From the NCBI GenBank assembly GCA_913062525.1, contig CAJXWA010000012.1, forward strand, positions 1 through 40,549: 40,549 nt of DNA, in the 5' to 3' direction. The notes under the pieces are model-generated. The model made no database searches. It was given only the letters and a program-made list of their open reading frames with translations, and had not been told where the DNA came from. This stretch comes from an uncultured Alphaproteobacteria bacterium. GTDB lineage: Bacteria > Pseudomonadota > Alphaproteobacteria > Sneathiellales > Sneathiellaceae. Position numbers and translations under genes: made by a program. Shown piece after piece: positions 1 to 40,549 of the stretch; the first letter of the stretch is position 1; each line of letters opens with the position of its first letter.

Positions 1-459
1 GTTTTAGCGGCTTTTGATCTTATCACGCCAAATACCCATGAGGTTCGATCCATAATTGGATGGGAGCCGAAAAACCTTGATGAGGCACTACGGGCCGCCA
101 AGGCGATTTGTGAGGCTGGAAGTCCGGGAGTAATCGTCACCGCGGGAGAGTTCGGGGTTGCGTGGTACATTGACGGCGTCGGTGGCCAAATGGTTGCTCC
201 CAAGGTTGTTGCTGTTGATACAGTGGCCGCTGGGGATTGCTTTAATGGAGCTTTGGCCGCGTCCTTCGTTCGCGGAGCCAGTGCAATATACGCTATTGAA
301 TTTGCTTGCCACGCAGGGGCATTGGCGACCACGAGGTCTGGGGCCTCGCAGTCGGCTCCAGAACTTGATGAAGTTTTGACCTATATGAGCAAAACACTTG
401 ATAATGAAGAGCAATTTGGGGTAGGTCCTCATATAGTAAAAAAGGCGTCGGCCATTTAA
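1..459 (+). CDS. rbsK: Ribokinase (PfkB family), C-terminal part
   Basis: The 5' end lies outside the window; 152 residues are visible, read from base 1 in frame 1. The protein phosphorylates ribose, or a related sugar, with ATP in the cytoplasm. The segment begins with the mid-domain motif ITPNTHE, typical of ribokinases. It later carries DTVAAGDCFNGAL, the second PfkB signature that holds the catalytic Asp and the anion hole. The AAGD form, rather than GAGD, is also what E. coli RbsK has (from memory). A LacI-type regulator starts 27 bases after the stop codon, matching the rbsK-rbsR order of classical ribose operons. The ribose assignment is inferred from motif and neighbour; another pentose or deoxyribose is possible. 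Confidence 0.85.
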   Translation, partial: VLAAFDLITPNTHEVRSIIGWEPKNLDEALRAAKAICEAGSPGVIVTAGEFGVAWYIDGVGGQMVAPKVVAVDTVAAGDCFNGALAASFVRGASAIYAIEFACHAGALATTRSGASQSAPELDEVLTYMSKTLDNEEQFGVGPHIVKKASAI

Positions 460-486
460 TCTGAACAGTTCGGAAAATTTACGACC

Positions 487-1488
487 ATGGCAACAATAAA
501 AGATGTCGCAACCTTGGCTGGCGTATCAGTTGGTACTGTGTCCAGAGTTCTTGCCAAAAATGACACCGTCAAACCAAAATTGCTGGCAAAAGTTGAAGCT
601 GCTGTCAAAGAGCTCCGCTACAAGCCAAATGCAGCGGCTCGGGCGCTTCGCAAGAACAAGCCGGATATCGTTGGTTTAATTGTTCCCGACATTACGAACC
701 CATTTTTTTCTCAACTCGCAAAACATGTTGAAATGGCTGCTGCGGCTAAAGGGTTGTCAGTGATGCTTGCTAACACCCATGATGATCCACAATATGAAAA
801 GCAACAAATAGAAACCCTTCTGGATCGATCACCGCTTGGGATATTAATTGTCTCAGCATCAGAAGATCAGGCTGAAAATCTAGATACAGATATACCAATT
901 GTTGCAATTGACCGAACCTATGCGGATTATCCGAGTATTGCCACCGATCACGAGGAAAGTGCAGAGCTAGCAGCTCGGCATTTGTTGGAGTTGGGGCATA
1001 AGAGAATTGGTTACGCCGCGGGCCCTCAAGGAACGCAGGTGGCTAGGTCTCGGGAGAGCGGATTTTTATCGGGTCTGAAAAAAGCTTCAAAAGAATTCAA
1101 TATTGTTCCTGAAATAAATATTTTACGGGGTGCGTTTGATTTTGAATCCGGGGAAGAGCTTGGGCGGATATTCCTAGGCGGATCTGAAGCCGACCGGCCG
1201 ACGGCAATAGCGACCGCCAGTGACCAACAAGCAATCGGTATTTTGAGGACGGCGCGTGATCTACGGATTGACGTGCCAGGGGCGCTCACCATTGTTGGAT
1301 TTGACGATACGCCATTGGCGGCCTTAGTGACGCCCCGCATTACGACAATAAAACAATCAATATCAAAAATGGCGAACGCTGCTATTGACGCCATCATGCA
1401 GTCTGGTGATAAGGCAACTGATATTCGTTATCCGGGCCAGCTGATCATACGGGGTTCATCTGGTCCGGTTCCAGGCAGACAAAAATGA
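487..1488 (+). CDS. LacI-family transcriptional regulator, RbsR-like
   Basis: Full-length LacI-family repressor of 333 residues. The N-terminal helix-turn-helix is at residues 3-25 (TIKDVATLAGVSVGTVSRVL), followed by the hinge helix (PNAAARALR). A periplasmic-binding-protein-like effector domain follows from about residue 60 (IVGLIVPDITNPFF) to the end, with the usual VGFDDTPLA near the C-terminus. It lies 27 bases downstream of the ribokinase gene on the same strand, so it probably closes that operon and controls it. A sugar or sugar phosphate is the expected effector. No strong ribosome-binding site is visible, only GGAAAA upstream. It ends 18 bases before a convergent gene. Confidence 0.88.
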   Translation: MATIKDVATLAGVSVGTVSRVLAKNDTVKPKLLAKVEAAVKELRYKPNAAARALRKNKPDIVGLIVPDITNPFFSQLAKHVEMAAAAKGLSVMLANTHDDPQYEKQQIETLLDRSPLGILIVSASEDQAENLDTDIPIVAIDRTYADYPSIATDHEESAELAARHLLELGHKRIGYAAGPQGTQVARSRESGFLSGLKKASKEFNIVPEINILRGAFDFESGEELGRIFLGGSEADRPTAIATASDQQAIGILRTARDLRIDVPGALTIVGFDDTPLAALVTPRITTIKQSISKMANAAIDAIMQSGDKATDIRYPGQLIIRGSSGPVPGRQK

Positions 1489-1506
1489 TGATAGATGGCG
1501 CGCGGT

Positions 1507-2577
1507 CTATTGCGTATCCCTGACGCTTGGGCGTAAGCCTTTTATCCATTCAGGCATAGTTAAGAGGAGCTTCTGTTCGATCTTTTTCCCATGACGGTGC
1601 AACAAAATTCCGCAATAAAGAACCAACAATCCGATGAAGGTCAAGGCAAATGGAAATAAAGCCGAGTCCTCAAATACTTTGAGCGCAAGGTGCCCTACAT
1701 ATCCAAACGAGCCAATTGCACCGAAAATAATGAAAATCCGCCTCTGCAAAAATATGGATATTCCCATGAGTAGAAGGTTTATTAGTAGATAAAGGAATTT
1801 TGAGAACTCGCTATCGTTCTCCAATAACGATAGGCCACACCAAAATGCAATAACACCGAAAAGATATCCCCAAAATGAAAAATCCTGTTTGGTTCGATGA
1901 TCTATGAAATAGGTCCCGACGATCAACACAAGCCCGAACCACAAAGAGACCAATCTTCGATTTTCCCAAGAAAAATCTTCGTCGCCGAAAATGATGGGTG
2001 TTAAATCCATGGACATATACCAAAGAACAAGTGCAATAGGTGCGGTAAGAAAAGGGAATTTGAAAAATCGCAAAGCTATAAAACCAGCAGCGATGGTGGC
2101 AATTTCCATGAAGAACCAGCCGCCCTTAACCCAACGGTGAAATGACTTGTAGTTCCCAGGATCATCGAACGCCCATATGTCCAGCCAACGTTGGAGGCCA
2201 TAAATGGCCAGTGGTGTCATACATACTCCCATAGTCACCAATAGGCCGCCTGGAACGGTAAGACCACCACGCTTCCACAGCCATGAGCCGATGCCGACGA
2301 AAGTGGCTGCATAAAGGGCCGAGACCATGAATATATTGGCACCACCGAAGGATTCCCAAGCGTCGGTCATGAACCAACCCATGGCACCTATAACAAGCAG
2401 AGCACCAAAATAGTATAATACATGGATAAGATCAAAGCGAGGGCGACTGTCTGGTTTTTCGGACAGATGCAGCCACAATGGTCCAACTTGGGATCCGCTG
2501 ATTAAATTATGCGCCGCAGCCCGCTCAAGATCTTCTTTTTGTATTTGGATAATATATCCCCTAGATAAAGAATTCAT
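1507..2577 (-). CDS. DUF2157-like multi-pass membrane protein
   Basis: 356-residue inner-membrane protein. A short cytoplasmic N-terminal stretch of about 45 residues, with a helical segment (KEDLERAAAHNLISGSQ), resembles the start of DUF2157 proteins. It is followed by roughly nine or ten hydrophobic helices interrupted by short polar loops. No enzymatic motif is visible and the function is unknown. It is a stand-alone gene, convergent with the LacI-family regulator and divergent from the CheY/CheC/GGDEF operon across a 345-base gap. The family assignment rests on overall pattern and is moderate; that it encodes a real membrane protein is much more certain. Confidence 0.72.
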   Translation of the reverse strand: MNSLSRGYIIQIQKEDLERAAAHNLISGSQVGPLWLHLSEKPDSRPRFDLIHVLYYFGALLVIGAMGWFMTDAWESFGGANIFMVSALYAATFVGIGSWLWKRGGLTVPGGLLVTMGVCMTPLAIYGLQRWLDIWAFDDPGNYKSFHRWVKGGWFFMEIATIAAGFIALRFFKFPFLTAPIALVLWYMSMDLTPIIFGDEDFSWENRRLVSLWFGLVLIVGTYFIDHRTKQDFSFWGYLFGVIAFWCGLSLLENDSEFSKFLYLLINLLLMGISIFLQRRIFIIFGAIGSFGYVGHLALKVFEDSALFPFALTFIGLLVLYCGILLHRHGKKIEQKLLLTMPEWIKGLRPSVRDTQ

Positions 2578-2922
2578 AAGTTCTCAATATAGTGGCAAAA
2601 ACTATCATATTTCCAAAGAATATCCATCAGGCAAAGCCCTACGCAAGGAAAGATGGACCACCTGAATAACCATACCAGATAAATCCAGTAAACTCGCTTT
2701 CAACCAATAGAGGTTCGCTTTGGTCATTACCAATCAGACTACTGGCGCGATTACCTTTTTAGAGTGTGTGCGCTCTAGTTGATTTTTGGGGCGGAGCGGT
2801 TGGAAAACGCAACAATTATTTGTTGGATTTTCTTAAATTAAGTGAAAAATGCAAGGTAATTGTTAACGTATTATTGTGTAGCGTGTTTCTTCAGGTGCAT
2901 GTGGTTAGGAGGAACACTCTTT
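2578..2922. other. Intergenic region between divergent genes
   Basis: 345 bases without a credible gene, between the DUF2157-like gene (leftward) and the receiver gene (rightward). It should hold both promoters, but I do not see one that matches a consensus convincingly. The only structure noted is a short imperfect hairpin, TAGAGTG/CGCTCTA with loop TGTG at 2760-2777, about 145 bases before the receiver start; its meaning is unclear. The last 80 bases are AT-rich. Confidence 0.5.
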
Positions 2923-3312
2923 ATGGGAAACGAATGTAAGGTTTTGATTGTCGACGACAGTAAACTCGCTCGTATTATGTTGCAAAAAGCCATTTCAATT
3001 TATAATGCTGAATGGGTTGTGACACAGGCTGCTAATGGAGCAGAAGGTCTAATTGCCTTCGAAGAAGAAAAACCTGACATAATTTTGGTCGACTATCACA
3101 TGCCTGGAATAAGTGGTCTTGAACTGGCTGAAAAACTCCGTGCCCAAGATAAAACGATTCCAATTGCCTTGTGTACTGCGAACATTCAAAGCACCATTCA
3201 AGAGCAAGCAAAAGCCATGGGAATTGCTTTTGTTGGCAAACCTATTACAAACGAAATAGTTGCTGAGTTTCTTGAATTTGCAGATAAATCGCGTGCGGAA
3301 AGGCCGCAATGA
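2923..3312 (+). CDS. Single-domain response regulator (CheY-like)
   Basis: 129-residue stand-alone receiver domain. An ATG at 2860 is open in the same frame, but the ATG at 2923 follows AGGAGGA at 2907-2913 with ideal spacing and gives the usual receiver N-terminus, so it is the start. Key residues are present: acidic pair D11/D12, phospho-acceptor D57 (ILVDYHMPG), switch T85 and K106 in the GKP motif. There is no output domain, so it must signal by protein contact. Its stop overlaps the next start (ATGA), so it is translationally coupled to a CheC-type phosphatase, which is the obvious candidate to dephosphorylate it. No histidine kinase is encoded nearby. Confidence 0.9.
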   Translation: MGNECKVLIVDDSKLARIMLQKAISIYNAEWVVTQAANGAEGLIAFEEEKPDIILVDYHMPGISGLELAEKLRAQDKTIPIALCTANIQSTIQEQAKAMGIAFVGKPITNEIVAEFLEFADKSRAERPQ

Positions 3313-3947
3313 TGAATTTGGAGAGTCTGGATTGGTCTGAGGATCAAATAGACGCGCTAACCGAAATCATGAATATGGGCATAGGGGTAGCTGCCAAAAG
3401 TCTAAGTGATATGGTGGGCGAAGAAGTCATCCTGAATATCCCAAAAATTCGCCTAGTTTCCAGAAGTGAAATTACGAACGATCTGGCAGAACGAAATCCA
3501 GAAGGCTTGTCCTATGTTTTCCAAGATTTTAAGGGCAGTGTGTTCGGCCGCTCTGCGCTTTTGTTCCCAATTCAGAAGAGTTTCAATCTGGTTAAAGCTT
3601 TGCTTAAAGACATGGTCAATGACGACGAAATGACAGAAATGGAACAAGAAGCACTGTCTGAAGTTGGCAATGTAATTCTGAATGCTTGTATCGCGACGAT
3701 GGTTGATACTCTTGGTTTGGAAGTCGAAGTTGAAATTCCGCAATATATTCGGGGTGGTCCAGTGGGCGTGTTGTTAGCAGGAGACTCTGAGTTGGACGAT
3801 ACCCAAACTAATTTATTTTGCGCTGTTGATTTCAAGACGCATGAAAGTGGTATCGAGGGTTATGTTCTCTTTTTGTTGGAACTACCATCCGTCAAAAATT
3901 TGAAGAAATCGCTCGAAGAATATGTAAATAATGTTCTAGGTGAATGA
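3309..3947 (+). CDS. cheC: CheC-family CheY-P phosphatase
   Basis: 212 residues with two copies of the CheC phosphatase motif E-x2-N-x22-P. The first is E19/N22/P45 (EIMNMGIGVAAKSLSD) and the second E118/N121/P144 (EVGNVILNACIAT). In this family the Glu and Asn promote hydrolysis of phospho-Asp on CheY. Both sites have all three positions intact, so two active centres are possible. The gene overlaps the receiver gene by 4 bases and is followed after 1 base by the diguanylate cyclase, indicating a three-gene operon. It is not in a chemotaxis cluster here; no CheA, CheW or MCP gene is present. The gene symbol denotes the family, not a proven chemotaxis role. Confidence 0.86.
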   Translation: MMNLESLDWSEDQIDALTEIMNMGIGVAAKSLSDMVGEEVILNIPKIRLVSRSEITNDLAERNPEGLSYVFQDFKGSVFGRSALLFPIQKSFNLVKALLKDMVNDDEMTEMEQEALSEVGNVILNACIATMVDTLGLEVEVEIPQYIRGGPVGVLLAGDSELDDTQTNLFCAVDFKTHESGIEGYVLFLLELPSVKNLKKSLEEYVNNVLGE

Positions 3948-3948
3948 A

Positions 3949-5283
3949 ATGGCTCTTGTCGCCCAAGAAAAAATAACTGTAGACCATTTATCCGGCATTT
4001 TGAGCACGGTAATCGACAAAGCTGAATTTGGTAGCATCATTTTGGATGAGGACAGTTTCGTTATAATGTGGAACCAGAAAATGACTCTATTTTCTGGAAT
4101 TGAAACAAATGACGCGCTTGGCAAAAACCTTGAACAATTATTCAATGGTGTGCTATTGGCGCGATTTCAAAATTCCATAAAGCAGGCGTTAACCCTTGGT
4201 ATGTCATCCGTATTGTCCCACAAATTTCACGGGGCAGTTCTTCCGTTGAGCAATAAAGACGGCGGCGCTTTACTTTTCACGACTTATATCAAGCCGATCA
4301 CAATTGATCCCAATAATCGCAATTGTTTGATTGAAATTCACGATATAACAAATGTAGAAGCGCGTGAGAAAAGATTGCGTAAAATTACGCAAGAACAACA
4401 TGATAACGAAACCCGTCTCAGACTTCTAACTGACAATTTGCCGGCTGTAATTCATCAGGTTCGGATACTAGAAGATGGAACTAAAAAGGCAAGTTACCTT
4501 AGCCGTGGTGTGGAACAATTGCTTTCTACGGACTATGACGCCATCTCAAACGATCCCGATTTTCTTCGGAAGAAAATAGTGACTGATGACGTTTCTCTGT
4601 TGGATGACGTGATGGCAGATGTCATTGAACATTCGACTGAGCGAGATATTATTGTCCGCGTAAACATTAATGAAAAAGTGAAAAAATGGGTGCATATGTT
4701 CTTACGAGGGCGAGAAGGTCGGGCGGGTCAAAAGGTCGTTGACGGTCTGTATCTTGATGTTACCAATGTAAAAGTCGTAGAGGAAGAATTACGGCGCTTA
4801 GCGACTACAGATAGTTTGACTGGAATTTCAAACAGACGGCATTTAATGGATTCCTCGGAGCGCGAGTTTTCTATGGCCCATCGATATGCGACACCTCTCT
4901 CTGTCCTGTTGTTGGATATAGACCACTTCAAGTCGGTAAATGATAGTTTTGGACATGCCGCTGGCGACGCCGTTTTAGAGACATTCGCCCGAACAATAAA
5001 AGGTGTCACACGGCAAACTGATATTTTCGGGCGCTACGGCGGGGAAGAGTTTGTTGTGACGCTTCCACATTCAACATGTGTGAATGCGATGGCAATAGCT
5101 GAGAAGATCCGCAAAATAATTGAAACTATGAATTGTGGTTATGACAACCTGTCTGTTACCGTCAGCATTGGCGTCGCTGAAATGACAAGCGACGATAAGA
5201 CCCTAGATGAAGTCTTGAAACGGGCAGATACAGCAGTCTATGAAGCCAAAAATTCCGGACGAAATTGCGTCGCGTCAAACTGA
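3949..5283 (+). CDS. PAS-PAS-GGDEF diguanylate cyclase
   Basis: 444-residue soluble diguanylate cyclase that makes cyclic di-GMP from two GTP. Two PAS-like sensor regions cover about residues 15-130 and 155-275. The GGDEF domain starts near 283 (ATTDSLTGISNRRHL) and carries the active-site GGEEF. RQTD lies five residues upstream of GGEEF, the classical product-inhibition I-site RxxD. There is no transmembrane segment. A GTG at 3940 is in frame, but the ATG at 3949 is preceded by AGGTGA at 3938-3943 and follows the CheC stop by one base, so it is preferred. The operon with a receiver and a CheC phosphatase suggests that phospho-receiver levels adjust cyclase activity. Confidence 0.92.
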   Translation: MALVAQEKITVDHLSGILSTVIDKAEFGSIILDEDSFVIMWNQKMTLFSGIETNDALGKNLEQLFNGVLLARFQNSIKQALTLGMSSVLSHKFHGAVLPLSNKDGGALLFTTYIKPITIDPNNRNCLIEIHDITNVEAREKRLRKITQEQHDNETRLRLLTDNLPAVIHQVRILEDGTKKASYLSRGVEQLLSTDYDAISNDPDFLRKKIVTDDVSLLDDVMADVIEHSTERDIIVRVNINEKVKKWVHMFLRGREGRAGQKVVDGLYLDVTNVKVVEEELRRLATTDSLTGISNRRHLMDSSEREFSMAHRYATPLSVLLLDIDHFKSVNDSFGHAAGDAVLETFARTIKGVTRQTDIFGRYGGEEFVVTLPHSTCVNAMAIAEKIRKIIETMNCGYDNLSVTVSIGVAEMTSDDKTLDEVLKRADTAVYEAKNSGRNCVASN

Positions 5284-5416
5284 AGTTCATTCAAGTATCG
5301 CGTCTCCCTATATCGTTCGTTGCTTAACGGATTTACGTCGGAAACATATTCTCCTAAACTACTATAGTGATTATAATAGATGAAGGTCTGTAGTGTCGGT
5401 CAGCTTGGGGAACATT

Positions 5417-6545
5417 GTGCGTAACAAAAAATACTTATTGTTGGCGGTGGGATAGCTGGCTTGGCAGTTGCAAGAATTTTGTCGTCGAAAGGTTTCTCGA
5501 TTACGTTAGTTGAGAAAACGAACGAATGGCGTCCGGCCGGCGGCGGAATATATATACCCGGAAACGGTGTTGCTGCTCTCGAGACTATTGGACTTGGGAG
5601 GCAGGCCCGCGAAAAGGGCTGTGTTATAGGTCGCCGCCACATTCTGTCAGAAAGTGGCAAACCCTTAATGCGACTTGACCTTGAGAAAGTATGGGGAAAT
5701 CGGGGCCCTGTCTTGGCATACTGAGGAGAGATCTCCACGATATTTTGTTAGATAATCTTGAAAATATAGATTTTCGGTTGGGAACGACAATCTCCAATTG
5801 CCAACAGGATGCAGACTGCGTGAGTGTCAAGTTTGAGGACGGTGAATTAGAGAGCTTTCAACTTGTAATTGGTGCAAATGGCCCGCATTCTTCAGTCCGA
5901 AAAATGACTTTGGGCGATATTCCTATCCGGCGCGTCGGAGATCTGTGTTGCCGGTTCGTAATTCCGCGCCCAAGGAACTTGGACGATTGGACACTTTACG
6001 CTGGAAAGCAAAAGCAATTTTTAATTGTTCCAATGTCTGAAACAGAAGCTTACGTATATGCCGGGCGTCAAGCTAAGGCGACGGAAACACTTGCAAAAGA
6101 GAGTTTTCTAGAGCCATTCATGGATTTTCCAGATCAGGTTTCTGCAATTTGCGCAGAGGTCAATAAAAACGATCTTATTTGGTCCCCACTTGACGAGTTG
6201 CAACTGCTTGAAAGATGGGGAAACAATCGTATCGTATTAATCGGAGATGCGGTTCACGCCATGCCACCGTTCATGGCGCAAGGAGCCTCGCTCGCATTGG
6301 AAGATGCGCTGGTATTAGGCGATGAGCTGTCTTCCAGAGATAACTGGGATGGTATGGCAAATGTATTGACAAAAAAGCGTCGGGAGCGGGTTCTTTGGGC
6401 ATTAGAGCGAAATCGTCGACGGGAAAAATTAACAAACCTTCCCTATTGGGTTTCTAGCCTAGGGTTGAGATTAGTAGGCCAAAAAACATGGATAGAAGAT
6501 TATGCACCACTTGCTAAGCGGTTGGAACTGACAGAAACTAAATAA
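5417..6545 (+). pseudogene. FAD-dependent monooxygenase, two frameshifts
   Basis: Remnant of a group A flavoprotein hydroxylase (salicylate hydroxylase/UbiH-like), about 376 codons in total. The FAD-binding GGGIAGLAVARIL lies at the N-terminus and GDAVHAMPPFMAQGASLALEDA near the C-terminus. The reading frame breaks twice. At the A6 run 5426-5431 one extra A would join a GTG start at 5417 (preceded by GGGGAA at 5407-5412) to the GxGxxG segment. At 5722-5724 a TGA interrupts, and one extra base there would restore a typical LRRDLHDILL continuation. Without repair no product contains the whole fold. A sequencing error is possible, but the neighbouring 6583-7140 gene is broken too, which favours real decay. 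Confidence 0.8.
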
Positions 6546-6582
6546 ACCATGCCGTTTTGTTATAGGAGGTTTTCGGGCTTTG

Positions 6583-7140
6583 TTACGCGAAGATCCGCAG
6601 CCCAAACTTTTCAAGTGCTGCTTGCCAAATCGGGTCAGTTGCCATTTTGAAAATTGTCCGGTTTAAGAACAGCTGTATATCTTTTCGCCCGTTTAGGACA
6701 AGAAAATGACGCGTATAATTGTCATCCGGCCTTGAGGAGATATACAGTTTTTTATCCAAGTTGAATTTGGAAACCATATATTGTGCAATGGTCAATGACG
6801 TTGCGACAAAATCACCTCGTTTGGCGGCTAACATCTTAATATGTCCACCGAAGACAGGTGTGTGGATTTGGTTAATCTTACCTTGCTTGATATAGGGCTC
6901 AAGCGTTTGTTTTACGGCTCCCAAAACGGTGGCGACGGTAATGCAATAACCGGAAACGCCCAACGGCCTTTCGCTTCAGTTGTTAAGTATTTTGCAAGTT
7001 CAAACGTTAAACCGGTACTCTTATCTACAATGAACGGACCGCCATCATGATAGGGAATATCCGTTGCACTGGCGGGTAAGCTCAGAAAACTAACGAGTCC
7101 GAAAAAATAATGCGGCTGTAAGGCAAACAGATTTTGTCAT
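6583..7140 (-). pseudogene. Periplasmic solute-binding protein (SBP_bac_3-like), broken
   Basis: Read leftward, an ATG at 7140 opens a signal-peptide start (MTKSVCLTAALFF). The frame then hits TAG at 7092-7090 just after the T6 run at 7107-7102. In the next frame the sequence continues as a plausible signal-peptide end and mature start (LPASATDIPYHDGGPFIVD), until TAA at 6914-6912. The rest, in another frame, reads EPYIKQGK... to an intact C-terminus at 6583. The pieces together resemble an extracellular amino-acid-type binding protein of about 185 residues, shorter than the usual ~250. At least two lesions make it non-functional. No ABC permease genes are nearby, so it was an orphan receptor or the remnant of a larger locus. 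Confidence 0.7.
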
Positions 7141-7371
7141 TGATATTTTACCCAACTGTACTCTTGTCATCTATATCTCCAAATTAGCTAGAAAGCCGAT
7201 CTGTATCAATGGCATTTAGGAAAGGCTTAAAAAGTACCTAGTTTGGTTGCTATTTAAAGTTAGGGAAAACGCAACCTGAATTAGAGGAAATAATTTCAAG
7301 TATATATTTCATACATTACGGATGGTTGAATTAAAAGTTTAGACCCCTCCTAAATAGGAGGTGACAAAAAA
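7141..7371. other. AT-rich intergenic region upstream of the leader ORF
   Basis: AT-rich stretch between the broken solute-binding gene (leftward) and the leader ORF. It should contain the promoter of the leader/exported-protein pair. Apart from the hairpin at 7346-7361, listed separately, I see no defined element. Confidence 0.45.
7346..7361 (+). promoter_or_regulatory. Hairpin that sequesters a Shine-Dalgarno sequence
   Basis: CCTCCT (7346-7351), loop AAAT, AGGAGG (7356-7361): a perfect 6-bp stem in which the right arm is a consensus ribosome-binding site. An ATG at 7372 lies 10 bases after it. In RNA the site would be paired with a perfect anti-SD sequence, so translation of the leader ORF should depend on opening the stem, whether by temperature, a protein or a passing ribosome. 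The structure is read directly; the regulatory role is inference. Confidence 0.55.
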
Positions 7372-7458
7372 ATGTTTATTTCTATAATTTACATTATAAA
7401 AAAATTATACACACTCATGTGTGAGAAAATGTCACACGCTTCAGGGAGAACAGCATGA
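7372..7458 (+). CDS. 28-codon leader ORF coupled to exported protein
   Basis: Short ORF of 28 residues, rich in Ile, Lys, Met and Tyr at the start (MFISIIYIIKK) and ending SGRTA. Support: it has a consensus AGGAGG at 7356-7361, and its stop codon overlaps the next start codon in the ATGA arrangement at 7455-7458. That organisation is typical of a leader peptide translationally coupled to the following gene. There is no recognisable function for the peptide itself. Because it is so short and AT-rich, chance is a real alternative; the strong ribosome site and the exact 4-base overlap are what raise it above background. Confidence 0.45.
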   Translation: MFISIIYIIKKLYTLMCEKMSHASGRTA

Positions 7459-7721
7459 TTAAAATTATTACCGCCGCGCTAACAGTGGTAACCGTATCAG
7501 GAATGATGATGGGATCGGCATTAGCTGACGGAAATACAGATAAAGTTGTGGCTAAAATGGCTGAAGGCAACGTTTCTGAAATCTGCCAAGGTGGGCGAGC
7601 TACAATAACAACAGCATCATCAAATGCGACTAGGTCTCTTGCACAAGCTGGTGAAATTAGTGGTGATTTTTCAGCTATCGGTAAGGCTGCAGGAGCCCAG
7701 TTTTATAAAGAAAAATGCTAA
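7455..7721 (+). CDS. Small exported protein, unknown function
   Basis: 88 residues with a clear Sec signal peptide (lysine at position 3, hydrophobic core to about residue 22, probable cleavage after SALA at 24). The mature part of about 64 residues is small and polar, with only two cysteines: C44, and C88, the very last residue. They could form a disulfide spanning the mature chain. Ribosome site AGGGAG at 7443-7448. A strong intrinsic terminator follows 20 bases after the stop, so with the leader ORF this is a complete small transcription unit. I do not recognise a family. Confidence 0.72.
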   Translation: MIKIITAALTVVTVSGMMMGSALADGNTDKVVAKMAEGNVSEICQGGRATITTASSNATRSLAQAGEISGDFSAIGKAAGAQFYKEKC

Positions 7722-7740
7722 TTACCGCTCAAGTTAAAAC

Positions 7741-7768
7741 AAAAGCGCCCTTAATCGGGCGCTTTTTT
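7741..7768 (+). terminator. Rho-independent terminator
   Basis: GCGCCC (7745-7750), loop TTAATC, GGGCGC (7757-7762), then TTTTTT to 7768. The stem is extended by AAAA/TTTT. It ends the transcript of the small exported protein. Confidence 0.9.
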
Positions 7769-7911
7769 ATTGGATAAACGGTTGTCTGTTTAGCTATTCG
7801 AAGTTGTTTGTATGACGCGTTAGGGCCCGAATAACGTTTCTTAAGGAACCGGTGACCATAATTCTGAGTTTAGAGCTATTTGTTTCACGCACCTTAGGCA
7901 GCCAAATTAAA

Positions 7912-8037
7912 ATGAAACTTACCACTCATTCTATTTTACTTGTCGAAGACAATTTACCTCTGGCACGTGCGTATGAAGGTTATCTTGCGCAACACCTCAA
8001 CATGTGGACCAGGGGGTTTTCATCATCGGTGACATGA
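7912..8037 (+). pseudogene. Truncated response-regulator receiver fragment
   Basis: The reading frame begins MKLTTHSILLVEDNLPLARA and continues YEGYLAQ. This is the first strand and helix of a receiver domain with its acidic pocket residues (VEDN). After that the similarity stops abruptly, and the frame ends at TGA 8035-8037 after 41 codons. No later receiver motif (phospho-acceptor Asp, Thr, Lys) is found in any frame downstream, so most of the gene is deleted rather than just shifted. The same frame is open from an ATG at 7852, but the receiver start at 7912 is more natural. It is probably the remnant of a two-component regulator. Confidence 0.6.
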
Positions 8038-8041
8038 CTGA

Positions 8042-8215
8042 CTATTCAGATAGTGCTGCAAAATCAGTCCATAGCGCTCGTGATGCACTGCACCAAAATT
8101 CTTCTTTACAGATCATTTTTTGCTGAGTACCATCACAGCCATGGAAAATAATTTCGTACATAACGCGATTGTCGCCGTCATTATTCTTAAGAATATGGCG
8201 GAGGTTTCGTAACAG
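8042..8215 (-). CDS. Possible small protein, about 39-58 residues
   Basis: Leftward frame ending at TAG 8044-8042. The C-terminal 39 residues, from an ATG at about 8158 (MYEIIFHGCDGTQQKM), look protein-like: three cysteines, a balanced composition and the aromatic-rich tail CSASRALWTDFAALSE. A TTG near 8215, preceded by a GGAAG, could extend it to about 58 residues. The frame stays open further upstream to 8356, but there it lies antisense to the AAA_33 gene and looks like shadow. No family recognised. It may be a small real gene or another decayed piece in this region. Confidence 0.3.
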   Translation of the reverse strand: MLRNLRHILKNNDGDNRVMYEIIFHGCDGTQQKMICKEEFWCSASRALWTDFAALSE

Positions 8216-8286
8216 CAAAACTTCCGCCCTTATGGGGTGGTTAGTTATGCAATTTTCTTCCCCTCGGCGATTACAGGAGAAGAAAA

Positions 8287-8781
8287 ATGGAAACCCAAGA
8301 AACAACCCCATCTCTACATTTCTTTTGCGGCAAATTGGCTGCTGGAAAATCAACATTGGCGTCTGAACTTGCCCAAAGGGAAGGGGCCATATTGATCAGT
8401 GAAGATTTATGGTTGTCACGCCTTTTCCCAGAAGAAATCAAAACATTTGAGCATTATCTGACGTGTTCAGCCCGTCTGAAAAGGATATTACATTCTCACG
8501 TCAGAGATCTTTTGAAATCGGGCTCAAAGGTTGTCATGGATTTCCCCGGAAATACGCGGGCGCAACGGGCTTGGTTTAAATCTCTGGTTCGTGATGCCGG
8601 TGTTGATCATTGTTTGCATTACATCGAGAAATCAAACGCAGAATGCTTGATCCATCTTAAAAAGCGTAACCGGGAACGACCGGAAGGATCAAAAATCACC
8701 AGCCCTGAAGAGTTTATGATGGTTACTGGATATTTCGAGCCACCCAAAGGCGAAGAAGGATTTACCCTTCAGTGCCACTAG
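8287..8781 (+). CDS. AAA_33 family P-loop ATPase/kinase
   Basis: 164-residue soluble nucleotide-binding protein. The Walker A loop GKLAAGKST is at about residues 15-23, followed by a kinase-like core. LISEDLWLSRLFPEE resembles the acceptor-binding strand of small P-loop kinases, and VVMDFPGNTRAQRAWF fits the region containing the Walker B-like Asp. An Arg-rich lid (KKRNRERPEG) follows. This is the pattern of Pfam AAA_33 proteins, which include small-molecule and nucleotide kinases; the substrate is unknown. Ribosome site AGGAGA at 8276-8281. It ends 5 bases before the convergent MscS gene and seems to be a single-gene unit. Confidence 0.78.
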   Translation: METQETTPSLHFFCGKLAAGKSTLASELAQREGAILISEDLWLSRLFPEEIKTFEHYLTCSARLKRILHSHVRDLLKSGSKVVMDFPGNTRAQRAWFKSLVRDAGVDHCLHYIEKSNAECLIHLKKRNRERPEGSKITSPEEFMMVTGYFEPPKGEEGFTLQCH

Positions 8782-8786
8782 TCGGG

Positions 8787-9659
8787 TCAATCCGTTCTAG
8801 CTATGTTCGCAGAAGGGTTCGCCGTATTATGCGCAGGTAAAGCAAGAGCTGAGACAGCAGGTGTTAACAGCTTGATGTCCATCTCTTGCATTGCCGCAAG
8901 GATCTGCCTGTTTACATCGTAGCGAATTTGAAAATAAGTGCTGCCCGGAACCCATGCACGAAGCCCGATCACCAACCCACCATAAGTGAAGTCGTGAATA
9001 CCCACTTGAGGGACAGGCTCTTTCGTAATGTCGGGAGTATTCAGCAGAATATTGGTTATTGCCGAAATCAGCTTTTCGGTATTGATGTCAGTGGGAACAC
9101 AAAAACTGGTTTCTAAAATCCGCGTTTCATGGGAATTGACAATTACTTGTCCGACAATTTCTTTATTAGGAATTGCAATTTGTTCCCCGTCTTCGCCGGT
9201 CAAGAACGTAATGCCTAGCGTGATTTTCTCAACCACGCCATTGACGCCTAGAACAGTGATGACATTTCCCACGACAAATGGCCGCGTAAGGATTATGGAA
9301 ACGCCTGCACCAAAGTTTGAAATTGGACCTTGCAACGCCAAAGTAACACCCAACGATATAGCACCGGCGAGAGCAATGAGCGGGGCAATACTAATGCCAA
9401 AGTTTCCAAGGGTTATGATGACGAGCATCACGATGAGGATCAACTTAACGGTGCTTCCGATAAACTGCGACAGCGTTGGATCAATATTCTTGGCAATTGC
9501 AATTTTGCCAATTCTATTACCAATCCAATTTGCAACTAGAAACCCAAAGGCGAAAAAGGCGAGAGCACCTAGAAGTTGAAAACCGTATTTCACAGAAAAT
9601 TCGATTACCAAATCAACCCAGAGATTGACAGATTCCAAATTGTTTTCCAGATCGTCCAT
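8787..9659 (-). CDS. mscS: MscS-family mechanosensitive channel
   Basis: 290 residues, the E. coli MscS size class. Three N-terminal membrane helices lie at about residues 20-110. The third is the Gly/Ala-patterned pore helix (APLIALAGAISLGVTLALQG). The beta domain follows (RPFVVGNVITVLGVNGVVEKI), including the usual IPNKEIVG element, then a C-terminal alpha/beta vestibule. It opens under membrane tension to release solutes during osmotic downshock. It is downstream of the AsmA-like gene (20-base gap, same strand), so the two are probably cotranscribed as an envelope-related pair. Confidence 0.92.
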   Translation of the reverse strand: MDDLENNLESVNLWVDLVIEFSVKYGFQLLGALAFFAFGFLVANWIGNRIGKIAIAKNIDPTLSQFIGSTVKLILIVMLVIITLGNFGISIAPLIALAGAISLGVTLALQGPISNFGAGVSIILTRPFVVGNVITVLGVNGVVEKITLGITFLTGEDGEQIAIPNKEIVGQVIVNSHETRILETSFCVPTDINTEKLISAITNILLNTPDITKEPVPQVGIHDFTYGGLVIGLRAWVPGSTYFQIRYDVNRQILAAMQEMDIKLLTPAVSALALPAHNTANPSANIARTD

Positions 9660-9679
9660 GATCTCGCCCCTTAAATTTA

Positions 9680-10507
9680 TTACTTGAACAAGCTTTTTAC
9701 AGCGCCAGCGGCACCTTCAACGGCTTTGCCCGCATCTTTGGTTACGCCGCTATCGGATATTCCTTTTGTGAGGCTTTCCGCAGCACCTGCAACACCGGCA
9801 CCAAGACTTTCGAGTGTTTTACCAACACCAAGCCCTGAAACAACGGCCATGGCGCCGCTGGTCACTGAATCGACAATTTGGGCCGCAACTTCTTCAGGGG
9901 TCGCGCCGCCTTCTTTTTTACCGATGTCTTTGAGCTGAATTAAAGGCAAGTTGCCTTCAATTTTTTGGTTCATGGTAATCGGTGCTTTTACAGTAACTTT
10001 ACCGTTTGAAATCGTCAGTTTATCGATAATGAGTTTTGGACCTTCATCATCAGAGTCTGCTTTTTCTGCTTCAGATGATTTATCATCAGATGAAATGTTA
10101 GCCTTCATGAATGCATCAATGTTTGCCTTCAAGGCATCTAGATTATTCGTGTTCGAATTCAATTCGTAGGTAATCTGTGGTCCATCAACTGAGATTTCGG
10201 TGATGTGAATAAGGTCATCATTGGTATCTGCGATATTAACATTGAGAGAAATCTCGCCCAACTCAAACGCAGATGGTTCTTCAAATCCTTCTGGGTTACC
10301 AACTTTCAAGCCTCGCAATGTGCCTTTGCCAGAGGTTAGGTCTAAATCTACTTCTGCCAATGTCACATCTGATTGCGTTACGTCGGAGCCATATTCTTCT
10401 ACGGCTGCTATGATGACTTTGTCCAAGTTAAAATAGAAAACACCAAGAAGAACGGCCATAACTATGACCAATACGGCAAGTATTCCGCCAACTATTTTAC
10501 CCATCAT
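9680..10507 (-). CDS. AsmA-like anchored periplasmic protein
   Basis: 275 residues. One N-terminal transmembrane anchor (residues 3-26) is followed by a periplasmic region with the AsmA/DUF748-type beginning: FNLDKVIIAAVEEYGS, then repeated strands such as VTLAEVDLDLTSGKGTLRGL and IHITEISVDGPQITYE. A Ser/Asp/Glu-rich linker (DDKSSEAEKADSDDEGP) splits it, and an Ala/Gly-rich helical tail ends it. It is far shorter than true AsmA (~600 residues), so it holds only one such module. The likely role is envelope or lipid-related, by analogy only. An ATG doublet at 10507/10504 is preceded by AAAGGG. Confidence 0.65.
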   Translation of the reverse strand: MMGKIVGGILAVLVIVMAVLLGVFYFNLDKVIIAAVEEYGSDVTQSDVTLAEVDLDLTSGKGTLRGLKVGNPEGFEEPSAFELGEISLNVNIADTNDDLIHITEISVDGPQITYELNSNTNNLDALKANIDAFMKANISSDDKSSEAEKADSDDEGPKLIIDKLTISNGKVTVKAPITMNQKIEGNLPLIQLKDIGKKEGGATPEEVAAQIVDSVTSGAMAVVSGLGVGKTLESLGAGVAGAAESLTKGISDSGVTKDAGKAVEGAAGAVKSLFK

Positions 10508-10709
10508 TACACCCTTTAATTTAAAATAAAATTATATACAGGGTATAGTCTACTGGATCGGCATATGGCAAATTTTATGTTTATATGAGGGGAAATGTTT
10601 GAAATGACTGCATAAAAGCCTTCGGGGGTTTCAATTTGATGACAGAGTGATATTATATTACTACAATACCAAACGTTCGTTTTGGGCCTAAAAAAAGAAG
10701 GAATTAAAA

Positions 10710-11852
10710 ATGGGACCACTCGCTGGAGTTAAAATCGTTGAAATGGGGGGTATTGGCCCCGGACCAATGTGTGCATTGTTGCTCGCTGATATGGGCGCTG
10801 AAATTATCCGGATAGATCGGATGCAGGAAACAGGGCTCGGTGTTCACACCGACCCGAAATTTAACCTGTTGATGAGGGGTCGCAAATCTGTAGCCATTGA
10901 TAGCAAATCTAAAGAAGGTCAGGAACTCATCTTGTCCTTGATCGAGCAAGCCGACGGTTTGATCGAAGGTTTCCGCCCCGGTGTGATGGAGCGGTTAGGG
11001 CTAAGCCCAGAAGTTGTGTTTGCGCGTAACCCAAAAATTGCCTTTGGTCGGATGACAGGTTGGGGGCAAGATGGACCCATGGCTCATGCCGCAGGACATG
11101 ATTTGAACTACATCGCGTTGTCCGGCGCTTTGCATGCCATTGGGCGCGCAGGTGAGCCACCAACCATTCCGCTTAACCTTGTTGGTGATTTTGGCGGCGG
11201 TGCTTTGTATCTCGCAATGGGAATGTTAGCTGCCATTATTGAAGCACGGACGTCGGGTAAAGGCCAAGTTGTGGATGTGTCCATGGTTGATGGTGCTGCA
11301 AGCTTAATGGCGACGTTCTTTGGCTTGACTGCCGCCGGGCGCTGGTCCGAAGAAAGAGGCACTAACATCCTTGATTCAGGGGCTCACTTTTACGAAGTCT
11401 ATGAAACATCAGATGGGAAATACGTTTCAATCGGCTCTATCGAGACAAAATTCTATAAAGAGCTTTTGAAACTTACAGGGCTTGAAGGTGAAGATCTTCC
11501 CCATCAAATGGACGAAGCCGGTTGGCCTATAATTAAGGCTCGCCTGACGGAGATTTTCAAAGGCAAAACACGGGATGAGTGGTGTGATATTATGGAAGGG
11601 ACTGACGTTTGCTTTGCACCCGTTCTTTCATTGTTAGAAGCCGCAGAACATCCTCATAATAAGGCGCGGGAAACTTTCGTTGAAATTGATGGCGTTCTAC
11701 AGCCAGCACCTGCCCCTAAATTCTCTCGAACTAAATCTGAAATCCAGCATCCGCCGTGCGCACCGGGGCAGCATACGGATGAAGTTTTGGCCGAATGGGG
11801 TGTCGATGAGAGTAAAATCGGTGAACTGAAAGCCAAATCAGTTATCAAATAA
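10710..11852 (+). CDS. CoA transferase III family, alpha-methylacyl-CoA racemase type
   Basis: 380-residue CaiB/BaiF-superfamily enzyme. It resembles alpha-methylacyl-CoA racemase (AMACR), which interconverts (R)- and (S)-2-methylacyl-CoA in branched-chain and sterol-side-chain oxidation. The catalytic triad described for the Mycobacterium tuberculosis enzyme (His126, Asp156, Glu241) is present with exactly the same spacing: H130 (AAGHDLNY), D160 (LVGDFGGGALYL) and E245 (GSIETKFY). The start is typical (MGPLAGVKIVEMGGIGPGPM). Ribosome site GAAGGA at 10697-10702. It is monocistronic, closed by a strong terminator. Confidence 0.88.
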   Translation: MGPLAGVKIVEMGGIGPGPMCALLLADMGAEIIRIDRMQETGLGVHTDPKFNLLMRGRKSVAIDSKSKEGQELILSLIEQADGLIEGFRPGVMERLGLSPEVVFARNPKIAFGRMTGWGQDGPMAHAAGHDLNYIALSGALHAIGRAGEPPTIPLNLVGDFGGGALYLAMGMLAAIIEARTSGKGQVVDVSMVDGAASLMATFFGLTAAGRWSEERGTNILDSGAHFYEVYETSDGKYVSIGSIETKFYKELLKLTGLEGEDLPHQMDEAGWPIIKARLTEIFKGKTRDEWCDIMEGTDVCFAPVLSLLEAAEHPHNKARETFVEIDGVLQPAPAPKFSRTKSEIQHPPCAPGQHTDEVLAEWGVDESKIGELKAKSVIK

Positions 11853-11867
11853 CGGTTTAAATGTTGC

Positions 11868-11899
11868 AAAAAGGGCCGGATTACTCCGGCTCTTTTTTT
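11868..11899 (+). terminator. Rho-independent terminator
   Basis: AGGGCCGGA (11872-11880), loop TTAC, TCCGGCTCT (11885-11893, one G-T pair), then a T run to 11899, preceded by an A run. It ends the racemase transcript 20 bases after the stop codon. Confidence 0.9.
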
Positions 11900-11984
11900 A
11901 TGTTTAATCTGTTATTAGGTGCAAAAACTTGACGTGGGCGCCATTTTCCCAGACTCTTCACCCAGAAGGTCAAGGGAGGCTCTC

Positions 11985-14900
11985 ATGCTGTTAAAACATC
12001 CAAATGCTGACAAAACTGAACCCACGGACGAGGTTCCATTGGTTTTGGGTGGCCATGAACAACAAGCGGCCTCCAGTAAATCAAAAACGGCGTCTATTTT
12101 GTTTACGGTCCTATTAAGTCTTGTTTCTATTGTCTGGTTGGTTGCTGTTGTTGTCTATGCCGATAAAAATATTGGCTGGGCAAATATTCTGCAAATGCTC
12201 CCCCATGAAATTGGGGCGTTTCTGGCTGGTGCCTTTGCACCGCTGGCATTCCTTTGGCTTCTTGGTGCTTTTGCTAAACGCGGATTAGATAACAAACTAC
12301 ATGCGAACGCGCTTGACGCCCTGATGAAAGAGCTCGGTTACCCAAGTCCTGAATCTGAAGCCCGGGTTGCAAGTCTAACCATGACATTAAGGCGCCACGC
12401 CCGTGAGGTTCAAGCCGAGACGGAAAACGCTGCTACCAAGTTGGAAGGTGTCAACAGTACCCTTGGCGAGCAACGGGATCTTGCAGGAGAGATGACCACG
12501 AAACTAATCTCCAACGCGGATCACCTACAAGGAGAGTTAGAACGCCGTGTGAAAATGATCAACGATCTCCTTGAAAAAGCAGATATCCAAAAAGAGCAGC
12601 TAGATACTATTGCAACCACTCAAGAAGAAGGGCTGCAAAAAGCCTTAACCTCTGCAGAAGAGAGCAGTGAAGCCATGCGCGCGGCGCTGCAAACACAAAT
12701 TGAGGCGCTGGATAATGCGGTTGCGCACGCCGAAGATAAAGCAACGCACATGACCCATCAGTTGGAGCAAACAAGTCAAGGTATTGAAGCCGTTGCTGTA
12801 CGGGCTCTCGAACGCGCGGAAACGAGTAGCGATGGCTTAGCTACGCAAATTAGTGGCTTGGAAGATGCGTCGGAAAATGCACGTGAGAATATTAATCGTG
12901 GTAGTCATCGTTTGAAAGAAAATGCCATCGAGATTGAAAATATCGCCAAGAACACAGCTGTAGAACTTGAAAAAGTGGGAGATGTCCTGCGCCGTAACTC
13001 TGGTGATCTGACACTTTCTGGTGAAAATGCGTTAGAACGATTGTCGTCACTCCGTGATAGCTTGCGCGCCGGAACAAGTGATGTAGAAGGGGCCATTCAT
13101 TCCCTTGAAAACAAACAATCAGAATTCAAAATTCAGGCGCAGGAAGTTGGCAAAGAAGTTCAACATGCCACCGATCAGGTGACTGAGGATACGAAAAGAC
13201 TGACAAGTTCTGCAGAAGACATGACTGCGAATTTGAGTGCGGCTAGTGAAACTTTACGAGAAGAAGTGAGCAGCTTGCAGAAAACCTTTAACCGCACTGA
13301 AGATAGCCTCGCGGATGTCGGTGATGTTCTGCAAAAAGGTCACGATTTGTTGAGTGAAGCTGGAGATAAATCCCTATCCGATGCCGAGCAACTTAAAAAA
13401 CGAATGCAAGAACACGCTACTGCCATTCACAGCAATAGTAATATTGCCGCGAACCGCACAAAAGAAATTCAAGAACAAATGCGTAAGCAAATTAACGCAC
13501 TGCAGATAGCATCCCAGCAAGTTGACGATATGACATTGGAGATATCTGCGCGTCTTGATGAAAATGTAGATAATTTATCAAAAGCAAGTTTGGAAACCAC
13601 TAATCAAATCACACAAATTGGCAGCGGGTTCCAGCGTCAAGCAGATGCGTTGACGTCTGTAACCGCAAAGGTGTCTAACGAGATCAAGGAAGCGGGCGAA
13701 GGTCTTAAACGCGAAACTCAGGATATTGAACAATCTAGTGAGCGTACATCAAAGAGCATCCGTGCAGCATCTGAAGAGTTGGAGAAAAAACAGCAAGAAC
13801 TGAGCGCATCTGCTGATATTTCGAAAGCAAAATTAGCGTCTGCAATTGAAGAGGCTGTCCGGCATCATCAAGATCTTATGGCAAGTGCTGAACGGGCCAC
13901 CATGCAAGCCAAACAGTCAGGGGAATCCGCCTACTCACAAAGCGCGGAACTGGCGCGTACTGCTGAAAGAGCCTCGGCAGAGCTTCGGGCTATGGGCGAT
14001 CAAGCAAGAAGTCATATTGACGATTTGACGGTTGCGACAGAAAAAGCAAACCGCGAAGGAAGTTCTCTTTCAACTAATACTAAGAAGAATATCGAAGATG
14101 TGTCTGCGGCAAGCTCCATGGCAAAAGAACAACTGGATGAGCTCGCAGGTCTTTCAGATGCTGCTAGGGTGAGTGCTGAAAACATGGAGAAAATGCTGAC
14201 ACAAGAGACACTTGCACTTACTGAAGTCGCCCGAAAACTCGCTGACAAATCTGAATATATTGAAAGCACAATGGCCGAGCGGGCTCAATTGCTTCAAAAA
14301 ACGTCAGGTCTTGCCAATATTGCAGGGGATGGTTTCCGCCGGAAAACATTGGAACTTGCCAAGGCAAGCGAGCTGATGTTAAGCGGGCTGCAAACGGCAG
14401 ACGAGGCACTGGGTAAACATAAACGCGAGATTGAGACGACACGTGCACGCTTCCATTCAGATTTGGAAAATATTACGGTCCAAATGACTGATGCTGGACA
14501 GCAAGCGCAGGAGTTGGGGGCTGATGCGGCGCAAACATTTAAATCGCGGGCCATGGAATTAGTCCAATTCTCAGACCGGGCACATCAGGGATCAAAAGAA
14601 CTTGTTGAGCAGTTTGATCAGCAACACAAACGTTTGGAAATTACCGCCAAGCAAGTTGAAAACTCTCTTAGTGAAACGTCAAATATCTTGAACACTGAAA
14701 GCCAGAATTTACGCGAAGCCTCCAGCCGAGCCGCAGAAGAAGCATTGATCTCCAGCCTGAAATTCCAAAAACAAGCTGACCGGCTAAAAGAGGCATCGCA
14801 AGTCGCAAAAATTCAGTCTGAAGAAATTGCTACTAAGCAGAAGAATACATCAGGTGAAGCTTTCAGAAAAGCTTCAGCACTCGTTGTCGATAGTCTGCAT

Positions 14901-15215
14901 TCCATGTCCATTGATCTTGCACGGTCTATGGATAACACCTTGTCAGAAGAGCTTTGGAACCGCTATCGTCGCGGGGAGAAAAGCATATTTACCCGGCGCT
15001 TGTTAAAGACAAAAGATACGGAACGTATTCAGGCCCTATACCGGGATAATGGCGATTTCCGTCGTTACGTTCAAGAATACCGCGCTGCGTTCAATCAATT
15101 GTTGGATGAGACAGAACAGTCAGAGTTCTCTCAATTACTGTTTGAAACCTACGCAAGTTCTGACATTGGCAAGGTCTATTTAATGCTAACGGATGCTTTG
15201 GGCGGTGATCAATAA
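11985..15215 (+). CDS. Two-TM, long coiled-coil protein, TipN/GPR-like
   Basis: 1076 residues from the ATG at 11985, which has AGGGAGG at 11973-11979; a GTG at 11919 would add 22 residues but lacks a ribosome site. A short polar N-terminus is followed by two membrane helices (about 38-58 and 77-96). Then comes some 850 residues of almost unbroken Ala/Glu/Gln/Lys/Ser-rich helix with heptad character and very few prolines. The C-terminal ~75 residues change character: WNRYRRGEKSIFTRRLL, a YRDNGDFRRYVQEY motif and a conserved-looking end (SDIGKVYLMLTDALG). Two N-terminal TMs plus a giant coiled coil is the architecture of Caulobacter TipN and Agrobacterium GPR, which mark the new or growing pole. 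The assignment is from architecture, so moderate. Confidence 0.6.
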   Translation: MLLKHPNADKTEPTDEVPLVLGGHEQQAASSKSKTASILFTVLLSLVSIVWLVAVVVYADKNIGWANILQMLPHEIGAFLAGAFAPLAFLWLLGAFAKRGLDNKLHANALDALMKELGYPSPESEARVASLTMTLRRHAREVQAETENAATKLEGVNSTLGEQRDLAGEMTTKLISNADHLQGELERRVKMINDLLEKADIQKEQLDTIATTQEEGLQKALTSAEESSEAMRAALQTQIEALDNAVAHAEDKATHMTHQLEQTSQGIEAVAVRALERAETSSDGLATQISGLEDASENARENINRGSHRLKENAIEIENIAKNTAVELEKVGDVLRRNSGDLTLSGENALERLSSLRDSLRAGTSDVEGAIHSLENKQSEFKIQAQEVGKEVQHATDQVTEDTKRLTSSAEDMTANLSAASETLREEVSSLQKTFNRTEDSLADVGDVLQKGHDLLSEAGDKSLSDAEQLKKRMQEHATAIHSNSNIAANRTKEIQEQMRKQINALQIASQQVDDMTLEISARLDENVDNLSKASLETTNQITQIGSGFQRQADALTSVTAKVSNEIKEAGEGLKRETQDIEQSSERTSKSIRAASEELEKKQQELSASADISKAKLASAIEEAVRHHQDLMASAERATMQAKQSGESAYSQSAELARTAERASAELRAMGDQARSHIDDLTVATEKANREGSSLSTNTKKNIEDVSAASSMAKEQLDELAGLSDAARVSAENMEKMLTQETLALTEVARKLADKSEYIESTMAERAQLLQKTSGLANIAGDGFRRKTLELAKASELMLSGLQTADEALGKHKREIETTRARFHSDLENITVQMTDAGQQAQELGADAAQTFKSRAMELVQFSDRAHQGSKELVEQFDQQHKRLEITAKQVENSLSETSNILNTESQNLREASSRAAEEALISSLKFQKQADRLKEASQVAKIQSEEIATKQKNTSGEAFRKASALVVDSLHSMSIDLARSMDNTLSEELWNRYRRGEKSIFTRRLLKTKDTERIQALYRDNGDFRRYVQEYRAAFNQLLDETEQSEFSQLLFETYASSDIGKVYLMLTDALGGDQ

Positions 15216-15443
15216 CGGGACGTTGAGATATATATTGTTGCGCTGATTGGCAGTTAGTCCATCTTCATGTAATCTCCAGATTATATTCATGCTGTCTTCA
15301 AATATGTCTTTTTGATCGATGTAATACTCCTTTACAATTCAAAGGAAGTGGATCATTTCGATCTTCTTCATCCGGTCAGTTGTTTCTCTTCATCACGCTC
15401 AATTTCAACAAACCCTTACCGATTAAAATAGGTAATAAGTTCT

Positions 15444-16673
15444 ATGGTGAATTCACAGGAAATCGAAGAAAAGCCTTATGGGTGGGTGATCGTTGCTGTC
15501 GCGACTGTTTGTTTGACCGTTGGGTTTGGCGCAAACCTGACGATTTCAATCTTGATGGAACCGTTTCAGGCTGAATTTGGCTGGTCACGTGCCAGTATCT
15601 CCATGGCCTATACATTGCTGGCTTTGGGTGCAGGGGCGGGCGGTATTATTTGGGGAGCTGCTTCGGATAAATACGGGGCACAAAAAATAGCGTTCCTTGG
15701 CGCCATCGTCCTTTCATCAATGCTGATACTTGTCAGTTTCCAGTCAGACCTACAGATCATATATCTGTTGTATTTCTTTATGGGCGGCATTGGATTTGCT
15801 TGTCTGTTTACACCAGTTTTGGCGTTGATTGGATTGTGGTTCGATAAACGCAAAGGGATTGCAATTGGGATTGCGACCGCAGGAGGCGCCTTGGGACAGG
15901 GGGTAATTCCTTATGTCCAGCGCGTGATGATTTCTGAATTAGGGTGGCGCGAGGCTATGTTCAATCTGGGCGTAAGCTATTTTGTCATTCTACTGCCCAT
16001 ACTATTTTTATTGAAACCACCGCCAGTGCTAAATCAAGCAGGCGGAGCGTTGCTTAAATCAAATGATAATTCCTGGGGCATATCTCATAACGTCACCCTT
16101 CCATGGCTTGCAATTGCAGGAATTTTTTGCTGCATCTGTATGGCCGCACCTCTAATGCATTTGGTGCCACTTGCCATGGATACCGGTCTCGATCCGGAAA
16201 CAGCGACCAGCTTATTAGTCGCTTTAATGATAAGTGGCGTTGTTGGACGACTTTTCTTTGGTGCATCTGCCGATCGCCTCGGAGGTCTAAAAGCATATTT
16301 TATTGCTTCAATCGGGCAAACTTTAATGGTTTTCTGGTTTACGCAAACCACATCACTTGTGTCACTGTACGGCTTGTCTATTTTGTTTGGCTTCTTCTTC
16401 TCAGGTGTAATGACTTGCCTGTTGATCTGTGCACGCGAAGCTGCACCCATACGCATAACTGGATTTGCCGTTGCCATAGTCGGCGCTACGGGTTGGATCG
16501 GCATGGGAGTTGGTGGTTACCAGAGTGGTTTGTTCTATGATCTCACTGGCGATTACGTGGTATCATATGGCAACGCAGCTTTAGCCGGTATTATTAATGT
16601 CCTGATTGTTGGTGCTCTCGTTTGGTACAGAGGGCAATCGGTTCGAAAATTTCAGGTTCTTCAGGCAGATTAA
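15444..16673 (+). CDS. MFS transporter, monocarboxylate/oxalate-formate antiporter-like
   Basis: 409-residue inner-membrane carrier with about twelve helices. The family-typical A motif after helix 2 reads GAASDKYGAQKI, and its repeat in the second half is GASADRLGGLKA. The N-terminus (YGWVIVAVATVCLTVGFG, then EFGWSRASIS) is that of the MCT/oxalate-formate-antiporter group, suggesting an organic monoanion as substrate. The ribosome site is weak. A LysR gene starts 69 bases downstream on the same strand, followed by the 5-oxoproline operon. The carrier may belong to the same regulon, but substrate linkage is inference. Confidence 0.82.
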   Translation: MVNSQEIEEKPYGWVIVAVATVCLTVGFGANLTISILMEPFQAEFGWSRASISMAYTLLALGAGAGGIIWGAASDKYGAQKIAFLGAIVLSSMLILVSFQSDLQIIYLLYFFMGGIGFACLFTPVLALIGLWFDKRKGIAIGIATAGGALGQGVIPYVQRVMISELGWREAMFNLGVSYFVILLPILFLLKPPPVLNQAGGALLKSNDNSWGISHNVTLPWLAIAGIFCCICMAAPLMHLVPLAMDTGLDPETATSLLVALMISGVVGRLFFGASADRLGGLKAYFIASIGQTLMVFWFTQTTSLVSLYGLSILFGFFFSGVMTCLLICAREAAPIRITGFAVAIVGATGWIGMGVGGYQSGLFYDLTGDYVVSYGNAALAGIINVLIVGALVWYRGQSVRKFQVLQAD

Positions 16674-16742
16674 GCCATTGGACAATTCTTGCTAAAAGAG
16701 CAATATAGCTAAACTGTGTTGATTTTAACCCTAGAGCTATAA

Positions 16743-17648
16743 ATGAATTTGAAGCAATTAGAGACATTTGTATGGGTGGCGACACTTGGCAGTTTTAGGC
16801 AAGCTGCCAAGAAATTAAACACAAGCCAACCTGCAGTCTCATCCCGGATCGTTGCCTTGGAAGAAGCGTTAGGTGTTGAGCTTTTTTCGCGTCATGCAGG
16901 ATCCTTCGAGCTGACACCTAAAGGGGTTGAGCTGCTGCCGCATGCACAGAAGATGCTGGTTATGGCCGATCGCTTTCGGGAACGCGCTTGCGAGACGACG
17001 TCACTCTCTGGCGTCTTGCGATTAGGGGTGTCTGAGACAATTGTTCATTCCTGGTTGTCTGATTTCCTACAAAAAGTGCATAAAAATTTCCCGCATGTCG
17101 ATATTGAACTAACCGTTGATGTGACAGCGAATATGCGAAATGAGTTGATTAATAGGTCGCTGGATTTGGCATTTTTGATGGGACCAATATCTGAGTTTAG
17201 TATTCAAAATATTGATCTATGTTCTTTTGAACTGGCGTGGGTTTGCCACCCAGATATCGATCTTCCCGACGGGGTTGTCCCCATAACAGATATATTGTCA
17301 AAACCCGTAATGACATACGCACGGAACACTCGCCCTTTTTCTGAAATTCAAGCTTTGTCAAAAGAAGAAGATGTTGATGTGGTGCGGTTATTCCCTTCTG
17401 CATCTCTTGCGGCATGTAAACGAATGGCGCTCGACGGGTTGGGGATCGGTATGCTGCCATTGGCCTTGAAAAAGGACGAAGTTGAACAAGGTGTTTTAAG
17501 GCAAGTTGCCAGCACTTGGTACCCTTCGGATCTCACTTTTACAGCCTCTTATCCACGGGAACCTCTTAACCCCCTTGCAGAGAAGATTGCGGCTCTCGCT
17601 CTTGAGGTTGCCATGGATTTTGATGAAAAGACTGATAGAAAAAAGTGA
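16743..17648 (+). CDS. LysR-family regulator (upstream of TRAP/pxp operon)
   Basis: 301 residues: winged helix-turn-helix at residues 1-60 (MNLKQLETFVWVATLGSFRQ, then LNTSQPAVSSRIVALEEALG), a linker helix, and a periplasmic-binding-protein-like effector domain from about residue 90. It sits between the MFS carrier and the UPF0317/TRAP/pxp genes, all on the same strand, with 108 bases to the next gene. LysR proteins often control an adjacent gene set in response to a pathway metabolite; here 5-oxoproline, glutamate or the carrier substrate are candidates. It may be cotranscribed with the carrier. Confidence 0.9.
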   Translation: MNLKQLETFVWVATLGSFRQAAKKLNTSQPAVSSRIVALEEALGVELFSRHAGSFELTPKGVELLPHAQKMLVMADRFRERACETTSLSGVLRLGVSETIVHSWLSDFLQKVHKNFPHVDIELTVDVTANMRNELINRSLDLAFLMGPISEFSIQNIDLCSFELAWVCHPDIDLPDGVVPITDILSKPVMTYARNTRPFSEIQALSKEEDVDVVRLFPSASLAACKRMALDGLGIGMLPLALKKDEVEQGVLRQVASTWYPSDLTFTASYPREPLNPLAEKIAALALEVAMDFDEKTDRKK

Positions 17649-17756
17649 TCACTAGATAAAGAAAAATCGAGTTCGCCTTTATCAATATGCTGTGTAAATG
17701 TTCCGTCACTTAAGATTTATGACGATAACAACTCATCAGTAAGGGCAACTCAAAAT

Positions 17757-18569
17757 ATGACATCACGAGAAAAATTACGTGAAGCAGCTCCGAAAGTTGT
17801 CCGAAATGCCATCCGCAATAACCAGTATATGGGGGATACATCCGGCCTTAGTGGTGGTTACCTTCAGGGGAATTTGGCAATCCTTCCGTCTGAACTTGCG
17901 ACGGATTTTTTGAGGTTTTGCCAGCGCAATCCAAAACCCTGCCCATTAATAGGGGTCTCTGATGCCGGAGATCCATTCCTACCGGCACTGGGCCATGACA
18001 TTGATATTCGAACCGATATTCCTCAATACAAAGTTTTCAAAAACGGTGAACTTGTCGATCATGTCAGCCACATAACAGATTTATGGCAAGAGGATTTTGT
18101 GACCTTCATTTTAGGGTGCTCCTTCTCGTTTGAGGAAGCTTTGATGGCCGAAGGGATTCCGGTACGTCATATCGAAAAAAACAAAACTGTACCGATGTAT
18201 CGAACTAATATTCAAACCGTCGAAGCGGGCCCGTTTAGCGGTGAAATTGTTGCAACCTTGCGACCCTTATCTGTGGAAAACGCAATTCGAGCGGTCGAAA
18301 TCACCAGCCGTTTTCCGCAAGCGCATGGCACGCCCATTCATTTTGGGGACCCTTTGGCTATCGGTATCACTGATATTAACAACCCTGAGTTTGGGGAGCC
18401 GCCCGACATTAACGAGGGTGAAGTGCCTGTTTTCTGGGCATGTGGTGTGACGCCTCAAATTGCTATTCAAAATGCAAAGCCGTCCATCTGCATTACCCAC
18501 GCACCTGGTCGAATGTTGATCACTGATATTTTAGGAGCGGATGCCGCGCGCGGATCTATACGAAAATAA
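17757..18569 (+). CDS. UPF0317/DUF1445 family protein (YcsI-like), possible D-glutamate cyclase type
   Basis: 270 residues matching the UPF0317 (DUF1445, 'putative hydro-lyase') family along its whole length. Features include SGLSGGYLQGNLAILP near the N-terminus, FILGCSFSFEEALMAEGIP in the middle, and HFGDPLAIGI and PVFWACGVTPQ in the second half. Bacillus subtilis ycsI, a member, lies beside the ycsF-kipI-kipA genes, as here. The mammalian mitochondrial D-glutamate cyclase (formerly UPF0317 protein C14orf159) contains a UPF0317-type region and converts D-glutamate to 5-oxo-D-proline. This gene may therefore act on 5-oxoproline or D-glutamate; that is inference. First gene of the operon; AAGGG at 17741-17745. 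Confidence 0.85.
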   Translation: MTSREKLREAAPKVVRNAIRNNQYMGDTSGLSGGYLQGNLAILPSELATDFLRFCQRNPKPCPLIGVSDAGDPFLPALGHDIDIRTDIPQYKVFKNGELVDHVSHITDLWQEDFVTFILGCSFSFEEALMAEGIPVRHIEKNKTVPMYRTNIQTVEAGPFSGEIVATLRPLSVENAIRAVEITSRFPQAHGTPIHFGDPLAIGITDINNPEFGEPPDINEGEVPVFWACGVTPQIAIQNAKPSICITHAPGRMLITDILGADAARGSIRK

Positions 18570-18616
18570 GCAGACTGAAAATTGAAATTTAAGCACATCT
18601 AATTGGGAGATTATAA

Positions 18617-19684
18617 ATGTTAAAAAAACTGAAAACACTTGGCGTTGCCGCTGGAATAGCGACAACGTTTGCTCTGTCGGCTACGGGAGTTCACGCTGAT
18701 AGTGCACCTGTAAAAATGAGTGTCGTCGGCACCTGGAATAGCATGACAAACTACAATGACCGAGAAGCTCCCTTTTGGCGCGGCATGGCAAAAGAGACAA
18801 AAGGTAGCATCATTTCAACCATTGGATCTTATTCAGAATTTGGTCTTAAAGGTTTCGAAATTATGCGTCTTCTGAAGTCTGGTGTTTTCGATTACGCCTA
18901 TGGTCTTCCAGGGTACGTTGCAGCAGCAAATCCAATATTTGAAGGCGGCGATTTGTCGTCAGTTACTCAAGATATCAAAACAGAGCGCAAAGTTGCTGAA
19001 GCCTATTACTCGACTTTGGAGACAGCGTTTGCAAAATACTTTAACGCAAAGCTTCTTCAGCTATATCCGTTCCCAAGCCAAATTATGTATTGCAAAAGCC
19101 CAATTTCGGGAATTGATGATCTTAAAGGGAAGAAGGTTAGGGTTTATGCAACCTCGCTCGGTGATTTCGTAGAAGGTGCCGGAGGCACGTCAGTAACAGT
19201 TTCTTTTGGCGAAGTTATACCCGCTCTTGAAAAAGGCGTTGTTGATTGCGCGATCACAGGGACCATGTCGGCATACTCCGCCAAATGGTATCAAGCCGCA
19301 AAATATGTCTACACAATGCGAGTTGGTTGGGGGCTTGCTTTCGGTGCGATGAACATGGACAAATGGAACTCCATGTCAGATGCCCAACAGGTAGATTTGA
19401 AAACCCGGTTAGATAAATTGACGGACGATATGTGGGAAGCCACAGCGAAAGAGGACGATGTTGCAATCGCCTGTTTAACTGGAACAGAATGTCCGCTTGG
19501 CGAAAATTCCCCTGTGGGCGGAATGACCTTAGTTGAACCGAGTGCCGCAGATTTGGAAGCTCGAAACAAGATCGCAAACGAAGTTGTTCTGTCACGTTGG
19601 GCCGAGCGTTGCGGTAAAGACTGCGCCGATAATTGGAATGCGACAGTTGGTAAAGTTTTGAATATGAAGGCTGTATCTAAGTAA
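18617..19684 (+). CDS. dctP: TRAP transporter substrate-binding protein DctP
   Basis: 355-residue periplasmic receptor. Signal peptide residues 1-27 (MLKKLKTLGVAAGIATTFA, cleavage near VHA|DSA). The mature protein has the DctP fold pattern: an early ligand-binding region, YPFPSQIMYCKSPISGIDDL, and the conserved LKGKKVRVYATSLGDFVEG with a family-type Arg, then VSFGEVIPALEKGVVDCAITG. Four cysteines lie in the C-terminal quarter, two of them in RCGKDCADN. It delivers its ligand to DctQM in the inner membrane. The operon with UPF0317 and pxp genes suggests 5-oxoproline or a related acid as ligand. GGGAGA at 18605-18610. Confidence 0.9.
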   Translation: MLKKLKTLGVAAGIATTFALSATGVHADSAPVKMSVVGTWNSMTNYNDREAPFWRGMAKETKGSIISTIGSYSEFGLKGFEIMRLLKSGVFDYAYGLPGYVAAANPIFEGGDLSSVTQDIKTERKVAEAYYSTLETAFAKYFNAKLLQLYPFPSQIMYCKSPISGIDDLKGKKVRVYATSLGDFVEGAGGTSVTVSFGEVIPALEKGVVDCAITGTMSAYSAKWYQAAKYVYTMRVGWGLAFGAMNMDKWNSMSDAQQVDLKTRLDKLTDDMWEATAKEDDVAIACLTGTECPLGENSPVGGMTLVEPSAADLEARNKIANEVVLSRWAERCGKDCADNWNATVGKVLNMKAVSK

Positions 19685-19698
19685 GGGCAATTGTTGCA

Positions 19699-19731
19699 GT
19701 TTGGGGCGAGGAGATAATCTTCGTTCCAAAC
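19699..19731 (+). promoter_or_regulatory. Intercistronic hairpin between dctP and dctQ
   Basis: GTTTGGGGCGAGGA (19699-19712), loop GATAA, TCTTCGTTCCAAAC (19718-19731): 14 consecutive pairs, three of them G-U. There is no T run after it, so it is not a standard terminator. A stable hairpin behind the binding-protein gene commonly protects that part of the message or reduces read-through, so that the receptor is made in excess over the permease. The structure is seen; the role is inferred. Confidence 0.6.
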
Positions 19732-19791
19732 CGTGATATCGTCAGTCTTTCATTGATCACGGCTGGGCTGCCTAGAAAATCGAGAAAACCA

Positions 19792-20403
19792 ATGCGTAAT
19801 CCTTTAAGTCTGTTCATTCATATCATTGTGCAAGTCGGCGGTTGGGCTTTGTTATCAGCCGCTTTTTTGGTGACATATGATGTCATAATGCGCAAAATTT
19901 TTAACATCTCCATAGCTGGCGCTGATGAAATATCTGGTTATGTTTTCGCCATTTCGACGGCTTGCGCATACTCTTATGCTTTGTTGACCCGGGCAAATAT
20001 TCGAATTGATATTGTTTACAATAAATTTCCAAAGAAACTGCAGCGCATACTAGATCTTTTGAGCATGCTTTTAAGCGCCGGTTTGTTCGGTGTGATTTGT
20101 TACTTTGCTTTTGATATCGTATATGATGCTTTCAGGTTTGGTAGCCATTCAGTAACTCCCTTGCAAACATTGCTAGCGATCCCTCAGACAATCTGGTTTG
20201 CGGCGCTATGTTTTGCCTTGCTTACAGCGTTAGTTCTTCTCGCCCAATCCTTCGTTGCTTTTGTAAAAGGGGATGATCGACGCGTTGTTGATCTGATTGG
20301 AATCCCCTCGGTGGATGAAGAGATAAAGACCGAGCTTCAAGGCTCAGAAATTTCAAGCCATCTTGATGACGTCAACGATGCGCGCCTTGGTGAAAAGGAC
20401 TGA
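19792..20403 (+). CDS. dctQ: TRAP transporter small permease DctQ
   Basis: 203 residues from the ATG at 19792; a TTG at 19753 is in frame but less likely. Four membrane helices cover residues ~6-150, with the family-type segment ISGYVFAISTACAYSYALLTRANIRIDIVY. A hydrophilic, acidic C-terminal tail of about 45 residues follows (DEEIKTELQGSEISSHLDD), longer than usual. It pairs with DctM to form the membrane part of the transporter. It follows dctP after about 107 bases containing a hairpin, and dctM starts 3 bases after its stop. Confidence 0.88.
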   Translation: MRNPLSLFIHIIVQVGGWALLSAAFLVTYDVIMRKIFNISIAGADEISGYVFAISTACAYSYALLTRANIRIDIVYNKFPKKLQRILDLLSMLLSAGLFGVICYFAFDIVYDAFRFGSHSVTPLQTLLAIPQTIWFAALCFALLTALVLLAQSFVAFVKGDDRRVVDLIGIPSVDEEIKTELQGSEISSHLDDVNDARLGEKD

Positions 20404-20406
20404 TCT

Positions 20407-21690
20407 ATGCTTATTGCTACTTTACTTATTCTTCTTGCGCTCATTGGTTTAAGTGTACCCGTTGCTGCAGCTCTTGGTTGGCTTGGTCTAGCAGTCGCTC
20501 ACTTTTTCACAGGTATGCCTATTCACCGCGCTATCGGGGATATCGTTTGGACTAATTCCATTGAGTTTCTTCTCGTCGCTATTCCAATGTTTATCATGTT
20601 GGGTGAGATATTATTGCGGTCAGGCATCGCTACTCGTATGTATGAAGCCATGGCAAGTTGGTTGTCTTGGCTGCCCGGCGGATTGATGCATTCAAATATT
20701 GGAGCAAGTGCGTTGTTTGCGGCCACTTCTGGATCTAGTGTGGCGACAGCGGCGACAATTGGAACGGTTGCAGAACCAGAAATGCATAAACGCAATTATA
20801 ACGAACCACTCTTTTTGGGGACGATTGCGGCGGGTGGAACGCTTGGTATTTTAATTCCGCCTTCCATCAATCTCATCGTTTTTGGCTTGCTCACCAATAC
20901 ATCGGTCTCAGAGCTTTATTTAGCTGGGTTTATTCCGGGTCTTATCCTTGCGGGTTTGTTCATGGGGACAATTATTCTTGCATGCCTATACAAACCGGCT
21001 TGGGGCGGGGACAAGACTAAATATTCTTGGTCAGAGCGTTTTTCGAATCTGATCCATTTGGTTCCGCCCATTTTTATCTTTCTGGTTGTCGTTGGATCTA
21101 TATATGCAGGCTGGGCAACACCAACTGAGGCGGCCTCTCTTGGCGTAGTCGCAGCCCTTATTCTCGCGGCTTTTCACGGCACCCTGTCTTTTAGTATGAT
21201 GAAAGATGTCTTTCGGGGAACCATGCGAACAACCGCTATTATCATGTTGATCATTATTGCCGCTGTGTTCTTGAACTTCGTTTTGACAGCTATTGGTTTG
21301 ACGGCTCAGTTGACAGAATTTATTATATCGCTTGGATTGTCTCCCCTCGGTACGCTTCTATTGATCGTTGCCTTCTATTTGATCCTTGGCTGTTTTATGG
21401 AAACATTCTCTATGTTAATAACGACGGCTACAATTGTAACTCCGATTGTTGTGGGAATGGGATATGATCCGGTTTGGTTCGGTGTTTTGCTAATGGTTCT
21501 ATTGGAAACGGCGCTAATTACACCGCCAATAGGAGTCAATTTGTTTGTGGTGCAATCCATTCGTTCCCGTGGGGTGTTAAAAGATGTTATGATCGGAGCA
21601 TTACCGTTTGTCCTTACAATGTTCGCAATGATTGCATTATTAATAGCTTTTCCTCAGTTGGCGTTATGGTTACCAAAATTGTTCTATTAA
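20407..21690 (+). CDS. dctM: TRAP transporter large permease DctM
   Basis: 427 residues, about twelve membrane helices. Family hallmarks are clear: FLLVAIPMFIMLGEILLRSG near the start, ASALFAATSGSSVATAATIG, a GTLGILIPPSINLIVFG segment, GWATPTEAASLGVVAALIL, and late PPIGVNLFVVQSI. It carries the sodium-coupled translocation pathway for the ligand delivered by DctP. It begins 3 bases after dctQ, with AAAGGA at about 20394-20399. The pxpB start follows 55 bases downstream, so uptake and catabolic genes are probably on one transcript. Confidence 0.93.
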   Translation: MLIATLLILLALIGLSVPVAAALGWLGLAVAHFFTGMPIHRAIGDIVWTNSIEFLLVAIPMFIMLGEILLRSGIATRMYEAMASWLSWLPGGLMHSNIGASALFAATSGSSVATAATIGTVAEPEMHKRNYNEPLFLGTIAAGGTLGILIPPSINLIVFGLLTNTSVSELYLAGFIPGLILAGLFMGTIILACLYKPAWGGDKTKYSWSERFSNLIHLVPPIFIFLVVVGSIYAGWATPTEAASLGVVAALILAAFHGTLSFSMMKDVFRGTMRTTAIIMLIIIAAVFLNFVLTAIGLTAQLTEFIISLGLSPLGTLLLIVAFYLILGCFMETFSMLITTATIVTPIVVGMGYDPVWFGVLLMVLLETALITPPIGVNLFVVQSIRSRGVLKDVMIGALPFVLTMFAMIALLIAFPQLALWLPKLFY

Positions 21691-21745
21691 AAAAACAACC
21701 GACGTCTTACTCTCGTTACATTAAAATTGGAAATAGGGTCTGACC

Positions 21746-22489
21746 TTGGAAAATCGTTTCTTAATGCTAGGTGATGCGTCCTTCACCGTTGAATTTCCGA
21801 CCTTGACAGGAATTGCCGGAGCCCGAAAGGTGCGGCAACTCCGAAATCGAATTCAAAGTGAAATCGACGGCGGACATTTGGATGGAATTATTGATCTTGT
21901 TTCGGCGACACGCTCTTTAACTGTATGCCTCGATCCATCGCGAATGAATTTTTTGGAAGTTCGGGGTGCTGTTGAAAAACTGGTGCAAGATCCGTTTGTT
22001 GAGAACACCGAGGCGGGTGAAATTTGGACACTTCCGGTTTGTTATGAGGGTGAATATGCACCAGACCTTGATGAGGTGGCGCAACGATCCAAATTGAGCG
22101 TAAATGAGGTTATCCAGCTTCACAGCTCTACGGTTTACGATATTTTATTTATTGGATTTTTACCGGGGTTTCCGTTTTTGGCAGAACTCCCTGAAATTTT
22201 ACGCTTTCCAAGACGAACAAGCCCACGGTTACGGGTTCCTGCGGGCTCAGTTGCCATAGCCAACGACCAAACGGCTATCTATCCATGGGAAAGTCCTGGA
22301 GGTTGGCATTTACTCGGAAGATGTCCGGTTCCGCTCTTTAATTCTACGTGGGCTGAGCCCAGCTTGTTGACACCGGGCGGGCAAGTCTCGTTCGAAGCTG
22401 TTAGCGAAAAAGATTTTAAAACGCTCGAAACGGATTTGACATGCGGTCAGCTAAATCCAACCAGTTTTCGTTCAGTGAAGAGGGGCTGA
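21746..22489 (+). CDS. pxpB: 5-oxoprolinase subunit B (KipI family)
   Basis: 247 residues, KipI/allophanate hydrolase subunit 1 family. Conserved features: FIGFLPGFPFLAELPEIL, PRRTSPRLRVPAGSVAIAND and IYPWESPGGWHLLGRCP. With PxpA and PxpC it forms the ATP-dependent 5-oxoprolinase that opens L-5-oxoproline to L-glutamate; this function was shown for the PxpABC set in bacteria. The start is TTG at 21746, with AGGG at 21735-21738; an ATG six codons later (21764) is the alternative. The stop is one base before the pxpC ATG. Confidence 0.92.
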   Translation: MENRFLMLGDASFTVEFPTLTGIAGARKVRQLRNRIQSEIDGGHLDGIIDLVSATRSLTVCLDPSRMNFLEVRGAVEKLVQDPFVENTEAGEIWTLPVCYEGEYAPDLDEVAQRSKLSVNEVIQLHSSTVYDILFIGFLPGFPFLAELPEILRFPRRTSPRLRVPAGSVAIANDQTAIYPWESPGGWHLLGRCPVPLFNSTWAEPSLLTPGGQVSFEAVSEKDFKTLETDLTCGQLNPTSFRSVKRG

Positions 22490-22490
22490 C

Positions 22491-23567
22491 ATGGATGCAG
22501 CTTTGAAAATTCTATCGCCGGGATTGATGTCGTCTATTCAAGACAAAGGGCGATTTGGGTTTGGACGTTTTGGCGTGCCGCGGAGCGGGGCAGCTGATCC
22601 TGTGTTTTTGCGATTGGGCAATGCGCTCGTCGGAAATGACCCTTATGAGGCCGCCATTGAATTTCGGTTTTTGGGACCGACAGTTAAGGCTGAAGCAGGA
22701 AGTGTTTGTATTGGGCTTGCGGCTGATGCCGCAGCGGAATTGACCAGAGCACAAACCCAAGAAAAAGAACATGTATCGCCTTGGCAAACTGTAACCTTGA
22801 ATGAGGGTGATACTCTGAAAGTGATGCCGCTTAGTAAAGGGGCGAGTGGGTATCTGACGATTGAAGGTGGTTTGCAACTGATGCCTGTTTTGAACAGCAC
22901 ATCAACATATGCACGGGCTGGTATTGGCGGCACCAACGGATCTCTTTTACAAGCAAATGACATATTGAAACTAAAAACAAAAGCGACGCCGCGTGAATTT
23001 GAAAAAATCATGAATAAAGCGCCTCAAGTTTCGACAGATTTATTGCATGTAATCCTTGGGCCGCAAGACGACTATTTCTCTGATGAGTCGGTGACGGGCT
23101 TCGTAAGTAATAGCTTTAAGGTAAGTTCTGATGTGGACCGAATGGGTATTCGTCTTGAGGGCACACCAGTAAACTCGCTCCCTGAAAAAGGCAATGATTT
23201 GATTTCAGATGGACTGGTTGCGGGTGCTATTCAAATCCCCGGAAATGGTCTGCCGATTATTCTGGGAGCGGATTGTCATTTGGTTGGCGGCTATCCGAAA
23301 ATTGCGACGGTCATTTCAGCTGACTTATTTCGGTTGGGGCAATTGGGGCCAGGCGCAGATATTAAGTTTAAATCGGTGACGCTGGAACAGGCCCAAGCCA
23401 AGTATAATGATCTTGAAAAATACATTGAAACATGCACGCACTCCATCCAAAATTATTATGGAGAAGGGGCTATTAACTTAGTAGCTCTCCACGGCTCAAA
23501 TCTGATTAGTGGTGTTGTCGACGCACATAGTCCTGGCCATTTTCCCGGACGTTTAGAGGATACATAA
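22491..23567 (+). CDS. pxpC: 5-oxoprolinase subunit C (KipA family)
   Basis: 358 residues, KipA/biotin-dependent carboxyltransferase-like family. It begins with the family start ALKILSPGLMSSIQDKGRFG and FGVPRSGAADPVFLRLGNAL. The later signature SSDVDRMGIRLEG and the ISDGLVAGAIQIPGNGLPI / DCHLVGGYPKIATVI blocks are intact. It partners PxpB and PxpA in ATP-dependent ring opening of 5-oxoproline. It starts one base after pxpB, and its TAA overlaps the pxpA ATG by one base, so all three are translationally coupled. Confidence 0.93.
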   Translation: MDAALKILSPGLMSSIQDKGRFGFGRFGVPRSGAADPVFLRLGNALVGNDPYEAAIEFRFLGPTVKAEAGSVCIGLAADAAAELTRAQTQEKEHVSPWQTVTLNEGDTLKVMPLSKGASGYLTIEGGLQLMPVLNSTSTYARAGIGGTNGSLLQANDILKLKTKATPREFEKIMNKAPQVSTDLLHVILGPQDDYFSDESVTGFVSNSFKVSSDVDRMGIRLEGTPVNSLPEKGNDLISDGLVAGAIQIPGNGLPIILGADCHLVGGYPKIATVISADLFRLGQLGPGADIKFKSVTLEQAQAKYNDLEKYIETCTHSIQNYYGEGAINLVALHGSNLISGVVDAHSPGHFPGRLEDT

Positions 23568-24343
23568 TGATGAAAAAAATTAATCTAAATGCCGATATGG
23601 GAGAGAGCTTCGGTACATATTCTCTTGGGAATGATGCCGCAATGCTAGACGTGGTGAAATCCGCAAATATTGCTTGCGGTTATCACGCTGGCGACCCATT
23701 GGTTATGAGTGAGACCACAAGACTTGCCGCTGAAAAAGGGGTGAGTATTGGTGCGCATCCGTCTTTTCCAGATTTACAAGGGTTTGGCCGGCGTAAGATG
23801 TCTATACCTCTGAACGAATTAGAGGCTATGGTTGTCTACCAAATAGGTGCACTGATGAGTATTGCTTCCAGCCGGGGAACATCTGTCACGCATGTTAAGC
23901 CACATGGGGCCCTCAACAACATGGCGTGTGTGGATATAGACATGGCGCTAGCGATTGCCAGCGCTGTTAAATCTGTATCTCCAAATTTGATCCTGCTGGC
24001 ACCAGCTTGTTCAAAATTGTTTCAAGCGGGTGTTGAATTAGGTTTGGTTACGGCCGCTGAAATTTTTGCGGATCGAACCTATGATGAAAACGCAAATCTC
24101 ACACCGCGTTCAGAACCGGGAGCGGTTATTCACGATCCTGAACAAAGTGCGGATCAAGTCCTCTCGTTTATTGAGGCTGGTAAAATCATCACTCAGTCCG
24201 GCGTTGGAATTGAAACACCTATTCATAGCATCTGTGTTCACGGTGATAGTGCGGGCGCACTTGCCATTGCTGTCCGGGTGACCGAGCGGTTAAAACAGGC
24301 TGGTTATGATTTAGTGCCAATCCCAGATTTATTCGAGGGCTGA
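23567..24343 (+). CDS. pxpA: 5-oxoprolinase subunit A (LamB/YcsF family)
   Basis: 258 residues, LamB/YcsF family with a TIM-barrel-like fold. The family start KKINLNADMGESFG is present, as are ANIACGYHAGDPLVM, GVSIGAHPSFPDLQGFGRR, VTHVKPHGALNNM and the C-terminal ICVHGDSAGALAIA. It supplies one of the three essential parts of prokaryotic 5-oxoprolinase. It overlaps pxpC by one base. Its last 40 bases overlap the 3' end of the convergent LysR gene, an antisense overlap that leaves no room for a terminator between them. Confidence 0.94.
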   Translation: MMKKINLNADMGESFGTYSLGNDAAMLDVVKSANIACGYHAGDPLVMSETTRLAAEKGVSIGAHPSFPDLQGFGRRKMSIPLNELEAMVVYQIGALMSIASSRGTSVTHVKPHGALNNMACVDIDMALAIASAVKSVSPNLILLAPACSKLFQAGVELGLVTAAEIFADRTYDENANLTPRSEPGAVIHDPEQSADQVLSFIEAGKIITQSGVGIETPIHSICVHGDSAGALAIAVRVTERLKQAGYDLVPIPDLFEG

Positions 24344-25248
24344 TTTTCGGACTGATCTTGGCTCATATGTTGAAGTAAATCCCAAAGCCGGGACGCCACG
24401 GGACCATAAATTTTATTCTTCTTTCTAATCATCTGAACGCCAAAACTCAGGGGTTGGAATTCGGCCGAATTTAAAACAATTAGCGTCCCATTTTTAATCT
24501 CATCTTGGACTAAATGGGTCGGCAGGCGCCCCCAACCCATTCCCAGTGAGATAATTCTTTTCTTCATAATGAAATCATTTACAAACCAATTGGCGTTTGA
24601 TTTTAAGATGCCGCCCGTTACTTTTTCAATATGGCGACTGGTGTCACGGACGACAATTTGTGTCTGATCTTCCATGTCGGCTTCAGTCAAAGTTGACGCT
24701 AATGCCGCGAGCGGTGATCCAGCTGATACAACTGGTACAAAGGAGATACGTGCAATTTCCACATTCTCGTATCCACTGATGGGATTGCGATAAGATTCAG
24801 CAATAGCAATGTCTGCATCGTCATCCATCAACCGTTCCACAGGACCGTTCAAATTTTCAACAAGCAGAGTTAAAGTCGTTGCAGGGGCTTCTTGCGTAAC
24901 GATTTTCAGTATTCCCATGATTTCTTCAAGCGGTGCCGCTGCACTTATGGCAAGGCTCAATTTTGGCTCGTCACCCATTGAGTAGTTTTTTGCAAGAGCA
25001 GAGAACTCGTCAGCTTGTGACAATACACGCTGGGCTTTTTGATATAGAGACCGCCCTTGATCGGTTAGCGCTGCGCGATATTCATCGCGATTGAACAAAT
25101 TTACGCTGAGTTCTTCTTCAAGATTACGGATCGCAATACTGACTGCAGACTGACTGCGATGTAGGGTTTGTGCTGCGGCTCTGAAGCTTCCCTTATCCAC
25201 GATTGCACATAAAACTTTTAACTGTTCAAGCGTCACAATTTCACTCAC
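24304..25248 (-). CDS. LysR-family regulator, convergent with pxpA
   Basis: 314 residues. The N-terminal winged helix-turn-helix reads VTLEQLKVLCAIVDKGSFRAAA, then SQSAVSIAIRNLEEELSVNLF, followed by an effector domain. It is transcribed toward pxpA and overlaps its 3' end by 40 bases, and is divergent from the cytochrome b561 gene (105-base gap). It could regulate the pxp operon from its far end, the b561/yceI pair from the shared promoter region, or both; the divergent arrangement makes the second the classical expectation. Read-through from either convergent gene would produce antisense RNA to the other. Confidence 0.9.
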   Translation of the reverse strand: MSEIVTLEQLKVLCAIVDKGSFRAAAQTLHRSQSAVSIAIRNLEEELSVNLFNRDEYRAALTDQGRSLYQKAQRVLSQADEFSALAKNYSMGDEPKLSLAISAAAPLEEIMGILKIVTQEAPATTLTLLVENLNGPVERLMDDDADIAIAESYRNPISGYENVEIARISFVPVVSAGSPLAALASTLTEADMEDQTQIVVRDTSRHIEKVTGGILKSNANWFVNDFIMKKRIISLGMGWGRLPTHLVQDEIKNGTLIVLNSAEFQPLSFGVQMIRKKNKIYGPVASRLWDLLQHMSQDQSENQPSNKSGIGTKS

Positions 25249-25274
25249 ATTTTGTTTAAAAAAAACTATCGAGA

Positions 25275-25304
25275 TGATATGGAAATTATACTTTCATTAT
25301 ATCA
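25275..25304. promoter_or_regulatory. Candidate operator in divergent LysR/b561 promoter region
   Basis: Inverted repeat TGATAT (25275-25280) and ATATCA (25299-25304) with an 18-base AT-rich spacer, centred in the 105-base gap between divergent starts. LysR-type regulators usually bind interrupted dyads in such gaps. The arms are short and AT-rich, so chance cannot be excluded. Confidence 0.3.
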
Positions 25305-25353
25305 ACATCAACTACATCTTTAAATAATCCGGTACGAATAGTGTGAGGCCAGT

Positions 25354-25899
25354 ATGAAGTTTATTAACAGCAAATCCAGCTATGGATTATTAACTATCGC
25401 CAATCATTGGATCATGGCTTTGATCGTTATTGGTATGTTTGCATTAGGTCTCTTTATGGTGGATTTGAATTATTCTCATGAATGGTACAAATCAGCTCCT
25501 CACATTCACAAAAGTGTCGGCTTTATTTTTGCAGTGTTGCTAAGCTACCGCGTTATTTGGCGGCAGGTGAACATCACTCCAGAGGCAGCTCCTGGCGTAA
25601 CACGTTGGGAAGATAAATTGGGACATTTGGCTCATATCGTTCTTTATCTTATTCCATTTGCCTTGATTGTTTCTGGGTATCTGATTTCAACAGCCGATGG
25701 CAGAGGCATAGATGTCTTTAATTGGTTTGAAATTCCAGCAATCTTTCCAGCCAATAAAGGTATGGAAGATATTGCTGGGGAAATTCATGAGCTTCTCGCC
25801 TTCGGTATAATAATTGTCGCCGCCGCTCATGCGCTGGCTGCTCTTAAACATCATTTCATAAACAAAGATCGAACTCTTGTGCGAATGCTCAAGCCATAA
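25354..25899 (+). CDS. Cytochrome b561 family protein
   Basis: 181 residues, four membrane helices, prokaryotic diheme cytochrome b561 (YceJ) family. Candidate haem ligands are H18 (TIANHWIMAL), H50 or H52 (PHIHKSVGF), H145 (GEIHELLAF) and H159 (AAAHALAALKHHF). It would shuttle electrons between the quinone pool and a periplasmic partner. The next gene encodes a YceI protein, the same pairing as E. coli yceJ-yceI, so the two are probably cotranscribed. Confidence 0.9.
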   Translation: MKFINSKSSYGLLTIANHWIMALIVIGMFALGLFMVDLNYSHEWYKSAPHIHKSVGFIFAVLLSYRVIWRQVNITPEAAPGVTRWEDKLGHLAHIVLYLIPFALIVSGYLISTADGRGIDVFNWFEIPAIFPANKGMEDIAGEIHELLAFGIIIVAAAHALAALKHHFINKDRTLVRMLKP

Positions 25900-25937
25900 A
25901 ATCTCATTTACATTCAGTTAGTTGATAGGAAAACGTT

Positions 25938-26522
25938 ATGAACACTAAATTCATTCGCTCTGCATTGCTTGGTTTAAGCCTTGTATTTACAACCGCAGTT
26001 GCGCCAGCGCAGGCGGAAACTTACACGCTTGATACAAAAGGGGCGCATTCTTTTGTTCAGTTCAAAATTAAACACCTGGGTTATTCTTGGTTGTTGGGTC
26101 GTTTTAATACGTTTGAAGGAAATTTTGATCTTGATGAAAACAAACCTGAAGCGTCCAAAATCAATGTGACAATTGAAACTGCAAGTGTTGATTCAAACCA
26201 TGCAGAACGTGATAAACATCTTCGCAGCGGCGACTTTCTTGATGTTTCCAAATGGCCAACGGCTACATTTAGGAGCACTAAATTTGAAGATCTCGGAAAT
26301 GGTAAAGCTATGATGCATGGCGATTTCACTTTGAAGGGAATTACTAAACCAATCTCATTTGAAGTTTCTCACATCGGCGGCGGCAAAGATCCATGGGGTG
26401 GATACCGTCAAGGTTTTGAAGGCCGTACAGAATTTGCTATTGCTGATTACGGAATGATGAATTTAGGTCCCGCTTCAGCAAATGTAGAAATCTACATGTC
26501 CATCGAAGGCATTCGCCAGTAA
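25938..26522 (+). CDS. yceI: YceI family periplasmic lipid/quinone-binding protein
   Basis: 194 residues. Signal peptide to about residue 26 (APAQA|ETYTLD). The mature chain is the YceI lipocalin-like barrel: GAHSFVQFKIKHLGYSWLLG, ASVDSNHAERDKHLRSGDFLDV, WPTATFRSTKFE, DFTLKGITKPISFEV. Members bind isoprenoid or quinone molecules in the periplasm. AGGAAA precedes the ATG. It follows cytochrome b561 after 38 bases and is closed by a strong hairpin, giving a two-gene unit. Confidence 0.93.
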   Translation: MNTKFIRSALLGLSLVFTTAVAPAQAETYTLDTKGAHSFVQFKIKHLGYSWLLGRFNTFEGNFDLDENKPEASKINVTIETASVDSNHAERDKHLRSGDFLDVSKWPTATFRSTKFEDLGNGKAMMHGDFTLKGITKPISFEVSHIGGGKDPWGGYRQGFEGRTEFAIADYGMMNLGPASANVEIYMSIEGIRQ

Positions 26523-26527
26523 CTCTT

Positions 26528-26559
26528 ATTAATCCCCGGGCACCTGCCCGGGGATTAAT
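26528..26559. terminator. Strong perfect hairpin after yceI
   Basis: ATTAATCCCCGGGCA (26528-26542) pairs perfectly with TGCCCGGGGATTAAT (26545-26559), leaving almost no loop: 13-14 pairs are usable, with a G/C-rich core. It begins 5 bases after the yceI stop. It lacks a T run, so it may end transcription weakly, work with Rho, or protect the 3' end of the message. Confidence 0.65.
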
Positions 26560-26852
26560 GCAAATATACAGTATTTAAGATAAACACCCTCCCCAATCAG
26601 TTGTCAAATTCGTCCGTGTGATTGAGTTGTTTTACTCTCCGCGAAAACTACAGATCGTCATCTCTATAGATAATAATTGATTTAGTTTTATAAATATAAG
26701 ATGTTTGACAACCACTAAGAATAAAAACGCGTATAGCGCCGGTGGTGAATAGATCAGTATGTATTTTCAGTATAAGCAAGTTTTATGGTCGTCAGAAACT
26801 AAGTAGTAGTGCGTTAAATCGACTATGGCGTGGCCGGGGAATTGGGGGATGC
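26560..26852. other. Upstream region of the secretion operon
   Basis: About 290 bases before the preferred start of the ABC transporter. It holds a perfect -35-like TTGACA at 26705-26710, but no well-spaced -10, so I do not call a promoter. AT-rich from about 26660 to 26730. A GTG at 26742 is in frame with the transporter and would place part of this region inside the gene. Confidence 0.35.
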
Positions 26853-28601
26853 ATGCCAAAGCAAAAATCATGGTTTAGTTCAGTAAGCAGCAAGGTTCGC
26901 CCGCTTTTTCTGGAGCTTGTTGTCTATTCCTTCTTCATTAATATTCTTGCTCTCGTAATCCCGCTTTTTGTTCTTCAAGTCTATAATCGTGTTGTCGCAT
27001 TTGGCAATATATCGACCCTGCAGGGGCTGATTGCAGGTGTGTTAATCGCTTTACTGTTTGATTTTCTTCTTCGCCAGATTAGAAGCAGGCTTTTACAAAA
27101 AGCCGCCATGCGCATTGATATTAGTCTTGGTGAAACTGTAATGAAGAAATTCTGGGCACTTCCTCTTCGGATTATGGAAAGTCGGCCCGGTGTTTACTGG
27201 CAGGGGGTTTTCAAGGATGTGGATACCGTCAGAAATACTATAGCAGGTCCGCCGTTTTTACTCCTAATTGATCTGCCGTTCGCGGTGGTTTTTATTGTCT
27301 TGATTTTTATTATAGCCGAACCAATTGCGTGGGTGTTCGTCTCTATTGTTCCTGTGTTTATTTTATTGGCGCTTATTTCTGGAAAACTTGTCGGGCGAGC
27401 GAGTGCGGATGAGAAAAAAGATCAACGCTCTCGGGACTCTCTTGTTGGCGATATGATCAACAGCCGGGGAACGGTGAAAGCTTTATCGTTAGATGCTGGC
27501 ATCGCTCCTTATTGGGAAGACGTTCAGTCCACCAATATCGAAAGTGCCATGAAGCGCGGTATGACCCATGATGGCTTTATTAATCTGGGGACAGTCTTTA
27601 CGCTGGGTACGACCGCTATTATTACGACTTTTGGTGCTCTCGCTATCATAGATCAACAACTCAGTATAGGTGCGCTTATTGCGGCAAATATGCTCTCAAA
27701 CCGGGTCATTGGCCCGTTTAGTCAGCTTGTTGGGGCTTGGAAAAACTTCACTGCCTATAAACAATCTAGGGACCGTCTCGACGAGGTGATGAGTTTGCCG
27801 GTGGAACGTACGGCGGAGACTATTCAGATGAACCGGCCAACGGGGAATCTCGTTCTTGAGAAAGTGTCATTCAAATATATCGAGAACGGCGAGTTTGTTC
27901 TTGAAAATCTGTCCGCGAAGTTTGCAGCAAATGCTGTTCATATGATTATGGGACCAAACGGTGGCGGTAAAAGTACGCTAATTAAATTAATGAAGGGACT
28001 TTATTTAGCTGATCAGGGACGCATCCTCATAGACGGGGCGGACATAACTCAATTCACGCGAAAACAACTGACAAACTGGATCGGTTACGTCCCACAAGAG
28101 ACCGTATTGGTCGATGGAACTATTAAAGAAAATATCTCAGGTAAGCGAGATTATATAACGGATGAAGAGATCATCGCCGTCTGTACAAAAGTTGGAATTC
28201 ATAAAACAATAACTGATTATCCGGATGGATATGCAACAAATGTCGGCGAGGCAGGGCGTTCGTTATCGGGAGGTGTTCGCCAACGGATTGCCATTGCCCG
28301 GGCTCTTATTGGGGAACCACCAATTTTGATTTTTGATGAACCATCGGCCAGTTTAGATCGATTTGCAGAAATCCAACTGAAGGGCCTTTTACAATCGCTT
28401 TCAGAATGCTGCACGATAATTGTTGTATCGCATTCTCCGGTATTGCTCGGAGTAACGTCTTATCTCCATCTTCTGGATAAGAAAAATATCATTATATCTG
28501 GTCCGAAAGATGAAGTTCTTCAAGCGCTAGAAAAACGTCCGAAAAATGAAGCTCCTGTTGAAAAAAGCGATGTTAATGGAAGCGCGCGGGTGGGAGTATG
28601 A
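26853..28601 (+). CDS. Type I secretion ABC transporter (HlyB/PrtD-type permease-ATPase)
   Basis: 582 residues from the ATG at 26853 (MPKQKSWFSSVSS); an in-frame GTG at 26742 would add 37 residues. An ABC membrane domain of about six helices covers residues 15-310. The ATPase domain has Walker A GPNGGGKST (from ~367), signature LSGGVRQRIAIARAL (~471) and Walker B ILIFDEPSASLD. No N-terminal C39 peptidase or C39-like domain is present, as in PrtD-type exporters. It overlaps the membrane-fusion gene by 4 bases (ATGA). With the HlyD and TolC proteins it would form a channel across both membranes, presumably for the giant RTX protein downstream. Confidence 0.93.
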   Translation: MPKQKSWFSSVSSKVRPLFLELVVYSFFINILALVIPLFVLQVYNRVVAFGNISTLQGLIAGVLIALLFDFLLRQIRSRLLQKAAMRIDISLGETVMKKFWALPLRIMESRPGVYWQGVFKDVDTVRNTIAGPPFLLLIDLPFAVVFIVLIFIIAEPIAWVFVSIVPVFILLALISGKLVGRASADEKKDQRSRDSLVGDMINSRGTVKALSLDAGIAPYWEDVQSTNIESAMKRGMTHDGFINLGTVFTLGTTAIITTFGALAIIDQQLSIGALIAANMLSNRVIGPFSQLVGAWKNFTAYKQSRDRLDEVMSLPVERTAETIQMNRPTGNLVLEKVSFKYIENGEFVLENLSAKFAANAVHMIMGPNGGGKSTLIKLMKGLYLADQGRILIDGADITQFTRKQLTNWIGYVPQETVLVDGTIKENISGKRDYITDEEIIAVCTKVGIHKTITDYPDGYATNVGEAGRSLSGGVRQRIAIARALIGEPPILIFDEPSASLDRFAEIQLKGLLQSLSECCTIIVVSHSPVLLGVTSYLHLLDKKNIIISGPKDEVLQALEKRPKNEAPVEKSDVNGSARVGV

Positions 28602-29884
28602 ACAAGTTTTCAACTTTGGAGCGGGCTTACCCACTGAAAGCTTGGCGCATGTTTGGTTGGCTCATTGTCGCCTTGATTATCGTATTTGTGGTTTGGATCA
28701 ATTATGCAGAACTTGAAGAGGTAGCTGTGTTATCTGGTGAGATTGTTCCGCAAAATCAGGTGAAGACCATTCAACACCTTGAAGGCGGCATAATTAAAAA
28801 AATCTATGTGAAAGATGGCTCGCTTGTTAAAAAAAATGATCCCTTGATGCAGTTAGATTTGGCAGTAAACGCCATTAACGAAGAAGGGCTTAAAATTCAG
28901 TTAGCCGGAATTCAAATAAAGAGAGCCCGTTTGGTGGGGGAGAGCGAAGGAAATCCACCCAAATACCCAATTGAGAGCCAGTCGAATATTCGCGCAGTTT
29001 TGAAAGCAGAACAAAACGTTCACAACGCCCGCATTGCTCAAGTAGAAGCAAAAATAAGGATATTGAAGGAAAAGGCTCGGCAAAAGAAACTAGACGTTGA
29101 TCAACTTCGCATTAAATTGTCCGCGATTTCGTCTGATATGGAAGTTTCTCAGCGGAAGTTTGCCATGTCTAAAGAACTTCTCGCAGCAAACCTCACACCA
29201 AAAATTGAACATCTACAGCTTGAGACCGAGCTCACACGGTTGACTGGAGAAGTGAAAACACTACGGCCTGCCATCCCACGTGCGCAGGCTGCCGCATCTG
29301 AGGTTCAGGAAAAAATTAAGGAAGAGCGGCTTAATTTTCGCCGTGAGGCTCAAGAGGAGTTGAGTGAGACAGAGGTTGAAATTGCCCGGCTGAAAGAATT
29401 GCTCATCACTGCAGTTGATCAGGTGACAAGAACGACAATTAGAAGCCCGATTGATGGCATCGTGAAAAATGTTCGCAATAACACAATCGGTGGAATTGTC
29501 CGTCCAAGTGATGCAGTTATGGATATCGTCCCCTCCAGCGATAAACTGGTGGTGGAGGCGAAGCTTAGCCCGTCTGATCGCGGCTTTGTTGAAGTTGGGC
29601 AGGATGTGACCGTTAAGCTGACCGCATATGATTTTTTCACCTATGGGGGCCTGCGCGGGAAGATCGCAAATATTGCCGCAGATTCAACAATTGAAAAAGA
29701 TGGGCAAACCTTTTTCAAAATAATTGTTGAGACTGAAAAAGAGGCGGATGGCGGGATGACCGGTATGTTGGTCTCTCCGGGTATGCAAGCCATGGTCGAC
29801 GTGCACACAGGAAAGAAACCAGTTCTTCAATACTTGTTGCAACCGGTTTTGAGACTGCGGCACGAGAGCTTTAGAGAGCGATAG
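28598..29884 (+). CDS. HlyD-family membrane-fusion protein
   Basis: 428 residues: a short cytoplasmic N-terminus, one membrane helix (about 18-37), then a biotinyl-lipoyl-like half-motif (LSGEIVPQNQVKTIQHLEGG). A long coiled-coil hairpin follows (about residues 90-270, EAKIRILKEKARQKKLDVDQ), then the second lipoyl half (RSPIDGIVKNVRNNTIGGIV) and a beta-barrel domain. It is the periplasmic adaptor between the ABC exporter and the TolC-like channel. It overlaps the ABC gene by 4 bases and is followed after 10 bases by the cyclase gene. Confidence 0.93.
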   Translation: MNKFSTLERAYPLKAWRMFGWLIVALIIVFVVWINYAELEEVAVLSGEIVPQNQVKTIQHLEGGIIKKIYVKDGSLVKKNDPLMQLDLAVNAINEEGLKIQLAGIQIKRARLVGESEGNPPKYPIESQSNIRAVLKAEQNVHNARIAQVEAKIRILKEKARQKKLDVDQLRIKLSAISSDMEVSQRKFAMSKELLAANLTPKIEHLQLETELTRLTGEVKTLRPAIPRAQAAASEVQEKIKEERLNFRREAQEELSETEVEIARLKELLITAVDQVTRTTIRSPIDGIVKNVRNNTIGGIVRPSDAVMDIVPSSDKLVVEAKLSPSDRGFVEVGQDVTVKLTAYDFFTYGGLRGKIANIAADSTIEKDGQTFFKIIVETEKEADGGMTGMLVSPGMQAMVDVHTGKKPVLQYLLQPVLRLRHESFRER

Positions 29885-29894
29885 GAGGATTGTT

Positions 29895-32126
29895 GTGAGG
29901 AAGGGTGTGCCCAAATTTATTCTCAAGCCATACCAATTTTTATTTGGCTCCATTGGACAAAAAGTGGCATGGAGCATCCTTGTACTGATCTTATCCATCC
30001 ATTATTTTAACTCGCCAATTGTCGAAGGCGTCCGCAACAGATCTTTTGACATCTACCAGCGGCTCGCACCTCGTGCCCCCGATAAGGTTTCCCCAGTCGT
30101 TGTCATCGATATTGATGAAAAAAGTTTGTCACGGATCGGACAGTGGCCGTGGCCACGAGATATGTTAGCTGAGATGGTAAAACGTCTTACTAAAATGGGA
30201 GCTGCGGTCATTGGTTTTGATATGGTGTTTCCAGAAGAGGATCGATTATCTCCCCCATTACTTGCGAAAAGTCTTCGCGGAATTGACCAAGAAACACGGG
30301 ATAAACTATCGAACCTTAAAAGTAATGATGAAGTACTTGCTAACGCACTGAAGAGAAGCCGTGTGGTTCTTGGTGGGTTTGTGAGCAACGATGCAGAAAC
30401 GGTTCAAACAGGAACACTCGACCGCCTACCTAGTATCAATTGGATTGGTAAAAACCCGAACCGCTTTGTGCGGTCCGCGTCTCAATTTGTGGGAAATGTT
30501 GACGTTATCGAAGAGGCGGCTTCCGGATATGCAAACTTTACGTTGGATAGTGACTTCGACGGTATTATTCGGCGGATTCCGCTTTTGACACGGGTTAAAG
30601 ACAAACTCATACCCATTTTGGGACTTGAGGTGTTGAGGGTTGCCACAGGGCAGAATGTGTTAGTGAAGGCTAGCGAAAATGGCATCGAAGGTATTGTTGT
30701 TGCGCGGACGCTAATCCCAACGGATGGGTTTGGTCGCATGTGGATCCGCTATTCGAAGTTCGATGCGAGCAAATATGTGTCTGCGGTTGATGTCCTTAAT
30801 GGCTCTCTAGATCCCCGGAAAATATCAGGCAAACTTGTTTTGTTTGGCACGTCAGCGACGGGCTTGAAAGACCTGCGTTCGACGCCTGTTAATGCGATCG
30901 TTCCGGGAGTGGAAGTCCACGCGCAGATGCTTCACACAGTGCTTGCGGGTGACCATTTATTTCGCGGAGATCTAATGCGCGCAGTAGAGTGGTTGATCAT
31001 ACTGGTTGCTGGCATAATGTTGATCGCATTCATGCCGCTTGCCGGAGCTAGCACAACGTTTTTTATTCTTCTATCAATGACCGGAATGTCTATTGGCGCA
31101 GCAGCCTATTTGTTTGTGGAAAAATCAATTCTGATGGATGTCACGTTGTTTACCGGAACGTCACTGCTTCTCTATATCGTTCTTGTGTATTCCAATTTCC
31201 GATCGGCAGAACAACAACGCAGTCAAATTCGGAGCGCTTTTGCCCACTATTTGTCTCCCGCTATGGTGAGCCGTCTTATGGACTCTCCTGACCAATTACA
31301 GCTCGGTGGCGAGGTAAGGACAATGAGTTTCCTGTTCTGCGATATTAGGGGGTTTACCGGTATTTCTGAGCAATTTAACGATGATCCAAAAGGATTGACC
31401 AAGCTTATCAACGATTTTTTGACGCCAATGACCGACATTATTCTCAACCACGGCGGGACGATCGATAAGTATATGGGAGATTGCATCATGGCGTTTTGGA
31501 ATGCGCCGTTAGATGACCCTGAGCATCAAAAAAATGCTGTAGAGGCCGCGAAGCTGATGCATATCGAGCTTAATAATGTGAACGAAAAGACACGATTGAA
31601 AGCGGAAGCTGCAGGACGCAAGTTTATCCCAATAAATGTTGGCATTGGCATAAATTCCGGGCAATGCGTCGTTGGAAATATGGGGTCTGAGCAGCGGTTC
31701 GATTATTCTGTTCTGGGGGACGCCGTTAATTTGGCTGCAAGGTTAGAGGGGCAGTGCAAAGCCTATGGTATGGAAACGATCATCGGGCCTGACACTGCGG
31801 CTGAGGTAGATCAATCCACAATAATGGAATTGGATTTAATTGCGGTTAAAGGAAAAAGTGAAGCCGTTAGGATTTACGGCTGTTTGGAGAAAGAGAATGC
31901 GGCTGCAGAAATTAGCCTTCCAGCGCTGAAAGAGACGAACCAGTTGATGTTGGACGCTTACCGATCAAGACAATGGACTGTCGCAAGGGATGCTGCACGA
32001 AAATGCCTTGTTATTGCGCCGCACTTAACGGAGCTCTATTCATTGTATTTGGAGCGAATAGAAAACTATGAAGTGAACGCACCAGGTGCAGAATGGAGCG
32101 GCATTTTTGCCGCAACCACGAAGTAA
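29895..32126 (+). CDS. CHASE2-domain class III adenylate cyclase
   Basis: 743 residues. GTG start with AGGAGGA at 29883-29889. An N-terminal helix is followed by an extracytoplasmic CHASE2 sensor (FDIYQRLAP, VVVIDIDEKSLSRIGQWPWP), three membrane helices (about 355-440), then a class III cyclase domain. Metal-binding D483 (FCDIRGFTG) and D529 (KYMGD) are present. K525 and D609 (VLGDAV) form the adenine-specifying pair, and N612/R616 the transition-state pair. So it should be an active adenylate, not guanylate, cyclase. It lies inside the type I secretion locus, between the HlyD and TolC genes, 10 bases after HlyD; the CHASE2 part faces the periplasm, where the exporter works. Confidence 0.93.
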   Translation: MRKGVPKFILKPYQFLFGSIGQKVAWSILVLILSIHYFNSPIVEGVRNRSFDIYQRLAPRAPDKVSPVVVIDIDEKSLSRIGQWPWPRDMLAEMVKRLTKMGAAVIGFDMVFPEEDRLSPPLLAKSLRGIDQETRDKLSNLKSNDEVLANALKRSRVVLGGFVSNDAETVQTGTLDRLPSINWIGKNPNRFVRSASQFVGNVDVIEEAASGYANFTLDSDFDGIIRRIPLLTRVKDKLIPILGLEVLRVATGQNVLVKASENGIEGIVVARTLIPTDGFGRMWIRYSKFDASKYVSAVDVLNGSLDPRKISGKLVLFGTSATGLKDLRSTPVNAIVPGVEVHAQMLHTVLAGDHLFRGDLMRAVEWLIILVAGIMLIAFMPLAGASTTFFILLSMTGMSIGAAAYLFVEKSILMDVTLFTGTSLLLYIVLVYSNFRSAEQQRSQIRSAFAHYLSPAMVSRLMDSPDQLQLGGEVRTMSFLFCDIRGFTGISEQFNDDPKGLTKLINDFLTPMTDIILNHGGTIDKYMGDCIMAFWNAPLDDPEHQKNAVEAAKLMHIELNNVNEKTRLKAEAAGRKFIPINVGIGINSGQCVVGNMGSEQRFDYSVLGDAVNLAARLEGQCKAYGMETIIGPDTAAEVDQSTIMELDLIAVKGKSEAVRIYGCLEKENAAAEISLPALKETNQLMLDAYRSRQWTVARDAARKCLVIAPHLTELYSLYLERIENYEVNAPGAEWSGIFAATTK

Positions 32127-32274
32127 AAGAAAAATTAGTCATAAAAGTATTAGTAAATAGTTGGGAGAATATTGTTTGTCTGATAATTTTCTGATATTAA
32201 CGCTTTAAAATAGAATTAATTGTGTAGCATACATGGAACATGTGATTGCTGCTGGTCGTCTTCGGGGGGAAGTG

Positions 32275-33597
32275 ATGTTTCGTTGGTCAGTGTCTAGAAA
32301 AAATACTGTCGCGCGTATGAATGTTGCTTTAGCGACAGGCGCAGCGCTTTTGTGCATGGTAACAGCCGCACAGTCAGGAACCCTTGAAGAAGAGCTGAAG
32401 TTTCTGTTGGAAACCCACCCACAACTGGATGTCGGTGCTCAAGGTGTAAAGACAGCAGAAGATGGTGTTGACGCCGCGTTTTCTGGATTTTTGCCAAAAG
32501 TGTCTATTAATGGTGATGCTGGTTGGGAATATACGACCAATGACACGCTGACTGAAGCCTATGATACAGATAGATTTAGGGCTGGTATTGAAGCCCGCCA
32601 AAATCTATTTCAAGGTTTCCGGACGACAGCGGAGATCGCAACAGCTGAATCACAAAAAGAAATCGCTAAACTGGATTTGTCGTTTGTCGAACAACAACTT
32701 CTTTTCGAAGGCGTAATTGCGTTTCTCAATGTTGAAAGATTTGGATTCTTAACGCTGTTGGCTCAGGAAAATGAGAAAACACTTAAAACGCAACTTCGCC
32801 TTGAAGATGAACGCGTGCAACGCGGTGCAGGTATTGAAGTTGACGTCTTACAAGCGAAGTCGAGACTGCAGAGAGCAATAGAACGCCGCGTTGGAATTGA
32901 AGGTAGCCGGCGTGAAGCAGGTTCACGCTATTTGCAAGTGTTTGGCAAGCAAGCTGACGAGTCCGGTTTATTCGAAGCCGTTCCACCATTAGGCAAATTG
33001 CCTGCCAGTCTTAAAGATAGTTTGGCGCGTGCCTTAGATACAAACCTTCAAATAAGAAGTAGCAACATTCAAACACGCGTGGCGGAAGCGCAAAAAGAAC
33101 AAGCTGCTTCTGGCTACTACCCGTCAGTTGATGCCGTCGCCAGATATGACTGGGAAAAAGATGTAGATGGATCTGAAGGAACTGAAGACAGTTTTTTCGG
33201 TGGCGTAGAGCTGAATTGGGAAATATTCTCAGGTTTCTTGACTGACGCTCAAGTCGGTCAGGCATCTGCTCGACACAATAGTTCATTGGCATCTCTGCGA
33301 TATACCAGACAAAAAGTTGAAGAAGAAGTCAGGGTTGCTTGGCAGTCTTTGGAGACAGCGCAGGAAAGAGAGCGATTGCTCGAGAATGCGGTCAATATCG
33401 CAGCAGAGGTCTTTGTTGCCCGGCAAAAATTGAGAGACGGTGGAAAAGAAACAGCACTTAATGTATTGGACGCTGAAAATGAATTCTACGCCGCGCGAAT
33501 TGCGCAAGTTGGGGCCTCATATGAGGCGCGTTCCGCAGTCTATAAATTGCTGCTTGCGATCGGTGAATTAAACCCAACAACACTGGGATTAATGTAG
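32275..33597 (+). CDS. TolC-family outer-membrane efflux protein
   Basis: 440 residues from the ATG at 32275, preceded by GGGGGGA at 32264-32270; an upstream ATG at 32233 would give an N-terminus unsuited to export. Signal peptide to about residue 33 (LCMVTAAQSG). Two repeated halves, typical of TolC: LFQGFRTTAEIATAESQKEI in the first and WEIFSGFLTDAQVGQASARH in the second, each followed by long helices. It is the outer-membrane duct of the secretion system. It is separated from the cyclase gene by about 150 bases, so it may have its own promoter. Confidence 0.92.
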   Translation: MFRWSVSRKNTVARMNVALATGAALLCMVTAAQSGTLEEELKFLLETHPQLDVGAQGVKTAEDGVDAAFSGFLPKVSINGDAGWEYTTNDTLTEAYDTDRFRAGIEARQNLFQGFRTTAEIATAESQKEIAKLDLSFVEQQLLFEGVIAFLNVERFGFLTLLAQENEKTLKTQLRLEDERVQRGAGIEVDVLQAKSRLQRAIERRVGIEGSRREAGSRYLQVFGKQADESGLFEAVPPLGKLPASLKDSLARALDTNLQIRSSNIQTRVAEAQKEQAASGYYPSVDAVARYDWEKDVDGSEGTEDSFFGGVELNWEIFSGFLTDAQVGQASARHNSSLASLRYTRQKVEEEVRVAWQSLETAQERERLLENAVNIAAEVFVARQKLRDGGKETALNVLDAENEFYAARIAQVGASYEARSAVYKLLLAIGELNPTTLGLM

Positions 33598-33736
33598 AAA
33601 AGCACTCACGGCATTACACATCAACATCTATGAGAATCGGTGCACATACATATTTGATTCGTATAATGTACGTCCTTAACCGCAGGAAATTTTTAATCTC
33701 TCCCGGAAAATATCAACTTAGTTGCTTAGCGTTTTG

Positions 33737-33770
33737 AAAAATTAACCATGTTTATTAAGGTTAATTTTTT
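33737..33770 (+). terminator. AT-rich hairpin with T run, possible terminator of the TolC gene
   Basis: AAAAATTAACC (33737-33747), 11-base loop, GGTTAATTTTT (33759-33769), with T to 33770. It is 140 bases beyond the TolC stop. The stem has only two G-C pairs, so termination would be weak. Confidence 0.4.
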
Positions 33771-34106
33771 GCTGAAGTTCGACGTAACAGTACCCCAAAT
33801 GAGAGCTTTATCTTAAATGAGCGTAAAATATTTGGCCTTATTGTCGGGTTGCAATTAAGAATTATTAAACAAAATCAATAGGGTAAGAGTTTGTCTGGTT
33901 GTTTTTAGTCAGCTGTGAGTGCTTTTTCATTGATTTGAGTGATAAATGCAGCGTTTCAACCTAAATCATTTGTTTGTTAATTTTATACCGATAGTTCCCT
34001 TGCCTTTCGAAAAACCTTTTCAAAACGTTAATTTTTACATAAAATTTCTGAAAATTAGCGAAGGGTGAGATTTCGCTGAAAATAGTGCGTTTGGGTAATG
34101 TGTAAG

Positions 34107-34133
34107 CGTAGCAGTCTCTGTGTACCTGCTACG
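34107..34133. promoter_or_regulatory. 8-base inverted repeat upstream of the RTX gene
   Basis: CGTAGCAG and CTGCTACG, perfectly complementary with an 11-base spacer, 52 bases before the GTG start. It may be a regulator-binding dyad or, in RNA, a hairpin in the untranslated leader. Confidence 0.4.
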
Positions 34134-34185
34134 AATAAGTCTTTATCTGATATCGCTCGTCATTTGATCGGGCTGAGGGGGAAAC

Positions 34186-37100
34186 GTGGCTATTAATTTT
34201 TCTGACACTTCATCAACTGAAACTAAACTCTTAAATGATGATGTGATCCTACAGGAAAGTGCGCAGGGCCTTTCCTTCGAAATTCCTCTAGGCAGCTTTA
34301 TTTTCAATGCTGATTATGCTCGTGATGGGCAAGATCTTGTTTTGAGTGATGATTTGGGCCGTGAAGTTGTCATCGATGGGTATTTCACGATGGATCAGCT
34401 ACCGGCTATTTCAAATGAATTTGGAGCAACGGTCGCAGGTAGTTTTGTCGCTAAATTGGCAGGACCCGGACAGGTGGCACAATCTGGTGCAGCAACTTCG
34501 TCATTGGGTGAGCCTGTTGGTGCCGTTGAAACCATAGAAGGCAATGCCACGGTTCGTCACACAGACGGTACAAGCGAGCCGCTTCTTATCGGCGACGAAA
34601 TCTACAAAGACGACATCATTGAAACTGCTGATGACGGGACTTTAGGCATTTTGATGGAGGATGGATCTGTGATCGGTGTCGGTCCCGGATCTCGCATGAC
34701 CATCGATAATTTTGTATATGACACGTCTTCAAGTGAAGGAAGCTTAGGTCTTTCTTTCTTGAAAGGTGCTGTCTCTTTCGTTTCCGGAAAAATTGCCAAA
34801 AACGACTATGACGATGTCGATATTAAAGTTCCGTTCGGATCAATCGGTATTCGCGGGACCGAGTTCGTCGTTGAAATTGGAGACGACGGTATTGCCACTG
34901 TATCGGTTATCCAAGGTGCCGTTGCAGCAACGGTCGGCGGCACAGAAGTTGTATTGAACCCCGGTGAGCTAATCTCACTCGCTGCTGCAGGTCTATCAAC
35001 TGTCGAGACAATTTCTGTTGAGGCCATTCGTGCAAAACATTCAGGCGTACTCGACGCCCAGAAAAAAACACAAGTTATTAAAGAAGGTCGCGATGAAGAA
35101 GGCGGCGGTGAAGATCCTGCGGCTGGCCCCGCAAGTGGGGATCAACCTGTAAATGACGAACCAGTTGCGCCCGATAACAATGGCGATGATACGACTGCTC
35201 CAGATGATCAAAGTAATTCTGAAGATGACACAATTCCTGAATTAACAGTCGTCGAAGTTAGTCTGGATTCTGAGATCGTCGATGGTGTCGATGTATCTGC
35301 TGGATTAACGGATACAGACGTGGGGGCTGCGGCTGTCGTGATTACCGTGCCGCCTAGCGATAATACACCACCACCAGAGCCAAATTTTGATTTTAGTGGA
35401 ACTGGAGATGACGAAGAACATACCGGCGGACCCACTGACGATGTAATTTCCGGCGCAGGAGGGAATGATACTCTAAGCGGTGCCAGTGGCGATGATACTG
35501 TTGATGGCGGCGCCGGCAATGATTTCATCGAAGGCGGAGAGGGGAGCGTTGACATTCTCCTTGGCGGTTCTGGTGACGATGAAATCTATGGCGATGATGC
35601 CGCAGATCTCGAACCCACAACTGGTGATGATGATACTCTGTTTGGCGAGGAGGGTGCTGATACTCTGTACGGCGGCGGCGGCGATGATTTGCTGGACGGC
35701 GGTGACGATAACGATGTATTGGACGGCGGCCATGGTAATGATGTGTTGGACGGTGGCGCCGGCGCAGATATCGCAGTTTATAGTGGAGATGTATCCGACT
35801 ATGTAGTCTCCATCACTGACGGTGAATTGTATATTTTAGAGACGTCTACAGGTGATGTAGATCAGCTTGAAAATATTGAACAAGTCTCATTTAATGACGG
35901 AACCTTTTCATTTGTGGCTTTTGATGTAACTGGGTCAGCTGCCATAGACGAAGGTAGTTCAGGAAATTACACAGTCACGCTGACAGGGACGCCGTTACAG
36001 ACGGGCCAAACTGCAACTGTTGATATTTCTCTTCTCGATAATGGTACAGATTTGGCAGATTATGCCGATTTCGCTGCAGCGGTGCAATCCGCAGCGGACA
36101 GCACAACGGGAGTGTCCTTTGATGGGACTACTCTTACGTTTACTGGTGGGCCAGGTAACGCAACAGAATTAGATTTCTCATTGGGTCTTGAGTTGGATTA
36201 CTTGCTGGAGGGTAGTGAGGGTTTCCAAATTGTCCTTTCATCACCCGGTGGGACTGATCTGGTTGGAGATGGCGTCTTAGCTGTTCTGGACGGCGGCACC
36301 GCCGATACGGCAGTTACTGATGCCACCGCAGCTAACGTTTCATGGACCCTCGTGGAAAATAACGATCCTGTGTCTGAAGGGGCTAGCGCGTCTTACACAA
36401 TCGAATTTACAGGTGTCACGCTTGATGCGGGCCATTCGGTTTCAATTGACCTTTCATTTATTGCTGGGACGGCGAACGCCGCGGATTTTGATGAAACGTT
36501 GTCTCAAGATTTGATCGATGCCGCCAGCGGCGTAACTGGTGTCACTGTATCTGATACTACTGTTACGTTTGACGATACGGCGTTGAATTCCTTTACATTT
36601 ACTTTGCCAACAACCAGTGATGGCTTGGTTGAAGGCGACGAGACTTTTTCTCTTCAGATTTCTAATGCTGAAGTTGATGGCGCCCCTAACGGTTCTGGGA
36701 CAGATACTGTAGAGACAACGATTTCAGATGGGGTTGTCTTTTCCATTAGCGGAACGACTTCAGTTGCAGAAGGCGCGACGGCCAGTTACACGCTTGCCTA
36801 TGCCGGGGCACTCCCCGATGGAGAGTCTGTAACAATTGACTTAACGCTGGATGAAACCGATACAACGAGCGGTGATTATAGCGACTTTGTGGCGGCTTTA
36901 ACGACTGCAGCGGGAAGCACTACCGGTGTTACTTTTGATGGTGGGAATACAGTTACCTTCACCGCAGGGATCGGAAATAGCTTAACGCTTGATTTTGATT
37001 TGGCCATGACGGCGGACAGTAATGCCGAAGGCCCAGAAGATTTTTCCATAACTTTATCGGCCCCCACATCCAGTCTTGGGCCCATCCCCGCAGTTGATGC

Positions 37101-40100
37101 AGCCGCCGCTGACGTGACGACTAACATCATAGACGGCGACGTTATCGAGTTCTCCATTACGGGAGATTCAAGCGTTGCTGAAAGCGGAACGTCCAACTAT
37201 GTCATTAGTTATAGTGGAACCCTGCAGGCCGGTGAGACGGTGTCAGTTGTCGTCTCTCTTGATGATGATGTTATCGATGGGACAACTTCTGCTGACTACG
37301 AGAACTTTCTAACAGCGCTCAGTGATGCGGCGGCGGCAGGACCCTCTGGCGTCACAGCATCTGGCAATATACTGACATTCGATAGCACAGTATCTTTTCT
37401 CTCTCTCAATCTTGATATGGTGCCTGATACCGTTGTTGAAGGCGATGAAGGATTTTCGGTATCTCTATCAGGCCCCACTTCCGCGACAGATGTGGTTGTT
37501 ACCGTCGATGGCGGTGCAAATTCTGTATCGACAACTCTTAATGATGAAAGTGCGGGGGCTGTTAGCTGGACACTGACTGAGAATGCAGATCCGGTTCAAG
37601 AAGGAGATGCGGCGTCTTATACGATTGATTTTAGCGGCGCTAGTTTGGATGCCGGACACACGGTATCCATTGACGTCTCGCTCCTGCCGGGCACAGCCGG
37701 TGCTTCTGATTTTACCGATAGCCTGTCTCAAGACCTTATTGATGCCGCGAGCGGCGTAATGGGTGTTTCTGTATCTGGGACAACAGTTACGTTTACGGAT
37801 ACGGCAAGTTCTACTTTTACATTCACTCTACCAACATCGGTCGACGGACTGTCTGAAGGATCAGAGAATTTCTCAATTCAGATATCCAGCCCGCAAGTTG
37901 ATGGCGCCCCTGATGGGAGTATTAGTGGGCCCGACACTGTAGAAACACAATTGGTAGATTCCGCAGCAGACATTATCACGTTTTCTCTAACGGGCGATGC
38001 CGGCGTATCAGAAGGGGCCGGCGGTACCTATACAGTTAGTTATGCAGGCAATATACAGGCCGGGCAAACGGCATCGGTTATCCTTGGTTTGACGGATGGT
38101 GAAACAACATCGGGTGACTACTCAACATTAATCGCCGCCCTGACCACTGCCGTAGGAGCCGTATCTGGGGTTACTTTTGATGGAGCAGACACGCTGACTT
38201 TCGATGGTACTCTAACAACACTTAGCTTCGATATTGACGCCACAGTTGATAGCATCGCTGAAGGGGTGGAAAGTTTTTCTGTAACTCTTGATGACAGCTC
38301 ATCTGCTACCGGTCTTTCTACGGCTATTGACGCGGGAGCCGACACGGTTGTCACAACAATTACTGATGGCGACGTTATCGAGTTCTCCATTACGGGAGAT
38401 TCAAGCGTCGCTGAAGGCAGCTCCGCGAGCTACTTGATTGGTTATAGCGGAACTTTGCAAGCTGGTGAGACAGCTTCGGTCGATGTCTCTCTCGCAGAAG
38501 ATGGGGCCAGTTCTGCCGATTATGAAGATTTTCTGACAGCGCTCAGTGATGCTCTAACCGCAGGTGTAACATTATCAGGTAACACACTGACATTTGATAG
38601 TTCAGCAACCAGTCTGAGCCTATCGCTTGATACCATCGCGGATTCATTGGTTGAAGGATCAGAGGATTTTAATATCTTCCTGTCAGATGATACTGCGCCA
38701 AATGTTACAACAAGTATCGATGGTGCCAATAGTAACGTTGGAACGACAATCACTGACGGAAATGTGGTCGAATTTTCCCTTACGGGTGATACGGGTGTTT
38801 TAGAAGGCCTCGCAGCGACTTATACAATATCGATGACAGGTGATTTACCTTTAGGTGTGACAACGTCAGTGAATGTAACACTTGCGGATGTTGACACCAC
38901 TTCCTCGGACTATGGAAATTTGCTGACAGCATTGTCAGATGCTGCGGCTATTACGAGCGGCGTTTCCGTTTCAGGCGCAACAGTAACATTCGATGGGACG
39001 ACTTCAGCGTTCTCCTTTGACCTTTCGGCAATTGGTGGGGATTTGGTTGAGGGCCCGGAACAGTTTAGCGTCTCGATTGACACACCGACTATATCCAACT
39101 TTGGGTCAGCTGTTTTAGCGGCAGCGCAGCAGGTGGATACAACAATTACAGATGCAGACAGTTTGACGGTCTCTTTTACCGAAGCAACTTTATCTCGGAA
39201 TGAAGGGCTTAATGCTGGATATTCAATTGTTCTTGCAGGATTGGCAGTTGCACTCACGACTCTTCCTGCCGCCGCATCAGTATCATTTGATTTGGAACTG
39301 GATCTGGGATCAGCTGATGCAGCCGATATAACAGGCGTTCTGTCTGATGCGCTTGGGTTATTACCATCAGGTGTTAGCGTTTCAGGCACCGGAAATACTG
39401 TGACCATAACTGTCTCTGACACTGCGACCTTCTCGCTGGGTGAAATCTCACTTGACTTTGATTTGCCGCTTGTTGGCTCAGACGGAACCGAGGCTGATGA
39501 AGATTACACACTGACCATTAGCAATGTTATGGGGACCGGTGTTGATGCGGCCGTTGTCACGGCCATTAACACGACAACAATTGTTGATGATGGTGCTGTC
39601 TCAACTTCTCCAACAGAAAACGCAGATAATATTACGGGCACTTCAGGCGCCGATAATATTAATGCGCTGGGCGGTGATGATACTGTTGACGGTGGCAATG
39701 GCGGCGATACGATTTTGGGCGGCGCTGGGAATGACTATCTGTTCGGCAATGGTGGTTTTGATAATCTGCAAGGGGGTGCAGATAATGATACCCTAGAGGG
39801 CGGAGAAGGAAATGATACCCTTTCTGGCGGAACCGGGGACGATGTCCTTCGCGGGCAAGGTTGGACCAATACACTGAACGGCGGCGCAGGTAATGATTAT
39901 CTTGAAGCTGCGGAAGGTAGTAAATTATACGGTGACGCCGATAACGACACGCTAATCGGCGGTTTCGGTACGGAAAGTTTGGACGGCGGTACAGGTAATG
40001 ACAGCCTTGAAGGCCGCGAACTTAATGACACGCTGTTGGGCGGTGACGGCATTGATACGTTAGATGGCGGTACAGGCGATGACAGCCTTGATGGTCAAGC

Positions 40101-40549
40101 AGATGATGATACCGTTATAGGTGGCGACGGTGACGACACACTTCTTGGCGGTACAGGATCGAACCGGCTTGAAGGCGGAAATGATAATGATACCTATCTT
40201 CTGAATTTAGGAGATGGTGACCATACAGTTGTTGATACATCAGGTGTTGACCGGATTGTTATCGAAGATCTTGGTGATTTTTCAAGGTCAGGCGCTTCAG
40301 ATTTGACGTTCACTCAAGATGATGGATCTAGCTTAACCGTAGAAGATTTATACGGCGCAAGCAGCGTTTCAGTCATTGAATTTTCCACGGTAACCGGGAC
40401 TCATATCTTTGACCTGCATAAGACACTCAGTGGCGATGCCGATGATGATTTGATTATTGGATCAGATGGATTAGCTGATGTGATCGATGGTGGTGATGGG
40501 GACGACCTTCTCTTTGGGGATGGTGGTAATGATACCCTTAGCGGCGGGG
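34186..40549 (+). CDS. Giant FecR/RTX/Calx-beta type I secreted protein, 3' end outside window
   Basis: At least 2121 residues; the frame is open to the right edge. It starts at GTG 34186 with GAGGGGG at 34175-34181; an in-frame TGA at 34174-34176 rules out an earlier start. There is no signal peptide, as expected for type I export. A FecR-like domain occupies about residues 105-270 (SIGIRGTEFVVEIGDDG), then an acidic linker. A first RTX block follows at ~419-528 (GGxGxDxLxG nonapeptides binding calcium), nine Calx-beta-like repeats of ~130 residues at ~578-1805, a second RTX block at ~1812-2002 and the start of another at the edge. Likely a surface adhesin or large exoprotein exported by the adjacent system. 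No enzymatic domain is visible so far. Confidence 0.93.
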   Translation, partial: MAINFSDTSSTETKLLNDDVILQESAQGLSFEIPLGSFIFNADYARDGQDLVLSDDLGREVVIDGYFTMDQLPAISNEFGATVAGSFVAKLAGPGQVAQSGAATSSLGEPVGAVETIEGNATVRHTDGTSEPLLIGDEIYKDDIIETADDGTLGILMEDGSVIGVGPGSRMTIDNFVYDTSSSEGSLGLSFLKGAVSFVSGKIAKNDYDDVDIKVPFGSIGIRGTEFVVEIGDDGIATVSVIQGAVAATVGGTEVVLNPGELISLAAAGLSTVETISVEAIRAKHSGVLDAQKKTQVIKEGRDEEGGGEDPAAGPASGDQPVNDEPVAPDNNGDDTTAPDDQSNSEDDTIPELTVVEVSLDSEIVDGVDVSAGLTDTDVGAAAVVITVPPSDNTPPPEPNFDFSGTGDDEEHTGGPTDDVISGAGGNDTLSGASGDDTVDGGAGNDFIEGGEGSVDILLGGSGDDEIYGDDAADLEPTTGDDDTLFGEEGADTLYGGGGDDLLDGGDDNDVLDGGHGNDVLDGGAGADIAVYSGDVSDYVVSITDGELYILETSTGDVDQLENIEQVSFNDGTFSFVAFDVTGSAAIDEGSSGNYTVTLTGTPLQTGQTATVDISLLDNGTDLADYADFAAAVQSAADSTTGVSFDGTTLTFTGGPGNATELDFSLGLELDYLLEGSEGFQIVLSSPGGTDLVGDGVLAVLDGGTADTAVTDATAANVSWTLVENNDPVSEGASASYTIEFTGVTLDAGHSVSIDLSFIAGTANAADFDETLSQDLIDAASGVTGVTVSDTTVTFDDTALNSFTFTLPTTSDGLVEGDETFSLQISNAEVDGAPNGSGTDTVETTISDGVVFSISGTTSVAEGATASYTLAYAGALPDGESVTIDLTLDETDTTSGDYSDFVAALTTAAGSTTGVTFDGGNTVTFTAGIGNSLTLDFDLAMTADSNAEGPEDFSITLSAPTSSLGPIPAVDAAAADVTTNIIDGDVIEFSITGDSSVAESGTSNYVISYSGTLQAGETVSVVVSLDDDVIDGTTSADYENFLTALSDAAAAGPSGVTASGNILTFDSTVSFLSLNLDMVPDTVVEGDEGFSVSLSGPTSATDVVVTVDGGANSVSTTLNDESAGAVSWTLTENADPVQEGDAASYTIDFSGASLDAGHTVSIDVSLLPGTAGASDFTDSLSQDLIDAASGVMGVSVSGTTVTFTDTASSTFTFTLPTSVDGLSEGSENFSIQISSPQVDGAPDGSISGPDTVETQLVDSAADIITFSLTGDAGVSEGAGGTYTVSYAGNIQAGQTASVILGLTDGETTSGDYSTLIAALTTAVGAVSGVTFDGADTLTFDGTLTTLSFDIDATVDSIAEGVESFSVTLDDSSSATGLSTAIDAGADTVVTTITDGDVIEFSITGDSSVAEGSSASYLIGYSGTLQAGETASVDVSLAEDGASSADYEDFLTALSDALTAGVTLSGNTLTFDSSATSLSLSLDTIADSLVEGSEDFNIFLSDDTAPNVTTSIDGANSNVGTTITDGNVVEFSLTGDTGVLEGLAATYTISMTGDLPLGVTTSVNVTLADVDTTSSDYGNLLTALSDAAAITSGVSVSGATVTFDGTTSAFSFDLSAIGGDLVEGPEQFSVSIDTPTISNFGSAVLAAAQQVDTTITDADSLTVSFTEATLSRNEGLNAGYSIVLAGLAVALTTLPAAASVSFDLELDLGSADAADITGVLSDALGLLPSGVSVSGTGNTVTITVSDTATFSLGEISLDFDLPLVGSDGTEADEDYTLTISNVMGTGVDAAVVTAINTTTIVDDGAVSTSPTENADNITGTSGADNINALGGDDTVDGGNGGDTILGGAGNDYLFGNGGFDNLQGGADNDTLEGGEGNDTLSGGTGDDVLRGQGWTNTLNGGAGNDYLEAAEGSKLYGDADNDTLIGGFGTESLDGGTGNDSLEGRELNDTLLGGDGIDTLDGGTGDDSLDGQADDDTVIGGDGDDTLLGGTGSNRLEGGNDNDTYLLNLGDGDHTVVDTSGVDRIVIEDLGDFSRSGASDLTFTQDDGSSLTVEDLYGASSVSVIEFSTVTGTHIFDLHKTLSGDADDDLIIGSDGLADVIDGGDGDDLLFGDGGNDTLSGG
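35440..35770 (+). repeat. RTX (hemolysin-type calcium-binding) repeats, N-terminal block
   Basis: Tandem nonapeptide-like units such as GGAGNDFIE, LFGEEGADT, GGGGDDLLD and GGHGNDVLD within the giant protein. They are followed by the usual post-array element DYVVSITDGELYI and IEQVSFNDGTFSF. An RTX block this close to the N-terminus is unusual. Confidence 0.9.
37135..37174 (+). repeat. 40-base exact direct repeat, copy 1
   Basis: Identical to 38368-38407. It covers the start of Calx-beta unit 4 (VIEFSITGDSS). The 1233-base offset equals three units. Confidence 0.85.
38368..38407 (+). repeat. 40-base exact direct repeat, copy 2
   Basis: Identical to 37135-37174, at the start of Calx-beta unit 7. 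It marks a relatively recent three-unit duplication or a gene-conversion tract. Confidence 0.85.
39620..40190 (+). repeat. RTX repeats, C-terminal block
   Basis: About 20 nonapeptide-like units (GGNGGDTIL, GGAGNDYLF, GGEGNDTLS, GGTGDDVLR and variants), followed by a linker of about 80 residues. A further RTX unit begins near 40432 and continues past the window edge. They bind calcium on leaving the cell and drive folding outside. Confidence 0.9.

Follow-up and report, generated by a model that had tools for sequence, protein, structure and literature searches.

The window examined here, a stretch of 40,549 nucleotides from a marine bacterium, encodes in one cluster a giant adhesin-like surface protein, a secretion machine and a membrane sensor predicted to make cAMP. 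The grouping recurs in related bacteria, and this suggests that cAMP may inform the cell about the state of the giant. Our preferred reading, at a probability of roughly 45 per cent, is that the cluster serves to produce a large RTX adhesin, export it and monitor it, with the CHASE2 cyclase reading a periplasmic module of the adhesin. The features of the cluster are collected in Table 1.

Table 1. Features of the cluster, in coordinates of the window.
Feature	Position	Strand	Remarks
Type I secretion ABC exporter	26853..28601	+	Pfam; best NCBIfam models are of LssB and PrtD types, both below cut-off
HlyD-type periplasmic adaptor	28598..29884	+	TIGR01843, 351.9 bits (cut-off 208.65)
Ribosome site AGGAGG of cyclase	29883..29888	+	Overlaps stop codon of hlyD
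CHASE2 adenylate cyclase	29895..32126	+	CHASE2 ~29994-31019; catalytic domain ~31320-31862
TolC-family outer membrane channel	32233..33597	+	Pfam OEP above cut-off; TIGR01844 slightly below cut-off
RTX adhesin-like giant, runs off contig end	34186..40549	+	Prefix, FecR-like module, Calx-beta and RTX repeats
FecR-like/retention-module-like domain	34510..34965	+	Giant residues ~109-260; profile matches
PAAG, matches LapG site consensus [T/A/P]AAG	35116..35127	+	Giant residue 311; candidate site

Gene order and the predicted cyclase

Pfam gives the gene order as ABC_membrane with ABC_tran, HlyD, CHASE2 with Guanylate_cyc, OEP, and FecR with Calx-beta and RTX, which bears out the order in the preliminary description of this DNA (ABC exporter, HlyD, CHASE2-cyclase, TolC, giant FecR/RTX protein). 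All three members of the type I secretion (T1SS) trio of ABC exporter, HlyD and TolC are above their Pfam cut-offs; the NCBIfam cut-off is passed by HlyD and not by the other two, and the ABC exporter has no counterpart to roughly the first 133 residues of the LssB model. The giant has 2121 codons visible before the contig ends, with its C-terminus, where an export signal would be, beyond the contig, and RTX repeats are present (Pfam), as they are in a complete relative (L115). The cyclase starts with a GTG ten bases past the hlyD stop and has its own consensus ribosome site, both as first described, and we infer that it is probably cotranscribed with the exporter. Between tolC and the giant there are 588 bases, so that the giant may have a promoter of its own; a pattern scan for promoters and terminators gave a count no higher than in shuffled sequences.

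The cyclase falls within its family by its Pfam matches to CHASE2 (204.6 bits, 2.6e-60) and Guanylate_cyc (61.5 bits, 1e-16). Its active-site set is complete, as had been claimed, with two metal Asp, Lys, Ser, Asn and Arg, and each of the six is kept in at least 105 and up to all 108 of the cyclases compared, the window's own included (D 107, D 106, K 106, S 105 with T in 3, N 108, R 108). One hydrophobic stretch lies N-terminal of CHASE2 and three lie C-terminal of it, which fits the periplasmic position already proposed for this domain. Judged from its sequence, the protein is a CHASE2 class III adenylate cyclase with a predicted cAMP output.

The FecR-like module of the giant

The N-terminal domain of the giant matches Pfam FecR (9.1e-12). 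Its profile matches that of nine CHASE2-linked FecR proteins at 1.3e-33 over 176 columns and that of eight iron-type FecR proteins at 2.8e-6 over 128 columns; both sets were hand-picked, and the CHASE2-linked set leaves out three divergent CHASE2-adjacent FecR proteins (L150-L152), to which a search from the giant N-terminus gives weak matches (2.8e-8, 1.6e-4) or none. By these profile comparisons, most CHASE2-partner FecR proteins are closer relatives of the domain than the iron anti-sigma FecR proteins are. The giant profile also matches PDB 5ix9 ('Antifreeze protein') at 6.8e-13 and the CHASE2-linked profile matches it at 4.9e-7, in each case with the first half of the domain only; the iron-type profile, searched to E 0.1, does not reach this structure. 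No PupR-type structure is matched by the giant profile in a search to E 1, and the NCBIfam FecR regulator model is absent from the models listed for 31 giant N-termini. As controls, a search with the iron-type profile does reach PupR-type structures, and the FecR regulator model is matched by all eight members of that set. What the giant domain shares with the FecR/PupR anti-sigma factors is the Pfam name and about 128 aligned columns, and we rejected the iron-sensing (anti-sigma) reading on the strength of the closer likeness to CHASE2-linked FecR and the unmatched regulator model and PupR structures.

The same domain resembles the retention modules of adhesins. The retention_LapA model (NF033682) matches the window's giant at 39.5 bits (E 5.8e-10), under its curated cut-off of 50, and it matches 30 of 31 giant N-termini at E<=0.001. 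It is the third-best model, the Leptospira FecR-domain proteins LipL45 and Lsa33 scoring better and matching 31 of 31, and it matches only two of the nine CHASE2-linked FecR proteins. The PAAG of the giant, a candidate cleavage site by consensus, comes 65 residues after the FecR profile match stops. The strict motif, [TAP]AAG, is found in 5/27 giants against 8/230 background stretches, and a looser P[AEQ]AG, picked after the alignment had been inspected, in 19/27 against 1/230. Homologues of LapG are present in each of the twenty-five genomes of the order (Sneathiella and its kin). Those of the window's own genome are on contigs C142 and C188, outside the window, whose contig stops within the giant. 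One LapG homologue is grouped with an HD-domain protein and with a different T1SS HlyD.

The window thus has several features of LapA/LapD/LapG control (PMC13090378, PMC12077191, of which parts were available to us): a T1SS RTX protein with an N-terminal retention-like module, a LapG-type PAAG motif in the giant and LapG homologues in the order. It differs in that the locus, as far as the contig goes, shows no lapD or lapG among its five genes and the module scores below the retention_LapA cut-off. LapD, moreover, is a c-di-GMP receptor, whereas the window's sensor is a predicted cAMP cyclase.

Recurrence of the grouping

In the order, CHASE2 is found no more than 5 kb away from 24 of 25 full-length N-termini of the giant, a count that leaves out one second piece (G005) and N-terminal matches beginning past query residue 41; the exception (G016:C1) is on a contig without CHASE2. 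Six of the twenty-four are in a five-gene locus with T1SS genes, and the cyclase is kept in all six such loci found in the order. The cultured species S. chinensis has this five-gene locus in its genome (L005), and the window's own genome has a second CHASE2/FecR-like pair on contig C26. The other eighteen are head to head with the cyclase and have no T1SS HlyD near.

Across the class, CHASE2 lies within 5 kb of Pfam FecR in 20/64 cases (0.52 expected), of the giant's FecR type in 41/131 (1.16 expected) and, among the matches listed, of T1SS HlyD in 8/131 (0.78 expected); these and all other expected counts treat genes as evenly placed and take no account of contig ends or of kinship. The FecR search covered 57 of 114 genomes. 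HlyD was scored for at most 14 candidates per genome, so class HlyD may be undercounted; the CHASE2 and HlyD counts also omit the second fragments of split genes (one for CHASE2, and those of HlyD) and four matches below the family cut-off. The 130 FecR-type matches comprise 33 proteins with prefix and FecR, 93 with FecR only and four that fall in neither group. Of the 33 prefixed proteins only 6 have CHASE2 within 5 kb (0.30 expected), which counts against our preferred reading; of the 93 prefix-less ones, 35 do. By genome, CHASE2 is present in 48 of the 49 class genomes with the giant's FecR type; among 73 class genomes with T1SS HlyD, forty-three have both the FecR type and CHASE2, one has FecR only, three CHASE2 only and twenty-six neither.

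Named relatives of the cyclase were taken as the best 80 of at least 583, and their counts speak for that clade. Forty-two have 5 kb on both sides, and HlyD is within 5 kb in 26 of them (0.52 expected); FecR is near in only 9. Eight long or cyclase-like genes near named cyclases included no adhesin by Pfam; they encode metabolic enzymes, GAF-PAS cyclases and proteins of GGDEF-EAL type. From these neighbourhood counts in order, class and named relatives, together with the genome profile, we rejected a chance neighbourhood, and co-occurrence beyond chance, the check proposed with the preliminary description, came out strongly positive.

Inherited or hitch-hiking neighbours with no functional link would be a different matter. 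Loci of the same clade are not independent, and much of the 26/42 is one clade of Rhodospirillales-like records. Gene order, however, varies between lineages: the same parts occur as TolC-giant-ABC-HlyD-cyclase in L134 and L137, and in L158 as giant then cyclase on one strand with ABC-HlyD on the opposite strand. Mapped on a FastTree tree of the cyclases, whose rows were partly selected by neighbours, the T1SS label must change 12 times; for the T1SS-only group, no fewer than 10 changes are forced by supported branches. Most loci in the gene-order and tree comparisons were selected for proximity to CHASE2, HlyD or FecR and so are enriched for such loci; the tree left out duplicate contigs (one identical pair, L021/L135, was kept) and cyclases shorter than 600 aa or scoring less than 430 bits. 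With a genome profile that is independent of adjacency as well, we consider the absence of any functional link very improbable.

The cyclase might also sense the exporter, through occupancy of HlyD or the ABC protein, and not the adhesin. Among the tagged neighbours of the nearest named relatives, T1SS genes come up most often, and one clade has 39 rows out of 45 with T1SS genes but no FecR near. Against this, the eighteen head-to-head loci of the order pair cyclase and giant with no T1SS HlyD near, and of the 93 prefix-less FecR proteins of the class 35 are near CHASE2 and none is near HlyD, making FecR the more general partner there. We regard exporter sensing as unlikely. Twenty genomes, hand-chosen from the 80 named loci, have 2 to 10 HlyD genes each, so that the locus does not fix which exporter is used for the giant.

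What the CHASE2 domain may read

FecR-CHASE2 pairs are already in print. The BiofilmReg operon of Burkholderia has a LysM-FecR protein and a CHASE2 histidine kinase (PMC5192318), and a Campylobacterota cluster has a CHASE2 adenylate cyclase, a phosphodiesterase, a FecR outer membrane protein and a TPR protein (PMC9239204). As in the window, the gene for a FecR-domain envelope protein is next to that of a CHASE2 sensor, and in the Campylobacterota the sensor is likewise an adenylate cyclase. As far as the available portions of those papers go, two things set the window apart: its FecR-like module forms the N-terminal part of an RTX giant, and genes for a type I exporter belong to the cluster. 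A targeted search of the open literature found no tie between FecR-CHASE2 pairs and type I adhesins.

The accessible text on Sinorhizobium meliloti (PMC5498481) describes CHASE2 adenylate cyclases (CyaD1, CyaD2 and CyaK) with cAMP output through Clr. A FecR gene, smc02177, has the locus tag next to cyaD1 (SMc02176), so that this system, too, has a CHASE2 adenylate cyclase and a FecR gene with neighbouring locus tags. It differs in that its FecR gene is dispensable for signal perception, and that text makes no mention of a T1SS adhesin. The mutant speaks against FecR as an obligatory input.

These data bear on a reading of purely shared regulation, in which CHASE2 senses an outside cue, cAMP turns on the adhesin operon, and cyclase and adhesin are neighbours because both serve the same response and do not touch. 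Gene linkage alone does not distinguish this from direct sensing. In S. meliloti, a plant ribosomal protein elicits a response of the CHASE2 cyclases by way of the outer-membrane barrel NsrA (PMC13001267, seen in part), and smc02177, besides being dispensable, is itself a target of Clr (PMC5498481). Such regulation leaves unexplained why the giant's module is closer to CHASE2-adjacent FecR proteins than to iron-type FecR, and why the genome profile is nearly nested. We hold it to be a real possibility, if not one we would favour.

A mirror-tree comparison of 38 hand-picked cyclase/FecR pairs gave a CHASE2-FecR partial r of 0.51 given the catalytic domain, reached in 0/2000 permutations (order 0/2000; outside 1/2000). 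Over the same pairs, the partial r with FecR was 0.48 for the transmembrane region and 0.52 for the tail; since regions not expected to touch FecR give similar values, the signal is not specific to CHASE2-FecR contact. Within the order CHASE2 was highest (0.79; transmembrane 0.58, tail 0.03), and for 10 prefix giants outside it CHASE2 gave -0.06. The earlier proposal that the cyclase reads a FecR substrate held in the envelope is partly supported: the likeness of the domain to CHASE2-partner FecR and to retention modules is in favour; the unspecific mirror-tree and the dispensable FecR of S. meliloti (PMC5498481) are not.

Under our preferred reading, ABC, HlyD and TolC would export the giant with its C-terminus leading, and the FecR-like N-terminal module would fold in the periplasm and retain the giant in the envelope, as LapA-type retention modules do. 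CHASE2 would sit in the periplasm alongside the module and may contact it. Whether the module is present, absent or cleaved would alter CHASE2 and thereby cAMP, an effect presumed to run in that direction, and cAMP would tell the cytoplasm if the adhesin is anchored. Tentatively, and as a plausible form of this reading, the locus could represent a cAMP-based equivalent, in Alphaproteobacteria, of the LapD circuit, with the adhesin retention module as the CHASE2 ligand and anchoring, export completion or proteolytic release passed on to cAMP.

What CHASE2 recognises was called unknown in 2016 (PMC5192318), and the available part of later S. meliloti work names no direct ligand (PMC13001267). 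A cluster that joins a CHASE2 cyclase to an exported giant with a FecR-type partner makes this question testable with two small soluble domains. If the reading is true, FecR-like proteins next to CHASE2 sensors elsewhere would be this ligand as a free-standing protein, and CHASE2 would gain a general ligand family. Surface attachment would then be joined to cAMP, and not to c-di-GMP alone.

The five-gene locus and its counterparts in the order

Domain matches confirm the gene order given in the preliminary description (see table), on a contig (C12) of a 3.5 Mb assembly that is 84.8% complete. The cyclase had also been said to start 10 bases past hlyD with its own ribosome site; the ten-base gap is there, and an AGGAGG overlaps the hlyD stop. 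Across the five further loci of this type, this spacing measures 1, 3, 11, 11, and 44 bases when each frame is taken to begin at its earliest start codon. The cyclase is probably cotranscribed with the exporter genes. It has one hydrophobic stretch ahead of CHASE2 and three behind, and the catalytic residues ascribed to it are present, with each of the six active-site residues kept in 105 to 108 of the 108 cyclases compared.

Genes of the type I secretion (T1SS) locus in the window
Feature	Position	Strand	Basis
ABC exporter	26853-28601	+	domain match
HlyD	28598-29884	+	domain match
CHASE2 adenylate cyclase	29895-32126	+	domain match
TolC	32233-33597	+	domain match
Giant RTX adhesin-like protein	34186 to contig end	+	FecR, Calx-beta, RTX matches (Pfam)

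Elsewhere in the window, 6583-8042 takes in a short minus-strand ORF, which resembles by eye the terminal part of a periplasmic binding protein, and then about 1 kb without any ORF of 100 amino acids; the region possibly holds decayed genes. By eye, positions 2860-5283 appear to encode three consecutive proteins: a response regulator, one like CheC/CheX, and one of PAS-GGDEF type.

Among twenty-five genomes of the order (Sneathiella and kin, the window's own included), CHASE2 was found in twenty-three, a match to the giant N-terminus in twenty-three, and T1SS HlyD in all twenty-five. Matches starting at or before query residue 41 were counted as full-length N-termini (n = 25, from 22 genomes), and 24 of the 25 have a CHASE2 gene within 5 kb. 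Six of them, in six genomes, belong to the full ABC-HlyD-cyclase-TolC-giant locus. The proposal had depended on the cyclase being kept in homologous loci, and it is present in all six. Another 18 belong to a second type, with giant and cyclase head to head, their matches 0.39 to 1.05 kb apart; no T1SS HlyD match was found near these 18 loci. Pfam scans of two second-type giants put FecR, RTX, and VWA over cut-off in both; Calx-beta and Big_9 each pass it in one of the two and fall short of it in the other. The sole exception among the 25 is a 561-amino-acid protein with the giant's N-terminal prefix and FecR part (L132:7977-9659, genome G016), whose contig carries no CHASE2. Each type is represented once in the window's genome. 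On that genome's contig C26 (L128:14252-19998), a second CHASE2 cyclase and a second FecR giant lie head to head, forming a natural paralogue of the window's own pair.

Neighbours beyond the order

Of at least 583 relatives of the window cyclase we took the best 80, the named relatives below; neighbour counts rest on the 42 of these flanked by 5 kb or more on each side. Within 5 kb, HlyD occurs in 26/42, an ABC gene in 26/42, and a FecR protein in 9/42. The expectation for HlyD, from its density in 20 of these genomes (79 HlyD), is 0.52 of 42; the loci share ancestry and do not count as 42 independent trials. The T1SS label changes 12 times across a FastTree phylogeny of 108 cyclases, and for the T1SS-only group supported branches force at least 10 changes. 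In an even draw of 114 genomes of the class (Alphaproteobacteria), a distance of 5 kb or less separates CHASE2 from HlyD in 8/131 cases (0.78 expected) and, counted in 57 of the genomes, from Pfam FecR in 20/64 (0.52 expected). The class and named-relative counts together bear out the suggested co-occurrence of CHASE2 cyclases with FecR and T1SS genes beyond chance.

The genes run TolC-giant-ABC-HlyD-cyclase at L134 and L137, and TolC-ABC-HlyD-cyclase at L138, where TolC and HlyD scores are weak. At L158 a 4094-amino-acid FecR giant (RTX match just below cut-off) precedes the cyclase, with ABC-HlyD on the opposite strand; at L155, L156, and L157 giant and cyclase are head to head. In a set of 20 genomes of named relatives, all have a FecR match and 18 have the prefix form. 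A second cyclase near the CHASE2 cyclase, GAF-GAF-PAS-Guanylate_cyc in both cases scanned with Pfam (L045:12252-14552, L074:14068-16476), has similar counterparts by phmmer at 18 of the best 80 named loci.

The giant N-terminus is matched in 49/114 class genomes, with CHASE2 over cut-off in 48 of these 49 versus 54/114 overall, and CHASE2 is present in 18/19 genomes with prefix-plus-FecR matches; Fisher values for this profile call for caution, because the species share ancestry and both are often absent from small genomes. The both-or-neither pattern persists inside the 73 genomes with T1SS HlyD (43 both, 1 FecR only, 3 CHASE2 only, 26 neither). Taking adjacency as 5 kb or less throughout the class counts, CHASE2 adjoins giant-type FecR in 41/131 cases (1.16 expected). 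FecR proteins without the prefix lie near CHASE2 in 35/93 (0.84 expected) and near HlyD in 0/93 (0.57 expected); prefix-plus-FecR proteins do so in 6/33 (0.30 expected) and 7/33 (0.24 expected), respectively. Both forms therefore accompany CHASE2, but only the prefix form accompanies exporters.

The FecR-like domain and possible retention

When a profile of 31 giant N-termini was compared with two FecR sets, it aligned over 176 columns (1.3e-33) with nine proteins whose genes neighbour CHASE2 and over 128 columns (2.8e-6) with eight of the iron type. Three more divergent CHASE2-adjacent FecR proteins (L150-L152) fall outside the nine; the giant N-terminus matched two of them weakly and the third not at all. 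Among solved structures, 5ix9, named an antifreeze protein, was found by the giant profile (6.8e-13) and the CHASE2-linked profile (4.9e-7), the alignment spanning the first half of the FecR-like domain only; the iron-type profile found PupR-type entries instead. We take 5ix9 to be the N-terminal domain of the Marinomonas ice adhesin; our literature search found no paper naming it. NCBIfam ranked Leptospira LipL45 and Lsa33, then retention_LapA, for the window N-terminus, all below their cut-offs, and these models match 31, 31, and 30 of the 31 N-termini. Lsa33 matches seven of the nine CHASE2-linked proteins, LipL45 six, and retention_LapA two; the FecR regulator model matches all eight iron-type proteins.

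Once folded inside, the retention domains of T1SS adhesins stay in the periplasm (excerpts of PMC12077191 and PMC13090378), and the giant may be held likewise. A putative LapG site, PAAG, sits 65 residues past the FecR profile match and agrees with the site given in an excerpt of PMC13090378. Behind the module, P[AEQ]AG occurs in 19/27 giants versus 1/230 background stretches, this looser motif having been picked after the alignment was inspected and kinship accounting for part of its frequency; [TAP]AAG occurs in 5/27 versus 8/230. All 25 genomes of the order have LapG homologues; those of the window's genome lie on contigs other than C12. A separate locus (L153:5032-9109, on contig C142 of that genome, and L154:7271-11380) combines T1SS HlyD, a LapG homologue, and a PAS/HD_5 protein, so placed that an HD-type protein adjoins LapG where LapD would be expected; the L154 protein has a weak dCache match, below cut-off.

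Novelty and the proposed circuit

Excerpts of earlier papers describe Burkholderia BiofilmReg as a FecR-CHASE2 neighbourhood (PMC5192318), a Campylobacterota cluster that groups a CHASE2 cyclase with an outer membrane protein of FecR type (PMC9239204), and a CHASE2 cyclase gene after mtxA in magnetotactic bacteria (PMC4439547). The open-access literature yielded nothing on CHASE2 with adenylate cyclase and type I secretion, CHASE2 with HlyD, or FecR with a retention module, and CHASE2 with adhesin gave a co-mention only (adhesin in the reference list, CHASE2 about a Burkholderia operon). FecR, type I secretion, and RTX come up together in two papers. The circuit had been suggested to be new; FecR-CHASE2 pairs are already in print, and their link to type I adhesins did not turn up in the open-access literature. 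The locus is real and recurrent; the joining of a CHASE2-FecR pairing to type I adhesins is, provisionally and within the open-access literature, which mostly lacks subscription papers, undescribed in this form.

Several results count against a cyclase that senses the adhesin. The signal in a mirror-tree comparison of the FecR-like module and the cyclase was not specific, and most T1SS-linked named cyclases (among the best 80 of at least 583) have no FecR giant nearby. In Sinorhizobium meliloti, smc02177 (FecR), one locus tag from cyaD1, is Clr-controlled and dispensable for signal perception (excerpt of PMC5498481), though the three CHASE2 cyclases acting there may cover for each other. The window's genome encodes CRP-type regulators that may bind cAMP, with two strong HTH_Crp_2 matches; none was linked to the locus.

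We nevertheless favour reading the giant as an RTX adhesin anchored in the envelope; on this view the CHASE2 cyclase next to it would read the adhesin's N-terminal module in the periplasm. Gene content and order, recurrence of the grouping, and the kinship of the domain are established. The adhesin would be anchored by that module; we infer contact between CHASE2 and the module, the sign of its effect, and an output that would take the form of cAMP.
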